Shown piece by piece: positions 1 through 64,000 of a DNA stretch of 64,000 nt. Each line of letters opens with the position of its first letter. Positions within the stretch are counted from its first letter, which is position 1. The stretch spans positions 868,001-932,000 of the forward strand of contig NZ_CP038492.1 of assembly GCF_004751985.1 (NCBI RefSeq), given 5' to 3'. The notes under the pieces are model-generated. The model had not been told where the DNA came from. It saw nothing but the letters and a program-made list of their open reading frames with translations, and made no database searches. Made by a program: the position numbers and the translations under genes. The DNA is from Rhodophyticola sp. CCM32. Lineage in GTDB: Bacteria > Pseudomonadota > Alphaproteobacteria > Rhodobacterales > Rhodobacteraceae.

Positions 1-1829
1 CGGAACATGCCCCTGCTTGAGATTGTGGCGGGCGAAGATGTGAGCGCCGATACCCTTGATCGCATTCGTGGTGCAGGGCAGAGCGTTCTGGGCAAGACCC
101 TGGTGGATTGCCGCGATACACCGGGGTTCATCGCCAATCGGATCGGGTGCTACTACATCGCCATGGCCGTGCTGGAGGCCGAGGCGCAGGGATTGAGCGT
201 GGAAGAGGCCGATGCGGTCATTGCCGGTTTCGGGGTGCCGAAAACCGGGGTGTTCGGGCTGCTTGATCTGATCGGGATCGACCTGATCCCTCTGGTCTGG
301 GGGGAGTTGAGCCGAACCCTGCCTGACAGTGATGCCTGTCACCGGCATGATCTGGCGCAAAGCGCGCTGAGCCAGCGGATGATCGGGGATGGGCGGCTTG
401 GCTGCAAGTCAGGGGCCGGGTTCTATCGCAAGGCTGACGATGGCAGCCGGGATGCATTGGACCTGAGCAGTTTCACATATCGCGCACAGGCCCCGGCCCC
501 TGATCTGCCCGGGGGCGGGCGCGACCCGGCGGCGTTGATTGCGGCGGGTGGGCGTTATGGTGATTATGCCTGGACGGTGCTGTCGAACCTGCTGCTCTAT
601 ACCATTGAGGTGGGCGCGGGCATCGCGCGGGACAGCGCGTCAATCGACACCGCCATTGCCCTTGGCTATGGCTGGCGCGAAGGGCCGTTCCGGCAGGCCG
701 ACCGGGTTGGTCCGGGTCTGATCGCGGCCCGCCTTGCGGATCAGGGGCGCCCGGTTCCGCCGCTTCTGGCGGCGGCCGTGACCGCGGGCGGCTTCTTTCA
801 CGGGGATGTTCCGGCGGTTGCCCTTGACGGCACAATCCTGACCCGCCCAAAGGGCGATCAGGCCCGCCGGTCCGGCAGGGCAGCCATTATATCCTCTGAT
901 GTGGCACGGGTTGACGAGGGTGAGGATGGCATCGCCTGCCTGCGGCTGACCGGGAAGATGGGGGTTTTCTCCCCTGCTGTGTTCGATGCGCTGGACGAGA
1001 CCCTGTCGCAGGCGGGCGAGTGGCTCAAAGCTCTGGTGATCTGTGGCGGGACGCCCCGGGTTTTCTCGGCCGGGGCCGATCTTGCCCTGTTTGCGGGTCT
1101 GATCGACAACCCGGATGCGTTGGAGGCCTATCTGCAGCGCGGACATAGCAGTTTCACGGCGCTGCGCTATGCCCCCATCCCGGTTGTGTCTGCGGTTTGC
1201 GGACTGGCCCTTGGTGGCGGCTGCGAGCTGGCGCTGCATTCTGATGCCGTGATCTGCCATGCAGAGGCCCGGCTTGGCCTGCCGGAAACCAGACTTGGCA
1301 TTCTGCCCGGATGGGGCGGCACCACCCGGCTTTATCAGCGCGCGCTTGATCGCTGTGGCGGTGATCCGCAGGCGGCGGCAGGTCAGGTGCTTGACCTGCT
1401 GTTGCCCGGCCCGGTGGCGGCCAATGCCCGCGCGGCGCAGCAACAGGGGCTGTTGCGGGTAGGCGACCCGGTCGTGATGCCGGTGGGGGAGGTGGATAGG
1501 GTCGCACGCGATGTGGCGCGGGGTCTGATCGACGGCTATGCCCCGCCCGCCCGGGCTCGCCTGCCGGTCTGCGGGGCCGAGGGGCTTGCAGCCGTGCTGG
1601 AGGCACCAAGGGCGGATCACAGGGCAGGCAGGGTGACGGATCATCAGCTTGAGATTGCCGAGGACCTGGCCGCAGTTCTGACAGGCGGGGCAACCGCGGA
1701 CCCGTCCACACCGATGCCCGAGGTGGAACTGCTGGCGCTGGAACGTGCGGCGGTGCTGCGCATGGCGGCGCGGCAGGAGACCCGCGAGCGGATGCAGGTG
1801 GCGCTACAGGGTCAAACCGGGGGATTTAA
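1..1829 (+). CDS. 3-hydroxyacyl-CoA dehydrogenase / enoyl-CoA hydratase, fatty acid beta-oxidation (5' truncated by window)
   Basis: The reading frame enters from outside the window, so the N-terminal NAD-binding domain is missing. The first part carries the C-terminal 3-hydroxyacyl-CoA dehydrogenase motif DTPGFIANRI, then a second helical dehydrogenase-type segment. From about position 940 a crotonase (enoyl-CoA hydratase) domain follows, with FSAGADLALF forming the oxyanion-hole region and LPETRLGILPGWGG carrying the catalytic glutamates. It would act in cytosolic beta-oxidation, hydrating enoyl-CoA and oxidising 3-hydroxyacyl-CoA. As written, the frame misses a stop and runs antisense into the aminotransferase gene until 2145. 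Adding one G to the GGGGG at 1819-1823 gives a TAA at 1827-1829, just before a palindromic repeat. I take that as the true end. The family is clear; the exact substrate chain length is not. Confidence 0.85.
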
Positions 1830-1830
1830 G

Positions 1831-1876
1831 GCGGAATTCTGCAGAATTCCGTGTGGAAAACTGCAGTTTTCCACCC
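1831..1876. repeat. Paired palindrome intergenic repeat (family A, copy 1)
   Basis: Two perfect palindromes lie side by side: an 18-nt one centred on CTGCAG at 1833-1850 and a 22-nt one also centred on CTGCAG at 1853-1874. An inverted-orientation relative lies at 25168-25215. Both copies sit between convergent genes, so a bidirectional terminator or mRNA-end role is plausible (inference). Confidence 0.75.
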
Positions 1877-1885
1877 CCCCGTCTT

Positions 1886-3133
<1,248 letters not shown>

Positions 3134-3280
3134 TTACATCAGGCAGGCCCATGCTTAGGGTCGCGCCGCGTCGCAATCAAGCGCTGATCCGGCGCCCGGA
3201 CCGGATCAATGCCGCCAGAGATGTGCAAAGATCGGCCCCGCGAGCGATATCTGCAACCGCCAGACCCGGCAGGAGACCCC

Positions 3281-3688
3281 ATGACGCAAGAGCCCATATT
3301 CGGAGCAGGCTGGTTTGACGATGACACCGCCACATTCGGCGACCGTCTGGCAGGCGCGCGCGAGGCCGCAGGGTTAAGCCAGAATGAACTGGCCCGGCGG
3401 CTTGGGATCAAGCCGAAAACCGTCAAAGGCTGGGAAAACGACCAGAACGAACCCCGCGCCAACAAGCTGCAAATGGTGGCCGGTCTGCTGAACGTGTCGA
3501 TCATGTGGTTGCTGACCGGCCAGGGGGAAGGGCTGGATGGCCCCGAACCGGTTGTGCCGATGCCCGGCGGGGTGGAAGAGATACTGGGCGAATTGCGGCG
3601 CCTGAAAGCCGAGCAGGGGCAGATGGCCGAGAAACTGGGCCGTCTGGAAAAGCAGTTAAGGGGCGCATTGTCCGGGACGGGCCTGTGA
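3281..3688 (+). CDS. Helix-turn-helix (Cro/CI-type) transcriptional regulator
   Basis: I start this gene at the ATG preceded by GGAGA (3270s), giving 135 residues; an upstream in-frame ATG lacks this site. An XRE-type HTH occupies about residues 20-75: FGDRLAGAREAAGLSQNELA then RRLGIKPKTVKGWENDQNEPR, followed by a helix ending in MWLLTGQGEG. The C-terminus (ELRRLKAEQGQMAEKLGRLEKQL) is a short predicted coiled coil, likely for dimerisation. It overlaps the next gene, sdhE, by four bases (GTGA), so the two are probably co-transcribed. Its targets are unknown. It is a single-domain regulator with no ligand-binding region. Confidence 0.88.
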   Translation: MTQEPIFGAGWFDDDTATFGDRLAGAREAAGLSQNELARRLGIKPKTVKGWENDQNEPRANKLQMVAGLLNVSIMWLLTGQGEGLDGPEPVVPMPGGVEEILGELRRLKAEQGQMAEKLGRLEKQLRGALSGTGL

Positions 3689-3954
3689 CAGTGGAGCCGC
3701 GCGATATCCGCCTTAAACGTCTGAAAATACGGGCAGAACATCGCGGCATCAAAGAGATGGATCTGATCCTGGGGGGCTGGGCCGCGGCCCATCTGGCCCA
3801 TGCCTCGGAGGCGGAACTGGATCTGTTCGAGGCGATCCTGGCCGAGGCTGATCTGGATCTCTATCAATGGGTATCCGGCCAGCAACCGGCCCCCGAAGCC
3901 TATGCCGCTTTCATCGAAGATCTGGCGGCGACGGTGCGTATCGGCGGGGCCTGA
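3685..3954 (+). CDS. sdhE: Succinate dehydrogenase assembly factor SdhE (FAD assembly factor)
   Basis: This 89-residue protein of the SdhE/Sdh5 (former DUF339) family helps attach FAD covalently to the SdhA subunit of succinate dehydrogenase. It starts at a GTG that overlaps the TGA of the HTH gene (GTGA). The family signature is seen as RLKRLKIRAEHRGIKEMD: the HRG corresponds to the conserved RG pair essential in known homologues. It continues with LGGWAAAHL and an acidic helix AELDLFEAILAEADLDLYQW, as in the five-helix bundle of the family. Length fits (85-95 residues). Longer upstream reading in this frame is shadow sequence over the HTH gene. Confidence 0.9.
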   Translation: MTVEPRDIRLKRLKIRAEHRGIKEMDLILGGWAAAHLAHASEAELDLFEAILAEADLDLYQWVSGQQPAPEAYAAFIEDLAATVRIGGA

Positions 3955-4149
3955 GACGCGGCCGCCACGGGGGCGGTGATCTGCGCGGAGCGGACCATCC
4001 CGATTTACATCTTGTGACATCCGACCGCTTGCTGTGTTTCGCCGGGAGGGTCCCGATGCATGACCTCCACAGAGTCTGAACAATTTTAAACGTTTATTAA
4101 CAGTCTCTTGCGCATGCCTGATGACAGGTTGGGCATTTTGCGGGGGAAA

Positions 4150-7100
4150 ATGTTTTTTGAAAACGGGTTCTCAGGTCCGGTTCCTGTCAGGTCGGCGCGA
4201 CATGCGGATGCCAGAATATTCCGGTGTTATTTTCGCTGTGCGCGCGGTCTGGCGTTCATCGGTCTCACCGCGCTGGTCTGGTGCCTTTCCGCCGGTGCGG
4301 GACAGGCCGACACGATTGCCTGCCCGGCCAGTTCGGCCAGCGCGGCGGGGGTCATTCTGTCGCAACGGGTTGATCTTGCAGCCAGCAGTTGCAGCAATAC
4401 CCGCTCGGTGCCCACAACCGGGGTGTTGATCAGCCTGGACACCGCCGCAGCGGAAGACGCGACCTATCGTATCACGCTGCGGATCAAACCGAAATCGGCC
4501 TCGGCAATGTCCTTCACCTGTGCTTCGGTCACGCCGGTTCTGAGCAGCAGCTATACCGGTTCATTTGTCTTCGCGGATTATGATCTGCCGATTGACGGGG
4601 CACCCCATCATTGCTCGATCAGCTATATGTCCGGGGGGGAGACCATCACAGTACCGGTTGAGACCCATGTGGAGGGCACGGGCAGCGCCAAAAACGCGGC
4701 CTTGCGGGCCACCAGTTTTGACCCTTCGGGCGCAACGGGAGATACCATTGCCCCAAGGATCACCGCGCTGACCCGGCACAGCCCGGGTGAGGCGCTTGTC
4801 TCAACCGGGCCGCTGACCTGGCAGATCGTGTTTGACGAGGATGTGCAGAATGTCAGCGCGGATGATTTCACCCTCAGCGGCAGCACCGCCGCCCTGTCGG
4901 TCACCCCGGTTTCGGCCAGCCTCTACCGGATCACCGCCAGCGGCGGCGACCTGAACAGCCGGAACGGGGTAGTCAGCCTGGGCATCGCTGCGGGCCAGGA
5001 TATCGCTGATCTGGCCGAAAACGCGCTGGCGGATACCGGGGTGACGGGTACGGATGACCCCGCCTATACCATCGACAGCACGGCCCCCGCCGCCACGATC
5101 ATGAGCAATGCTGCACCCAGGACCAATCTGGCGGTGATCCCGCTGGAGATTGTGTTCACCGAACCGGTCACCGGGTTTGAAGCGGGGGATCTGCTGGTCA
5201 GCGGCGGGGCGATCACCGGGTTCAGCGGCAGCGATGCCCGCTATGAGGCCGATCTGACCCCCGATGGCGATGGCATGATCCATGTCGATCTGCCGGAGGA
5301 TGTGGCCGAGGATCTGGTGGGGCTTGGCAATACAGCTGCCGCACAGATCACCCTGACCTCGGACAGAACAGCGCCTGTTGTCACCCTGGCCATATCTGTC
5401 GCGGATCTAAGCAACAGCGCGCAAATTCCGGTGACAATCGGGTTGAGCGAGGCCGGGGTCACGCCGCTGGCAGCCTCGGATATCGTGGTGAGCGGCGGCT
5501 CGGTGGCGGATTTCACCGGGTCCGGCACACGCTATGGGTTTGATCTGGTGCCGGGGGGTGACGGGCTGATCCGGGCCGAGATCGCCGCCGATACGGTGGT
5601 GGATGCCGCCGGCAATGGCAATCAGGCGGTCGCGGTTGAGGTGACCTCGGACCGGAGCGCGCCGCGCCTGAGCGCCATTACCCGTGATAACCCGGCGCTC
5701 GCTGTGACCAATGCGGATAGCCTGACCTGGCAGGTCCGGTTTTCGGAACCGGTGACCGGGGTCGATGCCACGGATTTCGCGGTGACCGGCAGCACTGCCA
5801 CGGCAGAGGTCACCGCGCTGGCGGCGGATCTCTATGAGCTTCATATCTCCGGTGGTGATCTTGCGGTGGCGGAGGGGGAGGTCCGTGTTGATCTGGCAGT
5901 GGGTCAGGATATCACCGATCTGCCGGGCAATGCCCTTGGTAATCTGACCGCGACCGGCGTGGTAGAGACCTATCTGCTCGACAATACCGCGCCCGGTGGC
6001 GGTCTCTCGGGCCTGCCTCTGGAAGTGTCCGGCCCGGTGGTGATCACGATTGGCTTTGACGAACCGGTGACCGGGTTCGGAATCGCCGATATCACCATAG
6101 GCAACGGCACGCTATCGGGGTTCAGCGGCAGCGGTGACAGCTATCAGGTCACGGCCAGCCCCGGGGCCGGGGATGATCTGGCGCTGTCTGTTGCGGCTGG
6201 CGTGGCGATGGATGCGGCGGGCAACCCCAATCTGGCGCTGGCAGAGATCAGCGCGCCGCTGGATCGCAGCCCGCCCGGCGTGACCCTTACCGGCATGCCG
6301 GACTATCTGACCGGCCCGGTGACCCTGACAGTCACGTTTTCGGAACCGGTCACCGGGTTCGGGCAGGACGGGTTTCAGGTCTCCCCCTCAACGCTGGTGC
6401 TGAGCGGGTTTTCCGCGGTCTCTGCCCAAAGCTATCGGGTGACGGCAACGCCTGATCCCGGCGCGTCCGGTCTGGTCAGCGTGTCGGTTGCAGCCGACAG
6501 CGCGCAGGACCTGGCGGGCAATGGCAATACCGCCTCGGACCCGGTCAGCGGCAGGATCGACCTGATCGCCCCGCGCCTGACCGGGGTCACCCGGGTCGGC
6601 CCGGCATTGAGCAATGCGGACAGCCTGACCTGGGCGCTGGTGTTTTCCGAGGATGTGACCGGGCTGGACAGCGCGGTCATCCGCCTGACCGGCACCACTG
6701 CGGCGCTGACCAGTGTGCAGAACATATCGCCCCAAACCTATCATCTGACCTTCGCGGGCGGCGACCTGCCTGATCTGCCGGATGCGGTGGTGGCGCTTGA
6801 TCTGGTGGACCTGACCGGGGTTTCCGATGCGGCAGGCAACGGGCTGACCGGGGCCGCGCCTGCGGGCAGTTACGAGGTGCAGATCGACAACCGCCCGCCG
6901 GAACAGATCGAGGCCCGGTATCATGACCCGACCGAAAGCCCCACCAGGGCCGACAGCCTGACATGGGAGGTTGTTTTTGACGAAGCGGTCACCGGTCTCA
7001 GCCCGGCTGATTTCGCGGTGACCGGCAGCAGTGCCACCATCCGTTCGGTCGATCCGGTGCAGGCGGATCGCGCACGGGTTCAGGTGTCAGGGGGCGATCT

Positions 7101-9465
7101 GGCCGGGCTGACCGGTACTGTGACATTGGGGTTTGCCCCCGGGGCCGATATTCGCGACGGGGCGGGCAATGTACTGGTCCTGCGCGGTTTGCGCCATCAG
7201 GGGACAGGGGCGGGCGGAGCGGATTGGCAGCTGGACAATGCCGCCCCCCGGATCAGCGCCTCCTCCGCCACCTCTGATCCGTTTGCCGCCGGTGAGATGC
7301 TGGTGACACTGGAGTTCAGCAAGCCCGTGGTGGTGCCGCCTGCGACGCCGCCCGGGGTGCAGATCAGCAATGGCAGTCTCGCCGGGATCACCTATCCCGA
7401 CAGCCGGACCGCCCGGATTCGGATCACGCCAAACGGGGCCGGGCAGGTGCAGATCACCGTTCCGGCCGCCGCGTTTCAGGATTCTCTGGGGCAGGGCAGC
7501 GAGGGGCCGGTCAGCCTGGCGCGCCGCTATGACCCGGAGGCCCCGCGCCTGGCGGCCATCACCCGCACCACCCCGGCCAGCAGTCCCGCCCGGGCCGATC
7601 AGCTGATCTGGGATCTGGTGTTCAGCGAGGCGGTCAGCGCTGTCGATGCGGCGGATTTTGTGTTGAGCGGCAGTTCCGCCAGCCTGTCGGTCGCGGTGCA
7701 AAGCAGCACACAGGCGCGGGTGACTGCCGCAGGCGGCGATCTGGCGGATGTCACCGGGCGCGTGGTGCTGGATTTCGCCGCCGGGCGCAGCATCACCGAT
7801 GCGGCGGGCAACCCGCTTCTGTCCGGCGGTATGGACGATCACTTGGGCGCGCCGGAAAACTGGGTCGATCTGGACCATACCGCGCCCTCGGTCGTGATCA
7901 GCAGCCCCGCCCCCGACCCGGGCAATGGGGCAGGTCTGCCGGTGACCATCCGCTTTTCCGAGCCGGTCACCGGGTTCGATGCCGGCGATCTTACTGTCGG
8001 CAACGGCCGTGTCTCGGGTTTTTCCGGCAGCGGTGACAGCTATGATCTGACCCTTGAGCCCATGGCGGACGGGCAGGTCAGCCTGAATATTGCGGCGGGG
8101 GTGGCAGAGGACGGGGCGGGCAACCTGTCTCTGGCGGCGCCGCCCTTCACCCGGCAATCGGACCGGACGGCCCCAACACCCGTGTTGAGCGGGTTGCCCG
8201 CGATATTGAGCGGCCCCGTGCCTGTGACAATCGGGTTTTCGGAACCGGTGACCGGGTTTGAGATCGACGATATCACCCTTGCGGGCGGCACGCTTTCCGC
8301 CTTCAGCGGCAGTGGTGACAGTTACCGGGTCACTGTGACCCCGGGGGCGGACGGCGCGACGCTGCGCATGCAGGTGCAGGGCGCCGCTGCCACAGATGCG
8401 GCGGGCAATGCCTCCACCGCCTCGGCAGAGATCAGCGCCGGGGCCGATCTGCTTGGCCCGACGGTCGAGATTATCGGCTTGCCCGCGCTTTTCAACGGGG
8501 CGGTTGTGGTTACCCTGCGGTTCAGCGAAGCGGTGACCGGCCTGACCGGGGCGGATCTGGTGGCCGGCAATGCGGATCTGTCCGGCCTGACCGGGGGCGG
8601 GGCCGTGTATCAGGTAACAGTGACGCCGCGCAGCGACGGCCCGGTGACGCTGGCCCTGCCCGCCGATGCGGTCGCGGATGCGGGCGGCCATGGCAATACC
8701 GCCTCGACCGGGGTGGAGGGCCGGGCCGATCTGACCCGGCCGGAGCCTGTGTTCAGCGGCATGGGCCCGGTGATCACCGGGCCGGTTCTGGTGCATATCC
8801 GGTTTTCGGAACCCGTCACCGGGTTCGGGATCGGGGATCTGACCAGCAGCAATGCAACCCTGTCTGATTTCAGCGGCAGTGCGGCGGAGTATTCCGTGCA
8901 GGTGACACCATTGGCGGATGGCGCTGTGACGTTGAGGCTTGCGGGCGGTCTTGCCCATGATCCGGCAGGCAATGGCAACCGGTCCGGCAGTCTTGAAAGC
9001 CGCGCCGATCTGACCGCGCCGGTGATCTCGGTCAGTGGTCTGCCTGCTTTGATCGGCGGGCCGGTGCGCGTGGCAATCGGGGTGTCGGAACCTGTGACCG
9101 GCTTCGGGGTCGAGGATCTGAACACGGAAAATGCCAGCCTGTCCGGGTTCAGCGGCACGGGCGCATCCTATGAGGTGACGCTGACGCCCCTGGGCGACGG
9201 GGCGGTTGTGCTGCATGTTGCGGCGGACAGGGCGCATGATGCCTCAGGGCTGGGCAATCAGGAGGCACGGGTTGCAGTGACCGCCGATCTCAGCCCGCCA
9301 TCGGTGACCCTTTCCGGCACGCCGCCATCGCCTGCAACATTGCCCTACACCCTGACAGTGCGGTTTTCCGAACCGGTGAGCGGGCTTGATCCGGGGGATT
9401 TTCTGACCGTCGATGCGGATCTGTCCGGGCTGGCGGGGGCGATACGGTCTATACCGTTCAGGTGA
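4150..9465 (+). CDS. Giant Ig-like repeat surface protein, passenger part (frameshifted from its beta-barrel)
   Basis: From the ATG at 4150 (behind GGGGGAAA) a long n-region precedes a hydrophobic stretch LAFIGLTALVWCLSAGA and a likely signal-peptidase site after GQA near residue 53. Then come tandem Ig-like beta-sandwich repeats of about 85-110 residues, 15 complete here, each carrying a version of FSEPVTGF and ending in DAAGN-like turns. Two repeat subtypes alternate: a longer one with ADSLTWxVxFSE and SGGDL, and a shorter one with SGxxxSGP and FSGSGDSY. Such arrays build extended adhesins or surface fibres. The frame ends early because GGGGG at 9435-9439 seems one G short; the next frame continues the same repeat and ends in an autotransporter barrel. 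The joined protein would be about 2,208 residues. Earlier TTG (4108) and ATG (4114) starts lack a ribosome site. Confidence 0.8.
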   Translation: MFFENGFSGPVPVRSARHADARIFRCYFRCARGLAFIGLTALVWCLSAGAGQADTIACPASSASAAGVILSQRVDLAASSCSNTRSVPTTGVLISLDTAAAEDATYRITLRIKPKSASAMSFTCASVTPVLSSSYTGSFVFADYDLPIDGAPHHCSISYMSGGETITVPVETHVEGTGSAKNAALRATSFDPSGATGDTIAPRITALTRHSPGEALVSTGPLTWQIVFDEDVQNVSADDFTLSGSTAALSVTPVSASLYRITASGGDLNSRNGVVSLGIAAGQDIADLAENALADTGVTGTDDPAYTIDSTAPAATIMSNAAPRTNLAVIPLEIVFTEPVTGFEAGDLLVSGGAITGFSGSDARYEADLTPDGDGMIHVDLPEDVAEDLVGLGNTAAAQITLTSDRTAPVVTLAISVADLSNSAQIPVTIGLSEAGVTPLAASDIVVSGGSVADFTGSGTRYGFDLVPGGDGLIRAEIAADTVVDAAGNGNQAVAVEVTSDRSAPRLSAITRDNPALAVTNADSLTWQVRFSEPVTGVDATDFAVTGSTATAEVTALAADLYELHISGGDLAVAEGEVRVDLAVGQDITDLPGNALGNLTATGVVETYLLDNTAPGGGLSGLPLEVSGPVVITIGFDEPVTGFGIADITIGNGTLSGFSGSGDSYQVTASPGAGDDLALSVAAGVAMDAAGNPNLALAEISAPLDRSPPGVTLTGMPDYLTGPVTLTVTFSEPVTGFGQDGFQVSPSTLVLSGFSAVSAQSYRVTATPDPGASGLVSVSVAADSAQDLAGNGNTASDPVSGRIDLIAPRLTGVTRVGPALSNADSLTWALVFSEDVTGLDSAVIRLTGTTAALTSVQNISPQTYHLTFAGGDLPDLPDAVVALDLVDLTGVSDAAGNGLTGAAPAGSYEVQIDNRPPEQIEARYHDPTESPTRADSLTWEVVFDEAVTGLSPADFAVTGSSATIRSVDPVQADRARVQVSGGDLAGLTGTVTLGFAPGADIRDGAGNVLVLRGLRHQGTGAGGADWQLDNAAPRISASSATSDPFAAGEMLVTLEFSKPVVVPPATPPGVQISNGSLAGITYPDSRTARIRITPNGAGQVQITVPAAAFQDSLGQGSEGPVSLARRYDPEAPRLAAITRTTPASSPARADQLIWDLVFSEAVSAVDAADFVLSGSSASLSVAVQSSTQARVTAAGGDLADVTGRVVLDFAAGRSITDAAGNPLLSGGMDDHLGAPENWVDLDHTAPSVVISSPAPDPGNGAGLPVTIRFSEPVTGFDAGDLTVGNGRVSGFSGSGDSYDLTLEPMADGQVSLNIAAGVAEDGAGNLSLAAPPFTRQSDRTAPTPVLSGLPAILSGPVPVTIGFSEPVTGFEIDDITLAGGTLSAFSGSGDSYRVTVTPGADGATLRMQVQGAAATDAAGNASTASAEISAGADLLGPTVEIIGLPALFNGAVVVTLRFSEAVTGLTGADLVAGNADLSGLTGGGAVYQVTVTPRSDGPVTLALPADAVADAGGHGNTASTGVEGRADLTRPEPVFSGMGPVITGPVLVHIRFSEPVTGFGIGDLTSSNATLSDFSGSAAEYSVQVTPLADGAVTLRLAGGLAHDPAGNGNRSGSLESRADLTAPVISVSGLPALIGGPVRVAIGVSEPVTGFGVEDLNTENASLSGFSGTGASYEVTLTPLGDGAVVLHVAADRAHDASGLGNQEARVAVTADLSPPSVTLSGTPPSPATLPYTLTVRFSEPVSGLDPGDFLTVDADLSGLAGAIRSIPFR

Positions 9466-10775
9466 CCCCGCGCGCCGCGCGCCATACGGTCAGCCTTCCC
9501 GCAGGGGCCGCGATTGATGCGGCGGGCCATGCCAGTCTGGCCGCCTCGGTCTTTGCGGTGCAGCCCGATGGCACCCCGCCGCAATTGCAGATTTCGGGCC
9601 TGCCGGACAGTCTGGCGGTGGGGGAGATGGCCGGCCTGACCTTCACCTTCTCGGAACCCGTGACCGGGTTTGCCGCCGATGATATCGTGTTGGGCAACGC
9701 GTCGCTCAGCCAGTTTTCCGGCGGGCCGCAGACCTATCAGGCGGGGGTAACAGCCGATGCAGATGGCCCGCTGACCGTCAGTGTGGCGCAGGGGGCCGCG
9801 CAGGATGCCTCGGGCGAGGGATCGGCGGCGGCAAGCGTTTCGACGCAGGCTGTAACCGTACCTGACACAGGTGAAGAGGTCGCGGATTTCCTGACCACCA
9901 GATCGCGTGATCTGGTGGCGAACCAGCCCCGGCTCAGCGGGTTTCTGAGCGGCCAGCAAAGCGGCCGCCTGTCGGCTTCTGTCAGTCGTGGGCAAGGCAG
10001 GTTCGAGATGCAGACAGATGGGCGCGGCCCTGTCTGGATGTCGCTTCAGGCCGCCCGAAGCGAGGATGACACCGGACAGAGCGGCAGCTATGCAAGGGCG
10101 GTTCTTGGCGGCCATACCGTGTTGAGCGAAACGATGTTGCTGGGCGCGATGATCCAGCTTGACCATAGCGAGATGACCAATGCGCAGGGCACAGAGGTGG
10201 AGGGGCATGGCTGGCTGGCCGGGCCTTATGTCGTGGCGCAGTTCCCGGGGCATCCGCTTTATATCGAGGGGCGGTTGCTTTATGGTCAGACCAGCAACAC
10301 CGTGACAGCGCCGGGCAGCCCTGCCGCGCAGTTTGACGGAGACCGCTGGCTGGCGATGCTGACCCTGAGCGGCGCGGTTCACAGCGCGGGGCTCAGCACC
10401 TATCCCAGCCTGAGTTTCAGCCATGTCAGCGACGGGCAGGATGCCTATCGCAATGCCGCCGGTGTGCTGGTGCCGGCGCAAACCGTGGGGTTGAGCGAGC
10501 TGGCCATCGGGCTGGATTTCGAGAAACCGTTTGTGCTTGCGGCGGGGGATCTGATGATCAACTGGGGGGTGTCGGGCATCTGGTCCCGTATGGATGGCGG
10601 CGGTTCGGCCTTTATCGACCGCGAAAGCTCTGCCCGGGGCCGGTTCGACCTGGGATACCGGTTTGACAATCATCGGGGCCTGACCGCCAGCGCCAATATG
10701 TTTCTTGACGGGATCGGCAGCGCCGACGGGCATATCAGCTATGGGATCGAGGCGGGGCTGCGGCTGGAATTCTGA
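9462..10775 (+). CDS. Autotransporter C-terminal beta-barrel with last Ig-like repeats (continuation of the adhesin)
   Basis: This frame completes the interrupted repeat (VTPRAARHTVSLPAGAAIDA) and holds a 17th repeat (FSEPVTGFAADDI). A linker TGEEVADFLTTRSRDLVANQPRLS follows, and then about 260 residues of alternating amphipathic beta-strands ending in RLEF, the C-terminal aromatic residue typical of outer-membrane barrels recognised by BamA. It resembles the type V autotransporter barrel, which anchors and exports the passenger. It has no signal peptide or clear start of its own, so it is almost certainly the 3' part of the 4150 gene. The GTG at 9462 is only the first start-like codon in frame. 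A one-G insertion at 9435-9439 joins both parts. Confidence 0.8.
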   Translation: MTPRAARHTVSLPAGAAIDAAGHASLAASVFAVQPDGTPPQLQISGLPDSLAVGEMAGLTFTFSEPVTGFAADDIVLGNASLSQFSGGPQTYQAGVTADADGPLTVSVAQGAAQDASGEGSAAASVSTQAVTVPDTGEEVADFLTTRSRDLVANQPRLSGFLSGQQSGRLSASVSRGQGRFEMQTDGRGPVWMSLQAARSEDDTGQSGSYARAVLGGHTVLSETMLLGAMIQLDHSEMTNAQGTEVEGHGWLAGPYVVAQFPGHPLYIEGRLLYGQTSNTVTAPGSPAAQFDGDRWLAMLTLSGAVHSAGLSTYPSLSFSHVSDGQDAYRNAAGVLVPAQTVGLSELAIGLDFEKPFVLAAGDLMINWGVSGIWSRMDGGGSAFIDRESSARGRFDLGYRFDNHRGLTASANMFLDGIGSADGHISYGIEAGLRLEF

Positions 10776-10971
10776 AGCGGCGTGTCTGTCAGGGCCGGGG
10801 GTTTGCCCGGGTTTGCGCAGGCCGCAGGAGAGTGTGTGCGGCAGGGCCGTGCCCTGATTTGTCGATATTATTTTCAATTTGCACGGTCTTCCTGCAAATA
10901 TGATCTGCTCTTAACTGATTGTTGTTTTTTTTCACGCAAGTCTGAGGGGGAGCAGACACGCGGAGTTACAA

Positions 10972-11469
10972 ATGAGTATGCACGCCCCCCTTGCGGAGAC
11001 GTCCAAGCACGGTTTCATCGCCGGGTATCTGGAATCATTGTCTTTGGTGGAGCGTTTGCATCGCCTGCTGCTGGATGTCATCAAGGATGAGTTTGAACGT
11101 CTGGGCCTGCTGGATATCAATGCGGTTCAGGCGCTGTTGCTGTTCAATATCGGCGATAATGAGGTGACCGCGGGGGAGTTGAAAACCCGTGGGTATTATC
11201 AGGGGTCGAATGTCTCCTACAATCTCAAGAAACTGGTCGAGATGGGGTATATGCACCATCAGCGCTGCGAAATTGACCGCAGGTCGGTGCGTGTGCGTTT
11301 GACCGAAAAGGGCCGGGAGGTGCGCGATATGGTGGCCGATCTTTTCGCGCGCCACGCGGACGGGTTGCAGGCCCATGGTGTTCTGGGCCCGGATGGGATT
11401 GATCAGGTGAACCACTCGCTGAAACGGATGGAACGGTACTGGGCTGACCAGATCCGCTATATCTACTGA
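10972..11469 (+). CDS. ldtR: LdtR-type MarR family transcriptional regulator
   Basis: This 165-residue winged-helix protein has the highly conserved centre of the LdtR group: DINAVQALLLFNIGDNEVTAGELK, then RGYYQGSNVSYNLKKLVEMGY (recognition helix) and the wing IDRRSVRVRLTEKGREV. LdtR of Liberibacter and rhizobia controls an L,D-transpeptidase gene and osmotic or cell-wall stress responses; the same role here is inference, and no ldtP neighbour is visible. The long helices at both ends form the MarR dimer interface. The start ATG lies about eight bases after CGGAG. It stands alone between the autotransporter and the convergent ccm operon. Confidence 0.85.
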   Translation: MSMHAPLAETSKHGFIAGYLESLSLVERLHRLLLDVIKDEFERLGLLDINAVQALLLFNIGDNEVTAGELKTRGYYQGSNVSYNLKKLVEMGYMHHQRCEIDRRSVRVRLTEKGREVRDMVADLFARHADGLQAHGVLGPDGIDQVNHSLKRMERYWADQIRYIY

Positions 11470-11511
11470 GGTTGAGAGATCGTGCGGGCGGAGCCCTGAC
11501 CATGCGGTCTG

Positions 11512-12114
11512 TCAGCCGTTGCTGTCAGAGACCGGGGCTGGCAGGGTCAGGTTGTGACCGGCAGTCTCCAGCGCCGGGATGATCTGGGTCTCAAGCGCGC
11601 GCCGGGTCACCGGGCCGCGAAAGTGATACACCACCACACCCGCGTCATTGATAAAGAATGTCTCGGGCATGGCGACCACACCCCAGTTCCGGCCATTGCG
11701 GGCCGCATCATCGCGCCCGATCCGGTCATAGGGATTGCCAAGCTCCTCCAGAAAGCCAAGCGCGTGATCTTCCTGATCGCGATAATTGATTCCATAAAGC
11801 GGGGTTCCGGTCCGGGCCAGGGCTGTCAGTGTCGGGTGTTCCGCACGGCAGGGCGGGCACCAGCTGGCCCAGAAATTCACCATGATCAACCCGTTGCCGC
11901 GCAGATCGTCATCAATCAGCAACGGGGTCGGGGTTCCGGCCAGCGGCTCCAGCGCCAGACCGGGTGCTGCATGGCCTTGCTGCGCCGACCGCAGAGCCGT
12001 GGTATCGACCCCGTGCTGAAGCGCATCCTGATTGGTCATCAGCTGCACCCCGGCGATCCCGAAAAACCCAAGGGTCAGAAGCACGGGCAGAACCATCAGC
12101 CAGTTCACCTTCAT
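11512..12114 (-). CDS. ccmG: CcmG/DsbE thiol:disulfide oxidoreductase, cytochrome c maturation
   Basis: Residues 1-25 form an N-terminal membrane anchor (LMVLPVLLTLGFFGIAGV), placing the thioredoxin fold in the periplasm. The active site is WASWCPPCRAEHP with C86 and C89, and the cis-proline region is GVVAMPETFFIND. The protein keeps the haem-binding cysteines of apocytochrome c reduced for haem ligation. It is the last gene of the minus-strand operon ccmA-B-C-D-G and overlaps ccmD by four bases (ATGA). Length of 200 residues is close to usual. The haem-handling genes ccmE, ccmF and ccmH are not in the window. Confidence 0.93.
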   Translation of the reverse strand: MKVNWLMVLPVLLTLGFFGIAGVQLMTNQDALQHGVDTTALRSAQQGHAAPGLALEPLAGTPTPLLIDDDLRGNGLIMVNFWASWCPPCRAEHPTLTALARTGTPLYGINYRDQEDHALGFLEELGNPYDRIGRDDAARNGRNWGVVAMPETFFINDAGVVVYHFRGPVTRRALETQIIPALETAGHNLTLPAPVSDSNG

Positions 12115-12266
12115 GACGGTTTCCCGCGCCGGGTTTCCATCGCCTCCAGCCGCCGCCGGACCCGGCGCGATTGCCAGACAGAGGCGGCAACCATGACCAC
12201 CAGCAAAGCCAGCGACCCGCCATAGGCCAGCAGCACCTCCGTTGCATAACGTCCCAGATCAGGCAT
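12111..12266 (-). CDS. ccmD: Haem exporter protein CcmD
   Basis: This 51-residue protein has one transmembrane helix (VLLAYGGSLALLVVMVAASVW) followed by a basic cytoplasmic tail (RRVRRRLEAMETRRGKPS), the normal plan of CcmD, which helps release haem-loaded CcmE from the CcmABC complex. Its start codon shares one base with the stop of ccmC, and its stop overlaps the ccmG start. Short size and poor conservation make sequence alone weak, but position between ccmC and ccmG settles it. Confidence 0.88.
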   Translation of the reverse strand: MPDLGRYATEVLLAYGGSLALLVVMVAASVWQSRRVRRRLEAMETRRGKPS

Positions 12267-12994
12267 CAGGCCATCCTTTCCCGGGCGATCAGCGCTTTCA
12301 GGCGGCGGCTGCGAATCTCGGTCCGGGTGCGGTAAAGCACCAGGGTGAGAAACAGAAAGATGAAGCCCGCGATACAAAGGACCAGCGGATACCAGAACAC
12401 AGTTGAGATATTCTCCTCTGCATCCAGCGACAGGGTGGCCCCCTGATGCAGGCCCTGGTTCCAGAAGATCAGCGCATAGCGCGAGATGATGGCGAAAACC
12501 GCGCCGACAAGGCATAGAATGCTGGTCAGGTCCGCGGCTGAATCCGGGTTCTCGATGGCCTCCCACAGGGCGATATAGCCCAGATAGAACAGGAACAGGA
12601 TCAGGAAGGAGGTCAGCCGCGGGTCCCATTCCCACCATGTGCCCCACATCGGCTGCCCCCAGACTGCGCCAGTGAAAAGCGCGATCAGCGTGAACACCAT
12701 CCCCACGGGGGCGGCGGCCTTTGCGGCCAGCGCACTGACATGGTGGCGGCGGATCACCCAGATCAGCGAGGCAACCAGCATCATCAGCCAGGTGTTGATG
12801 GCCATCAGCGCGGCGGGCACATGCAGGTAAATGATCTTGACCGTGGCCCCCTGACGGAAATCATCGGGGGTGAAAAAGAACCCCCAGATCAGCCCGGTTG
12901 CCAGACACAGGGCGGCGATGGCGGCGACCCATGGCAGAACGGTGGCCGAAATGGCCATGAATTTGCGTGGATTTGCATATTCCCAAAATGACAT
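12266..12994 (-). CDS. ccmC: Haem transporter subunit CcmC
   Basis: This 242-residue, six-helix inner-membrane protein presents haem to CcmE. The tryptophan-rich periplasmic motif is present as WGTWWEWDPRLTSFLILFL, with the flanking histidines HVPAAL and NQGLHQGATL that ligate haem in known CcmC proteins. It lies 56 bases after ccmB and touches ccmD. The C-terminal basic tail is cytoplasmic. Length and motifs are those of the family. Confidence 0.95.
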   Translation of the reverse strand: MSFWEYANPRKFMAISATVLPWVAAIAALCLATGLIWGFFFTPDDFRQGATVKIIYLHVPAALMAINTWLMMLVASLIWVIRRHHVSALAAKAAAPVGMVFTLIALFTGAVWGQPMWGTWWEWDPRLTSFLILFLFYLGYIALWEAIENPDSAADLTSILCLVGAVFAIISRYALIFWNQGLHQGATLSLDAEENISTVFWYPLVLCIAGFIFLFLTLVLYRTRTEIRSRRLKALIARERMA

Positions 12995-13050
12995 GGCCGG
13001 AAACTTAGGCGCGGCTGTCAGCGCTCACAATACGTGAAGCGCGTTCTATC

Positions 13051-13707
13051 CTAGCGCAGATTGACGCGGAGGGCGGCAGCGGCGGCGAAGGGAAGGGTGG
13101 CAATTGTGGCCAGGGTGATGCCCGCCAGCAGCGCCAGAGGCGTGGTTGCCTCAAGCCCGCGCGCGCCCCGGGACACCACCAGTGCGCCGAAAATCAACGT
13201 GGGCACGTAAAGCGGCAGCACCAGCAGGGAAAGCAGCAACCCGCCCCGTTTCAGCCCCACGGTCAGGGCCGCGCCAAAGGTGCCGATGGCCGAAAGCGCG
13301 GGCGTGCCAAGGGCAAGCGAGGCCATCAGCCAGGCAAATCCCGGGGCAGGCAGGTTCAGAAGCAGGCCAAGCACCGGGGCTGCCACCACCAGCGGCAGGC
13401 CGGTTGTGACCCAATGGGCCAGCGCCTTGACCGCCGCGACCCCTTCCAGCGGCAGGGGCGCGGTGGCCAGCAGGTCCAGCGATCCATCCTCCCAGTCCAG
13501 TTGAAACACCCGGTCGAGGGACAAAAGACAGGCCAGCAGGGCGCCCAGCCAAAGGATGCCCGGCGCGATGGTTGAAAGGGTGCCGGTATCGGGGCCCACG
13601 CCAAACGGAACCAGAACCGTGACAATCAGAAAGAAGGCAAGGCCCAGACCAAAGCCGCCCCCGGCGCGGATCGCCAGTGCCAGATCGCGCCGGAACAGGC
13701 CGATCAT
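13051..13707 (-). CDS. ccmB: Haem exporter protein CcmB (ABC permease subunit)
   Basis: This 218-residue protein has six hydrophobic segments and the CcmB pattern: [14 protein letters not shown] at the N-terminus, [13 protein letters not shown] (cytoplasmic loop that contacts the ATPase) and [13 protein letters not shown]. It forms the membrane part of the CcmAB transporter that drives release of holo-CcmE. Its start codon overlaps the ccmA stop by ATGA, so translation is coupled. No damage is seen in this gene, unlike ccmA. Confidence 0.93.
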
Positions 13708-14326
13708 GGGAAGGCCTCATCGCTGAACGGGTCGCTTTCCGGCAGGGATTTGGCGACAAAGGGGGCGATATCAAGGGTCTCTGCCCCGGGCAGGCCAAGG
13801 TCGATATGGCTGGCGATGATGGCACTGCCGCCAGAGGCCAGATGGCCCTTCACCGCGGTTGCAAAACGGGTGACATTGCCGGTGTCGAGGGAAACCGTGG
13901 GCTCATCCAGACACCAGACCGGCCGCCCTGTGACCAGAAGCCGCGCCAGGCTGAGCCGACGCTTCTGCCCGGCAGATAATTCGCCCGCCCGCCGCTCCAG
14001 CAGATCGGTCAGATCAAAGCCGGCAATGGCGGCGTCGATACCCTGCCCGCCAAAGACACCGGCCCAGAAAGACAGGTTTTCGCGCACCGAAAGCTGGGCT
14101 TTCAACCCGTCCGCATGGCCGGCATAGGCGATGCTGTCGGGGGCGGGTATGATCTGACCGGACAGGGGGGCGTTAACCCCGCAAGGGTCCGCAATAGCGT
14201 GGTTTTTCCCGATCCGTTTGGCCCGCGCAGGATCAGCGCCTGGCCCGCAGCCACGGAAAAGGACAGGCCCGCAAGCACTTGCAGCGACCCGCGTGCGCAG
14301 GCCAGATCGGTGACCGTCATTTGCAT
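13704..14326 (-). pseudogene. ccmA: CcmA haem exporter ATPase, frameshifted
   Basis: Two frames together encode a normal CcmA. The 5' frame holds Walker [17 protein letters not shown]. The 3' frame holds the signature [15 protein letters not shown], Walker [13 protein letters not shown] and the H-loop [10 protein letters not shown]. The switch lies at six G on the + strand (14165-14170); one extra base makes the join read [11 protein letters not shown] and gives 207 residues, the usual size. CcmA supplies ATP hydrolysis for the CcmABCD complex. As written the gene would be dead, which is unlikely while B, C, D and G are intact, so a sequencing miscall is my preferred explanation. Start at ATG 14326 or, six bases on, 14320. 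Confidence 0.85.
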
Positions 14327-14426
14327 TATATCGAGGGGTATCCGAAAGATCGGGGTGAGGGAAGACCCCGCCCGGTCCGGCATCCACCCGGCGACATATG
14401 TGGGTCAGGGCCAGGTGTTGCAATTT

Positions 14427-14444
14427 GGTATACAATTGCATACC
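14427..14444. promoter_or_regulatory. Near-perfect palindrome upstream of aconitase (possible operator)
   Basis: GGTATACAATTGCATACC reads almost identically on both strands, and the symmetry extends imperfectly to 14424-14447. It lies in the divergent gap between ccmA and acnA, about 118 bases before the acnA start. It is A+T-rich compared with its surroundings. Which regulator would bind is unknown. Confidence 0.4.
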
Positions 14445-14561
14445 GAAATCTGTTACACCCCAGCTATCGGGCATTGTGCAGTCTTGATCAGCCCTGATCT
14501 TGATGGCATAGGCCGATGCAGCACCAACCCATTTCCATTGGATACCAGGGAGGCCCCACTT

Positions 14562-17252
14562 ATGCCCATCACCGTTGGCCATGATACATCCGGCACGCGC
14601 AAGACGCTGAAAGTCGGCGATATGTCTTATGCTTATTACTCCATTCCTGCGGCTCAGGCGGCAGGTCTTGGCGATTTCTCGAAACTTCCCGCCGCGCTGA
14701 AAGTGGTGCTTGAGAACATGCTGAGATTTGAGGATGGCAAGACGGTTCGCGTCGAGGACATCAAGGCGTTTTCGGACTGGGCGGATAAGGGCGGCAAAAA
14801 CCCGCGCGAGATTGCCTATCGCCCGGCCCGGGTGCTGATGCAGGATTTCACCGGCGTGCCTGCGGTGGTCGATCTGGCGGCGATGCGCGACGGTCTGGTG
14901 GCGCTTGGCGGTGACCCAGAAAAGATCAACCCGCTGAACCCGGTCGATCTGGTCATTGACCATTCGGTGATGATTGACGCCTTTGGCAACCCGCGCGCCT
15001 TCCAGATGAATGTGGACCGGGAATATGAGCGCAATATGGAGCGTTATACCTTCCTGAAATGGGGCCAGTCGGCATTCAACAATTTCCGTGTGGTGCCGCC
15101 CGGCACCGGCATCTGCCATCAGGTGAACCTGGAATATCTGTCCAAGACGATCTGGTCCGACACTGACCAGCATGGGGAGATGGTGGCCTATCCTGACACG
15201 CTGGTGGGCACGGACAGCCATACCACCATGGTCAATGGCGCCGCGGTTCTGGGCTGGGGCGTCGGCGGGATCGAGGCCGAGGCGGCGATGCTGGGTCAGC
15301 CGATCTCGATGCTGATCCCCGAGGTTGTGGGCTTCGAGCTGACCGGGGCGATGGTCGAGGGCACCACCGGCACCGATCTGGTGCTCAAAGTGGTCGAAAT
15401 GCTGCGTGAACGCGGGGTTGTCGGCAAATTTGTCGAATTCTATGGCGCGGGTCTGGACAATCTGCCGCTGGCGGATCGTGCGACCATTGCCAATATGGCG
15501 CCGGAATATGGCGCGACCTGCGGGTTCTTCCCGATTGACGCGGAAACGCTGCGCTATCTGCGCAGCACGGGGCGCAGCGATGATACCGTGGCCCTGGTCG
15601 AGGCCTATGCCAAGGAAAACGGGTTCTGGCGCGGCGCGGATTATGCGCCGGTCTATACCGATACGCTGCATCTGGATATGGGCATGATCGTGCCGGCGAT
15701 TTCCGGGCCCAAACGGCCGCAGGATTACGTTGCCCTGACCGATGCCAAAACCGCATTCACCACAGAGATGAAGGACACGTTCAAACGCCCGATGGGCAAG
15801 GAAGTGGCCGTCGAGGGGCAGGATTACACGATGGAATCGGGCAAGGTTGTGATCGCCTCGATCACCTCCTGCACCAATACCTCGAACCCGTATGTGATGA
15901 TCGGCGCCGGTCTGGTGGCCCGCAAGGCCGCGGCCCTGGGTCTGGACCGGAAGCCCTGGGTGAAAACCTCGCTGGCGCCCGGCAGCCAGGTGGTCAGCGC
16001 CTATCTGGAAGCGGCCGGGTTGCAGGAGGATCTGGACGCGATCGGTTTCAATCTGGTCGGCTATGGCTGCACCACCTGCATCGGCAATTCCGGTCCGTTG
16101 CAGGAAGAGATTTCCAGGGCGATTGCCGAGGGTGATCTGGTGGCAACCTCGGTTCTGTCGGGCAACCGCAATTTCGAGGGCCGGATCAGCCCCGATGTGC
16201 GGGCCAATTATCTGGCCTCGCCACCGCTGGTTGTGGCCTATGCGCTGGCCGGTACGATGGATGTCAACCTGGCCTCTGACCCGATTGCGCAGACACCCGA
16301 TGGCAAGGATGTGTATCTGAAGGATATCTGGCCCACATCCCAGGAAGTGGCCGAACTGGTCGAGGCGACCGTGACCCGCGAGGCCTTCATCGAGAAATAT
16401 GCCGATGTCTTCAAAGGGGACGAAAAATGGCAGGATGTGGAAACCACAGACAGCCAGACCTATGACTGGCCGCCGGCATCGACCTATGTGCAGAACCCGC
16501 CCTATTTCCAGGGCATGGGGATGGAGCCCGGCGTGATCTCGGATATCGAGGGCGCCAAGGTGCTGGCGATCCTGGGCGATATGGTCACCACCGACCATAT
16601 CTCACCTGCGGGATCGTTCAAGGATAGCACGCCTGCGGGCCAGTATCTGGTGGACCGGCAGGTGCCGGTGCGGGAGTTCAATTCCTATGGGTCGCGTCGT
16701 GGCAATCACGAGGTGATGATGCGCGGCACTTTCGCCAATATCCGCATCAAGAACGAGATGCTGGACGGGGTGGAAGGCGGCTATACGCTTGGACCCGACG
16801 GGCAGCAAAGCTCGATCTTCGATGCGGCGATGTCCTATGAGGAGGCAGGCACGCCGCTGGTGATCTTCGGGGGGGAGCAATACGGGGCCGGGTCCAGCCG
16901 GGACTGGGCCGCGAAAGGCACCAATCTGTTGGGTGTGAAAGCCGTGATCGCGGAAAGTTTCGAGCGTATCCACCGCTCGAACCTGGTGGGTATGGGGGTG
17001 ATCCCGTTTGAGTTCACCGGTGGCGATACGCGGAAATCCCTGGGTCTGAAAGGGGATGAGACCGTCTCGATCTCCGGGCTGGCGGGCGATCTGAAACCGC
17101 AGGATATCGTGCCCTGCACGATCACCTTTGGCGATGGCTCCAGCAGGGAGATCAAGCTGAAATGCCGGATCGATACGGCGATCGAGAAGGAATATGTCGA
17201 ACATGGCGGTGTGCTGCATTACGTGCTGCGTGATCTGGCACGCGCGGCATAA
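14562..17252 (+). CDS. acnA: Aconitate hydratase A
   Basis: This 896-residue AcnA/IRP-type aconitase converts citrate to isocitrate in the TCA cycle. The three [4Fe-4S] ligands are C437 (in [11 protein letters not shown]), C503 and C506 (in [14 protein letters not shown]). Other hallmarks: the VDLVIDHSV and DSHTTMVN loops, [15 protein letters not shown], and the C-terminal swivel domain with [13 protein letters not shown]. The start ATG follows AGGGAGG by eight bases. A 12-bp-stem terminator-like hairpin follows the stop. A long open frame on the opposite strand over this gene is a codon-bias shadow. Confidence 0.97.
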
Positions 17253-17274
17253 AGCTCTGAACATGATCTGAAAG

Positions 17275-17303
17275 GACAGCCCCGGCCAGAAGCCGGGGCT
17301 GTC
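17275..17303 (+). terminator. Strong hairpin after acnA
   Basis: A perfect 12-bp G+C-rich stem (17275-17286 with 17292-17303) and a five-base loop lie 22 bases after the acnA stop. They are followed by TGGTTTC, a weak U-tract. It probably ends the aconitase transcript. Confidence 0.75.
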
Positions 17304-17315
17304 TGGTTTCAAGCC

Positions 17316-17440
17316 GTATTATATAGCCCCGGCCTGATATCCTGAACCACCCCGCCCCAACCTTCCGCCCGGCGGCGCTGCCCTTTGTGTTATGCCTATA
17401 TGTTGCAGAATTTCGGGCCTGTGCTTTTGGGTTGCCTCTC
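17316..17440. repeat. Degraded copy of intergenic repeat family B
   Basis: The stretch around CCTGAACCACCCCGC ... TTCCGCCCGGCGG ... GCAGAATTT resembles the segments at 25301-25544 and 52063-52323 and, inverted, 38825-38945. It is shorter and more diverged than those, and it lies just upstream of the DDAH gene, so it may overlap that gene's promoter region. Confidence 0.5.
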
Positions 17441-17466
17441 ATCGCGGTACTTGCAAACTATCCGCC

Positions 17467-18264
17467 ATGACCAATCATTCAATCACCTTCACCCATGCGC
17501 TTTGCCGCGCGCCGTCCCGGTCCGTCACCGATGGGCTGCGTGCCGAGGATCACGGCGCGCCGGACCCGGATGTGTTTGCGCGGGAGCATGCCGGTTATGT
17601 GGCGGCCCTGCGTCAGACAGGGGCGGAGGTGACCGTGCTGGAAGCGGCAGAGGCTTTTCCCGACAGCGTGTTTATCGAAGACCCGGCGCTCTGCCTGAAA
17701 GGTGTTGCGATTGTCCTGCGGCCCGGTGCGCCGACACGGCGGGGAGAGGCCGCCGCCCTGCGCCCGGATTTGCAGCGCCTGTTCCCGGAAATCCGTGATC
17801 TGGGACCGGGCGGGTTTGTCGATGGGGGGGATATTCTGTGTTCCGACACCGAGGTGATGGTGGGCCTGTCGGCGCGCACCGATGCGCAAGGCGTGGCGCA
17901 GTTGCGCCCGATTGTCGAGGATCTGGGCTATCAGCTGCGTCTGGTGGAAACACCCCCGGAAATCCTGCATTTCAAGACCGAAAGCAGCTTGCTGGACCCG
18001 GAAACCATCCTTGCCTCGCCCCGTCTGGCGGCCACGGGATGTTTCGATGGCTACCGGGTGATTGAAACCGCCCCGGGGGAAGAGGGGGCGGCGAATGCCA
18101 TCCGGTTCAATGCGCCGGTCTTTCTGTCACAGGGGTTTTCGCAGAGTGCTGACCGGTTGAGTGATGCGGGCTATGAGGTCCGGGAATTGCCGACCTCGGC
18201 GGCGGCGCTGCTGGATGGCGGGCTGTCCTGCATGTCGCTGCGCTATTCCCTGCCAGACCGGTGA
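17467..18264 (+). CDS. Dimethylarginine dimethylaminohydrolase (DDAH)
   Basis: This 265-residue amidinotransferase-superfamily protein probably hydrolyses N-omega-methylated arginines to citrulline and methylamines. The catalytic triad is visible: acidic residues in SVFIEDPAL (E71/D72), H168 in ILHFKTESS and the nucleophile C255 in GGLSCMSLRY. GGFVDGGDIL is the conserved central loop. I start at ATG 17467 because conservation begins at ITFTHALCRAPSRS; the upstream in-frame sequence is repeat-derived and no strong ribosome site is seen. Its 3' end overlaps the convergent GT25 gene by 22 bases. Related arginine deiminase-like enzymes cannot be fully excluded, but the size and motifs fit DDAH. 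Confidence 0.88.
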   Translation: MTNHSITFTHALCRAPSRSVTDGLRAEDHGAPDPDVFAREHAGYVAALRQTGAEVTVLEAAEAFPDSVFIEDPALCLKGVAIVLRPGAPTRRGEAAALRPDLQRLFPEIRDLGPGGFVDGGDILCSDTEVMVGLSARTDAQGVAQLRPIVEDLGYQLRLVETPPEILHFKTESSLLDPETILASPRLAATGCFDGYRVIETAPGEEGAANAIRFNAPVFLSQGFSQSADRLSDAGYEVRELPTSAAALLDGGLSCMSLRYSLPDR

Positions 18265-19121
18265 TCCTCCTGCCCGGCGCCGCCCGGGTCTGAACCTGTA
18301 TGCCCGGGTGGTCCCGGCGGTGTCGGTTCAAAACGCAATGTCATCATCTTCGCCCGCCCGGTCAGATATTGCAAAAGCTGACGCGGCGCCTGATTGATTT
18401 CGGTGACGCCACGGCACAGACTGCGCAGCCGTTTTCGCCATCCTGTCGGCTGAACCGCCCGGCCCAGGTCCACATTGTCGGACTCATGGCCATAGGCCCA
18501 TTGTGTCGCCATGGCAGGCCGGATGATCACCGGGCGCAAAACCCGGCGAAGCGGTGAAACGGTATCGTTGAACAGAAAATGATCCACCGGCACCCGGATG
18601 CGCCCCCGCCAGGCCAGCGCGGCCTTTGCCCCCTTGCGGGACAGGATATAGGCCCCGCCCCCCACATGGCGTGATCGCATCGGGTGCAATGCCCGGCCCG
18701 CAGGGGTGTGACCGATCTGGGCTGCCAGCAGTAAACGTGAGCTGCCGGCGTCGAATTTCTCCAGCTTCACCAGATCGGTTTCCGGCGGAATCCAGTCAGT
18801 GTCTGCCAACAGCTCGGCCAGATCTTCGGCCAGATAAACATCATCTTCCAGAAACAGGGCATGGCTGGCATCGCCATCCAGAAAGTGCTGCCAGGCCCAG
18901 ATATGGCTGACGGTACAGGCCCTGTCGCCCTGACCCAGACGGCCAAGCGGGCCGCTTTGCCGGATCACGCTGGCAATCACCGGCTCTGTGGCTGTGCGGG
19001 CGTCGCAGGCCTCTTGCCGGGTAAAGCTGACGCCGCGCTCCGCCAGATGTGCGGATACACGGGCCAGCCTGTCGGGACGGCGGGTGAGGTTTATCACAAA
19101 GATGGGGATCGTCTGGGGCAT
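18243..19121 (-). CDS. Glycosyltransferase family 25 protein
   Basis: The N-terminus PIFVINLTRRPDRLARV and the DGD/EDD region HALFLEDDVYLAEDL are hallmarks of GT25, used in lipopolysaccharide or lipooligosaccharide synthesis. GQGDRACTVSHIWAWQHFL and HVGGGAYILSRKGAKAAL are further conserved blocks. It is a cytosolic or membrane-associated transferase adding a hexose to a surface glycan; donor and acceptor are unknown. The 292-residue protein has a proline/glycine-rich tail (PTPPGPPGHTGSDPGG) that reads across the end of the DDAH gene and is probably not conserved. Confidence 0.85.
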   Translation of the reverse strand: MPQTIPIFVINLTRRPDRLARVSAHLAERGVSFTRQEACDARTATEPVIASVIRQSGPLGRLGQGDRACTVSHIWAWQHFLDGDASHALFLEDDVYLAEDLAELLADTDWIPPETDLVKLEKFDAGSSRLLLAAQIGHTPAGRALHPMRSRHVGGGAYILSRKGAKAALAWRGRIRVPVDHFLFNDTVSPLRRVLRPVIIRPAMATQWAYGHESDNVDLGRAVQPTGWRKRLRSLCRGVTEINQAPRQLLQYLTGRAKMMTLRFEPTPPGPPGHTGSDPGGAGQEDHRSGRE

Positions 19122-19288
19122 GAATCTCCGGTCTGCGCATGCGGGCGCGTTTTGTCATGAAAGGTGCCGCCAGGGCAAGGGCAGGGGTAAAGGAGCCGGG
19201 TTCGAGCTGTCGGCAGGCATATCGGGTAAATCCGGGTTCACATGATCGCTGAAAGACGCAAGACTATGGGCATGGAGTATCAGGCATC

Positions 19289-19738
19289 ATGAAGGGGTTT
19301 CCCGATCTGCCGCCGGTCTGGCTGGCCGGGTTTCTTGCGCTTGCCTGGTTTCTGGCCCGTCAATTGCCTCTGGTCACGGTGTTCGGGCCGGTCTTGCGGG
19401 GCGCGGGTGTCGGGCTTGGTCTGGCGGGGCTGGTGTTGATCTTCTGGTCGGCCTTGTGGTTCTTCCGCAAGAAAACCACCATCGAACCCCATGAGGCGCC
19501 GCAGGTCCTGATCACCGAGGGGCCGTTTCGATTGTCCCGCAACCCGATCTATCTGGGCATGATGCTGATTCTGACCGGCTATGTCCTGTGGCTTGGCGTA
19601 TTGAGCCCGGTTTTGCTGCCGATCCTGTATCTGGGGGTGCTGAGCAGGCGTTTTGTCATTCCCGAAGAGGAAAGGTTAATCTCTGCGTTTGGGCCTGCCG
19701 CGCACCAATATTTAAAGGCGACCCGTCGCTGGTTGTAA
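19289..19738 (+). CDS. Isoprenylcysteine carboxyl methyltransferase-family membrane protein
   Basis: This 149-residue protein has four hydrophobic segments. It carries the ICMT/PEMT-type SAM-binding signature GPFRLSRNPIYLGMMLILTG followed by VIPEEERLISAFGPAAHQY, where the EE pair and the RNPxYxG motif are characteristic. Bacterial members methylate lipid-like or unknown membrane substrates; none can be assigned here. It is followed closely by the DUF1223 gene on the same strand. The ATG at 19289 lacks a strong ribosome site. Confidence 0.8.
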   Translation: MKGFPDLPPVWLAGFLALAWFLARQLPLVTVFGPVLRGAGVGLGLAGLVLIFWSALWFFRKKTTIEPHEAPQVLITEGPFRLSRNPIYLGMMLILTGYVLWLGVLSPVLLPILYLGVLSRRFVIPEEERLISAFGPAAHQYLKATRRWL

Positions 19739-19819
19739 CGAAGTCTCTCAAATCCTTGATTGGTCACCGGGGGATCCCGCGGTTACCAGTAGGTAACCTT
19801 CTTGCTGGAAAGGCGTTTC

Positions 19820-20521
19820 ATGCGGTTGTTTCTGATGCTCATCCTGGCCATTGTAGGGCTGATGCCTGTATCCGGTGCCAGGGCGGGTGAGCTTGTCGTT
19901 ATTGAGTTATTCACCTCTCAGGGCTGTTCATCCTGCCCGCCCGCGGATGAATTGCTGGGCGAACTGGCCGCGCGGGAGGATGTCATCGCGCTGAGCCTGC
20001 ATGTGAATTACTGGGATTATATCGGCTGGGCCGATACATTCGCGACCGAGGAATTTACACAGCGCCAGCATGATTATGGCCGCGCGGCGGGGTCGACCGT
20101 GATCTATACGCCGCAGATGATCATTGGCGGGGTTGATCACGTCATCGGCTATCGACCGATGAATGTGGCCGAACTGATCATGGACCACTCCCGGCAACCT
20201 TACCCGGTTGAGATAAGCGTGACGCTTGAGGGAGATGAATATATTGTGCAGGCGCAGACCGACATGGTGTCGCCGCGCCCGAATATGATGGTGCAACTGA
20301 TCAGCTATTCCCCCCTTGAAGAGGTCGATATCCACCGTGGCGAAAATGCCGGCCATGTCATCATCTACCATAATGTTGTGACCTCATGGCAGGTGATTGG
20401 TGAATGGAATGGCGCAGGCGTTTTCCAGACCCGCGTGCGCCCGGAAGGTGATGGGAACGTGGCGATGATCATTCAGACCAGCGGTTTTGGTGCGATCCTG
20501 GGTGCGGTTCGGCTGGATTGA
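19820..20521 (+). CDS. DUF1223 secreted thioredoxin-like protein
   Basis: I start at the ATG after GGAAAGG, giving 233 residues with a signal peptide (MRLFLMLILAIVGLMPVSGARA). The mature protein begins GELVVIELFTSQGCSSCPPADELL, the diagnostic DUF1223 motif with a CxxC pair, then HVNYWDYIGWADTFA and YTPQMIIGGVDHVIG, which correspond to the cis-proline side of a thioredoxin fold. It is likely periplasmic with a redox or chaperone role, but the family has no established function. Confidence 0.88.
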   Translation: MRLFLMLILAIVGLMPVSGARAGELVVIELFTSQGCSSCPPADELLGELAAREDVIALSLHVNYWDYIGWADTFATEEFTQRQHDYGRAAGSTVIYTPQMIIGGVDHVIGYRPMNVAELIMDHSRQPYPVEISVTLEGDEYIVQAQTDMVSPRPNMMVQLISYSPLEEVDIHRGENAGHVIIYHNVVTSWQVIGEWNGAGVFQTRVRPEGDGNVAMIIQTSGFGAILGAVRLD

Positions 20522-20551
20522 CGGGGTCTGACAGTACACCCGGTTGGGATG

Positions 20552-21553
20552 TCAGCTTTCGGATTGTTCGAAATGCCTGGCCTGCCGCTCGGGTTTCCAG
20601 CGGCGGTGCAGCCAGAACCATTGCGCCGGGTTGTCCCGCACCTTTGCCGAAAGACTGTCATTGAGGGCCTGTGTCATGGTGATCGCATCGCTATGCGCAA
20701 CCGGAGCCTCTAACGCAACCTCGAAATCCAGGCCGTTTTTCAGCCGGGTCGCATAGAACGGGATCAGGGCTGCATCATATTTCAGGGCGATTTCCGCAGC
20801 CGAGGTCGAGGTGGGCGCGGGTTTCCCCAGATAGTCCAACAGGGCCCCGGTCGCGAAATACTGATCAATCAGCAACACGCCCTGTCTCCCCTGTTTCAGA
20901 TGCCGGACAAACCCCCGGAGCCCTTTCGGCCCTCTGGGGAAGACCGGCCCGCCGAAGCTTTCCATCGTCCTGACATAATGGCGGTTGAAATACCCGTTAT
21001 TCATCGGGCGGTACAATCCGCCGATGGAATAGCCCCGGACGGTCAGGGCAGCGCGGGCCGCTTCGTAATTTCCGAAATGCCCGGTGATCAACAGGACCGG
21101 GCGGCCTGTGGCCTGCGCCTCGGCCAGGGCGGTGAGGCCCGGGCCTTTCGGCTCCCAGGCTTCGGCGCGCGCCAGAAGGGCCGAGGTCGAATAATTCTCG
21201 ATCAGGATGCGTCCGGTATTGTCCAGCACTGCGGTGGCGATCTGCCGGGTTTCGAATGCGGGCATGTCAGGCCAGATATGTGCCAGATTGTTGATCACGC
21301 GGGCACGCGCACCGATGACAGGCCCCACAACCCGGCGCATCAGCCAGCCCATCATGGGCACCCGTGCGCGATAAGGCAATATGAGCGCCAGACAGATCAG
21401 TATCCGCGCCAGGCAGTCAATGAGCCGGTCGCGCCAGGTAAAGCTTTGTGTGTCAGACACGCCTATGACTCTTGGGTCCTTTTGGCTTGGGCTCAGCGTC
21501 TCAGGCCCGGACCTTCTGGCCGCGGCGGGCCCGGGTTTTGCATCGTCAGACAT
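20552..21553 (-). CDS. LpxL/HtrB-family lipid A acyltransferase-like protein
   Basis: This 333-residue protein has a membrane segment (RLIDCLARILICLALILPY) and the acyltransferase box GHFGNYEAAR (HX4E-type catalytic motif), followed by LYRPMNNGYFNRHYVRT, FPRGPKGLRGFVRHLKQG and IDQYFATGALLDYLGKPAPTS. It would transfer a secondary acyl chain to a lipid A precursor at the inner membrane. The last block ENPAQWFWLHRRW appears here as DNPAQWFWLHRRWKPER. The first 35 residues (PGPAAARRSGPETL) look unstructured, so a later start is possible. It converges with the DUF1223 gene. Confidence 0.85.
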   Translation of the reverse strand: MSDDAKPGPAAARRSGPETLSPSQKDPRVIGVSDTQSFTWRDRLIDCLARILICLALILPYRARVPMMGWLMRRVVGPVIGARARVINNLAHIWPDMPAFETRQIATAVLDNTGRILIENYSTSALLARAEAWEPKGPGLTALAEAQATGRPVLLITGHFGNYEAARAALTVRGYSIGGLYRPMNNGYFNRHYVRTMESFGGPVFPRGPKGLRGFVRHLKQGRQGVLLIDQYFATGALLDYLGKPAPTSTSAAEIALKYDAALIPFYATRLKNGLDFEVALEAPVAHSDAITMTQALNDSLSAKVRDNPAQWFWLHRRWKPERQARHFEQSES

Positions 21554-21618
21554 ACGTGCCGCGATGCACGATCACAAGTGCGTTACAAAGCGGCGGTCTT
21601 GACGCGCCTGACCGGTTC

Positions 21619-22050
21619 TCAGCCTGTCCGGGCCGCAAGGGCCTCGATCTGCGGGCGCAGCCCGTCCAGCATATAGCCTGCGGCGCGGGTTGCGGCGAGA
21701 ATCTCGTCTGTGGGCAAGGTGCCGGCCTGGGTCATGGCCCAGACAATGCTGGAGCGGTTGCCGCTGGCGCAATAGGCCACAACCGGCCCGTCTGCGCCTG
21801 CCATCGCGTCGGCCTGTTCTTCCACATTGTCCATGGTCATGGCCCCCCCGGTGATCGGGTTGAACACAAAACCCAGCCCTGCGGCTTCGGCGGCGGCCTG
21901 CATTTCGGCGGCGAAAAGCGGCGGCGGATTTTCCGCATCGGGGCGGTTGCAGATCACCGTGGTGACGCCCTCAGCCGCAAGTGTGGCCATGTCTGCGGGC
22001 TCCAGCTGCGGGGCCACGGCATAGGTTTCGGTCAGCGGGCGAATGTCCAT
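21619..22050 (-). CDS. TIGR01244-type protein-phosphatase/sulfurtransferase-like protein
   Basis: This 143-residue protein has a cysteine-based phosphatase fold with the CX5R loop CASGNRS. The N-terminus (IRPLTETYAVAPQLEPADMATLAAEG) and NRPDAENP match the group fused to, or encoded next to, metallo-hydrolases of the Blh type. It is the last gene of a minus-strand cluster with two YeeE/YedE half-transporters and an MBL hydrolase. That arrangement resembles the BigR-regulated sulfide detoxification operon of plant-associated bacteria. A role in sulfur handling is inferred from context. Confidence 0.8.
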   Translation of the reverse strand: MDIRPLTETYAVAPQLEPADMATLAAEGVTTVICNRPDAENPPPLFAAEMQAAAEAAGLGFVFNPITGGAMTMDNVEEQADAMAGADGPVVAYCASGNRSSIVWAMTQAGTLPTDEILAATRAAGYMLDGLRPQIEALAARTG

Positions 22051-22068
22051 CTTATGGTTTCCTGTCGA

Positions 22069-22494
22069 TCAGGCCAGTATGGCAAAGCGGTGGCGCAAAA
22101 ACGGTGTCATCACCATGCCTGCTGCCATGGCAAGAAGAAAGAGCGCGCCGCCCCATCCGCCCCAGGCCAGCGATGCCAGGGCCGGGCCCGGGCAAAGCCC
22201 CGCCAATCCCCAGCCTGCGCCGAACAGGGTTGATCCGATGATCAGATTGCGGCCCAGCCTCGGGTCTGGCGGGGGCGGGAAGGCGGTGCCCAGAACCGGG
22301 GTCGCGACACGGTGGGTCAGCCGCCAGGCCAGCGCCATCGGCAGGATCGCCCCGCCAAGCACGAAGGCCAGCGTCGGGTCCCACGCGCCGAAAATATCCA
22401 GCCAGCCCTGGACCCGGTCGGTATCGGTCATGCCCGACAGCATCAGGCCAAGACCGAACAGCGCGCCCACAAGGGCGGCGACAAACATCCGCAT
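22069..22494 (-). CDS. YeeE/YedE-family sulfur transporter half (PmpA/B-like)
   Basis: This is a small membrane protein of 141 residues with four predicted helices. The motif GAGWGLAGLCPGPALASL contains the cysteine conserved in YeeE/YedE channels, which move thiosulfate or related reduced sulfur species across the inner membrane. It ends 18 bases before the phosphatase-like gene and begins two bases after the partner half gene at 22496. The paired half-proteins together should form the equivalent of one full-length YeeE. Confidence 0.85.
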   Translation of the reverse strand: MRMFVAALVGALFGLGLMLSGMTDTDRVQGWLDIFGAWDPTLAFVLGGAILPMALAWRLTHRVATPVLGTAFPPPPDPRLGRNLIIGSTLFGAGWGLAGLCPGPALASLAWGGWGGALFLLAMAAGMVMTPFLRHRFAILA

Positions 22495-22495
22495 C

Positions 22496-22924
22496 TCAGA
22501 TCAGCCCCAGACTATGGCGGAACAGCACCATGCTGACCCCGCCTGCCAGCAGATAGAACATGGTGGCAACAAGCCCGCGCAGGGACAGCCGCGAGATGCC
22601 GCAGACCCCATGCCCCGAGGTGCAGCCATTGGCGATGCGTGTGCCGATGCCAACCAGCAGACCGGCGGCGATGATCACCGCGATATTGCCCGTCAGATGG
22701 GTCGGCGGGGCGCCAAAGACCAGCGCCACAAGGGCAGGGGCGCCAATCAGACCGGCGATGAAGGCCAGTTTCTCGCGCCGGTCATTGCCCCGGGCAGAGC
22801 CATCAAGAACCGAGCCCAAAAGCCCGCTGGCCCCCATGATCCGGCCATTGACCAGCAGAAAAAGCGCCGCCGCCGTACCAATGATCAGCCCGCCACGCAG
22901 GCCAAGAAGATATTGCGCGTCCAT
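22496..22924 (-). CDS. YeeE/YedE-family sulfur transporter half (partner)
   Basis: This 142-residue membrane protein carries the other conserved YeeE box, RIANGCTSGHGVCGISRLS, with two cysteines thought to relay sulfur species. NGRIMGASGLLGS near residue 27 is also typical. It is encoded between the MBL hydrolase and its partner half on the same strand with almost no gap, so one mRNA is expected. Substrate direction, uptake or export of sulfite, sulfide or thiosulfate, cannot be told from the sequence. Confidence 0.85.
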   Translation of the reverse strand: MDAQYLLGLRGGLIIGTAAALFLLVNGRIMGASGLLGSVLDGSARGNDRREKLAFIAGLIGAPALVALVFGAPPTHLTGNIAVIIAAGLLVGIGTRIANGCTSGHGVCGISRLSLRGLVATMFYLLAGGVSMVLFRHSLGLI

Positions 22925-22936
22925 GTCCTGCGCCTT

Positions 22937-23800
22937 TCAAAGTGTGTTGATCGGTACTTTCAGATAGGCTGTGCCATTATCTTCCGGCTCGGGCATCCGG
23001 CCCGCCCGCATATTGACCTGGAGCGAGGGCAGGATCAGGCGCGGCATGCCAAGGGTGGCATCGCGGGCCTCGCGCATCTCGACAAATTCCGTGATCGGGC
23101 GGCCCTGACCGATATGGATGTTCAGGGCTTTCTGTTCTCCCACGGTGGTTTCCCAGGCATATTGGTCGCGGCCCGGCGCCTTGTAATCATGACCGACGAA
23201 AATCCGCGTCTCATCGGGCAGGTTCAGAATTCGTTGGATCGAATTGTAGAGATCACTGGCCGAGCCACCGGGGAAATCGCAGCGCGCAGTGCCGAAATCG
23301 GGCATGAAAAGCGTATCGCCGACAAAGGCGGCATCGCCGATCACATAGGTCATGCAGGCCGGTGTGTGGCCCGGCGTATGCATCACATCGCCCCGCATCT
23401 GGCCGATATGAAAACTGTCGCCCTCGGACAGCAGCGCGTCGAACTGGCTGCCATCGCGCTGAAATTCGGTGCCTTCGTTGAAGATTTTGCCGAATGTATC
23501 CTGCACCAGGGTGATGTTTTTGCCGATCCCGATCTTGCCGCCCAACTGTTCCTGCAGATAGGGGGCCGCGCTCAAGTGGTCCGCATGGACATGGGTTTCC
23601 AGCACCCATTGCACATCCAGCCCTTCGGCTTTCACAAAAGCGATGATCCGATCGGCGCTGTCGGTTTTCGTTCGCCCGGAGGCAGGGTCATAATCCAGCA
23701 CGGAATCGATGATCGCGCTGGCTTTGCCTGCCGGGTCGCAGACGACGTAAGACACGGTGTTCGTCGCGTCGTCGAAGAACGGGGTGATCTCTGGATGCAT
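22937..23800 (-). CDS. MBL-fold metallo-hydrolase, persulfide dioxygenase (ETHE1/Blh)-like
   Basis: The protein has the metallo-beta-lactamase metal motif THVHADHLSAA, then GHTPACMTYVIGD with GDTLFMPDFGTARCDFPGG, the specific signature of ETHE1/Blh-type persulfide dioxygenases, and VGHDYK near the end. It would oxidise glutathione persulfide to sulfite plus glutathione. I choose the ATG at 23800, preceded by AGAGG and giving 287 residues; an ATG at 23827 and a TTG at 23833 also exist. It leads the cluster with the YeeE halves and phosphatase-like protein. No ArsR/BigR regulator is visible nearby. Confidence 0.87.
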   Translation of the reverse strand: MHPEITPFFDDATNTVSYVVCDPAGKASAIIDSVLDYDPASGRTKTDSADRIIAFVKAEGLDVQWVLETHVHADHLSAAPYLQEQLGGKIGIGKNITLVQDTFGKIFNEGTEFQRDGSQFDALLSEGDSFHIGQMRGDVMHTPGHTPACMTYVIGDAAFVGDTLFMPDFGTARCDFPGGSASDLYNSIQRILNLPDETRIFVGHDYKAPGRDQYAWETTVGEQKALNIHIGQGRPITEFVEMREARDATLGMPRLILPSLQVNMRAGRMPEPEDNGTAYLKVPINTL

Positions 23801-23858
23801 CGGAGCCTCTGCGGAGTAAGTTGTCATTGTCAATTATGTCGCGTTTTCGGGGCAGAGG

Positions 23859-24008
23859 TCAAGCCTGCCAATATTGCACGGGCATAAGCAAGGCTGCCTT
23901 CTGGAAAGCCGCGTCCGATCCCGGGGTCCGGGGGCGCGGGCCAGCGGGATGGCCTGACAGCATATAGGCGAAAATCTGCCGGGTCAGGAAGGCTTTGATC
24001 CAGGTCAT
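23859..24008 (-). CDS. Possible 49-residue small protein upstream of the persulfide cluster
   Basis: An uninterrupted minus-strand frame from ATG 24008 encodes 49 residues, starting MTWIKAFLTRQIFAYMLSGH and ending PVQYWQA. It lies in a 420-base gap, just ahead of the MBL gene and in the same direction. No strong ribosome site or known family is seen, so it may be chance. The rest of the gap (24009-24249) shows no gene I can support and presumably carries promoters for the genes on either side. Confidence 0.2.
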   Translation of the reverse strand: MTWIKAFLTRQIFAYMLSGHPAGPRPRTPGSDAAFQKAALLMPVQYWQA

Positions 24009-24249
24009 AATCTGTGAATAGGGGTTCTGCGTAAAATGTGGTGGAATAAATCGCAGAGGATCACCTGCATCCTCTGTTCTTCACTCCGTTTGACCGAATT
24101 TGCGCGGCCAAGACGCGAAACCGGTGACCCGCTCAAGCCGCAGGCCAGATCGGAACGGGTGATCGCACGAAAGGAAGATTGTGACGGGATTGCAAAAAAG
24201 CCCGGGTGCGGGCGTGCAGACGCAATCAATACCAAAGGGAGACACCGCA

Positions 24250-24438
24250 ATGACCAACATATCCAAGGACCTCCAGCCAAACGAGGTTCATACCGGCCTG
24301 CGCAGGCATGAAAAGCCGATCGGGAAAAAAGCGATGACAGGTGTTCTTGCCAAACGGTCCAGGCTGGCCGACACCCTGGCGCAGCAATCTGAGGAAGACG
24401 ACCTGCTGGAAGATCTGTTCAACGACATGCCGGTCTGA
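24250..24438 (+). CDS. Hypothetical small acidic-tailed protein
   Basis: A 62-residue protein starts at the ATG behind GGGAG (24240s). The middle is basic (RRHEKPIGKKAMTGVLAKRSR) and the C-terminus is strongly acidic (QQSEEDDLLEDLFNDMPV). There are no cysteines and no membrane segment. The charge split and small size suggest a protein-binding or regulatory peptide, but I recognise no family. Confidence 0.5.
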   Translation: MTNISKDLQPNEVHTGLRRHEKPIGKKAMTGVLAKRSRLADTLAQQSEEDDLLEDLFNDMPV

Positions 24439-24525
24439 TCCAGCTGTTCCGAGTGTCTGAACCGGCCCGGTACATTCTGGCCGGTTCAATAGATGTGCGG
24501 GATTTCAATGAATCCGAACGGTGCT

Positions 24526-24744
24526 TTACCCGCCGATCACCAGCCCGACCCCAACAATCATCAACCCCAGAACAGAGGTCAGAACCGCGCCCAGATTGAT
24601 CGGGACAACCCGCTGCAATCGTGCGCGCACCTGTTCGTCGGGCAGATTGGCGCGTTTGGCCGACAGGATCAGGAGGATGCAATATCCGATCATCACAAGG
24701 CCCAGACCGGCAAGCCCGGTTCCGATCCAGATCAACAGGGGCAT
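24526..24744 (-). CDS. Hypothetical two-helix membrane protein
   Basis: I start at the ATG after AAAGGA, giving 72 residues. Two hydrophobic segments (LLIWIGTGLAGLGLVMIGYCILLIL and NLGAVLTSVLGLMIVGVGLVIG) flank a short basic loop with KRANLPDEQVRARLQ. A small inner-membrane protein of unknown function is all that can be said. It is divergent from gapR, which begins 131 bases away. Confidence 0.55.
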   Translation of the reverse strand: MPLLIWIGTGLAGLGLVMIGYCILLILSAKRANLPDEQVRARLQRVVPINLGAVLTSVLGLMIVGVGLVIGG

Positions 24745-24875
24745 GGGTGGGGTCCTTTCCGGTTTGAATGCCGGAGTCTGCGCAATTTCTCCACCCGGGT
24801 CCAGCATCCCTTGCAGCCCCGCATCCGGAAGGGTAGAGCTTTCGCCCGATCCTCCAAATTCAAAGGCCCCGAGAC

Positions 24876-25142
24876 ATGATGGATGACAGCGCCCCCCAAT
24901 CCGACAGCTATCGCGTGACCGCAGATGAGCTGCGCCAGTTCATCGAACGTTATGAACGGCTGGAGGCCGAGAAAAAAGACATTGCCGATCAGCAGAAAGA
25001 AGTGATGGCAGAGGCGAAAGGGCGTGGGTATGACACCCGCATTCTGCGCAAGGTCGTGGCCCTGCGGAAGCGCGAGCCCGATGATATTGCCGAGGAAGAG
25101 GCGGTGCTGGAAATGTATAAGGAAGCGCTTGGCATGCGTTAG
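24876..25142 (+). CDS. gapR: GapR-family (DUF2312) nucleoid-associated DNA-binding protein
   Basis: An 88-residue protein matches the DUF2312/GapR family: [43 protein letters not shown] and [22 protein letters not shown]. In Caulobacter, GapR forms a dimer of coiled coils that clamps overtwisted, A+T-rich DNA ahead of polymerases and helps topoisomerases. Length and all three blocks agree. The start is one of two adjacent ATG codons. A paired palindrome repeat lies 25 bases after the stop. Confidence 0.92.
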
Positions 25143-25167
25143 ATCCTGAGCCTTTGAGACATTTCTG

Positions 25168-25215
25168 GGGTGGAAAACTCCAGTTTTCCACGTGGAATTC
25201 TTGAGAATTCCACCT
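25168..25215. repeat. Paired palindrome intergenic repeat (family A, copy 2, inverted)
   Basis: Two 22-nt near-perfect palindromes lie back to back at 25170-25191 and 25192-25213. Read on the minus strand they match the element at 1831-1876 in order and sequence. It lies after gapR, in a convergent intergenic region. Open frames crossing it are not genes. Confidence 0.75.
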
Positions 25216-25300
25216 TGAACCTGCATCGCCTATACCCTGCCACGCCTTCGGCACTCTCGGGATATTGGCTATATGTCATGTCTCAGGTGAAAGGCGGGCT

Positions 25301-25544
25301 GTTTCAGGTTAAACCCGAAACGTTATAAATCATCCTTGCGCCCGGTGGCACCGCCGGGCAGCGTCTGAGCCGCCCCCACGGGGCGGGCGATGCCCTCCGA
25401 TCAATGCATATGCGGTGCAGAATTTTGGTCTGGCGCGCTATAGCTTTTCGGGTTTAACCTGACACAGACGGTATCGAAAAACGCGTTCGAGCCAAAGGCG
25501 AGAGGCAGCTTTTTCGATGCAAGGCTGACCCGAAACGCTCTAAA
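25301..25544. repeat. Intergenic repeat family B with internal inverted repeats
   Basis: A 16-bp perfect inverted pair (25305-25320 and 25446-25461, CAGGTTAAACCCGAAA) encloses a G+C-rich core. A second unit follows, ending in ACCCGAAACGCT near 25538. A 24-base stretch at 25482-25505 is identical to 52266-52289. The whole convergent gap 25143-25555 holds only this and the family A repeat; no gene is visible. Confidence 0.7.
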
Positions 25545-25555
25545 CGCTTCCAAAC

Positions 25556-26500
25556 TCAGGGCGCGATATAGGTCACATTCGGAAGGCCGGTGATCTGATC
25601 CATATCCGCCTCGTAGAGTTCGGTCATCTCTGTGACGAGTTGTTCGGTCCAGCCGGGAACATCCAGTTCCTCTTCGATCTCGTCTTCCAGGGCGAATTTG
25701 TCCAGAAAAGCGGCCGCGATGCGCCGCCGCTGGCTTTCGGTCCGGGGCGGGTGTTTCGCCAGATAGGCCTGCATACGTGTGAACCCGGCCGGATCAATGA
25801 TCTGTTCCAGCAGGTCATCCACACCTTTCAGCCCCATCTGCGATGGCACATCCGCCAGTTTCTGCAACAGCTCCCCCCAGATCAGCGGTGTGTCCTCGTT
25901 GTTCCAGACCGTGATATGGCAATCCGGGTGTGCCCGGCTAAGCCTGAACAGCATTTCCGACCAGGTGACCGCGCCGGGCTGCATGCCCTCTGAAAACTCC
26001 TCAAAATCACTGAACCGGGAGCCTTTGAACAATGCCGGGATCAATGTGGCGGGGTCGCGCATGGCGATGAAGAATTCCACCTGCGCCTGAGGAAACAGGT
26101 TGCGCAATTTGGTGGTTTCGCGTTCGATCATCGGCCAGATCTGCGCACCCCGCACAACCAGCCGGTTGATGCAGATAAAGCGCTGGTTGGACAGAACCAG
26201 CCGCTGGCAGTCTTCCTCATCCATGATCGCATCCAGCAGCGCATCCTGAATATCTTCTGAGGCAGGCATCCCTTTCAGGGCACGCGCGGCATCGCGTACA
26301 ACCGTGCGATAGCGCCCCGGGGGCGGCACCACCACACCCTGCTTTGTAAGCCGGGCGCGGTTTTTCAGCAGTGATTTGATCAGCTGATCCTTGTCAGTGC
26401 AGGGCGCACCAAGATGATAGACAACCTGCATGTCGGGATGGATCCAAATCGCTCGTTTTATGTTGCGCATGAACCTATACATGCGCCGGGCCGGACGCAA
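25556..26500 (-). CDS. Hypothetical protein, distantly sulfotransferase-like
   Basis: This 314-residue protein has VVYHLGAPCTDKDQLIKSLLKNRARLTKQGVVVPPPGRYR near its start. The layout recalls the phosphosulfate-binding loop and following helix of sulfotransferases, though the usual GxxKTGTT is altered. A later block QAQVEFFIAMRDPATLIPALF resembles the second cofactor segment (FIAMRDP-type). The C-terminal third is acidic and helical. I cannot assign a reaction. The protein could start at the internal ATG at 26470. It stands alone, convergent with gapR. Confidence 0.55.
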   Translation of the reverse strand: MRPARRMYRFMRNIKRAIWIHPDMQVVYHLGAPCTDKDQLIKSLLKNRARLTKQGVVVPPPGRYRTVVRDAARALKGMPASEDIQDALLDAIMDEEDCQRLVLSNQRFICINRLVVRGAQIWPMIERETTKLRNLFPQAQVEFFIAMRDPATLIPALFKGSRFSDFEEFSEGMQPGAVTWSEMLFRLSRAHPDCHITVWNNEDTPLIWGELLQKLADVPSQMGLKGVDDLLEQIIDPAGFTRMQAYLAKHPPRTESQRRRIAAAFLDKFALEDEIEEELDVPGWTEQLVTEMTELYEADMDQITGLPNVTYIAP

Positions 26501-26647
26501 TTCTTCTGCGCGCCCGGGGCTATTGTCTTTTGCAAAAGTGGCTGAGGCGACCTTATGAAAGATGCAGGCCCGTCAAACCCGGACCGGGGCTCATGGCGGG
26601 GGTGTTTCCAAAATCTTTTAGAAGATTAAGGATTATTGAAGTGCAGG

Positions 26648-26685
26648 GATATCCGTATTTTATAGTAGTCTAAAATATGGACATC
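26648..26685. promoter_or_regulatory. 38-bp inverted repeat, candidate operator of the amidohydrolase/ABC operon
   Basis: Two 15-base arms (26648-26662 and 26671-26685) match at 13 of 15 positions around an 8-base spacer. The arm consensus is GATNTCCNTATTTTA and its complement. The site is A+T-rich in a G+C-rich genome and lies about 100 bases before the start of the first operon gene. An in-frame ATG inside the repeat (26677) argues against the longer reading of that gene. Confidence 0.6.
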
Positions 26686-26784
26686 TCTATCCCCAAGGCC
26701 TGTTCCCATCCTTCCGTCTTCCTGAATTCTGTCTGTCAGGTGCCTTCACCGGTGCCGCAGGGGAGGAAACGGGAGGAATGGCCG

Positions 26785-28068
26785 ATGACAGGTCTGTGTA
26801 TCAATAACGCCATGGTTTGGGACGGGCAGGCGGCAGAAAGCTATCTGGCCACGGTTGTCATATCCGGCAATCAAATCGAAAAAATCATTCCGGCGGGCGA
26901 TCCACAGGGTGATCTGCCGTCAGACAGTATTGACGCCACCGGGATGAGCCTGATGCCCGGCCTGGTTGAGGGCCACTGCCATCCAAGTTTCACCGGGATC
27001 AACACGCCGGAAGAACTGGGCGTGGTTTGCCCTGAACGGCATATGCTGGAAACCGCCAGGAACCTGCGTCTTCTGCTGTCGCACGGTTTCACCTCGATTT
27101 TCGAGGCGGCATCGGCCAAGCCGATGATCGGTGTCACTGCGCGCGATGCGATCAATGAAGGCCTGCTGGATGGCCCGCGGATGCTGGCCGGCAGCCCTGA
27201 GATGACCACAACCGCCGGTCTGGGCGATGAACGCAAACGTCACCTTTATCAGGAAAGCTTCGGGTTGATCGCGGATGGGCCCGATGAATTTCGCCGGGTG
27301 TCCCGCGAATGTATCCGCGATGGTGTTGATGTTCTCAAGATCAACATCTCGGGGGATGAGTTTGTCAGCCATGCGCGCGCTGAAATCACCCCGACCGAAG
27401 AGGCTGAACTGGAGGCCGTGGTGAAGGTCGCGCATGCTTTCGGAAAGAAAGTGGCCGCCCATGCCCGGTCAAGCCAATCGGTCAAAATGGCGGTGAAAGC
27501 CGGTGTCGATTGCATCTATCACTGCGATTTCGCTGATGAAGAAGCGCTCGACATGCTGGAAGAGGCGAAAGACCGTATCTGGGTCGGCCCGGCTTTTGGT
27601 CTGGTCCATAACAGCACCAAAGAGGGCGAACCGGCGGGCATCACCAAAGAGATGGCCGAAGCGATGAACCTGTTCCGCAAATTCGAGGCGACCTGCGCCA
27701 CCTATCACGAGATCCGCAAGCGCGGCATTCGCGTGGTGGTCGGCGGCGATTACGGGTTCGCGGTGACCCCGATGGGGCAGAACGCCCGCGATATCGAACA
27801 TTTCGTCCGCTATTTCGGCTATTCGCCGGTTGAGGCGCTGCAATGCGCAACCGTGATCGGGCAAAGCCTGATGGGGCAGGGCGATGTGCTGGGGCAGGTC
27901 AGCGAAGGCTATCTGGCCGATCTGCTGCTGGTCCGGGGCGATGTCACCCAGGATGTCAGCCTTTTGCAGCATCAGGATAACCTGGCGATGATCATGAAGG
28001 ATGGTGTTCTGTTCAAGGATCCGCGCGACGGCATCCATGCCGCAGGACTGATCCGCGCCGCGGAATAA
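26785..28068 (+). CDS. Amidohydrolase-family metal-dependent hydrolase
   Basis: I start at the ATG after GGGAGGAA, giving 427 residues. The amidohydrolase (imidazolonepropionase/prolidase-like) pattern is complete. The HxH pair is in LVEGHCHPSF. A lysine for metal bridging is in DVLKINISGD. Further metal histidines are in AAHARSSQSV and CIYHCDFADEEALD, and the catalytic aspartate is in VVGGDYGFAVT. The closing beta-sandwich returns with GYLADLLLVRGDVTQD. It is the first gene of a ten-gene operon with a sugar-type ABC transporter. The substrate is probably the imported compound or a derivative of it, perhaps a cyclic amide or lactone-like ring. That is inference. Confidence 0.83.
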   Translation: MTGLCINNAMVWDGQAAESYLATVVISGNQIEKIIPAGDPQGDLPSDSIDATGMSLMPGLVEGHCHPSFTGINTPEELGVVCPERHMLETARNLRLLLSHGFTSIFEAASAKPMIGVTARDAINEGLLDGPRMLAGSPEMTTTAGLGDERKRHLYQESFGLIADGPDEFRRVSRECIRDGVDVLKINISGDEFVSHARAEITPTEEAELEAVVKVAHAFGKKVAAHARSSQSVKMAVKAGVDCIYHCDFADEEALDMLEEAKDRIWVGPAFGLVHNSTKEGEPAGITKEMAEAMNLFRKFEATCATYHEIRKRGIRVVVGGDYGFAVTPMGQNARDIEHFVRYFGYSPVEALQCATVIGQSLMGQGDVLGQVSEGYLADLLLVRGDVTQDVSLLQHQDNLAMIMKDGVLFKDPRDGIHAAGLIRAAE

Positions 28069-28121
28069 GGCGCGCGCCCTCACCCAGCTACGATAATTCT
28101 CAATACGCAAGGGAGGAAACA

Positions 28122-29261
28122 ATGCGTATCTTCAAAACGGCGGCTCTGGCCGTGACGGCAGGGCTTTGCACCGGTGCAGGCTTTGCCCAGGACACAACCG
28201 GATATGACGGGGTTCCGCGCACATTCCTGTGGAACCCGGGATCGGTCGAGATTTATGACGCATCGGAACATGCGCAGGACGGCCCCTATACAATCGGGTT
28301 TTCCAACGCCTCGATCTCGAACCCCTGGCGGGTTGCCATGCTGCACGGGATCGAAGCCGCCGCCGAACGCCATGCGGAGCAGCTGGAGCGGTTCATCATC
28401 ACCGATGCGGGCGATGACCCGTCAACCCAGGCTGCGGATATTCAGGATCTGATTGCACAGGGTGTCGATATTCTTCTGGTCAGTCCGGTCACCGCCGAGG
28501 CGCTGGAACCGGCGATCCGCCGGGCCAGCCGGTCAGGCGTGCCGGTGGTTCTGGTGGACCGCGCGGTATCCTCCGACGAGAACTATATCACCTTTGTCAC
28601 CGCATCCGATCAGGCGCTTGGCCGGATTTCCGCCCAATGGCTGGCCGAGACGCTGAATTTCGAAGGCGATGTGGTGATGCTGGGCGGTCTGGCCGGGGCC
28701 TCGCCCGCCGAAAACCGGATCGCGGCGGCGATGGAGGTGTTCAACCAGTATCCCGGCATCAATGTGCTTGATACGCAATACACATCCTGGTCGCCCGCCA
28801 ATGGCCGGACCATCATGCAGGCGCTGATCCAGCGCCATGGCGATGCGATTGACGGGGTCTGGGCAGATTCCGGCCTGCAGGGCTCCGGCTCGATCGAGGC
28901 CTTTATCGGTGCGGGCTACGAAGATGGCCAGATCCCGCCCCATACGGGCGGCGATTTCAACGCCATGTATCAGTTGTCGGTACAGCATGACGTGCCGATG
29001 GTCGGGGTGGATTATCCGCCCGCCATGGGCGCGCGCGCCTTCGAGGTTCTGTTCGAGGTTCTGGAAGGGGCGGGCATTCCGCGCCGGATCGAGGTGAACC
29101 AGCAGGTTGTCGTGTCACGCGATCATGAAACGGCGTCGGTTCAGGCGGATGTCTATGTGGATGAATACGCGCTGATGGATGCACCGGGATCGGTGATCAT
29201 GTCGAGCGGTGTTGGCCCGGATTACAACCCCGAGACCTTCTCGGCGGTCTATCCGCGCTAG
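28122..29261 (+). CDS. ABC transporter substrate-binding protein, sugar type (periplasmic-binding protein type 1)
   Basis: The protein has 379 residues with a signal peptide (MRIFKTAALAVTAGLCTGAGFA) and a ribosome site GGGAGGAAAC. The mature part has the RbsB/LacI-like fold: YTIGFSNASISNPWR, QGVDILLVSPVTAEALEPAI, TASDQALGRISAQWLAE, DSGLQGSGS and HTGGDFNAMY. It delivers the substrate to the permeases encoded downstream. Many of these blocks recur in the cytoplasmic regulator at 32781-34151, including GFSNAS.SNPWR, TASD, DSGLQG.GS and HTGGD.N.MY, so both proteins likely bind the same or a related ligand. An unusual feature is a roughly 30-residue extension between the signal peptide and the first strand. 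Confidence 0.88.
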   Translation: MRIFKTAALAVTAGLCTGAGFAQDTTGYDGVPRTFLWNPGSVEIYDASEHAQDGPYTIGFSNASISNPWRVAMLHGIEAAAERHAEQLERFIITDAGDDPSTQAADIQDLIAQGVDILLVSPVTAEALEPAIRRASRSGVPVVLVDRAVSSDENYITFVTASDQALGRISAQWLAETLNFEGDVVMLGGLAGASPAENRIAAAMEVFNQYPGINVLDTQYTSWSPANGRTIMQALIQRHGDAIDGVWADSGLQGSGSIEAFIGAGYEDGQIPPHTGGDFNAMYQLSVQHDVPMVGVDYPPAMGARAFEVLFEVLEGAGIPRRIEVNQQVVVSRDHETASVQADVYVDEYALMDAPGSVIMSSGVGPDYNPETFSAVYPR

Positions 29262-29274
29262 GCCTGACAGTATC

Positions 29275-29307
29275 ACGGGCAGGCTGCATCCTTTGTGGCC
29301 TGCCCGT
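29275..29307 (+). promoter_or_regulatory. Intergenic hairpin between binding-protein gene and ABC ATPase gene
   Basis: A 10-bp perfect stem ACGGGCAGGC / GCCTGCCCGT with a 13-base loop lies 13 bases after the binding-protein stop. There is no U-tract, so it more likely stabilises the upstream mRNA or attenuates read-through than ends transcription. This would give more binding protein than transporter. Confidence 0.6.
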
Positions 29308-29336
29308 ATCTTCGAGGCGAGATCGGGGAGGCGATC

Positions 29337-30860
29337 ATGACTCAACCCTTATTGGCCGCGCGCGGCCTGTCCAAGTCGTTCGGACCCAATGAGGTGCTGA
29401 AAAACCTGGATTTCGATGTAAATTCCGGGGCCTGCGTCGCCCTTTGCGGTGAAAATGGCGCCGGGAAATCCACCCTGATCAAGCTGCTGACCGGGCTCTA
29501 TCAGCCAACGGCGGGCCATGTGGAATATCTGGGCGCGCCGGTTGCCTGGGCGGGGCCACGGGCCAGCCTGGAGGCGGGTATCGCGGTTGTCCATCAGGAG
29601 TTTTCGACCCTTGGCGCGTTAAGCGTGGCCGAGAATATCTTTCTGGGGTCCGAACCCCGCACCCGGTTTGGCCTGATCGACCGTCGCCGCCTGAATGCGC
29701 AGACACAAGGCCTGTTCGATGCGCTTGGCATTGCCCTGTCTCCGCGCATTCTGGTTGACACATTAAGCGTGGCTGACAAGCAGATGGTCGAAATTGCCAA
29801 AGCGCTCAGGTCGGATGCGCGGATTTTGATCCTTGATGAGCCGACAGCGGTGCTGTCGCAGAACGAGACCCGGCATCTGTTCAAGCTGATTGCAGAACTG
29901 CGCGCCAAGGGGATGGGCATTGTCTATGTGTCCCACCGGCTGGATGAGATTTTCGAGATCTGCACCGATATCACGGTGATCAAGGACGGGGTGGTGACCT
30001 CGAAAGGCCCGATATCCGATTTCAACCATGACAGTGTGGTGTCCGCCATGGTCGGGCGCGATCTGGGGGATATGTTTCCGGCCAAACCTGACCTGCAAAG
30101 CAATGCGGACCGGGTTCTGACGGTTGAGGATTTTGTCGTTCAGCCGGGCGGGCCATCGGTGTCCTTTCATGTCGATGCCGGAGAGATCGTTGGCCTTGGC
30201 GGGCTTGTCGGATCGGGCCGGACCGAACTGGCGCTGGCGCTTTACGGGGCCGAACCTGCCACCGGCCATGTGGAGGTGATGGGCGAACCGCTTCCCTACC
30301 GGAGCCCGGCCAGCGCGATCGAGGCGGGCATTCTGATGCTGACCGAAAGCCGCAAGGATGATGGTCTGTTTGCCGCAAGTTCCGTGGCGCGCAATTTCAC
30401 CGCCACAACCCCGGGGCTGGGCGCCCATCACGCGCGGATCCCGCGCGGCCATGAAGAGGCGCGCGCCGGGGCCATGAAATCGCGGTTTGGCGTTGTGGTC
30501 GATCATGTGGGCCTGCCGATTTCGGCGCTCTCGGGCGGCAATCAGCAAAAGGTGCTGGTGGCCCGGCTGCTGGAAAACCGGCCCAAGGTTCTGATCCTGG
30601 ATGAACCGACACGGGGTGTCGATGTGGGCGCCAAGGCCGAGATTTACCGCATTCTGCGCCGATTGGCCGAGGAAGGCGTGGCGATCCTCGTGATCTCGTC
30701 GGAACTGATCGAGATCGTTGGCCTGTGCGACCGGGTCTATGTGATGCGCGATGGCGAACTGGCCAGTGAACTGACCGGGGCAGAGATCACCGAGGAGGCG
30801 ATCATCTCGATTGCCGCGATTGAAACAGCAACCCATCATGGAGTGCGCGCCGATGCATGA
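29337..30860 (+). CDS. Sugar ABC transporter ATP-binding protein (RbsA/MglA type, two ABC domains)
   Basis: This 507-residue protein has two fused ATPase domains. The first has Walker A GENGAGKSTLIKLL, a variant signature LSVADKQMVEIAKAL and Walker B RILILDEPTAVLS. The second has the degenerate Walker A LVGSGRTELALAL, typical of RbsA-type proteins, with a good signature LSGGNQQKVLVARLL and ILDEPTRGVDVGAK. I start at the ATG after GGGGAGG. It powers import by the two permeases encoded next. The stop overlaps the next start by eight bases. Confidence 0.93.
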   Translation: MTQPLLAARGLSKSFGPNEVLKNLDFDVNSGACVALCGENGAGKSTLIKLLTGLYQPTAGHVEYLGAPVAWAGPRASLEAGIAVVHQEFSTLGALSVAENIFLGSEPRTRFGLIDRRRLNAQTQGLFDALGIALSPRILVDTLSVADKQMVEIAKALRSDARILILDEPTAVLSQNETRHLFKLIAELRAKGMGIVYVSHRLDEIFEICTDITVIKDGVVTSKGPISDFNHDSVVSAMVGRDLGDMFPAKPDLQSNADRVLTVEDFVVQPGGPSVSFHVDAGEIVGLGGLVGSGRTELALALYGAEPATGHVEVMGEPLPYRSPASAIEAGILMLTESRKDDGLFAASSVARNFTATTPGLGAHHARIPRGHEEARAGAMKSRFGVVVDHVGLPISALSGGNQQKVLVARLLENRPKVLILDEPTRGVDVGAKAEIYRILRRLAEEGVAILVISSELIEIVGLCDRVYVMRDGELASELTGAEITEEAIISIAAIETATHHGVRADA

Positions 30861-31797
30861 CGTTCTTCGTATGACCCGCGCGCAGCCGGTGCATCTTGTG
30901 GTTCTGGCCCTGATTGCCATCGTGTTTGTCGTGGGGGTGGTCATCTCCGACCGGTTTGCCACGCCGCTGAATATCGCCAATATTCAGGATCAGATGGTGG
31001 TGCTGGCGATTGTCGCCCTGGCCCAGACCATCGTGATCCTGTCGGGCGGCATTGATCTCAGCTTTGCAGGGGCGCTTGGCCTTCTGGCCGTGGTGTTTGC
31101 GATGATCGCGGGGGACAATGCGGGCACATTCTGGCTGGCCGTGATCTGTGTTCTGGCGCTTGGGGCGGCGATTGGCCTGATCAACGGGGCGATCACAACC
31201 TATATCGGCATCCACCCGCTGATCGTGACCCTTGGCACCTCGACCATCATGGCCGGTGTGGCGCTTCTGGTGACCCGGCAGCCTGCCGGGTCGGTTCCGC
31301 TGTTTTTTGAAGATATCGTTTATGGCCGCGCCGGGCCTGTGCCCTATGGCATGATTTTCGTGCTGGTCCTGTATGTCCTGATCGGGGCCGCCCTGTGGAA
31401 AACCCGGACCGGCACACGGATCTATGCGGTGGGCGACAATGATCACGCTGCGGCCATTTCCGGCACACCGATCCATCAGACCCGGCTTTTTGTCTATGGT
31501 CTGTCCGGTGTGCTGGCCGCGATTGCCGCCATTTATATGACCGGCCGGTTCGGGGTCGGCGATCCGCGCGCCGGTGTCGGGTTCGATCTGCGGTCGATCA
31601 CGCCGGTGATCGTGGGCGGCACCATGCTGGCAGGCGGGCGCGGCGGTGTTCTGGGAACCCTGCTGGCGGTGATCCTGCTGGCGGTTCTGGGCAATGTTCT
31701 GAACTTCATGAATGTGTCCAGCTACTACCAGTGGATTGTCGAGGGCCTGATCATTGTCGCGGCGGTTTCATTCTTTGCGGGGGCATCAAAATCATGA
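30853..31797 (+). CDS. Sugar ABC transporter permease (RbsC family), first subunit
   Basis: This 314-residue inner-membrane protein has the RbsC/AraH-type pattern: QTIVILSGGIDLSFAGALGL, GAAIGLINGAITTYIGIHPLIVTLGTSTIMAG and the coupling region YAVGDNDHAAAISGTP. ITPVIVGGTMLAGGRGGVLGTLLAVILLAVLGNVLNF closes it. The start ATG overlaps the ATPase stop by eight bases and its stop overlaps the next permease (ATGA). The two different permeases should pair as a heterodimer. Confidence 0.92.
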   Translation: MHDVLRMTRAQPVHLVVLALIAIVFVVGVVISDRFATPLNIANIQDQMVVLAIVALAQTIVILSGGIDLSFAGALGLLAVVFAMIAGDNAGTFWLAVICVLALGAAIGLINGAITTYIGIHPLIVTLGTSTIMAGVALLVTRQPAGSVPLFFEDIVYGRAGPVPYGMIFVLVLYVLIGAALWKTRTGTRIYAVGDNDHAAAISGTPIHQTRLFVYGLSGVLAAIAAIYMTGRFGVGDPRAGVGFDLRSITPVIVGGTMLAGGRGGVLGTLLAVILLAVLGNVLNFMNVSSYYQWIVEGLIIVAAVSFFAGASKS

Positions 31798-32768
31798 CGA
31801 CGGCCACCACCACACCCCCGGGCAAACCGGCGCGCAATCGCGGCACCGTGCGGGCGCGCCAGACCCGGGAACTCTGGATGCTTGCGGGGTTTCTGGTCCT
31901 GATCTGGGCGATAACCGCGCTGTTGTCGCCGCGGTTTCTGGCGCCCGCCAATCTGCGTGATATTCTGGTCACCGCCGCGCCCCTGGGCTTTGTCGCCATC
32001 GGTCAGATGATGGTGATCATCGTGCGCGGGCTGGATCTGTCGGTTGCCTCGATCATGGCGACGGTTGCCGTCATTGCCATTGGTCTGGGCGATAATGTGA
32101 CAGTGATCCTGGCGGTCGGGCTGGTTCTGGGCACTCTGATCGGTGCGATCAACGGCTATCTGGTCGCGTTCCGCCGGGTGACGCCGTTTCTGGCGACGCT
32201 GGCGACGATGATCGTTCTGCAGGGGGTGCGCTTTGCCTATACCGGCGGCGCGCCCAGTGGCACTTTGCCCGAGACATTGCGCTGGCTGTCGACCGGCACG
32301 CTGGCGGGGTTTCCGGTTGCGGTGCTTTTGCTGCTGCTGGTGGGGTTCGGGGTGCACTGGTTGCTGGAATACACGGTTTTCGGGCGCCGGTTGAAGCTTT
32401 ACGGCACCAACCCGGAGACCGCGCGGATGACCGGTGCGCCGGTGCGGTTTCTGGTTGTGGCGGCATTTGCCGCCTCGGGCATGCTGGCGGCGGTCGCGGG
32501 TCTTGTGCTGGTCGGCTATGTGGGGATTGTTGATAACTGGACAGGGCGCGGATATGAGCTGGACAGTATCGCCGCCGCCGTGATCGGGGGTGCGGCGCTG
32601 TCAGGGGGCAAGGGCAGCGTGCCCGGCGCGCTGCTGGCCACGCTTGTGCTGGTCTCGTTATTCAATATCGTTGTCATCCTCGGCCTCTCGGTTGAGTTGC
32701 AACTTGTTATAAAAGGATCGCTGATCATCCTGGCCGCCGCGGTGTATATGACCCGGAGGGCGCAATGA
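31794..32768 (+). CDS. Sugar ABC transporter permease (RbsC family), second subunit
   Basis: This 324-residue permease, a paralogue of the preceding gene, has QMMVIIVRGLDLSVASIMATV, LIGAINGYLVAFRRVTPFLATLATM, LYGTNPETARMTGAPV and IGGAALSGGKGSVPGALLATLVLVSLFNIV. A basic 25-residue N-terminal tail (KPARNRGTVRARQTREL) precedes the first helix. It completes the transporter, and its stop lies 12 bases before the regulator start. Confidence 0.92.
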   Translation: MTTATTTPPGKPARNRGTVRARQTRELWMLAGFLVLIWAITALLSPRFLAPANLRDILVTAAPLGFVAIGQMMVIIVRGLDLSVASIMATVAVIAIGLGDNVTVILAVGLVLGTLIGAINGYLVAFRRVTPFLATLATMIVLQGVRFAYTGGAPSGTLPETLRWLSTGTLAGFPVAVLLLLLVGFGVHWLLEYTVFGRRLKLYGTNPETARMTGAPVRFLVVAAFAASGMLAAVAGLVLVGYVGIVDNWTGRGYELDSIAAAVIGGAALSGGKGSVPGALLATLVLVSLFNIVVILGLSVELQLVIKGSLIILAAAVYMTRRAQ

Positions 32769-32780
32769 CGGAACGGATCA

Positions 32781-34151
32781 ATGAGCGGGCACAAAGGCTC
32801 AAACATCACCCGGATCGCAACGCTGCTGGAGGCGTTCGACGGCGCGAACACGCCGCTGCCGACGGGCGTACTGCTCAGCCGGGCGGGTCTGACACGGGCG
32901 ACGGGTTTCGCATTGATCCGTGCGCTGGTTGCAAAGGGATGGCTTCTTCGTGCCGATCACGGGCTGCTGCAACTGGGCCCGGCGACCGCGCGCCTGATGT
33001 ATAGCCCGCTGGAGCCTGCCCTGGCCCATGGCACCGCCGCGCCGCGCCTGATGGCGCAGCCCCAGGCACAGACCGGCCCGGTGCCCGAGGACATGCCCGG
33101 CGAGATGCCCGGGGATGACTGGCAGAGCGCGCTGACCGAAACGGTTGACACATCCGGGTTCATGCGGCCCGGGCCGGTGCGCATCGGGTTCTCAAACGCG
33201 TCCCTGTCGAACCCCTGGCGCGCGGCGCTGCTGGCCTCGATGCGCTATTCGCAGCGGCTGTATGCGGACCGGCTGGAAGAGGTGCTTATGCGCAGCGCCG
33301 ATGATGACCCGGCCCTGCAATTGCAGCAGATCGACGAATTGGTATCCGCCGGGATCGACCTGCTGATCATCAGTTGCACCCATTCGGCGGCGCCTGCCAT
33401 CAATGCACGCCTGCGGGCGCTGGCAGAGGCGGGCCTGCCCATCGTGGCGGTGGACCGCCGCCCCAGTGATGCGGCATGTCTGGTGTCTTTCGCCACCGCA
33501 TCGGACCGTCGGATCGGTCGTATCTGCGCGCAATGGATGATTGAACGGCTGGGATTTTCCGGGCGTATCTGGATGTTGTCCGGTGTCGAAGGGGCCAGCC
33601 CTGCGATCCGCCGGCAGGCCGCCGCGCTGGCCAGTTTTGCGGCGCATCCGGGCATCACCGTGGAAACCGTGTCCTATACCGGCTGGACCGATGCGGGGGG
33701 GTATCGGGCGGTGGACCGTCTGCTGGCCCAGGGCAGCCCGCCGCCCGATGGTGTCTGGTGTGACAGCGGCCTTCAGGGGGTCGGGTCCCTGCAACGCTTT
33801 GTCGAGACGGGCGGGCCGCTGCCGATCCATACGGGCGGTGATCTGAACCGCATGTACAAACTGGCCCTGCATCACAAATTGCCGTTTGTGGCGGTGGATT
33901 ATCCTGCCGCCATGGGCGGGCGGGCGATCGAGGTGGCGCTGGACATTCTGGCCGGGCGCCCGGTGCAGCGCCGGATCGAGGTTCCGGCCCCGGTCGTGCT
34001 GCCGCGCGGTCAGGAGACCCGCAATATCCGTGCCGATATCTGGGCCGAAACCCATGTGGGATGGGGCCTGCCGGATGATGCCATTCTGTCCCAGGGGCCC
34101 AGTGTGCGCGATCTGGCCTTCACAGCCGATGGGGGAGGGTCAGGTGACTGA
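32781..34151 (+). CDS. Chimeric regulator: IclR-type winged helix fused to a periplasmic-binding-protein-like sensor
   Basis: Residues about 1-75 resemble the IclR winged helix: NITRIATLLEAFDGANTPLP, SRAGLTRATGFALIRALVAKG and LLQLGPATARLMY. A linker of about 55 residues rich in P, Q and A follows. From about residue 133 to the end lies a type-1 periplasmic-binding fold that closely mirrors the operon's own exported binding protein: VRIGFSNASLSNPWRAALLA, SFATASDRRIGRICAQWMIE, DGVWCDSGLQGVGS, HTGGDLNRMYKL and VDYPAAMGGRAIEVALDIL. No signal peptide is present, so it should act in the cytosol as a ligand-responsive repressor or activator. LacI proteins use this sensor with a different HTH; the usual IclR effector domain is absent. 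The probable target is the inverted repeat at 26648-26685. An ATG at 32765 in another frame was rejected. Confidence 0.85.
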   Translation: MSGHKGSNITRIATLLEAFDGANTPLPTGVLLSRAGLTRATGFALIRALVAKGWLLRADHGLLQLGPATARLMYSPLEPALAHGTAAPRLMAQPQAQTGPVPEDMPGEMPGDDWQSALTETVDTSGFMRPGPVRIGFSNASLSNPWRAALLASMRYSQRLYADRLEEVLMRSADDDPALQLQQIDELVSAGIDLLIISCTHSAAPAINARLRALAEAGLPIVAVDRRPSDAACLVSFATASDRRIGRICAQWMIERLGFSGRIWMLSGVEGASPAIRRQAAALASFAAHPGITVETVSYTGWTDAGGYRAVDRLLAQGSPPPDGVWCDSGLQGVGSLQRFVETGGPLPIHTGGDLNRMYKLALHHKLPFVAVDYPAAMGGRAIEVALDILAGRPVQRRIEVPAPVVLPRGQETRNIRADIWAETHVGWGLPDDAILSQGPSVRDLAFTADGGGSGD

Positions 34152-34776
34152 GAGTTCTCCCTCCCATGCGCGGGCCGTGGCCCTGTTCGCGGCACTGACC
34201 GATGCGCCGGTTGATCAGCTTTGCGCGCAGCCATCGGCCGTGGCGCGGGCCAGCGGGCGCCCGGTCAGCACCGGGCGGCGCGCGGCTGCCGAGGCCGAAG
34301 CGGTGGGCCTGTTGCAGCGCGATATCGACATGACCTACCGGCGCGGCCCCCTGGCCTTGCGCATCGGCCTGTCGGCCATGGGGTTCGGCGATCTGGCCCG
34401 CATGGTCGACCCGATCCTGATAGAGCTGCGCCGCAGCCTGCAGGTGACCGCCTGTCTGGCGGTTGCAGAGGGGCGCGGTCTGCATATCGGTCCGTTCTCT
34501 CTGGGGCGTGGCCCGGCCTATATCCACCCGTCGCCGGACTATCTGATGGCGAGCCCGATTGATGGGGATGGCCCCGAAACCCTGCGTCTGTTCGAAGGGT
34601 CGGATCAGGGGCGCTCCAGCGCTATCCGGGCCCTTGTGATCGGGCATCATCCGGCCCGGCATTGCCTGCTGGCGGTGTTTCCGGGCGCCGACCCGGCGCT
34701 GCAATCTGCGGAAATCGACACAGCACTCCGCCGGGCCAGGGCGCGTCTGTCACAATCTGAAACGCCTGACATATGA
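34144..34776 (+). CDS. Short IclR-like regulator (second regulator of the operon)
   Basis: A GTG start overlaps the previous gene by eight bases, giving 210 residues. The N-terminus (SHARAVALFAALTDAPVDQLCAQPSAVARASGRPVSTGRRAAAEAEAVGLL) aligns in layout with an IclR winged helix, though with a less regular recognition helix. YRRGPLALRIGLSAMGFGDLARMVDPILIELRRSLQVTACLAVAEG then follows the IclR linker helix and first effector strand. The effector part is short (about 110 instead of 170 residues). Together with the preceding gene it forms an unusual tandem: one IclR HTH with a sugar-binding sensor and one IclR-like protein with a reduced sensor. Heterodimer formation is possible but speculative. 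Confidence 0.65.
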   Translation: MTESSPSHARAVALFAALTDAPVDQLCAQPSAVARASGRPVSTGRRAAAEAEAVGLLQRDIDMTYRRGPLALRIGLSAMGFGDLARMVDPILIELRRSLQVTACLAVAEGRGLHIGPFSLGRGPAYIHPSPDYLMASPIDGDGPETLRLFEGSDQGRSSAIRALVIGHHPARHCLLAVFPGADPALQSAEIDTALRRARARLSQSETPDI

Positions 34777-35609
34777 CAGACCCGGTTGCGCAGCCCGGGC
34801 CTGATCTGGACCGGCACTATAAATTCTCTGAAATTCTGCCGGATTTTGCCGCCTGGCTGGACCGGATGGCTTTTGACAGCAAAGGCATAGCTGACACGAT
34901 CCCCTTGCAGCGACACCCCTATGGCCCAGACCCGCGCCAATGGGGTGAAACTGGCCCCGGATCGGGCCGGGGCGATCTGCTGCCGGTCTTTGTGCATGGC
35001 GGATATTGGCGGGCGCTGCGGGCCGAGGATCATCGTTTTGTCCTGCCCGCGCTTGGCGGTCTGGGCGGGCAGGTCGCCAATCTGGAATACCGGTTGATGC
35101 CCGCCACCCGGATGGAGGGGCTGGTGGCGGATATCTCTGCGGGTTTGCGCCTGATCATCCAGATGGAGCCTGCGGCGCGGATCGTGCCAGTCGGCCATTC
35201 CGCCGGGGCGCATCTGATCCTGCGCGCGCTTGCCCATCCCGATATCGCGGCACGGGTGGCGGGGGCGGTGTGCATCAGCGGTGTCTTTGACCTGCACCCG
35301 ATCGCACGCTCGTTTCTGCAGGCGGATCTGGGGTTGAGCGCGGAGGAGATTGCCGCGCACAGCATCCCCTCTGCCCCGCCGGTTCCGGTGCTGTTTCTGG
35401 CAGGTGCTGAGGAAACCGCGGCATTCCGCGAAGGGGCGCAGCAGATGGCGGGCTCTGCGCCTCTGGCCCGTTCCGCCCTGGTATCAGAAGCGCATCACAT
35501 GAATATTCTGCACCGGACCCTGACAGGCCCGGCCCCGCTGATCCCCGACATATGCCACTGGCTGACCACCGGACAGATGCCCGATATCGTGAAAGGACCC
35601 CCGCCATGA
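34773..35609 (+). CDS. Alpha/beta hydrolase (kynurenine formamidase-like fold)
   Basis: This 278-residue protein starts in an ATGA overlap. The oxyanion region HGGYWRALRAEDHRFVLP, the strand VANLEYRLMPATRMEGLVADI, the nucleophile elbow VPVGHSAGAHLIL (GHSAG serine) and the late histidine in SEAHHMNILHRTL fit carboxylesterase/formamidase-type hydrolases. It would hydrolyse an ester, lactone or formamide in the cytosol. Between an IclR-like regulator and an FAH-type enzyme, a ring-opening or lactonase role is a reasonable guess, but no substrate can be read from the sequence. Confidence 0.82.
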   Translation: MTDPVAQPGPDLDRHYKFSEILPDFAAWLDRMAFDSKGIADTIPLQRHPYGPDPRQWGETGPGSGRGDLLPVFVHGGYWRALRAEDHRFVLPALGGLGGQVANLEYRLMPATRMEGLVADISAGLRLIIQMEPAARIVPVGHSAGAHLILRALAHPDIAARVAGAVCISGVFDLHPIARSFLQADLGLSAEEIAAHSIPSAPPVPVLFLAGAEETAAFREGAQQMAGSAPLARSALVSEAHHMNILHRTLTGPAPLIPDICHWLTTGQMPDIVKGPPP

Positions 35610-36760
35610 CCCGAGAGTTCGACCTGCCGGAAGAGGGCAGTTTTGTCATGCGCATCTGGTCGCCAGACGCGACAGGGCCGATTGTGGCGCGGGTCGTGGG
35701 CGATAGGCTGGAAGATATCACCTCAATCCGCATCCCCACCATGCAGGCCCTCTTGGAGGCCGATGACCCCGCCGATCTGGCCTTCACAGCCCCCGGTGTG
35801 GCGGTCATGGATCTGGGCGATCTGGCCCGCAATGCGGTGGAACGGCCCGATCCCGCCAGACCCGTCCCGCTGGCGCCCTGTGACATCCAGGCGATCAAGG
35901 CCTGCGGGGTGACATTCGCGGCCTCCATGCTGGAACGGGTGATCGAGGAAAAGGCCATGGGCGATCCGTCCAGGGCCGATGACATGCGCCGCCAATGCAC
36001 TGCGGTCATCGGCGACAGCCTGCAGGATATCCGGCCCGGATCAGACGCGGCCATGCAGTTGAAAGAAACGCTGATCGAACTTGGGGTCTGGTCGCAATAT
36101 CTGGAAGTGGGCATCGGCCCGGATGCCGAGGTGTTTACCAAGGCACAACCGATGTCGGCGGTGGGCACCGGCGCGGCGGTTGGCCTGCACCCGGTCTCGA
36201 CCTGGAACAACCCCGAACCCGAAATCGTGCTGGCGGTGGACAGCCGGGGCCGGATCAAGGGGGCCACGCTTGGCAATGACGTGAACCTGCGCGATGTGGA
36301 GGGCCGCTCGGCCCTGCTTCTGGGCAAAGCCAAGGATAACAACGCGGCCTGCGCCATCGGCCCGGCCCTGCGTTTGTTCGACACCGGATTTGGACTTGAC
36401 GATATCCGCCGTATGGATATTGACCTGACAGTGACCGGACCCGAGGGGTTCACCCTGAACGGACACTCCTCTATGGCTGAAATCAGTCGTGACCCCGAAG
36501 ATCTGGTGGCGCAGGTTCGCGGGCCGCATCATCAGTATCCCGATGGGGTGTTTCTGTTTCTGGGTACGCTGTTCGCGCCGACCGAAGACCGGGATATTCC
36601 GGGCAAGGGCTTTACCCATAAACTGGGCGATGTGGTGCGGATCCATACCGCGCTTCTGGGAAGCCTGCAAAACACCGTGCGCCTGTCGACCGAGGCGCCG
36701 GAATGGACATTTGGCACCGCCGCGCTGATGCGCAATCTGGCACAACGAAACCTTCTTTGA
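35606..36760 (+). CDS. Fumarylacetoacetate hydrolase-fold enzyme, probable 2-keto-3-deoxy sugar acid dehydratase
   Basis: I start at ATG 35606 (ATGA overlap), giving 384 residues. The C-terminal FAH domain shows the metal site: the EPE of NNPEPEIVLAVDSRGRIKGATLGNDVNLRDVEGRSA, then KAKDNNAACAIGP and the loop GHSSMAEISRDPEDLVAQV. The N-terminal region PTMQALLEADDPADL and ACGVTFAASMLERVIEEKA resemble the roughly 390-residue group that includes XylX of Caulobacter (2-keto-3-deoxy-D-xylonate dehydratase). It would yield 2-oxoglutarate semialdehyde, the substrate of the next enzyme. That pairing is the best argument for this role. Confidence 0.8.
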   Translation: MTREFDLPEEGSFVMRIWSPDATGPIVARVVGDRLEDITSIRIPTMQALLEADDPADLAFTAPGVAVMDLGDLARNAVERPDPARPVPLAPCDIQAIKACGVTFAASMLERVIEEKAMGDPSRADDMRRQCTAVIGDSLQDIRPGSDAAMQLKETLIELGVWSQYLEVGIGPDAEVFTKAQPMSAVGTGAAVGLHPVSTWNNPEPEIVLAVDSRGRIKGATLGNDVNLRDVEGRSALLLGKAKDNNAACAIGPALRLFDTGFGLDDIRRMDIDLTVTGPEGFTLNGHSSMAEISRDPEDLVAQVRGPHHQYPDGVFLFLGTLFAPTEDRDIPGKGFTHKLGDVVRIHTALLGSLQNTVRLSTEAPEWTFGTAALMRNLAQRNLL

Positions 36761-36772
36761 GGATCACAACGC

Positions 36773-38278
36773 ATGCTGACAGGACAACATCTTATCGCCG
36801 GAGACTGGGTGGATGGACCGGGGCGGTTTCAAAACGCCCCGGTCAATGGCGCGGTGCAGGAATTTCATACCGGATCACGGGATCTGGTGGATCGCGCCTG
36901 TCAGGCAGCGGAGGCGGTGTTTGACAGCTATGCCGCAACCTCGCGCGCAGCCCGGGCCGATTTTCTGGATGCCATCGCTGATGAGATTGAACGGCGCGGC
37001 GCCGATCTGACGGCGATCGGGGCTGCGGAAACCGGGTTGCCCGAGGCCCGGCTTGAGGGGGAGCGTGGCCGCACAACCGGGCAATTGCGGCTGTTTGCCA
37101 GCCATATCCGGCAAGAAGCCTATCTTGATCTGCGCCACGATCCGGCCTTGCCCGACCGGGCCCCCTTGCCGCGCCCCGATCTGCGGATGATACAACTGCC
37201 GGTTGGTCCGGTGGCGGTTTTCGGCGCTTCGAACTTCCCGCTGGCGTTTTCGGTGGCGGGGGGCGATACGGCCTCGGCCCTGGCCGCAGGCTGCCCGGTG
37301 GTTGTCAAAGGCCATGAGGCCCATCCCGGCACCAGTGAGATCGTGGCCCAGGCGATACTGGCGGCGATCACCGCGCAGGGCATGCCGGCCGGCGTGTTCT
37401 CTCTGGTCCATGGCGGCAGTTTCGAGGTGGGGCAGGCGCTGGTACAGCATCCGCTGATCACCGCGGCGGGGTTTACCGGTTCGCTCAGGGGCGGGCGCGC
37501 CCTGTTCGATCTGTGCGCGGCACGGCCCGATCCCATTCCCTTCTTTGGAGAGCTTGGATCGGTCAACCCGATGTTTCTTCTGCCCGGGGCCGCAGGCGCG
37601 CGCGGGGCTGAGATCGGGGCCGGATGGGCGGGGTCGCTGAGCATGGGGGCCGGGCAGTTCTGTACCAATCCGGGCATTGCCATCGTGCAGCAAGACCAGG
37701 CCGGACCGTTTGTTGAGGCCGCCGCCGAAGGCCTGCGCGCAACCGCGCCGCAGACCATGCTGACCGGTGGCATCGCCGAGGCCTACAGGGCCGGCAAAAC
37801 CCGGATGGCCGAAACCAGGGATGTGCAGGAACTGGTCAGCGCAGGCTGCGACCAAAGATCGGCGGAGCCCGCTTTGTACCTTACGGATGCGGAAAACTGG
37901 CTGGCCAATGCGGATCTGGCCGAGGAGATTTTCGGCCCGGTCGGTCTGGTCGTGACGGTGCGCGATATGGATCAGATGGCGGCCATCGCCCGATCCCTGT
38001 CGGGGCAACTGACCTGCACCCTGCATCTGGATGATGACGATCACGAGGCCGCCGCCGGATTGATGCCGGTGCTGACCCGCAAGGCGGGGCGTATCCTGAC
38101 CAACGGGTTCCCCACAGGGGTGGAGGTCTGCGATGCGATGGTGCATGGCGGGCCCTATCCGGCCTCCACCAATTTCGGGGCCACCTCGGTCGGGACGATG
38201 GCGATCCGCCGGTTCCTGCGTCCGGTCTGCTTTCAGTCGATCCCAGGGGATTTGCTGCCCGCAGATTTGCGGGATTAG
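36773..38278 (+). CDS. Aldehyde dehydrogenase, probable 2-oxoglutarate semialdehyde dehydrogenase
   Basis: This 501-residue NAD(P)-dependent aldehyde dehydrogenase belongs to the group with a shortened N-terminus. The cofactor region is GPVAVFGASNFPLAFSVAGG with VVVKGHEAHPGTSE, the catalytic glutamate is in FFGELGSVNPMFLLP and the nucleophile cysteine in MGAGQFCTNPGIA. These variants match 2,5-dioxovalerate dehydrogenase of oxidative pentose and glucarate pathways, producing 2-oxoglutarate for the TCA cycle. It lies 12 bases after the FAH-fold gene and ends the operon. The sugar dehydrogenase and sugar-acid dehydratase of a full pathway are not here. Confidence 0.87.
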   Translation: MLTGQHLIAGDWVDGPGRFQNAPVNGAVQEFHTGSRDLVDRACQAAEAVFDSYAATSRAARADFLDAIADEIERRGADLTAIGAAETGLPEARLEGERGRTTGQLRLFASHIRQEAYLDLRHDPALPDRAPLPRPDLRMIQLPVGPVAVFGASNFPLAFSVAGGDTASALAAGCPVVVKGHEAHPGTSEIVAQAILAAITAQGMPAGVFSLVHGGSFEVGQALVQHPLITAAGFTGSLRGGRALFDLCAARPDPIPFFGELGSVNPMFLLPGAAGARGAEIGAGWAGSLSMGAGQFCTNPGIAIVQQDQAGPFVEAAAEGLRATAPQTMLTGGIAEAYRAGKTRMAETRDVQELVSAGCDQRSAEPALYLTDAENWLANADLAEEIFGPVGLVVTVRDMDQMAAIARSLSGQLTCTLHLDDDDHEAAAGLMPVLTRKAGRILTNGFPTGVEVCDAMVHGGPYPASTNFGATSVGTMAIRRFLRPVCFQSIPGDLLPADLRD

Positions 38279-38302
38279 GCTGCGTCTGCATTTATCTGAT
38301 CC

Positions 38303-38807
38303 ATGTCATTACACATGACCCGGCGCCGGTTACGCCTGGTCGTCGCGGATTTGGCAGAGATTGATCACACCATCCGGGTGCAATTGGAAACCTGCACAGA
38401 TCGGAAGCGTGCGCTGTACCTGATGCAGAGCATCAAGGGCATCGGTGCAGTCGCCGCCACGACGATCCTGATCGTCATTCTCGGGACATTTCGTGCCGAA
38501 ATGCCCTGCCGATCAATGAGTGCCAGAGATCGGGCGTTTACGCAAAAAGGCTGTCGCCAGCCTGGCGGGCGTCGCCCTGATCACACGGCAGTCGGGCCGG
38601 TGGCGAGGCCAGTCCTTCATCCAGGGCGGAAGAAAACCTCTGCGTGACGCACTCTACATGCCTGCAATCGTCGCGACCCAATACGAACGCATGAAAGCTG
38701 CCGGAAAACCGCCGAAAGTGGTGCTGACAGCTATCATGCGCAAGCTCCTCATCCTCGCAAATACTCTCGTCAAAGAAGGCCGAGAATGGGTTGAAATCAG
38801 AGCTTGA
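38303..38807 (+). pseudogene. IS110-family transposase remnant
   Basis: Two overlapping frames together resemble the C-terminal (Transposase_20) part of an IS110-type DEDD transposase: LMQSIKGIGAVAATTIL in one frame, then MPEIGRLRKKAVASLAGVALITRQSGRWRGQSFIQGGRKPLRDALYMPAIVATQYERMKAAGKPPKV in the other. The N-terminal catalytic half is missing, and at least one small insertion/deletion lies near 38480-38520. It is a dead fragment between the catabolic operon and a family B repeat. Confidence 0.8.
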
Positions 38808-38824
38808 CCAAAAGGGATACTATA

Positions 38825-38945
38825 AGGCGTCAGCCCAAAACTCTGACCACATATGCATTGCGTGGAGGGCATCGCCCGCGCCGTGGGGGCGGTCCGGGCG
38901 GGAGCATGGTGCGGGGTGATTCAGGATTTCAGGCTGAAACTATAA
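38825..38945. repeat. Intergenic repeat family B, inverted copy
   Basis: On the minus strand, TTCAGCCTGAAATCCTGAA ... CACCCCGCACCATGCTCCCGC ... GGGCGATGCCCTCCACG matches the core of the 52063-52323 copy. It separates the IS110 remnant from the convergent glnA terminator. Confidence 0.65.
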
Positions 38946-38955
38946 GCCGCTCATG

Positions 38956-38982
38956 AAAAAGGGCGCCCGCTTGGGGCGCCCT
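38956..38982 (-). terminator. Rho-independent terminator of glnA
   Basis: A perfect 9-bp stem AGGGCGCCC / GGGCGCCCT with a 5-base loop is followed, in the minus direction, by a run of U (AAAAA at 38956-38960 on the + strand). It lies 25 bases after the glnA stop. Confidence 0.9.
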
Positions 38983-39007
38983 GATCCGGGTCTCATACGA
39001 AGCTGGT

Positions 39008-40414
39008 TCAGCAGCTGTAATAGTTCAGATATTCCACCGGGTGCGGGGTGTGTTCGAACGCGTACACCTCTTCCCATTTCAGTTCCATATAGCCTTCGAT
39101 CTGGTCCTTGGTGAACACGTCACCGGCCAGCAGGAAATCATGATCGGCTTCCAGACTGTCCAGCGCCTCGCGCAGCGAGGCACAGACCGTGGGGATGCCT
39201 GCCAGCTCTTCGGGGGGCAGATCATAAAGGTCTTTGTCAGACGGTTCACCGGGGTGGATTTTATTGGCAATCCCGTCAAGCCCGGCCATCAGAAGGGCGG
39301 CAAAGCACAGATAGGGGTTGGCGGACGGGTCGGGGAACCGCGCCTCGACCCGTTTGGCCTTGGGCGATTCCGTCCACGGAATGCGCACACAGCCCGAGCG
39401 GTTGCGCGCGGAATAGGCCCGCAGAACCGGCGCCTCAAACCCCGGGATCAGGCGCTTGTAGCTGTTGGTGGAGGGGTTGGTGAACGCGTTCAGGGTTTTG
39501 GCATGTTTCAGAACCCCGCCGATGAAATACAGCGCCTCATCGCTGAGATCGGCGTATTTATCGCCTGCAAACAACGGCTTGCCACCCTTCCAGATCGACA
39601 TGTTCACATGCATGCCGGTGCCGTTATCACCGGCGATGGGTTTCGGCATGAAAGTGGCCGATTTGCCATAGGCATGGGCCACGTTGTGGATGATGTATTT
39701 GTATTTCTGAAGCTCATCGGCCTGTTTGGTCAGTGAGCTGAAAATCAGGCCAAGCTCATGCTGGCAGGAGGCAACCTCGTGGTGATGCTTGTCCACATCC
39801 ATCCCGACGCGCTTCATCGTTGACAGCATTTCCGAACGCAGATCATGGCTGGCATCGGTGGGGTTCACCGGGAAATAGCCGCCCTTGACGCCGGGCCGAT
39901 GGCCCATATTGCCCATCTCATATTCCGTATCGGTGTTCCAGGACGCATCCTGGGCATCCACCTCATAGGAGACCTTGTTCATCCCGACCGAGTAGCGCAC
40001 ATCGTCGAACAGGAAAAACTCCGCCTCGGGCCCGAAATAGGCCACATCACCAATGCCCGAGGATTTCAGATACGCCTCGGCCTTTTCCGCGGTTCCGCGC
40101 GGATCGCGTTCATAGCTTTCGCCGGTATCGGGTTCCAGAATGGAACAATGCACGCAAAGCGTTTTTTCCGCATAGAACGGATCAATATAGGCGCTTTCGG
40201 TGTCGGGCATCAGTTTCATGTCCGAGGCTTCGATGCCTTTCCAGCCGGCAATGGAGGAGCCGTCGAACATGAAGCCCTCTTCCAGAAAATCCTCATCAAC
40301 CTGATCGGACATCACAGTCACATGCTGAAGCTTGCCGCGGGGATCCGTAAACCGGATATCGACATATTCGACATCCTCATCCTTGATCATTTTCAGAACG
40401 TTCTCGTTGCTCAT
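39008..40414 (-). CDS. glnA: Glutamine synthetase type I
   Basis: This 468-residue GSI makes glutamine from glutamate, ammonia and ATP. Visible hallmarks: [11 protein letters not shown] near residue 48, the metal site [25 protein letters not shown], the ATP-site block [23 protein letters not shown], the Glu flap [18 protein letters not shown] and [12 protein letters not shown]. The adenylylation tyrosine Y397 is in [10 protein letters not shown], so control by GlnE is expected. It follows glnB by 73 bases in one operon, the standard alphaproteobacterial order, and ends in a good terminator. Confidence 0.98.
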
Positions 40415-40487
40415 CGTGACCTTCCTTAACGTTATGGGTCTGTTGCCGGGGCAGCAGCGCCCCGAAATTTACGAAATTCGTCCGGCG

Positions 40488-40877
<390 letters not shown>

Positions 40878-40999
40878 TCAAAGGGGGCAATCGGGTAGCG
40901 TGACGCAGGGCTGTGCAGATTGGGGATTCCGGGCGTCGCGGTGAAGGATTGTGCGATGCGCCCCCTTTTTGTGCGATATTGAATCGGGAGAGGTGCCAG

Positions 41000-41665
41000 G
41001 TGGCAGAATTGCTGACAGCGGCCCGGATGCGGGCCATCGAACAGGACGCGATCAAGCGGGGCGATGTCACGGGGCTGGCCCTGATGGAACGTGCCGGGCA
41101 GGGCGTGGTTGAGGCAATTCTGGAGCAATGGCCCGCCTTCGCGCAGGGGCCGCAGCGGGCTGCGCTGCTGTGCGGGCCGGGCAATAATGGCGGTGACGGG
41201 TTTGTGGTGGCCCGGATGTTGAAGGCGCGGGGCTGGCGGGTGGCGTTGTTCCTCTATGGCGATCCGACAAAACTGCCGCCGGATGCAGGGCGCAATTATA
41301 AGCGCTGGATCAAACAGGGCGGGCAGGTTCATCCGGGTCTCCCGGCCCACCAGGCCCCGGATTTCCGCCTGCATTATGACCTTGTGATCGAGGCCTTGTT
41401 CGGCATCGGGTTGACCCGTCCCCTGCGCCATCCGTTTCCTGATATTATCTCGAATACCCGGCTGACGGATACTGCACCCGGCCCCGCCATTGTTTCGGTC
41501 GATATCCCGGCAGGTCTGGATGCGGATACCGGGCAGCCCCTGGGCGGTGAACATGCCTTTTCCGCCGATCTCACGGTCACGTTTCACGGGCTTAAGAAAG
41601 GCCATGTGATGGGCAGAGGCCCCTCATATTGCGGCAAGGTTGTTGTCAAAGACATCGGGCTGTGA
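41000..41665 (+). CDS. nnrE: NAD(P)H-hydrate epimerase (YjeF N-terminal domain), separated from its dehydratase
   Basis: I start at a GTG after GGGAGAGG (221 residues). The YjeF_N fold is clear: LTAARMRAIEQDAIKRG, ALMERAGQGVVEAI, LLCGPGNNGGDGFVVARMLKARGW, the catalytic aspartate in DLVIEALFGIGLTRPL and SVDIPAGLDADTG. It interconverts R and S forms of damaged NAD(P)HX. In most bacteria this domain is fused to the dehydratase. Here the frame stops after VVVKDIGL, and the dehydratase resumes 38 bases later in another frame, so a fused gene has probably been split. Confidence 0.88.
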   Translation: MAELLTAARMRAIEQDAIKRGDVTGLALMERAGQGVVEAILEQWPAFAQGPQRAALLCGPGNNGGDGFVVARMLKARGWRVALFLYGDPTKLPPDAGRNYKRWIKQGGQVHPGLPAHQAPDFRLHYDLVIEALFGIGLTRPLRHPFPDIISNTRLTDTAPGPAIVSVDIPAGLDADTGQPLGGEHAFSADLTVTFHGLKKGHVMGRGPSYCGKVVVKDIGL

Positions 41666-41703
41666 CCTTCTTCTTGTTCCAAATACGCCCGCCGGAGGCA
41701 TGA

Positions 41704-42615
41704 ATGTTTCGACACCCTCGTCAAATTACCGGTGGCCCGGCCATGGCAGAGGCTCTGCGCAAATCGCCGGAGGCTCATAAATACAGCCATGGCCATGCCA
41801 TGATCCTGTCGGGCCCGATGGGTCGCAGCGGGGCCGCCCGGCTGGCCGCGCGCGGTGCCTTGCGGATCGGGGCAGGGCTGGTGACCGTGGCCGCGCCCGG
41901 ATCGGCGATGATGGAATGCGCCACGCAACTGACCGCGATCATGCTCAGGAAAAGCGACGGGGCAGAAGGGCTTGCGGCGCTGCTGGACGACACGCGGATC
42001 AACGCAATATGCTTGGGCCCCGGGATCGGCGTGGGAGAGAGGACGCAGGCGCTGGTCAGGGCCGCCCTGGGGCAGGGGGTCTCACCCTCTTACCCGGCCC
42101 GGTCCGTGGTGCTGGACGCCGATGCCCTGACCTCCTTTGAAAACGATCCGCAGACCTTGTTCGCATTGCTGCATGCGAGGGTCGTGCTGACACCCCATGC
42201 GGGGGAATTTGCCCGCCTGTTCCCGGATATTGCGGCAAAAACAGCCGCCGCGCCGGAAACCGGTCCGGGTTCCTCAAGGGATGAGGCCTGCCGTGAGGCG
42301 GCGGCGCGGGCGGGATGTGTGGTGCTGCTCAAAGGCGCGGACACCGTCATCGCGGCCCCAGACGGGCGGTGCGCGGTCAATTCAGGCACCGCGCCCTGGC
42401 TGGCGACGGCCGGATCGGGCGATGTTCTGGCCGGAATGATCTGCGGGCTTCTGGCGCGGGGCTTTGCCCCTATGGAAGCCGCCGAGACCGGCGCATGGCT
42501 GCATATGCGCTGCGCCAGCATGTTCGGCCCGGGCCTGATTGCCGAGGACCTGCCCGAGATGCTGCCGAAGGTGCTGCGCCTGCTTGAAACCGGTAACCTC
42601 CCCCAGACCGGATGA
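41704..42615 (+). CDS. nnrD: ADP-dependent NAD(P)H-hydrate dehydratase (YjeF C-terminal domain)
   Basis: This 303-residue ribokinase-fold enzyme dehydrates S-NAD(P)HX with ADP. KYSHGHAMILSGPMGRSGAARLAARGALRIGAGLVTVA is the substrate-side strand, CLGPGIGVGERTQ and VVLDADALTSF are family blocks, LTPHAGEFARLFP follows, and GSGDVLAGMICGLLARG carries the catalytic aspartate. Its first residues (MFRHPRQITGG) look like a former inter-domain linker, and the start has a GGAGG supplied by the short sequence that separates it from nnrE. Confidence 0.9.
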   Translation: MFRHPRQITGGPAMAEALRKSPEAHKYSHGHAMILSGPMGRSGAARLAARGALRIGAGLVTVAAPGSAMMECATQLTAIMLRKSDGAEGLAALLDDTRINAICLGPGIGVGERTQALVRAALGQGVSPSYPARSVVLDADALTSFENDPQTLFALLHARVVLTPHAGEFARLFPDIAAKTAAAPETGPGSSRDEACREAAARAGCVVLLKGADTVIAAPDGRCAVNSGTAPWLATAGSGDVLAGMICGLLARGFAPMEAAETGAWLHMRCASMFGPGLIAEDLPEMLPKVLRLLETGNLPQTG

Positions 42616-42653
42616 AGCTGTATTGGGGCAGGTGAAAACCGGGGTGCTGCGCT

Positions 42654-44291
42654 TTAGGCGTTGGTCAGTTCCGGTGCGGCAGAGATGATGTGATCGGCCA
42701 GAATGGACGGGTCAGTGTCGATCTGGTCCCAGTCGCGGGTATAGGCGAAATGGACCGGTTCATCCTCCATCCACAGGGCATGGGTCAGCCCGTGGATCAG
42801 CGGCGGCAGGCCATAGCGCAGCCCTGACAGCGACCCGCCGGAATGGGCGTTTGTCACCGTCGCGCCGTAGTTGAAGCAATAGATGTTGTTGAGAACCGGC
42901 GTCTTGCCCGGGTCCCGCTCTTTAAAGCGCAGATCGCGGGTCAGATAGGGATAGCTCATCAACCAGGTATCTGTGGCCTCGGCAGGCGACTCATGTACGT
43001 CGCGCCACAACAGGATGTTATCGGCAAAGGGCCGCAATTCAGGCCGGTTGCGGGCGTCGACGGAAAAGCCGCAGCCGATGAACAGGTGATCAAAGACCGC
43101 CCTGGTCCCGTCGCTTGCCGTCACTTCGACGCGTTCATCATCGGTGATGCGCGTGTCGGTCCAGGTCGCGCCCTGATGCAGGGCGAAGTTGGGGAATTGC
43201 GCACAACGGTCAACACCGTCCTGGGTGGGCGGTTGGCCAAAGGTGAAGATTTTCTGAATCCAGCGCCATTTCTCGGCATCGGTCATCGAGGCGAAATGCC
43301 TGAGATAGCCGGATTTTTCCAGATACCGGAACGCGTTGGATTGCAACACACCGGCACGACGCATGTAGATGGTCACCCCTGCCGCGCCAAGTTCCAGCAG
43401 GTCGGCGGCGCGGTCCCAGCCGGTGGCACCGGCGCCCAGAACTGCGACGGTTTGTCCCTTCCAGTCCAGGCTGTCCACATCGTCGGTGCACAAGGTATAG
43501 GCGCTTTGCGGAACGTTTTCGCGGATGAAGGACGGCACGCGCCAGTTTCCCATGCCCTCAATCCCCGTGGCCAGCACGACCTTGCGGCTCAGAACGCTTT
43601 CGCCCGAGGTCAGGGTGACACGTACAAACTCGCCTTCCTGCGCGAAGCCCGCAACCTCGGCATCATTGCGCACGGGCAGGTTCAGCGCCGCGCGGAACCA
43701 GTCAAGATAGCTCTGCCACAGCTGGCGGGGCCATTTGTCGAGCGCGTCCCAGCCTTCGGGCCCATAGACCGCCTCGAACCAGCTGCGCCCGGCAAGCGAA
43801 GGCATGCCCAGTTCGGGCCCGCCGACATGTTTGGGGGACCGCAGGGTCCACATGCGCGAATAGGTCATCCAGGGCCCTTCACGCCCTGCGGGAGCACGAT
43901 CAAGTATCAGGAAATTATCGACCTTTTCCTGCAACAGCCCATGGCCCACCGACAGGCCGCATTGCCCGCCACCCACGATGACAACATCATACACATGTTC
44001 GCCCGTGGAAGAGGTGCGGGGAAAGACCCATTTGTCTTTTGGATACAGCAATATGTCGAGGTCATGATGCACCCGGTCGGTCAGGCAGGAAAGCCGGGCC
44101 TCGGCATCGGGCAGAACAGTCTGGCAGAAAGGCGGTTTCAGGCCGGTGCGCAGATCATCATGCTCAATGGCCGTCAGATTGGTCAGATGATCGCGCATCC
44201 CTTCGAAACTCAGGGGCCGCACCTTCCAGCCACTTTCCAAAACCCGCTCATTTTCCGTCATTTCAGCCTCATCTGCCTGTTTGTCATGCAC
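42654..44291 (-). CDS. Flavin-containing monooxygenase-like FAD/NAD(P)-dependent oxidoreductase
   Basis: This 545-residue protein has two Rossmann sites: the FAD site DVVIVGGGQCGLSVGHGLLQ near residue 105 and the NADPH site TVAVLGAGATGWDRAADLLELG near 285. VVLATGIEGMGNWRVP and IGCGFSVDARNRPEL are ATG-type linkers common to FMO/Baeyer-Villiger-like enzymes. About 95 residues precede the first Rossmann fold, longer than in simple FMOs. It is divergent from the Liv-type ABC operon, with a palindrome in the shared upstream region, so it probably oxidises the imported compound or a product of it. Confidence 0.8.
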   Translation of the reverse strand: MHDKQADEAEMTENERVLESGWKVRPLSFEGMRDHLTNLTAIEHDDLRTGLKPPFCQTVLPDAEARLSCLTDRVHHDLDILLYPKDKWVFPRTSSTGEHVYDVVIVGGGQCGLSVGHGLLQEKVDNFLILDRAPAGREGPWMTYSRMWTLRSPKHVGGPELGMPSLAGRSWFEAVYGPEGWDALDKWPRQLWQSYLDWFRAALNLPVRNDAEVAGFAQEGEFVRVTLTSGESVLSRKVVLATGIEGMGNWRVPSFIRENVPQSAYTLCTDDVDSLDWKGQTVAVLGAGATGWDRAADLLELGAAGVTIYMRRAGVLQSNAFRYLEKSGYLRHFASMTDAEKWRWIQKIFTFGQPPTQDGVDRCAQFPNFALHQGATWTDTRITDDERVEVTASDGTRAVFDHLFIGCGFSVDARNRPELRPFADNILLWRDVHESPAEATDTWLMSYPYLTRDLRFKERDPGKTPVLNNIYCFNYGATVTNAHSGGSLSGLRYGLPPLIHGLTHALWMEDEPVHFAYTRDWDQIDTDPSILADHIISAAPELTNA

Positions 44292-44348
44292 TGTTCCTCC
44301 GCCGGGGACTAAAAGATGTTCTCATAAGTATGTCAATGTTGATGATCT

Positions 44349-44360
44349 CTGATATATCAG
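44349..44360. promoter_or_regulatory. Palindrome in the divergent promoter region of the FMO and Liv operons
   Basis: CTGATATATCAG is a perfect 12-base palindrome in an A+T-rich stretch between two divergent catabolic genes. It shares the ATAT...TCAG flavour with the inverted repeat at 56918-56939. A site for the GntR regulator at 56978 is possible but unproven. Confidence 0.35.
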
Positions 44361-44449
44361 TAGTAATCTCATTATCGGTTGCCGTGACATGATTCGCTTC
44401 GAACATATGCGGACGGTGGGCCGTGACGCGAACCAACAGGGGATAAAAA

Positions 44450-45631
44450 ATGTCGAATACTTCGAAATTCAGTCGCCGCACGATTCTGAAATCCGGCGTT
44501 GGCAGTGCTGCTGCCACCATGCTGCTGACACAACGTATCTGGGCGCAGGAGGGGGATATCAAAATCGCCCTGGCCGCGCCGATGACCGGGGATTCAGCCT
44601 CGTTCGGTCTGAACGCGCAACGCGGTGCCGATGCCGCGATCAAGGTGATCGAGGCCACGGGCGGCATTGGCGGGCGCGCCATTACCTATGACGTCTTCGA
44701 CGATATGGGCCAGCCGCGCGAGGCGGCCTCGGTCGCGCGCCGGATTGTGGATTCGGGCGAATACGTGGCTGTTGTCGGTCATGTGAATTCTTCCTGCACC
44801 CTGGCGGCCATGCCGATCTATGCCGAGGCCGGAATTCCCGTATTATGCGGCTCATCCTCGAACTCGCAGGTCACGGAAAACGGGTGGGAGAATATCATCC
44901 GCATGACGATCCGTGGCGATTACGGGGCGCAACAATATTCGGCCTATGCGGTCAACAATCTGGGCAAGCGGAACCTGGCCATTCTGTTCGCCAACGATGA
45001 TTACGGCCGCGGTTTGCGCGACGAGATGGTCATCGCTGCCGAGGCGCTGGATGCCAATATCGTGGCCGAGGGTGGGTTTACCCCGAATGTAGACCGGGAT
45101 TTTTCCTCCATTATCAGCACGTTCAAGGCGGCGGGCGCGGATGTGTTCATGCTCAACTGCAACTATACCGAGGGCGGTCTGTTCATGGGGCAGGCCCAGG
45201 CGCAGGGCGTGACGGATATCCCCGTCGTGGGCCCGGATTCGCTGCTCTATAACGAGTTCATCGAGTTGAGCCAAGGTGCAGCCGAAGGGGCCAGCATTCT
45301 GGCGGCCTATGATCCCTATGCGGAGAACGAGACCACGCAGGCCTTCATGTCCCAGTTTGCCGAGGATTATGATGCGCTGCCCAGCCAGGTTGCCGTGTTC
45401 ACCAGCGATCTGCTTTTGCTGATGCAGGCGCTGATGGGCGAGGACAGCACAGCCGAAACCCTGATCGCGGACGCCAAGGCCAGCACGTTCGAGGGGGCGG
45501 GCGGCACCTATAACTGGGATGCCAAGGGCGATGTGATGAACCGCACCTTCGCGGTGATCACCGTGGAGGATGGCAGTTTCAGATCAACCGGTGAAAGCGT
45601 GGATGAAACCGGGCTGGATGTGCTGCGCTGA
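44450..45631 (+). CDS. ABC transporter substrate-binding protein, branched-chain amino acid (Liv) type, Tat-exported
   Basis: This 393-residue protein starts after AGGGGAT. The leader has a twin-arginine motif (SRRTILKSG) and a hydrophobic stretch to TQRIWAQ, so Tat export is likely. The mature protein has the LivJ-like fold: IKIALAAPMTGDSASFGLNAQRGADAAI, VVGHVNSSCTLAAMPIYAEAGIP and LFANDDYGRGLRDEM. Related proteins bind amino acids, amides or urea derivatives. The downstream hydantoinase-like and racemase genes suggest a cyclic amide or ureide ligand (inference). A hairpin follows the stop. Confidence 0.9.
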   Translation: MSNTSKFSRRTILKSGVGSAAATMLLTQRIWAQEGDIKIALAAPMTGDSASFGLNAQRGADAAIKVIEATGGIGGRAITYDVFDDMGQPREAASVARRIVDSGEYVAVVGHVNSSCTLAAMPIYAEAGIPVLCGSSSNSQVTENGWENIIRMTIRGDYGAQQYSAYAVNNLGKRNLAILFANDDYGRGLRDEMVIAAEALDANIVAEGGFTPNVDRDFSSIISTFKAAGADVFMLNCNYTEGGLFMGQAQAQGVTDIPVVGPDSLLYNEFIELSQGAAEGASILAAYDPYAENETTQAFMSQFAEDYDALPSQVAVFTSDLLLLMQALMGEDSTAETLIADAKASTFEGAGGTYNWDAKGDVMNRTFAVITVEDGSFRSTGESVDETGLDVLR

Positions 45632-45655
45632 TCCGCGCGACACGCTAAGACAGTT

Positions 45656-45682
45656 GCAGGGGGCGGCACATGCGCCCCCTGC
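45656..45682 (+). promoter_or_regulatory. Hairpin between binding-protein gene and livH
   Basis: A 10-bp perfect stem GCAGGGGGCG / CGCCCCCTGC with a 7-base loop follows the binding-protein stop. The only ATG that would extend livH (45670) lies inside the loop, which favours the TTG at 45706 as the real start. The role is probably mRNA stabilisation or partial termination. Confidence 0.65.
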
Positions 45683-45705
45683 CTTTACCGCCCGGAGACC
45701 GCCCC

Positions 45706-46580
45706 TTGGATTATTATCTTGAACAATTGTCGAACGGCATCGCGGTGGGCGCCATCTATGCCCTGATCGCGCTGGGCTACAGCATGGTCTATTCGATCCT
45801 GAATCTGATCAATTTCGCCCATGGCTATGTGATCATGGTCGGCTCTTTCGTGGCGCTGAGCCTGATCGAGGCCGGGTTGCCGCCGCTGCTGGCAATCTTT
45901 CTGGCCTGTTGTTCCGGTGCTGTGATCGCCATGGCGGTTGAACGCATCGCCTATCGTCCGGTCCGGCATGCCAACCGCATCGTTCCGATGATCAGCGCCC
46001 TTGGCGCGGGCCTTGTTCTGGCGGCGGCGGCGCAATTGATCTGGGGCCCCGAAGTGCGCTCCTTCCCGCAGCTTATCCCCCGCTTTCCGGTCGAGATCGG
46101 GGGTATCACCCTGTCATCGCAATCCCTGATCATTCTTGCGATCTCGCTGGTGCTGGTCATCGGGGCGTCATTCTTTCTGCATAAGACCAAGTTCGGGATT
46201 GCCGCCCAATGTGTCTGCCAGGATCTGCCCACGGCGCAGTTGATGGGCATTCCGGTCAATGGTGTGATCGTGGCGATCTATGCGCTTGGCGGGTTTCTGG
46301 GTGTCGCGGGTTCGGTCCTCTTTGCGATGTATTTCAATGCGGTCTTCCTGCAGATGGGGCTGATGGCGACCACCAAGGCCTGGGCTGCGGCCATGCTGGG
46401 CGGTATCGGCAGTTTTCAGGGCGCGTTCTGGGGGGCATCCTGCTGGGCCTGGCTGAAACCCTTGCGGTGATGACCGCAGGCTCGGCCTATCGGGACGGTG
46501 TCAGCCTTGCCATCATCGTGGCGGTCCTGCTGTTCCGGCCCAACGGGCTGTTCGGCGTGGCCTCGGCGGAAAGATCCTGA
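45706..46580 (+). pseudogene. livH: LivH-type ABC permease, frameshifted near its 3' end
   Basis: The start is TTG 45706 behind GGAG. LEQLSNGIAVGAIYALIALGYSMVYSILNLINFAHG is the typical LivH N-terminus. The frame is normal to GSFQGAFWG at about 46430. There six G (in TGGGGGGCATC) put it out of phase, and it stops early at 46470. The other frame continues LLGLAETLAVMTAGSAYRDGVSLAIIVAVLLFRPNGLFG, the expected LivH ending. One added G gives 291 residues, the usual size. The permease would pair with LivM in the inner membrane. A sequencing miscall is more likely than decay. Confidence 0.87.
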
Positions 46581-46581
46581 G

Positions 46582-47595
46582 ATGATGGCGATCCTGACCC
46601 CCGCGCAGGGCCCGGCCTGGCGCCGGTTTGCACCGCTGCTCTTCATTGCTGCGATGGCAATTCTGCCCTTCGTGCTGCCGGGCCGGTTCTGGCTGCATAT
46701 TTTCAGCCTGACAATGATCTATGCAATCTTCGTTCTGGGCCAGAACGTGATCACCGGCTGGGCCGGGATGCTGACCCTGGGGCAGGCGGCATTTGCGGGT
46801 ACGGGCGCCTATGTCTCGGTGATCCTGACGATGCAGTTCGGCGTGCCCTGGCTGCTGGCATTCCTGATTGCGGGTGGTGCCTCTGCCGGGGCGGGGGCAT
46901 TGCTGGCGCTGCCCTGTCTCAGGGTCAAGTCGGATTTCCTGTCGCTGGTGACCATCGCCTTCAATCAGATATTCTTTGTGGTTGCCAATAACTGGATGGA
47001 TGTCACGCGCGGCCCGATGGGCATCCCCGCCGTGCCCGCGATGAATGTTCTGGGCTGGCGCGCCGACCGCCCGGCAGAGCAGTTCTGGCTGATCCTCGGG
47101 GTGTGTGTGATCCTTTATGCAATGATCTCCCGGCTGATGCGCGGGCAGTTGGGCCGCACCCTCAAGATGGTCCGCGATGATGAGGTTGCCGCAGGCGCCC
47201 TGGGGGTCAATGTGACCGGGGCCAAGGTGCTGGCCTTCGCCATCGGCTGCGGTCTCTGCGGTCTGGGTGGCAGCATCTATGGCCATTACATGCGTTTCAT
47301 CTCACCCGACATGTTCAAGCTGGAGGAGTCGCTGATCATCATGCAGATGGCGATCCTGGGCGGTCTGGCCAGCGCGCCGGGCGCGGCACTGGGCGCGTTC
47401 CTGATGATCATGATCCCCGAGGCCTTGCGGTCATCTGAACCCTGGCTGATCACCATCCGGCCCGGCGTGGCCGGTGCGACGCTGGTTCTGCTGATGATTC
47501 TGCGGCCCCATGGCCTGCTGGGGATGGGGGAAATGCCGCGCAGCATCCAACGGCTGATCGACAGGGCCATGGGCCGGGAGCGGGACATGCGATGA
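46582..47595 (+). CDS. livM: LivM-type ABC permease
   Basis: The start is at adjacent ATG codons one base after the livH stop, giving about 337 residues. It has IFVLGQNVITGWAGMLTLGQAAFAGTGAYVS (the LivM signature), LPCLRVKSDFLSLVTIAFNQI, GRTLKMVRDDEVAAGALGVNV and EESLIIMQMAILGGLASAPGAALGAF. About eight or nine membrane helices are expected. It forms the channel with LivH. Its stop overlaps livG by ATGA. Confidence 0.92.
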   Translation: MMAILTPAQGPAWRRFAPLLFIAAMAILPFVLPGRFWLHIFSLTMIYAIFVLGQNVITGWAGMLTLGQAAFAGTGAYVSVILTMQFGVPWLLAFLIAGGASAGAGALLALPCLRVKSDFLSLVTIAFNQIFFVVANNWMDVTRGPMGIPAVPAMNVLGWRADRPAEQFWLILGVCVILYAMISRLMRGQLGRTLKMVRDDEVAAGALGVNVTGAKVLAFAIGCGLCGLGGSIYGHYMRFISPDMFKLEESLIIMQMAILGGLASAPGAALGAFLMIMIPEALRSSEPWLITIRPGVAGATLVLLMILRPHGLLGMGEMPRSIQRLIDRAMGRERDMR

Positions 47596-48359
47596 CCCTG
47601 CTCAGCTGTCAGGATATCTCAAAGGCTTATGTCGGGGTTCAGGCCCTGTCAGAGGTGTCTTTCGACGTGGCCGCAGGTGACACATTGGGCATCATCGGAC
47701 CCAACGGATCGGGCAAGACGACGCTGTTCAACGTGATTTCGGGGCTGGAACGCCCGGATGCGGGGCAGGTGATGCTGGAGGCGCGCGCGATCACCGGAGA
47801 GAGACCGCACCGGATCGTCAATCACGGGCTGGTGCGGACCTTCCAGAACCTGCGCCTGTTCACCGGCATGACCGCGCTTGAGAATGTGATCTGCGGCGGC
47901 CACCGCAATGCCGAACGGGGGCTTATGGGGCAGATTTTGCAGACCGGGGCGGTGCGGCGGAGCGAGGCAGAGGCCCGCGACCGGGCCCGTGCCTGTCTGG
48001 CCGAAGTGGGGCTGGAAGGGTATGAGGGCGCGCGGGCGGCGGCGCTGTCCTATGGCCAGACCAAGCGGCTGGAACTGGCCCGTGCGCTCAACGCCGAACC
48101 GTGTATCCTGCTGCTGGACGAACCCACGGCCGGTATGAACGATGTGCAGGCCGATGAAATTCTGACGCTGGTGCAATCCATGCGCGACCGCCATGACCTG
48201 ACCCTGATCGTGATCGAACATAATGTGCCGATCCTGTCGCGTTTCGTAGACCGGATGGTTGTGCTGGAGGCCGGTCGCAAGCTGGTCGAGGGCACGCCGT
48301 CAGAGGTTGTCAGCGATACGCGGGTGATCGAGGCCTATCTGGGAACGGGGGCCGCATGA
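47592..48359 (+). CDS. livG: LivG-type ABC ATPase
   Basis: This 255-residue ATPase has Walker [17 protein letters not shown], the Q-loop in [19 protein letters not shown] and a signature variant [17 protein letters not shown] in place of LSGGQ, as often in LivG proteins. Walker [14 protein letters not shown] and the H-loop histidine in [10 protein letters not shown] complete the site. It partners LivF to energise uptake. The start and stop both overlap neighbours (ATGA), so the genes are tightly coupled. Confidence 0.93.
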
Positions 48360-49062
48360 CACTTGAGATGTGCAATGTGACGGCGGGCTATGGCAGCCGG
48401 ATGATCCTCAACGATCTCAGCCTGACCGTCACACCGGGCGAACGCATCGCCCTGATCGGTCATAACGGCGCTGGCAAAAGCACGATCCTGAAAGCGATCA
48501 CCGGAGAGATCCGGCCCAGAAAGGGCGAGGTGCGGATCAATGGTGAACGGCTTGACCGGATCGCGCCGGAACACCGGGTACGGCGCGGTGTGGCGCAGGT
48601 GCCCGCTGGCCGCCATGTCTTTCCGCAATTGAGCGTGGAGAAGAATTTGCGTGTCGGGGCCTATACGCGCTCGGACCGCGAAGGTATCGACGCGGATATG
48701 GCGCTTTATTTCGACAAGTTCCCGGTTCTCAGACAAAAGGCGCGACGGCAGGCCGGCACATTGTCGGGGGGGAGCAGCAACAACTTGCCATCGCCCGCGC
48801 CCTGATGGCCCGGCCGCGTCTTTTGCTGGTGGATGAGCCGTCTCTGGGCCTGTCGCCCCTGATGGTGGAGGAGGTGTTTACCTATCTGGGGGGCCTGTCA
48901 GACAGCAAGGTGTCAATCATTCTGGCCGAGCAGAATGTGCGCATGGCCCTGAAGATCACCGATCGCGCCATTGTCCTGTCACAGGGCGCGGTCCAAACTG
49001 AAATGGGGGCGGCGGATCTGATGAATGATACCTCGTTCCGGCAGAAATATCTGGGAGGCTGA
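48356..49062 (+). pseudogene. livF: LivF-type ABC ATPase, frameshifted
   Basis: The first frame has Walker [37 protein letters not shown] and runs to the signature LSGG at 48766. There, seven G shift the phase and it stops at 48805. The second frame gives LLLVDEPSLGLSPLMVEEVF (Walker B) and IILAEQNVRMALKI. One added G restores [19 protein letters not shown] and 235 residues, the normal LivF size. The function is ATP hydrolysis for the Liv transporter. Confidence 0.88.
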
Positions 49063-49092
49063 ACCATTCGCGACCTCATAAAACCTGATGCG

Positions 49093-49779
49093 ATGGATGC
49101 GGGCCATGGCACGCGGCAGGTTGTTGTGCTCAACCCCAACAGTTCCACCGATGTCACCGCGTCGATGGATGCCTGTCTGGCGCATCAAAGGACGCTGACG
49201 GCCCATCATATCACCTGCCACACCCTGGCCGGGGCCCCGATCGGGATCGAAACCGATGCCGATGTGAATCAGGTCGGCCCGATGGTTGAAGGGTTCGTGC
49301 GTGCCACACCGGCGGATGCGTATGTGATCGCCTGTTTCTCTGACCCGGGGGTGGCGGGCCTGCGCCGGGCGGGCATGCCGCTGGTTTTCGGCATTGCCGA
49401 GGCGGCCTATGTGGGCGCGCTTCTGCATGGGGACCGGTTCGGGGTGATCTCGCTGGGGGCGTCATCGGTGGCGCGGCACCGGCGGATGATCGAGGGTTTC
49501 GGCCTGCTCTCGCGGCTGGCGGGGGACCGGGCCGTTGATATGTCGGTGGCCGAGGCGAATGATTTTGATGCCGCACATGCGGCCATCGCCCGCACCGGTG
49601 CTGCATTGATCGAGGATGGGGCGCAGGTTTTGATCCTGGGATGCGCGGGCATGGGCAATCAGCGCGCGGCGTTGCAGGCCGATCTGGGCTGCGTCGTGCT
49701 GGACCCGGTGCAGGCTGCGGTCTCTGCCGCGGTCACAGCGCTGGATATGGGATACGGGGCGGAAACATTGCATGTATGA
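49093..49779 (+). CDS. Aspartate/glutamate/hydantoin racemase-family protein
   Basis: This 228-residue protein has both catalytic cysteine blocks of the Asp/Glu racemase fold: YVIACFSDPGVAGLR (first Cys, in the ACFxDPG form typical of hydantoin racemases) and VLILGCAGMG (second Cys). VVLNPNSSTDVT at the N-terminus is also typical. It would racemise the alpha carbon of a hydantoin, allantoin-like or amino-acid substrate, so that the cyclic amidohydrolase encoded next can use both enantiomers. It overlaps that gene by eight bases. Confidence 0.85.
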   Translation: MDAGHGTRQVVVLNPNSSTDVTASMDACLAHQRTLTAHHITCHTLAGAPIGIETDADVNQVGPMVEGFVRATPADAYVIACFSDPGVAGLRRAGMPLVFGIAEAAYVGALLHGDRFGVISLGASSVARHRRMIEGFGLLSRLAGDRAVDMSVAEANDFDAAHAAIARTGAALIEDGAQVLILGCAGMGNQRAALQADLGCVVLDPVQAAVSAAVTALDMGYGAETLHV

Positions 49780-51148
49780 CAGGATCATCAAGGGCCGGAT
49801 CGTCACGGATGCGGATATTCTGAACGATGGCTGGGTTGCGGTAACTGACGGGCGCATCGCCGAAATCGGCCAGGGCACCGCAGCGCAGGCGCGCGAGACG
49901 GTCGATCACGGCACGGATTATATCCTGCCCGGTGTGGTCGATGGCCAGACCCATGCCACCAGTTGCCAGGGCCTCAAGGGGATCGAGGAAACGACACAAG
50001 GGGCGCTGGCGGGCGGTGTGACCACATTGGTCGACATGCCCTATGACAACCCCCTGCCGCTGGACCGGCCCGAAAGGTTCGACGCGAAGGCCGAGGCGAT
50101 TGCCACCCATGCCCATGCGGATATGGCGCTTTACGGGACGCTCACCACCGAAACCGGGACAGGCCAGTTGCAGGCTCTGCGCGCGCGCGGCGTGGTGGCC
50201 TTCAAAATCTCGTCTTTCGAGAGCAGCCCGACACGGTTCCCCCGCATCCCTGCGGATCTGATGCTGGATTTGATGGAGGCGCTGGCCCCGACCGATCTGC
50301 CGATTGGTCTGCATAACGAGGATCAGGAAATTGTGCTGGCCCGGATGGTGGCGGCCCGTGCGGCCGGGGAGGACGGGATCGAAGCCCATGCCAGAGCCCG
50401 CCCGCTGGCTGCCGAACTGGCCGCGACCGGGCATTTCATGGCCCTGGGTGAGGCGGCGGGCGCGCATGTGCACCCGGTGCATCTGACGGCACAGGCGGGG
50501 TTCGATCTGGTCGCCTCCTTCACCGCCCGTGGCGCCCGCGCGACCGGTGAGCTGTGCGTGCATTACCTGGCCCTTGACGCGGCGGAGGATGGCGCGCGGC
50601 TGGGCGCGCGGATGAAGGTGAACCCGCCGATCCGGGCCGGGGCCATTGACGGGCTGTGGCGGGCGGTGACGGGGGGCAAGGTTGCGCTGATCTCATCGGA
50701 TCATTCAAGCTGGCCCATCGACAACAAGCTGACCGCCTCGATCTTTGATGCAGGCGCAGGCGTGCCCGGGGTCGAGACGCTGCTGCCGCTGTTCTGGACC
50801 CTGGCCGAACGCCGGGGTCTTGATGCGCCGCGGCTCTGTGCCACGATGCTGTCGGACCGGCCCGCGCAGTTCTTCGGGATCGACCATGCCAAGGGCCGGA
50901 TCGCCGTCGGGCGTGAGGCTGATCTGGCGGTGCTGGAAACCGGCAGCTTTCCCTTTGAGGCATCCCGCGCCCATGATGGCCTGCGCTGGAGCCCGTTTGA
51001 CGGCGATATCTTCGATGCGCGCGTTGTCGCCACCTATCTGCGTGGTGCGATGGCCTGGGATGGCAGCAAGATTGTGAATGCGCCCGGTGACGGGCGGCTG
51101 GTGAAACGTATGACAGGGGGCTGGTTCGCCCCGACGGGAGGTACTTGA
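49772..51148 (+). CDS. Cyclic amidohydrolase (allantoinase/hydantoinase/dihydropyrimidinase-like), QxH variant
   Basis: This 458-residue TIM-barrel amidohydrolase has the metal-bridging lysine in VVAFKISSFESSP and the histidines in IGLHNEDQEI and HVHPVHLTA. SDHSSWPIDNKL is near the catalytic aspartate. The usual HxH opening motif appears as VVDGQTHATS, where glutamine replaces the first histidine; this may lower the number of metals or mark a known subgroup. It would open a cyclic ureide or imide ring. The neighbouring racemase and Liv transporter support hydantoin-like substrates. A true allantoinase cannot be excluded. Confidence 0.82.
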   Translation: MYDRIIKGRIVTDADILNDGWVAVTDGRIAEIGQGTAAQARETVDHGTDYILPGVVDGQTHATSCQGLKGIEETTQGALAGGVTTLVDMPYDNPLPLDRPERFDAKAEAIATHAHADMALYGTLTTETGTGQLQALRARGVVAFKISSFESSPTRFPRIPADLMLDLMEALAPTDLPIGLHNEDQEIVLARMVAARAAGEDGIEAHARARPLAAELAATGHFMALGEAAGAHVHPVHLTAQAGFDLVASFTARGARATGELCVHYLALDAAEDGARLGARMKVNPPIRAGAIDGLWRAVTGGKVALISSDHSSWPIDNKLTASIFDAGAGVPGVETLLPLFWTLAERRGLDAPRLCATMLSDRPAQFFGIDHAKGRIAVGREADLAVLETGSFPFEASRAHDGLRWSPFDGDIFDARVVATYLRGAMAWDGSKIVNAPGDGRLVKRMTGGWFAPTGGT

Positions 51149-51149
51149 T

Positions 51150-52064
51150 ATGGCCCTTATCCACAGCAAGACGCGGGGCGTCTTTGTCATCTCGGTCACG
51201 CCCTTTACCCCGGAAGGGGCCATCGACTGGGACAGTTTGGACCGGGTGACGGATTTCTATCTGGAGGCGGGCGCCGATGGCCTGACCATTCTGGGGATGA
51301 TGGGGGAGGCCCCGAAAATGACCCAGGAGGAGGCATTGGCGATCTCTGAACGGGTGATCGCGCGGGCGGGGGATGCACCGGTTGTCGTCGGCGTCTCGGC
51401 CCCGGGGCTTGCCGCGATCGGGTCTCTCGGCCGTGCGGTGATGGATCTGGGGGCGGCGGGCGTGATGGTGGCCCCGCCCGGCAGCTTGGCCACCGACCCG
51501 CAGATCCACGCCTATTACGGTCATGTGGTGCGCGAAGTGGGCGCGGATATACCTGTGGTCCTGCAGGATTTCCCGCTGGCCACCAAGGTTGCAATCAGTG
51601 ACGAGGTGCTGGGCCGGATCATCAGGGATTACCCCTCAATCGTCATGCTCAAGCACGAGGATTGGCCCGGCCTGTCGAAGATCAGCCGCATCCGCGCGGC
51701 CGAGGCGGAGGGCCAGAGGCGCATCTCGATCCTTTGCGGCAATGGCGGCAATTTCCTGCCCGAGGAAATGGCCCGTGGGGCTGATGGCGCGATGACCGGC
51801 TTTGGCTATCCTGAGATGTTGGTGCAGATCGTGGCCCTGTCAGCGGCGGGGGAGGCGGTGCGGGCGATGGATCTGTTCGATGCCTATCTGCCGCTGATCC
51901 GCTACGAGGCGCAACCGGGTCTGGGCCTTGCCGTGCGCAAACATGTGCTGGCCCGGCGGAGCGCCATCGCCTCGCCCGCCCTGCGCGCGCCCGGAGGCGG
52001 GCTGGATGCGGTGTCGGCGGCAGAGGTCGATCTGCTGATGGATCGTCTTTCTGACCGGCTATAG
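51150..52064 (+). CDS. Dihydrodipicolinate synthase-family aldolase/dehydratase
   Basis: This 304-residue (beta/alpha)8 protein of the DapA/NanA superfamily has GVFVISVTPFTPEGAIDWDSL, GADGLTILGMMGEAPKMTQEE and the Schiff-base lysine K168 in IVMLKHEDWPG. The usual YNxP tyrosine block is replaced by VVLQDFPLAT, so it is not a standard lysine-pathway enzyme. Members with such changes act on keto acids from sugar acids, hydroxyproline or amide catabolism. As the last gene of the Liv/racemase/amidohydrolase operon it probably works on a downstream product. Confidence 0.82.
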   Translation: MALIHSKTRGVFVISVTPFTPEGAIDWDSLDRVTDFYLEAGADGLTILGMMGEAPKMTQEEALAISERVIARAGDAPVVVGVSAPGLAAIGSLGRAVMDLGAAGVMVAPPGSLATDPQIHAYYGHVVREVGADIPVVLQDFPLATKVAISDEVLGRIIRDYPSIVMLKHEDWPGLSKISRIRAAEAEGQRRISILCGNGGNFLPEEMARGADGAMTGFGYPEMLVQIVALSAAGEAVRAMDLFDAYLPLIRYEAQPGLGLAVRKHVLARRSAIASPALRAPGGGLDAVSAAEVDLLMDRLSDRL

Positions 52065-52323
52065 CGTTTCGGGTTTACCCTAAAGCTTCGGCCTGAAATC
52101 CTTCACCACCCCGCACCATGCTCCCGCCCGGCGGCACCGCCGGGCCGCGCCCACGGGGCGCGGGCGCTTCGCTTCCTGCCCCTCGGTTCGGGCGATGCCC
52201 TCCACGAAATGCATGTGCGGTGCATATTACATGGACGATGCTCTAGAATAGACCGCATCGAAAACCGCGTTCGAGCCAAAGGCGAGAGGTAGCTTCTTCG
52301 ATCCAAGGCTTGCCCGAAACGCT
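52063..52323. repeat. Intergenic repeat family B with terminal inverted repeats
   Basis: The element is bounded by an 11-bp perfect terminal inverted repeat AGCGTTTCGGG / CCCGAAACGCT (52063-52073, 52313-52323). Inside are the same blocks as the copy at 25301-25544, including 24 identical bases at 52266-52289. It fills the 307-base convergent gap between the DapA-like and creatininase genes, where no gene is seen. The layout is MITE-like, but no transposase is linked to it here. Confidence 0.7.
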
Positions 52324-52371
52324 TTGGCAAACCTGTAGCCGTTCGGGCCTGCACCGGATCGACCTGCCGGG

Positions 52372-53220
52372 TCAGACCAGCGGTGGCGCGATTTGTGGAG
52401 CCGCCGGGTCGCTGGCCACGCCCAGACGCAGGGGGGTGCGGGCAAAAGCCGTCAGGAAGGCGGCCAGACGGTCAACCGTGATCTCTGCAATCTCGGCTCC
52501 GGTCTTGGCCGTGGCGGCGCCGGGATCGCCGAAATACCCGCAATCATCTGCCTGAAAGATCGCGGCCCAGCCTGCGCCAAACGCGGTGATCGGATCCTCC
52601 TCATGGCCCGGTGCGATCCAGGGCTGCGTGTCACGGGGCGGCAGGCCCTGCACGCGATCCGCGATATCTGCGGCCTCGGCCCCGGGGCAGACATGAAGCA
52701 TCAAGGCTGTCTCCTGCTCGCAGGCATGGCCGGGGCGGGGCAGGGTGCCATGCAGATATCCGGGCAAGTCACGTTCGGATGGGGCAAAATAATCAACCAT
52801 TCCCACCGGCAGCCCGTCGGTGATCAACTGCCCCGCCAGCGCCCGCAGCGGCGCGGAATTGCCGCCATGGCCGTTGACGAACATGACCCGCCCGAAACCT
52901 GCGCCGATGATCGACCGGGCCATATCCCCCAGCAGCGCCAGATAGGTCTCCAGCCGCAGGCTGATCGTGCCGGGCAGGCTCAGATGATGCGGGGCGAAGC
53001 CGAAGGGCACGGACGGGGCGACAACAACCGGCATGTCCGTCATCCGGGCGGCGGCGCGGGTGGCCATCTCGGTCGCCAGCCGAACATCGGTATCCACCGG
53101 CAGATGATCGCCATGTTGTTCAATCGACCCGGTGGGCACGAGAACAAGAGCCTTGCGGTCGCGGGCTTCGGCCAGCTCTGTGCGGGTCATGGAGGCCCAG
53201 ATCAGCGGGGTATCGCTCAC
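52372..53220 (-). CDS. Creatininase-family amidohydrolase
   Basis: This 282-residue protein has the metal-binding pattern of creatininases: PTGSIEQHGDHLPVDTDVRLA (Glu, His, Asp ligands), FGFAPHHLSLPGTISL, VNGHGGNSAPLRAL and HACEQETALML (late Glu). The family opens cyclic amides such as creatinine or hydrolyses N-formyl or ring amides. It is the last gene of the minus-strand operon led by a flavoprotein oxidoreductase. It faces the hydantoinase operon, which suggests overlapping substrates. True creatinine use cannot be concluded, as no creatinase is present. Confidence 0.87.
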   Translation of the reverse strand: MSDTPLIWASMTRTELAEARDRKALVLVPTGSIEQHGDHLPVDTDVRLATEMATRAAARMTDMPVVVAPSVPFGFAPHHLSLPGTISLRLETYLALLGDMARSIIGAGFGRVMFVNGHGGNSAPLRALAGQLITDGLPVGMVDYFAPSERDLPGYLHGTLPRPGHACEQETALMLHVCPGAEAADIADRVQGLPPRDTQPWIAPGHEEDPITAFGAGWAAIFQADDCGYFGDPGAATAKTGAEIAEITVDRLAAFLTAFARTPLRLGVASDPAAPQIAPPLV

Positions 53221-53585
53221 ATGTCACCTGCTTCTTTGGAGGGGGTGGCACAGACCGCGATCACCAGCCCTGCCTCACCGATGATATGGCGATAGCGATA
53301 GTCTTTTGGCAGATACATCGCGTCGCCGGGCCTGAATCTGTGCGTCTCGCCCGTGGCCTCGACGATCTGCTCGGACCAGCCATGCAGGCAGTAGAGGATC
53401 ACCTCATGTTTCCCGTCACCTTCGACGATAGTGTCGAAATGCGGCATATAGGTTGTGATATGAAATGACATCGGTGCGCCATGCAGCTTGTTGGTGATCA
53501 GCCGGTGGCTGAATTCCTGCCCCTCATGCACCCAGGTCAGGGCCACATCCTCTTGCCGGGACCATTGGATTTTCTGTTCGCTCAT
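53217..53585 (-). CDS. Small cupin-domain protein
   Basis: This 122-residue single cupin has the second motif HRFRPGDAMYLPKDYRYRHIIGEAG and the first-motif region VEGDGKHEVILYCLHGWSEQIVEATGE, with a possible metal-binding set of His and Glu. It overlaps the creatininase and the amine-oxidase-like gene by four bases on each side. Such cupins can be small dioxygenases, isomerases or ligand sensors. No specific reaction is visible. Confidence 0.78.
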   Translation of the reverse strand: MSEQKIQWSRQEDVALTWVHEGQEFSHRLITNKLHGAPMSFHITTYMPHFDTIVEGDGKHEVILYCLHGWSEQIVEATGETHRFRPGDAMYLPKDYRYRHIIGEAGLVIAVCATPSKEAGDM

Positions 53586-54889
53586 GTGTTCGCCTTCCGG
53601 TTGGGGTGCGCGTCGATATGGTCGCGCAATTCGCTCCAGGGGAGCCAGAGATAAGGGCCCAGCCCCGACAGCCGTGAAAAGGGCACGACGCGCGGCGGGG
53701 TGACGGGCAGGGGGAAATCGGCCTCTGCGGTTCGGCCTGACATCAGCCCGGCAATGGCCCGGCCAAGCGCGGTCGCCAGTGCCACGCCACGCCCGTTGCA
53801 GCCGATGGCCCCGTAGAGACCCGGTTCCAGCCGGATCATCCGGGGCAAAGCGTCAAGCGTAGCGGCGATTGTCCCTGACCACAGATATTCCGCTTCAAGC
53901 GGCGGCAGGTCCGGGGCGAAGCCGGCGATGCGCGCGATGAACCGGCGGCGCGCGCGGTGCGCGCGACCGGGCAGGGGCAGGGCCATGCCGCCGGTCAGCA
54001 GGCGGTGATCTTCGGACCAGCGCAGCGCGAATGTATGGCGGCGGGTGTCGGCCACGGGTGCCCCGTCCGGCAGCAGACGGGCGCGGATCTCTGCGGGCAG
54101 GGGTTGCGTGGCGACCTGATAGACCTTCACCGGTATGATTGACTGCCGCATCCGGGGGCAAAGCACCCCGACCATGGCATTTGTCGTCAACAGGACCTGA
54201 CGCGCGTCGATCTGCCCTTTGGCGCTTGTGACCCGCCAGCCCTTGCCCTGCGGGGTCATGGCGGTGACGGCGGTTTCTCCATGAACCCGCGCACCTGCGG
54301 CGATCACCGCCCGGGCCAGGCCGCGCGCATAGGCCAGCGGGTTAAGCTGCCCGCCGGAGGCAACGCGCAGACCGCCATGAAGACCGGGCAGACCAGTGCG
54401 CGCCCGCATTTCGTCCCGGTCGAGGAAGGCCGCATCGACGCCGCTGTCGCGCAGGTCGGGCAGGCGCAACAGAAGCCTTTTTTCGGCCTCGGCGCTGTGG
54501 CCCGGTTGCAACCAGCCGCTGCGGGTTGCCGCAGCCTTGATGCCGTGCTGCGCGATCAGATCAAAGACCGCATCGCCGGAGCCGGCCACAAGCCGCAACA
54601 GGCGGTCGGCATGGGTGTCGCCCAGAAGCGCGCGTGTCTCGGCCGGCCCCAGCCCCGATTTCAGGCTGGGCACGACGAAACCGGTGTTGCGCCCCGATGC
54701 ACCGAAGCCGGGCTGTGCCGCCTCCAGCAGGCGGACATCCAGCCCCGCCTGCGCGGCGTGAAGCGCGGTTGACAGTCCCAGAAACCCGGCGCCGATAATC
54801 ACCAGATCGGCCTGCGTTTCGCCCTCCAGCGGCGGGCAGGCCGGTGCGGGCGGGGCAAGCTCGGCCCAAAGGGAGGGGGGCAGGCTCAT
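53582..54889 (-). CDS. FAD-dependent amine/amino-acid oxidoreductase (DAO family)
   Basis: This 435-residue protein carries the dinucleotide fold ADLVIIGAGFLGLSTALHAAQ near residue 30 and RLLEAAQPGFGASGRNTGFV, typical of glycine/D-amino acid and sarcosine-type oxidases. The C-terminal block GLYGAIGCNGRGVALATALGRAIAGLMSG closes the FAD site. It would oxidise a secondary amine or D-amino acid. The neighbouring TMADH-like demethylase and creatininase suggest N-methylated amino acids such as sarcosine or N-methylproline (inference). Confidence 0.83.
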   Translation of the reverse strand: MSLPPSLWAELAPPAPACPPLEGETQADLVIIGAGFLGLSTALHAAQAGLDVRLLEAAQPGFGASGRNTGFVVPSLKSGLGPAETRALLGDTHADRLLRLVAGSGDAVFDLIAQHGIKAAATRSGWLQPGHSAEAEKRLLLRLPDLRDSGVDAAFLDRDEMRARTGLPGLHGGLRVASGGQLNPLAYARGLARAVIAAGARVHGETAVTAMTPQGKGWRVTSAKGQIDARQVLLTTNAMVGVLCPRMRQSIIPVKVYQVATQPLPAEIRARLLPDGAPVADTRRHTFALRWSEDHRLLTGGMALPLPGRAHRARRRFIARIAGFAPDLPPLEAEYLWSGTIAATLDALPRMIRLEPGLYGAIGCNGRGVALATALGRAIAGLMSGRTAEADFPLPVTPPRVVPFSRLSGLGPYLWLPWSELRDHIDAHPNRKANT

Positions 54890-56883
54890 AGCGCCGCCCC
54901 CGTCTTGAACCCGTCAAGAAGTGCGGCTTCGGCATCGCGGGGGGCGTAGGCATCGCCGATCACCATGACGGGTATGCCCATGGGTGCAAGCGCATCGGCC
55001 AGCGCCGTATCCGGCAGGCCGGGGATCGCCGCAACAAGGCTGTCGAAGGCGATGGAGAGGGCCGTATCGCGGGTGAAGATATTCTCGAACGTCACCTGCC
55101 CGCCCTCGATCCGAACGGGTTTGACCATCGGCAGCAGGTTCACCCGGGCAGAGAGAGCCTCGCGGTAGAAATGCGTGAGGTTCTGGATTTCCAGATGTTG
55201 CCCCACATGCGGTGTCGTCGCGCAGAGAGTGACGGTATGACCGGCCTGCGCAAAGCCGATGGCCGCAGCGATGGCGGGGGCACGGTGCAACTGATCCACG
55301 ACCAGAATACGCCCGGTCGGCCCCGCCCCCCGGGCCCATCCCGCAACAGCAGCATCCAGGGAAAGAACCGGTATGCTGTCATCGCCGGGCAGGGCAAAGG
55401 GACGGGGCCGCGCCCCGGTGGCGAGGGTCACGGCATCGGGGGCGAGGCCCGCGATACGGGTCGCGTCTGCGGCCTTGCCATAGATGATGCGCACGCCCAG
55501 CCGGGTCAGTTCTGCCGCCTTATGGGTGACCAGACGCCGCCATTCGGCACGCCCGGGTGGCAGGGCAGCGAGATTCAGGCGACCGCCCAACTGGTCGCCG
55601 CGTTCCAGCAGCGTGACCCGGTGACCGCGCAGCGCCGCAAGGCGTGCGGCCTCCATCCCCGCCGGGCCGCCGCCAACCACAACCACATGCCTTGCGGTAT
55701 CGGCCTGGTGAAATGGTCTTTCCCGCCCTGTCGCCGGGTTGCCGACGCAACTGATATGCCTGCCGCGAAACAGCCGCCCGAAACAGGCCTGTTCACAGCC
55801 GATGCAGGGCACAATCTCTGCCATCCGGCCGGTCCGCGCCTTTCGTGCCAGATGCGGATCAGCAATCAGACCGCGCGCCATCCCGGCCATATCCGCGTCA
55901 CCCGCCGCCAGCATCTCTTCGGCGAAACCGGCGGTGGGAATACGGGTGCCGTGGATGACGGGCACATCGACAGCCTCCCGGATGCGGCGTGCCAGCGGGC
56001 GGAACGGGCCGGGCGGCAGGCCCATGGGCGGTTCATGCAGCATGTTGGACACCAGATTGCCATCGCTGCCCGCGCTGACATCCACATAATCCAGCCGCCC
56101 GGCTGCCACCAGATGCGGCACGATCCGCGCCATATCGGCGCCGGTCAACCCGCCGGGCACAAGTTCGTCCCCGGAACAGCGGATGCCCAATGGCACCTTC
56201 GCCCCGATCCGGTCGCGGACAGCCGCCAGTATCTCGGTTGCGAAGCGCAGGCGGTTTTCCACGCTGCCGCCATAACCATCGCTGCGTTTGTTGGTCAGGG
56301 GCGACAGGAATTGCTGGACCAGAAGGCCGTGGCCGCAATGAATCTCGATCCCGTCCAGCCCGGCCTCGATGCAGCGGGCGGCGGCATCCGCATGGGCCTC
56401 GACCAGTTCGATGATTTCGGCCCCGGTCATGGCATGGGCGGCCTCTCCGTATTTCTCCTCATATCCGGGGGAGGCGGACCAGAGCGGCCCGGGGCGGGCG
56501 GAACTGGCAAACCCCATATGCGACAGATAGCCGAAAATGCGTGTGCCATGGGCCTGTACCCGGCGTGCCAGCCGCGCAAGGCCCGGAATGATACGGGCAT
56601 CATAGTTGCACAACAGCCCGGTGATCCCGGGTGAGGAAGGATGCACCTGTTGCGAGCCCAGCATGATCAGCCCCACCTCGCCACGCGCCCGTTCCTCGTA
56701 ATAGGCGATCATCCGGTCATTCGGGGTGCCGTCGGTGGGCATGCCGGTGCCATGGCCGGTCATGCACAGGCGGTTGCGGAGTGTCAGGCGACCCAGAGTG
56801 ATCGGTGAAAGAAGGGTGGAAAACGCCGTTGCCGCCCGGTCGCCATCAGGCGGGGCCGTTGTGGAAACGGGTGTTTGGGGCAT
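54886..56883 (-). CDS. Old-yellow-enzyme-type flavoprotein with 4Fe-4S and NAD(P)-binding domains (TMADH / N-methylproline demethylase-like)
   Basis: This 665-residue protein has three parts. First is an FMN TIM barrel (LGRLTLRNRLCMTGHGTGM, GLDGIEIHCGHGLLVQQFLSPLTNKRSDGYGGS). Second is a cysteine cluster for one 4Fe-4S centre, CIGCEQAC then C about 12 residues on (in ISCVGNP). Third is an NAD(P)/FAD-like module with HVVVVGGGPAGMEAARLAA. This is the plan of trimethylamine dehydrogenase, dienoyl-CoA reductase and N-methylproline demethylase. With an amine oxidase and creatininase as neighbours, an N-demethylation role is likely. It leads the operon and follows an inverted repeat that may bind the GntR regulator. 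Confidence 0.85.
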   Translation of the reverse strand: MPQTPVSTTAPPDGDRAATAFSTLLSPITLGRLTLRNRLCMTGHGTGMPTDGTPNDRMIAYYEERARGEVGLIMLGSQQVHPSSPGITGLLCNYDARIIPGLARLARRVQAHGTRIFGYLSHMGFASSARPGPLWSASPGYEEKYGEAAHAMTGAEIIELVEAHADAAARCIEAGLDGIEIHCGHGLLVQQFLSPLTNKRSDGYGGSVENRLRFATEILAAVRDRIGAKVPLGIRCSGDELVPGGLTGADMARIVPHLVAAGRLDYVDVSAGSDGNLVSNMLHEPPMGLPPGPFRPLARRIREAVDVPVIHGTRIPTAGFAEEMLAAGDADMAGMARGLIADPHLARKARTGRMAEIVPCIGCEQACFGRLFRGRHISCVGNPATGRERPFHQADTARHVVVVGGGPAGMEAARLAALRGHRVTLLERGDQLGGRLNLAALPPGRAEWRRLVTHKAAELTRLGVRIIYGKAADATRIAGLAPDAVTLATGARPRPFALPGDDSIPVLSLDAAVAGWARGAGPTGRILVVDQLHRAPAIAAAIGFAQAGHTVTLCATTPHVGQHLEIQNLTHFYREALSARVNLLPMVKPVRIEGGQVTFENIFTRDTALSIAFDSLVAAIPGLPDTALADALAPMGIPVMVIGDAYAPRDAEAALLDGFKTGAAL

Positions 56884-56917
56884 GGTGGCTCCGGGTGCAA
56901 TCTTACAGGACGTCTCA

Positions 56918-56939
56918 GAAATATTGGCTGTGATATTTC
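56918..56939. promoter_or_regulatory. Inverted repeat upstream of the demethylase operon (possible GntR operator)
   Basis: GAAATAT and ATATTTC (7 bp, perfect) flank an 8-base spacer, in the 94-base gap between the GntR gene stop and the 56883 start. The position fits a promoter-proximal operator for the minus-strand operon. The arms are longer and less exact if extended (CTCAG/TTCAG). Confidence 0.4.
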
Positions 56940-56977
56940 AGTAAGTCAAACCTGTTTCTGCCCTTTTGCGCGCGGTC

Positions 56978-57706
56978 TCAGATTCCGATCGACCCGAAGC
57001 GGCGCGATGTGGCCAGCGCCTGAAACAGGCCCTGCCGGGTAACATCGTTATGCCGGATCATCAGCGCCCGCGCCGTGGCCCCGTCGCGGGCGGCCAATGC
57101 GTTGACGATGTCGATATGGTCGGTATTCGTTTCGGTATTCACATCCCGCAATTGTGCACCAAGATAAAAGAACCGCTCCAGCTCATAAATCTGCCTGGCC
57201 AGAATATCGTGCAGCCGCGCATTGCGGGAGGCCCGCGCGATGGCCAGATGAAAATCGCGGTTGGCGGCGATGAAGGTCTCGATCGTGGGGGTTTCGCCCT
57301 GAAGATACACAACATTGGCCAGACCGCGCAGCTCATCCAGTTCCGCATCGGTGATATGTTCGCAGGCCAGTTCCGCCGCGCCCGCCTCGATGATTGTGCG
57401 CAGGTCGAACAGTTCATTCATATCGCCGAAAGTGATCGGCGTGATCTGATAGCCCCGGCGCGGAAAAGTCCGCACCAGCCCTTCCTGCCGCAGGCTGGCA
57501 AGCGCTTCCCGGACCGGGGTTTTGGAGACGTCAAAGCGGTCGGCCAACTCGGATTCCGAGATCTCCATTCCCGGTTCCAGCTTGCAGCTGAGGATTTCAC
57601 TGCGCAGACGGGTATAGACCTTTTCGGTCAGCGACGGGGCCTTGCCGGCCCGTTTCCGGCGGCCCGGTTTGCCAGTGACCCGTGGCGATATCTGTGTGTC
57701 GTCCAT
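56978..57706 (-). CDS. GntR-family regulator (FCD/FadR subfamily)
   Basis: This 242-residue protein has the GntR winged helix KVYTRLRSEILSCKLEPGMEISESELADRFDVSKTPVREALASLRQEGLVRTFPRRGYQI near residues 30-90. An all-helical FCD sensor follows, with metal-ligand-type residues (ELFDLRTIIEAGAAELA, DREFH-like ANRDFHLAIARAS, DHIDIVNALAARDGATARALMIRHN). It probably represses the adjacent flavoprotein/creatininase operon until an acid-type inducer binds. A basic N-terminal extension (GKPGRRKRAGK) is present. Confidence 0.9.
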   Translation of the reverse strand: MDDTQISPRVTGKPGRRKRAGKAPSLTEKVYTRLRSEILSCKLEPGMEISESELADRFDVSKTPVREALASLRQEGLVRTFPRRGYQITPITFGDMNELFDLRTIIEAGAAELACEHITDAELDELRGLANVVYLQGETPTIETFIAANRDFHLAIARASRNARLHDILARQIYELERFFYLGAQLRDVNTETNTDHIDIVNALAARDGATARALMIRHNDVTRQGLFQALATSRRFGSIGI

Positions 57707-57913
57707 CGGTCCTCCCTCAATATGATCTGTGTATAGTCAAACCCGCCTGCGCGGTTCGCAGGACTCTGAGATTTTCAATACCATCTTTCGTAAGATATTA
57801 GTGATACGAAGGGAAGGACAAGCTGTGCACAACCCGCATGGTGGAGATGTGGTCCGACATTTGCGTCAAGGGCGGGAATGGGCGCGGTTCATTGTGCCCT
57901 TTGACCTGCCGGA

Positions 57914-57941
57914 GCCGCGAAAGGCCGGTCGCGGCTTTTTT
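57914..57941 (+). terminator. Rho-independent terminator upstream of tRNA-Thr
   Basis: GCCGCGA / TCGCGGC (7-bp stem) with an 8-base loop is followed by six T. No annotated gene on the + strand ends here. The 308-base gap 57707-58014 thus contains a terminator for an unseen transcript, perhaps a small RNA or short peptide starting near a TTCGTA/TACGAA inverted repeat at 57787-57810. Confidence 0.7.
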
Positions 57942-58014
57942 CTGTGTTGCATCAGATCAATGTTGATTGCTATATCCCCAAAACCTGCTCGGAAAAGAGA
58001 CGAAGAGACGGTTT

Positions 58015-58090
58015 GCCCCTATAGCTCAGCTGGTAGAGCATCTGATTTGTAATCAGAGGGTCCGCGGTTCGAGTCCGTGTGGGGGCACCA
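58015..58090 (+). tRNA. tRNA-Thr (anticodon TGT)
   Basis: This is a complete 76-base cloverleaf. The acceptor stem is GCCCCTA with TGGGGGC, the D-arm AGCTCAGCTGGTAGAGC, the anticodon stem TCTGA/TCAGA with loop TTTGTAA, and the T-arm GGTTCGAGTCC. CCA is encoded. The anticodon TGT reads ACA/ACG threonine codons. The 3' end abuts recombinase sequence on the opposite strand. Confidence 0.97.
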
Positions 58091-58601
58091 TTTTACATTT
58101 CAATGTGAAATCCGCTAAAAACTCATAGATTACAGATGTTTGCGGAGTTCGATAGCCGCTTTGGCGGTCATGTGCCAATGGGGCTTTGAAGGCCGCTTTA
58201 ATGATGGTTTTCTTCACGAGAAGTGATCCGTTTTCATAGATATTCCAAGGGTTTGAGAGGAAGCCGCGCAAGAGTTCGATAATTTCACGGAGGCTGCGTG
58301 TGGGTTTCGTGGTGTGGGACAGCTTATCCGTGAGCAAAAGCTTCTCCTCTTCGAGTTTCGCGATCTTGCTTTCAAGCGCCGCCATGACCTTTGGATTCGT
58401 CGTTTCAACCATGCGTTCAACAAGCGTGTCTTGTTGCTTGTCCAACTCTTTGTGTTGACGCTTGATTGAGGCTTTCGCTTGTTTTGCCTGGCTCAGAGAT
58501 CGGTGTCGCTCATCAAGCCACCTCCAGAAGCGGTGCGCGTGCCGCCATCGCGAAGAAATGTGACAAATCATCAAAACGGAATGCGTCAAGCGAGAGACCA
58601 T
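58053..58601 (-). pseudogene. Serine recombinase C-terminal remnant next to tRNA-Thr
   Basis: The frame carries a coiled coil (KASIKRQHKELDKQQDTLVERM ... ALESKIAKLEEEKLLL) and then FLSNPWNIYENGSLLVKKTIIKAAF with YRTPQTSVIYEFLADF. This matches the C-terminal end of larger zinc-ribbon serine recombinases, without any catalytic domain. Its last 12 residues (PPHGLEPRTL) are just the antisense reading of the tRNA, and its first part overlaps the end of the intact recombinase. I take it as a fragment of an older element inserted at the same place. Confidence 0.65.
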
Positions 58602-60069
58602 TGTTCTCTGACAGGCGCAACTTGGATTGCGTCATGTCGAAGGTCGGCAGCAAATAGTAGTCCAGTGGCAGCTCGTTCATCTGTCCCATCCGGACGACGA
58701 TCGTCATATCGGGCAAGTGCCCTGCATCGAGGCGAATGTTCCATCGAAACGCACCAGCGCCGGTCTGCATGCAGCGCGCAATGACAATAGACACTGTGAA
58801 CTCGTCATTGATCGTTAAGATGTCGGTTTGTGGGGCGCGATTGGCCAGTCCGCCGACCGCCTCAACACCAGAAATGGTATCACTTACGATATCAGCATGG
58901 ACGCCACGCAGGCGTTTGTTGATTTCAATGTAGCGATAGTCTCGATCCGGTTTGAAACCAACAAGACTGTAGGCTCGCAGCAGGCTGCCAAACCGGCTTT
59001 GATACGCGCCGCTTGACGGTAGACCTGCGGCTTCGTTGATCACAAAACCAGAGAGAAATCCGTGTTGTTCCAGCGTTTCTTTCAGACTTTCAAGCATTTC
59101 TTCGTCAGACATCCGCTGAGAACGTGCGCCGATAATGGCCCCCGCAGCCTCGAAAAGGTCTGTACTGACGATGGCTTCAAAGGCACCAACTGCGCGCACC
59201 CAATTGCTGGGATCATTGCGGACATGGCGTTTCTTCAGTTTGAATGAGTTGCGGTTCCAGATGTTGTTGCCGATATACTTTTCGTTGGTAAGGATTTGGC
59301 GCACAACGGTTGGTGTCCAGCTTCTGTCCAGATCGGTTTTGATCCCGCGCGCATTGAGGTCGGCGGCGATTTCCGCCTCGGCTTGACCGTCGCGGACAAA
59401 ACTCTCGAAGATCTGGTTTACAACTGCAATCTCATCATCAGGCCCCGGCACCAAGGTGACGCGATCTGTTTGAATGCTTTTGTGCTCGCCGCGCGTTAGA
59501 ATGCCTTTTGCATTGCCCGCTTCATCAATCAGCATGCGCCTTAGGCCAAATCCGGGCGCACCGCCCTGCCTGTAGCCCAATTCGATGAGGCGGGATTGGC
59601 CAGCAAAAACCTTTTGCGACAGCTCTCTGCTGTACTCACCAGCCATCGCACGCTTCAAGCCTTTGACGACAGTTGACATCGTACTGCCATCGTTTTCGAA
59701 TTGCTCGGCGCAGTATTCGACAGAAATGCCCGCTCGCTTGCAGGCATACTCATAGTAGGCACTTTCATCAGCGTCCTGAAAGCTACCCCAGCGGCTGACG
59801 TCGTAGACCAAAACGGTCTTGAAGTCGGCGCGGCCGCTTTCAATATCGTCGATCAACTGCGTAAGGCCAGCGCGGCCTTGAATACGCAGACCGCTCTTTC
59901 CCGCATCCGAATAGGTCTTGATGATCTGATACCCGCGCTCATCGGCGTATCGGCGGATTTCATCCGCTTGGTTTGCTGTCGAGTAGCGCTGATGCTCCGT
60001 CGACATGCGGACATATTGCGCAGCTTTGCGGCGATTTCCTTCTTCTTGATCAACATCTGGCCAGCTCAA
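58513..60069 (-). CDS. Large serine recombinase (site-specific integrase/resolvase family)
   Basis: This 518-residue protein begins with the resolvase catalytic domain: AAQYVRMSTEHQRYSTANQ with nucleophile S23, then YSDAGKSGLRIQGRAGLTQLI and VLVYDVSRWGSFQDADES. The recombinase domain follows (YRQGGAPGFGLRRMLIDEAG, AEIAADLNARGIKTDLDRSWTPTVVRQILTNEKYIGN). The C-terminal 200 residues lack the zinc-ribbon cysteines and carry GLPSSGAYQSRFGSLLRAYSLVGFKPDRDYRYIEIN, a tail I associate with a group in alphaproteobacterial islands. It would integrate or excise mobile DNA next to tRNA-Thr. Confidence 0.88.
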   Translation of the reverse strand: MSWPDVDQEEGNRRKAAQYVRMSTEHQRYSTANQADEIRRYADERGYQIIKTYSDAGKSGLRIQGRAGLTQLIDDIESGRADFKTVLVYDVSRWGSFQDADESAYYEYACKRAGISVEYCAEQFENDGSTMSTVVKGLKRAMAGEYSRELSQKVFAGQSRLIELGYRQGGAPGFGLRRMLIDEAGNAKGILTRGEHKSIQTDRVTLVPGPDDEIAVVNQIFESFVRDGQAEAEIAADLNARGIKTDLDRSWTPTVVRQILTNEKYIGNNIWNRNSFKLKKRHVRNDPSNWVRAVGAFEAIVSTDLFEAAGAIIGARSQRMSDEEMLESLKETLEQHGFLSGFVINEAAGLPSSGAYQSRFGSLLRAYSLVGFKPDRDYRYIEINKRLRGVHADIVSDTISGVEAVGGLANRAPQTDILTINDEFTVSIVIARCMQTGAGAFRWNIRLDAGHLPDMTIVVRMGQMNELPLDYYLLPTFDMTQSKLRLSENNGLSLDAFRFDDLSHFFAMAARAPLLEVA

Positions 60070-60158
60070 TGCTGCGGCCCTCCATCATCCAAATTCTTAA
60101 ACCTGCGCGGGATCTTTGCGATTCCTTGTTCCATTTTTAGCATGGGAAGGGCGGCAAG

Positions 60159-60542
60159 ATGTTTCCGAAGACAGGCAACACTTTTCAAAATGGAGGCGCA
60201 AAAGAGAACGCGCAGATAGAATACCGTGACGCAGTTTGGAGGGCATTGACGAGTGAGTTGGGCGGCACACATCAGGCGACCAAGACGGCGATGCGGTGGA
60301 CAGGCGTAAGTGAGCGGACCGCGAGAAACTGGATTTCAGGCACTCATGCGCCGGCAGGAGAACATCTGGTCGAGTTGATGAGAAACTCTGATGCCGTATT
60401 TTTAGCGGTGCTCTCTCTTGCGGGACGCAGCGAGGCGCATGTGTTTGCCAGCCTGGATGTGGTCAGAACGGAACTTGAAACCATGCTGCAGGCAATTGGT
60501 ACGCTTCAAGAGCAGGGACACCCGATCAGAACAGGTAATTGA
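60159..60542 (+). CDS. Small HTH protein divergent from the recombinase (possible excision or control factor)
   Basis: A 127-residue protein starts after GAAGGG. ALTSELGGTHQATKTAMRWTGVSERTARNWISGTHAPAGEHLVELM looks like a helix-turn-helix in which VSERTARNWISG is the recognition helix, followed by a helical C-terminus. Its base composition is less G+C-rich than the flanking genes, in keeping with acquired DNA. The divergent position next to a serine recombinase suggests a directionality factor or repressor of the element (inference). Confidence 0.65.
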   Translation: MFPKTGNTFQNGGAKENAQIEYRDAVWRALTSELGGTHQATKTAMRWTGVSERTARNWISGTHAPAGEHLVELMRNSDAVFLAVLSLAGRSEAHVFASLDVVRTELETMLQAIGTLQEQGHPIRTGN

Positions 60543-60757
60543 CCAGAATTTCGGATTTTGCCCTTGAATGGCAGTTTTATGGGGTCATGAATGGTAAAAC
60601 CACATATAATGCCGAAATCTGGGTTGAATGAATTCAAAGGCTTACAAAAGTGAAATGGCAATACTATGGGGCAATCTACAAACCTGTCGTTATTTCATCA
60701 TAATTCTGCCTTACGCCGCATTTAGCATAACGGTGTCTTATACGGAGCCGTTCATAC

Positions 60758-61669
60758 ATGTCACTGGTCGCGCGTTTTGTGGGTATAACCATTGTTGTTT
60801 TAATGACTCTCAGCCCCGCCTTTGCGCAGCAGCGCCAGACGCTTGGCGTCGGCACCGTCATCACCAATGATTTTCCCGACAATGACCGCTGGCGTACAGG
60901 GTCTTACGCCTTATCCTTCATTCGCGGCCCGGAATGGCAGGGGCAACTGACCCCGCATCTGGGCGATGTGGTTGAATACCGGTTCCGAGGGGAGGCCATC
61001 TCGCCTGATAATCTGCAAAACCCCAGCCCCTCAGACAGGCTCTATGCAGGTATTCTCAGCTTCGGGGCCCATCTGCATTTTGACTTCCACGGATATGACG
61101 TGACCGCTGGGGCCGATCTGATTGCGGTGGGCGAACAGACCAGGATTGATGAGTTTCAGTCAGCGCTCCATGATGTGGTTGGTCTGCAACAGATCAACAT
61201 AGACAATTTCCAGATCCACAATGCATTTTACCTGCATGGCACGCTTGAAGTTGCCCGAGATCTGCAATTTTCCCGTGGGTCGGTACGCCCGTTTGTTGAG
61301 CTTCAGGTTGGTGCCGAAGATATGATACGCGCCGGTGTCGATGTGACAATCGGCGGCTTTGGCGACGGTGGCCTGCGGGTGCGCGACGTGGTCTCCGGTC
61401 AGCGAGTAAATGCAATTAATGGTTTGGAAGGAAAGGATTTTTCCTTTCTTCTTGGGGGTGATGTCGCCTATGTCGACAGTTCGAAATATCTGCCGGAAGA
61501 GCGTGGATACCAGGTGGAAGACACCCGCTATCGTTTGCGGTTTGGTATAAATTACCGGCTGCGTAATGACGCGAATATTTTCTACGGGGCGACCTATCTG
61601 TCCGAGGAATTTGTCGGTCAACCCGAAGGGCAGTTTGTTGGCTCGCTCTCTATCGGCTGGATATTTTAG
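60758..61669 (+). CDS. Outer-membrane beta-barrel, lipid A deacylase LpxR-like (DUF2219)
   Basis: This 303-residue protein has a signal peptide (MSLVARFVGITIVVLMTLSPAFA) and a mature start LGVGTVITNDFPDNDRWRTGSYALSF. The latter recalls the Asn-Asp and following Thr/Ser region of LpxR lipid A 3'-O-deacylases. Repeated amphipathic strands run to the terminal GSLSIGWIF with a C-terminal aromatic, a barrel hallmark. It would trim lipid A in the outer membrane. The match is by motif layout only and the histidine of the active site is uncertain (perhaps in IHNAFYLHG). Confidence 0.6.
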   Translation: MSLVARFVGITIVVLMTLSPAFAQQRQTLGVGTVITNDFPDNDRWRTGSYALSFIRGPEWQGQLTPHLGDVVEYRFRGEAISPDNLQNPSPSDRLYAGILSFGAHLHFDFHGYDVTAGADLIAVGEQTRIDEFQSALHDVVGLQQINIDNFQIHNAFYLHGTLEVARDLQFSRGSVRPFVELQVGAEDMIRAGVDVTIGGFGDGGLRVRDVVSGQRVNAINGLEGKDFSFLLGGDVAYVDSSKYLPEERGYQVEDTRYRLRFGINYRLRNDANIFYGATYLSEEFVGQPEGQFVGSLSIGWIF

Positions 61670-61763
61670 ATATAATCAGACTTCCCCAAATCTGTGTGTT
61701 CTGTTAATTTTTCCGCAGAACAGGCTGAAAAGGCCGAATAAAAACACGTATGAGGCGGGACAG

Positions 61764-62831
61764 ATGGGCACGGGCTTTCGGGGTGCGTTCATGATTTCAT
61801 GGGCGCAAACCTTTATCGAGGGATTTCCGGCAGAGCAGAATGATGACCTGGCCGAGGGGATGACCTGGCGCTGGCAGGGGCGTGCCTTGCCGTTGGAGGG
61901 CGAACATGCGGTCATGCTGTTGGGCGCCAGCCGCGACCATGATGAACTGCGCGCCCGCGCCGCCGGGGTCGTGCGCAAGATGCTGCAACAGGCCACACCA
62001 ACGCCCGAGGAACAGGCCGCCGATGATGCCGATCCGCTGTTTCGCGGGGCTTTCATTTTGTCGGATGAGACGCGGTTTTATACGGCGGTGCCGGTTGTGC
62101 CCGCCGATGGCCGCCTGCCGATCCTGCTTTTTCCCGAAGATATCCCGCCTGTCGGGCGCAATCTGACGATCATTCAGGCCAGCCAGAAGATTGTGCCGCC
62201 TGTGGGCGATGATCAGCCTTCGGTCATCTGTTTTACACCCGGCACGCGGCTGCGCACTGAAAACGGTGAGGTTGCGATCGAGGATCTGGGGCCCGGTGAC
62301 CGGGTCCTGACCCGCGATGACGGCCCGCAAGAGGTGTTATGGTCCGGTCACCGCCGGATGTCGGGCGCCCGCCTGTTCGCGATGCCCGATCAGCGACCGA
62401 TCCGCATGCGCGCAGGCGCGCTTGGTATCGACCGGCCTGATGAAGACCTGATTGTGTCGCCGGAACATCGCGTTCTGGTCAAGGGCCGCGCGGCGATGGA
62501 TCTCTGGGCAGAACCCGAGGTTCTGGTGCGTGCCATTGATCTGGTGGGGGACCGGTTCATCACGGTCGACCATTCCTTGCGCGAAACCTTCTATGTGCAT
62601 CTGATGCTGGACCGGCATCAGGTGGTCTGGGCCAACGGGCTGGAGGTGGAAACCTTTCACCCCGGGTTCATGGGGTTGGGCCATCTTGAAACAGATCAGC
62701 GTGATCTGTTGCTGGAAACCCGGCCAGGCCTGCTGGACGACCCGCACAGCTATGGCCCCGCGGCGCGGCGTATGGTCAGCCGGGCCGAGGCCGCAATTCT
62801 GATGCATAAGGCAAGTGCCGCCGCCCATTGA
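61764..62831 (+). CDS. Hint (Hedgehog/intein) domain-containing protein
   Basis: I start at the ATG after GAGGCGGG (355 residues). About 150 residues precede a Hint domain that opens with VICFTPGTRLRTENGEVAIEDLGPGDRVLTRDDGPQEVLWSGHRR. The Cys is the autoprocessing nucleophile, and HRVLVKGRAAMDLW and VWANGLEVETFHP give the typical later histidines. Such stand-alone Hint proteins are common in Rhodobacteraceae, often at the end of RTX-like secreted proteins. No calcium-binding repeats are seen here. The function is unknown; self-cleavage is plausible. It is followed by rpsD. Confidence 0.82.
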   Translation: MGTGFRGAFMISWAQTFIEGFPAEQNDDLAEGMTWRWQGRALPLEGEHAVMLLGASRDHDELRARAAGVVRKMLQQATPTPEEQAADDADPLFRGAFILSDETRFYTAVPVVPADGRLPILLFPEDIPPVGRNLTIIQASQKIVPPVGDDQPSVICFTPGTRLRTENGEVAIEDLGPGDRVLTRDDGPQEVLWSGHRRMSGARLFAMPDQRPIRMRAGALGIDRPDEDLIVSPEHRVLVKGRAAMDLWAEPEVLVRAIDLVGDRFITVDHSLRETFYVHLMLDRHQVVWANGLEVETFHPGFMGLGHLETDQRDLLLETRPGLLDDPHSYGPAARRMVSRAEAAILMHKASAAAH

Positions 62832-63050
62832 CACCCCCGTCGGGTCGTCTAAAAGGCGCGTTCTGTTCCGCCGGATATCTGGCGGGATATCCATTGGTGT
62901 TGGTGGCCCCCGCAAGGGATCGCCTGTCGGCCGGAACGGGGGTATCCCGCAAGGCAAAGGACAACGCCCTTCATTGGTATCTGTGCCCCGAAACCTGTGA
63001 ACCGGTTTTAGGATCATGTGCAGAGCCGCTCAAAACGAAGGAGACCAGCC

Positions 63051-63671
63051 GTGACCAAACGCACGTCTGCCAAATACAAGCTTGACCGCCGGATGGGTGA
63101 AAACATCTGGGGTCGCCCGAAATCCCCGGTCAACCGCCGTGAATACGGCCCCGGCCAGCATGGCCAGCGCCGCAAGGGCAAGCTCAGCGATTTCGGTATC
63201 CAGCTGCGCGCCAAGCAGAAGCTGAAAGGCTATTACGGCGATCTGACCGAGAAACAGTTTCGCCGCATCTATGCCGAGGCTGAGCGGGTCAAAGGCGATA
63301 CCGGTGAAAACCTGATCGGCCTTCTGGAACGCCGTCTGGACGCCGTGGTCTACCGCGCGAAATTCGTGCCGACCGTGTTTGCCGCACGTCAGTTCGTGAA
63401 TCACGGTCATGTGCTGGTGAACGGCAAACGCGTCAACATCCCGTCTTACCGTGTGCAGGAAGGCGACGTGATCGAGGTGCGCGAGAAATCCAGACAGATG
63501 GCCGCAATTCTGGAAGCCGTGCAACTGCCCGAACGTGACGTGCCCGATTATATCGAGGCCGACCATTCCAAAATGACCGCCAGCTTCACCCGGACCCCGG
63601 GCCTGGGCGATGTGCCCTATCCGGTACATATGGAGCCGAACCTGGTCGTGGAATATTACGCCAAGAACTAA
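63051..63671 (+). CDS. rpsD: 30S ribosomal protein S4
   Basis: A GTG start with GAAGGAGA eight bases before gives 206 residues. The alphaproteobacterial S4 pattern is clear: [69 protein letters not shown] and the S4 RNA-binding domain [32 protein letters not shown]4 nucleates 16S rRNA folding. A terminator follows. The zinc-cysteine N-terminus of some S4 proteins is absent. Confidence 0.97.
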
Positions 63672-63708
63672 GCGCTTGGTGGGCGCTGCCCACCCCGTGT
63701 TCTGCTAT

Positions 63709-63740
63709 AAGGGCCGTGCCGATACTGGCGCGGCCCTTTT
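63709..63740 (+). terminator. Rho-independent terminator of rpsD
   Basis: AAGGGCCGTGCC and GGCGCGGCCCTT form a 12-bp stem with one G-U pair and a 6-base loop, ending in TTTT. It lies 37 bases after the rpsD stop. Confidence 0.85.
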
Positions 63741-63839
63741 GCTGTGATGCGTTGCATTTGTTCCGGTGCAGTATTTTGAACCGGCGGCATCCGCCCTTCG
63801 ACCCATAAGGGACACATCCCAATCGAAGGAGCCCATGTT

Positions 63840-64000
63840 ATGTATGCGATAGCCAGGAAGTTTGCCGCGATCAACGTCACCACCGATGATCGCAAAACCG
63901 ATGACGGCCCCATCTACAGCCATGTGATCTTTCAACCCGCCCGTGATCTGACGATCGGAGATGGCAGCCATGACGGTTATCCCGGCGGCATCCCTTCTTC
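63840..64000 (+). CDS. Hypothetical protein, 5' end only
   Basis: An ATG preceded by AAGGAG (63826-63831) opens a frame that runs off the window after 53 codons: MYAIARKFAAINVTTDDRKT, then GPIYSHVIFQPARDLTIGDGSHDGYPGG. No signal peptide or known motif is recognisable in this fragment. Confidence 0.5.
   Translation, partial: MYAIARKFAAINVTTDDRKTDDGPIYSHVIFQPARDLTIGDGSHDGYPGGIPS

Follow-up and report, generated by a model that had tools for sequence, protein, structure and literature searches.

The operon described here encodes a regulator, named REG, in which an IclR-type winged helix is joined through a flexible linker to a CUT2-type binding-protein domain. REG is accompanied by a second IclR-type gene, named COMP, and a palindrome conserved in related loci lies at the head of the operon. 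The two proteins are best read as a two-subunit regulator, probably a repressor released by ligand, whose captured receptor domain would sense a sugar-like substrate. By this reading, some marine and soil bacteria appear to govern the uptake of a nutrient through such a pair. The features found in the window, the whole stretch of 64,000 nucleotides that was analysed, are listed in Table 1.

Table 1. Features of the REG operon, with positions in the window.
Feature	Position	Strand	Evidence or remark
Operator, inverted repeat GATATCCGTATTTTA-N8-TAAAATATGGACATC	26648..26685	.	30-bp core 26652-26681 conserved in related loci
AH, amidohydrolase-family protein, first gene of the operon	26785..28068	+	Amidohydro_1, 82.9 bits
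SBP, exported CUT2 substrate-binding protein	28122..29261	+	Peripla_BP_4, 183 bits; signal-peptide-like N-terminus by eye
CUT2 ABC ATPase	29337..30860	+	
CUT2 permease 1	30853..31797	+	
CUT2 permease 2	31794..32768	+	
REG, IclR-HTH/binding-protein regulator, 456 aa	32781..34151	+	Open frame, Pfam, BLASTP, family alignment, AlphaFold2 model
REG winged helix, residues 8-73	32802..32999	+	HTH_IclR; AlphaFold2 model
REG binding-protein (sensor) domain, residues about 131-430	33171..34070	+	Peripla_BP_4; fold matches
COMP, companion IclR-type protein, 210 aa, GTG start	34144..34776	+	Predicted model and fold search; no Pfam match
Alpha/beta hydrolase (esterase / kynurenine-formamidase-like)	34773..35609	+	
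Fumarylacetoacetate-hydrolase-family protein	35606..36760	+	Pfam; 393 bits to PDB 9kkt
NADP-type aldehyde dehydrogenase	36773..38278	+	Pfam; 683 bits to PDB 3v4c

The original prediction, made from the letters of the DNA, had read the N-terminus of REG as an IclR HTH and its C-terminal part as a relative of the exported protein of the same operon. Both readings stand. In the Pfam search, HTH_IclR (PF09339) covers residues 10-55 with 21.9 bits against a cut-off of 22, which is borderline in this one protein; the same HTH scored 25.2 bits, above the cut-off, in the genome scan. Peripla_BP_4 covers residues 135-393 with 105.5 bits. Among 80 aligned members of the REG family, HTH_IclR was matched in 70 and Peripla_BP_4 in all 80 (E<=0.01). 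The LacI HTH (PF00356), the GntR HTH (PF00392) and the IclR C-terminal (effector) domain were absent from the 23 families matched by these proteins. As the wider family matches HTH_IclR and not the LacI or GntR HTH, the IclR type of the REG HTH is settled. With a profile of the REG HTH, proteins of 11 IclR loci in the window's genome reached 37.9 bits, and those of 10 LacI loci stayed at 2.7 bits or below.

The AlphaFold2 model of REG (mean pLDDT 89.9) comprises the winged helix at residues 8-73, a low-confidence linker at about 75-115 and the binding-protein domain from about 130. This agrees with the architecture proposed originally. The best 50 solved structures listed for the sensor fold are sugar-type binding proteins, and they include the sensor domain of a hybrid two-component system and a designed allose binder. 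REG has the Peripla_BP_4 domain and the CUT2 fold of CUT2 substrate-binding proteins. In BLASTP, 142 of 341 residues are identical between REG and SBP (42%, 270 bits). The N-terminus of REG is the HTH, and no signal-like stretch was seen there by eye.

The REG family consists of dozens of full-length members. When 5.8 billion proteins were searched, 7995 candidates were scored, of which 274 matched at E<=1e-3; most of the best 120 matches listed are about 420-470 aa long. The source names, given for only some of them, are of the type "substrate-binding domain-containing protein" or "ribose transport system substrate-binding protein". The present analysis corrects this annotation: members of the family, where named, are labelled as sugar-transport binding proteins. 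In a scan of genomes from 84,980 species, 55 loci were found, 34 with a REG-type protein (including two fragments at contig edges, L047 and L055) and 21 with an SBP-type protein only. REG is uncommon, and its distribution is scattered. Samples of 198 genomes from the family, 390 from the order, 385 from the class and 398 from the phylum contained full-length REG (E<=1e-60) in 2, 7, 2 and 1 genomes, respectively, and the order sample had two partial matches in addition; these samples overlap one another, and each count includes the window genome. No REG was found in the three other genomes of the window's genus listed in the order sample. Loci in which REG is accompanied by COMP span Alpha-, Beta- and Gammaproteobacteria. 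A deep-branching subgroup is formed by L037, L038, L051 and L128, the last of which lies outside the tree and was assigned by its sequence. COMP is shorter in this subgroup (169-190 aa), and L037 and L128 have an amidohydrolase gene nearby on the opposite strand.

As judged from its genes, the operon imports a compound through its CUT2 transporter. The nearest solved structures to AH are amidohydrolases of the dipeptidase/arginine-carboxypeptidase type. The fumarylacetoacetate-hydrolase-family protein has a weaker match to 2-keto-3-deoxy-D-arabinonate dehydratase (66.9 bits). Together with the aldehyde dehydrogenase it presumably leads from a keto-deoxy sugar acid via a semialdehyde to 2-oxoglutarate, and the amidohydrolase and the esterase-like hydrolase suggest an amide- or ester-linked substrate. 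From these enzymes we infer that the ligand would be a sugar-acid derivative. Elsewhere in the window, positions 21619-23833 on the minus strand encode a metallo-beta-lactamase-like protein and two small membrane proteins, which by eye look like a sulfur-handling cluster.

The pocket of the sensor domain is conserved between REG and SBP, which makes the same or a similar ligand likely. In 50 alignment columns, conservation is 90% or more and both groups have the same residue; in one column the residue is conserved and differs between them. Thirteen positions, which we take by motif to correspond to the ribose contacts of RbsB, agree between REG and SBP of the window. All 13 are kept in 24 of 34 REG and in 13 of 24 SBP sequences; nine SBPs, all of one subgroup, deviate from REG at the same three positions.

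In the tree of 70 sensor and receptor domains, all 34 REG domains form one clade (support 98/99). The clade lies inside or beside the SBP family of the window type and far from other CUT2 receptors and from three LacI proteins, so the sensor is nearer to the exported receptors than to LacI, as had been predicted. Long outgroup branches were flagged in this tree; after removal of eight distant outgroup rows the support became 100/100. Constraining the window REG and two close kin with the window-type SBPs was rejected (AU p 1.4e-51). The position of the whole clade was compatible both with joining it to the window-type SBPs (AU p 0.32) and with placing all SBPs apart (AU p 0.20). By these trees, a single, old fusion accounts for the REG proteins sampled, and an old capture of a receptor from the SBP family is the likely origin of the REG sensor.

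The original prediction was that duplication of the receptor gene and its fusion with an HTH had created a matched intracellular sensor. It was examined here as a recent event, by which the adjacent receptor gene would have yielded the matched pair of this operon. The identity of 42%, the pocket residues in common and the adjacency of REG and receptor in many loci speak for it. The single old REG clade and the rejected grouping with window-type SBPs indicate, in contrast, that the sensor did not arise by duplication within this operon, and a recent origin from the neighbouring receptor gene is ruled out on these grounds. REG also persists where there is no receptor of that type, and the reading as a whole is highly improbable. 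Eight genomes without a close SBP at the REG locus were searched, several of them metagenome assemblies that may be incomplete, and six hold no other protein of that type. In these six (L012, L013, L015, L020, L023 and L025), REG itself is the best match to SBP, and the next protein is at most 25-30% identical. In the L016 and L017 genomes a 52% identical receptor is encoded elsewhere. The persistence of REG in the six genomes indicates that a matching receptor is not required.

The same is indicated by other loci, in which REG adjoins CUT2 transporters with receptors only 24-31% like the SBP of the window. L012, L013, L015, L016 and L017 retain the genes of the amidohydrolase and the esterase-like protein along with REG and COMP, but not those of the close SBP and its transporter; in L012, L013 and L015 a different CUT2 transporter, with a receptor of 24-25%, is nearby. 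In L024, L026-L028, L030 and L058, from Comamonadaceae and Rhizobium, REG is divergent to CUT2 operons whose receptors are 25-31% like the window SBP.

COMP was overlooked in the original prediction. Its start codon overlaps the stop of REG by 8 bases. In 31 of 32 assessable loci COMP lies directly 3' of REG, usually with overlapping stop and start codons, and in the remaining locus the two are fused. A metagenome protein is fused as well, and the two fusions sit in different clades; P0119 is one such fused REG-COMP protein. No further fusion was recognized by length among 85 proteins at E<=1e-30, the two fused rows included. The window COMP matches no Pfam family, and its IclR type comes from the fold alone. 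Its model (pLDDT 91.7) gave 44 Foldseek matches at E<=0.001; a part of them are IclR-family proteins by title, and we take the rest to belong to that family as well. HTH_IclR is matched in 16 of 27 COMPs (E<=0.01). The predicted structure is a whole IclR-type fold including a shortened effector domain. COMP diverges fast, 26 COMPs being only 15-34% identical to that of the window. The idea that the REG HTH was copied from the COMP HTH is not supported by the profiles: the REG HTH profile gave a median of 18.1 for COMPs, much the same as the 20.6 for ordinary IclR loci of the genome, and the COMP profile gave a somewhat higher 24.9 for REGs versus 15.3 for those loci.

The palindrome named in the original prediction is present as two arms of 15 bases separated by eight. 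Similar palindromes lie upstream of the same first gene, AH, in L013, L016 and L017, and a matrix was built from these four sites. All 14 held-out loci, namely those with the head region on the contig and a REG in or near the window's clade, have a matrix site near the operon head, with scores from 16.8 to 37.1; L019 (16.8) and L035 (18.9) are borderline cases. In three base-shuffled versions of the 64-kb window the maximum was 10.7, and outside these sites nothing in the fetched loci scored above 15.8 (L045). The site precedes whichever gene heads the operon, mostly AH, and SBP in L127. In L020, it lies at 2341-2370 before a flavodoxin-like gene instead of an amidohydrolase gene, hinting at a wider regulon.

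The operator was not found in L031, L033 and L034, which have a close receptor operon without REG in the fetched flank. L032 was left out of this control as it runs off the contig after the permease gene (best score 4.1). Among the 34 REG loci, 18 have no operator: 3 start inside the operon, 2 are fragments and 13 belong to other branches. In 14 upstream stretches outside the window's clade, no other palindrome rose above shuffles. L129 contains a decayed copy (8378-10274), in which a shortened REG runs into the fumarylacetoacetate-hydrolase-family gene; neither COMP nor the esterase gene was matched there, and no operator score exceeded 4.7. As a single deletion explains the loss in REG and that of COMP together, this locus proves little.

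The consensus of 17 aligned sites, CCATAwwTYGG-AnTAGT-CCAAwATATGG, consists of two CC-n7-GG blocks, which would suit four helices. Four of the 14 held-out sites (L011, L019, L035 and L127) score better on the other strand. The asymmetry of the operator is mild and biased by the choice of the better strand, and for this reason it was set aside as support for a heterodimer. A strict sigma-70 promoter was not matched in 26500-26820, and no RNA family reached its gathering score in 26400-38600.

It is reasonably probable that REG and COMP form one transcription regulator, which would repress from the palindrome at the operon head and be released by ligand. REG would supply an IclR-type winged helix, flexibly linked to a cytoplasmic CUT2 binding-protein domain that would close around the operon substrate or an early product. 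COMP would contribute another IclR-type winged helix; its effector fold, of the IclR kind but shortened, may serve in assembly and perhaps also in sensing a further signal. An assembly of two REG and two COMP subunits would bring four helices to the palindrome, in which six bases separate two CC-n7-GG blocks, and would keep the operon from being transcribed; closure of the REG sensor on its ligand would release the assembly. The stricter form, in which the sensor is on one subunit only, DNA binding requires the second IclR subunit as well, and two plus two subunits share one palindrome of 28-30 bp, is put forward tentatively.

An activator is a somewhat unlikely alternative, in which the palindrome-bound pair, once switched by ligand, would recruit RNA polymerase. 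IclR proteins of the PcaR/PobR type activate by recruiting RNA polymerase when ligand-switched. In favour of an activator, the palindrome is about 100-130 bp ahead of the first start codon in a stretch that shows no consensus promoter, so that the site could lie on either side of the promoter; nothing observed speaks directly against it. It is less likely still that REG and COMP are separate co-transcribed regulators, REG sensing the substrate and controlling the operon and COMP responding to another signal at sites of its own. The complete IclR-type fold of COMP with its own effector domain, and its fast divergence, are consistent with this. The adjacency of COMP to REG in nearly all assessable loci despite different neighbours argues against it, as do the tight overlap of start and stop codons and the two fusions in different clades.

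Searches of an open-access library gave no description of a REG-type family, in line with the original prediction. REG resembles LacI/GalR in carrying a DNA-binding domain on a cytoplasmic binding-protein sensor, and in its presumed control of a sugar-type operon from a palindrome. It differs from them in its IclR winged helix, the long low-confidence linker and the second gene alongside, and its sensor groups with or within a family of CUT2 receptors, at a great distance from the three LacI proteins in the tree. Among regulators with a winged helix on a periplasmic-binding-protein sensor, the nearest precedent is the AraR type, a GntR winged helix with a LacI-like sensor (cited in PMC4052901); it differs in its GntR HTH and LacI-type sensor, and the part of that source consulted mentions no partner protein. 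With the IclR family (TtgV, PcaR, HmgR and others), both REG and COMP share the HTH type and COMP the whole fold, whereas REG has a receptor in place of the IclR effector domain and the effector domain of COMP is shortened. REG shares fold and pocket residues with CUT2 SBPs such as RbsB and YtfQ, but is fused to an HTH and has no export signal by eye. Engineered chimeras of binding proteins and DNA-binding domains, with the TtgV (IclR) DNA-binding domain in the part list (PMC6079105, in the part consulted), are similar in design idea; they are synthetic, whereas REG is natural and has a partner. PMC5882156 counts 80 companion domains for IclR proteins, which are unnamed in the part consulted, so the bare combination of an IclR HTH with a receptor may be counted there.

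REG represents a further, independent route from a transport receptor to an intracellular transcriptional sensor. As the receptor relatives and the regulator are still 42% alike and can be compared side by side, the scenario for the origin of LacI becomes testable. The conserved operator can be used directly in the search for the ligand. Should the two-protein model prove right, the IclR family gains a hetero-subunit design. The two-plus-two arrangement, if true, would be a modular, independently arisen cousin of LacI, whose HTH partner is encoded by a separate gene and has been fused twice.
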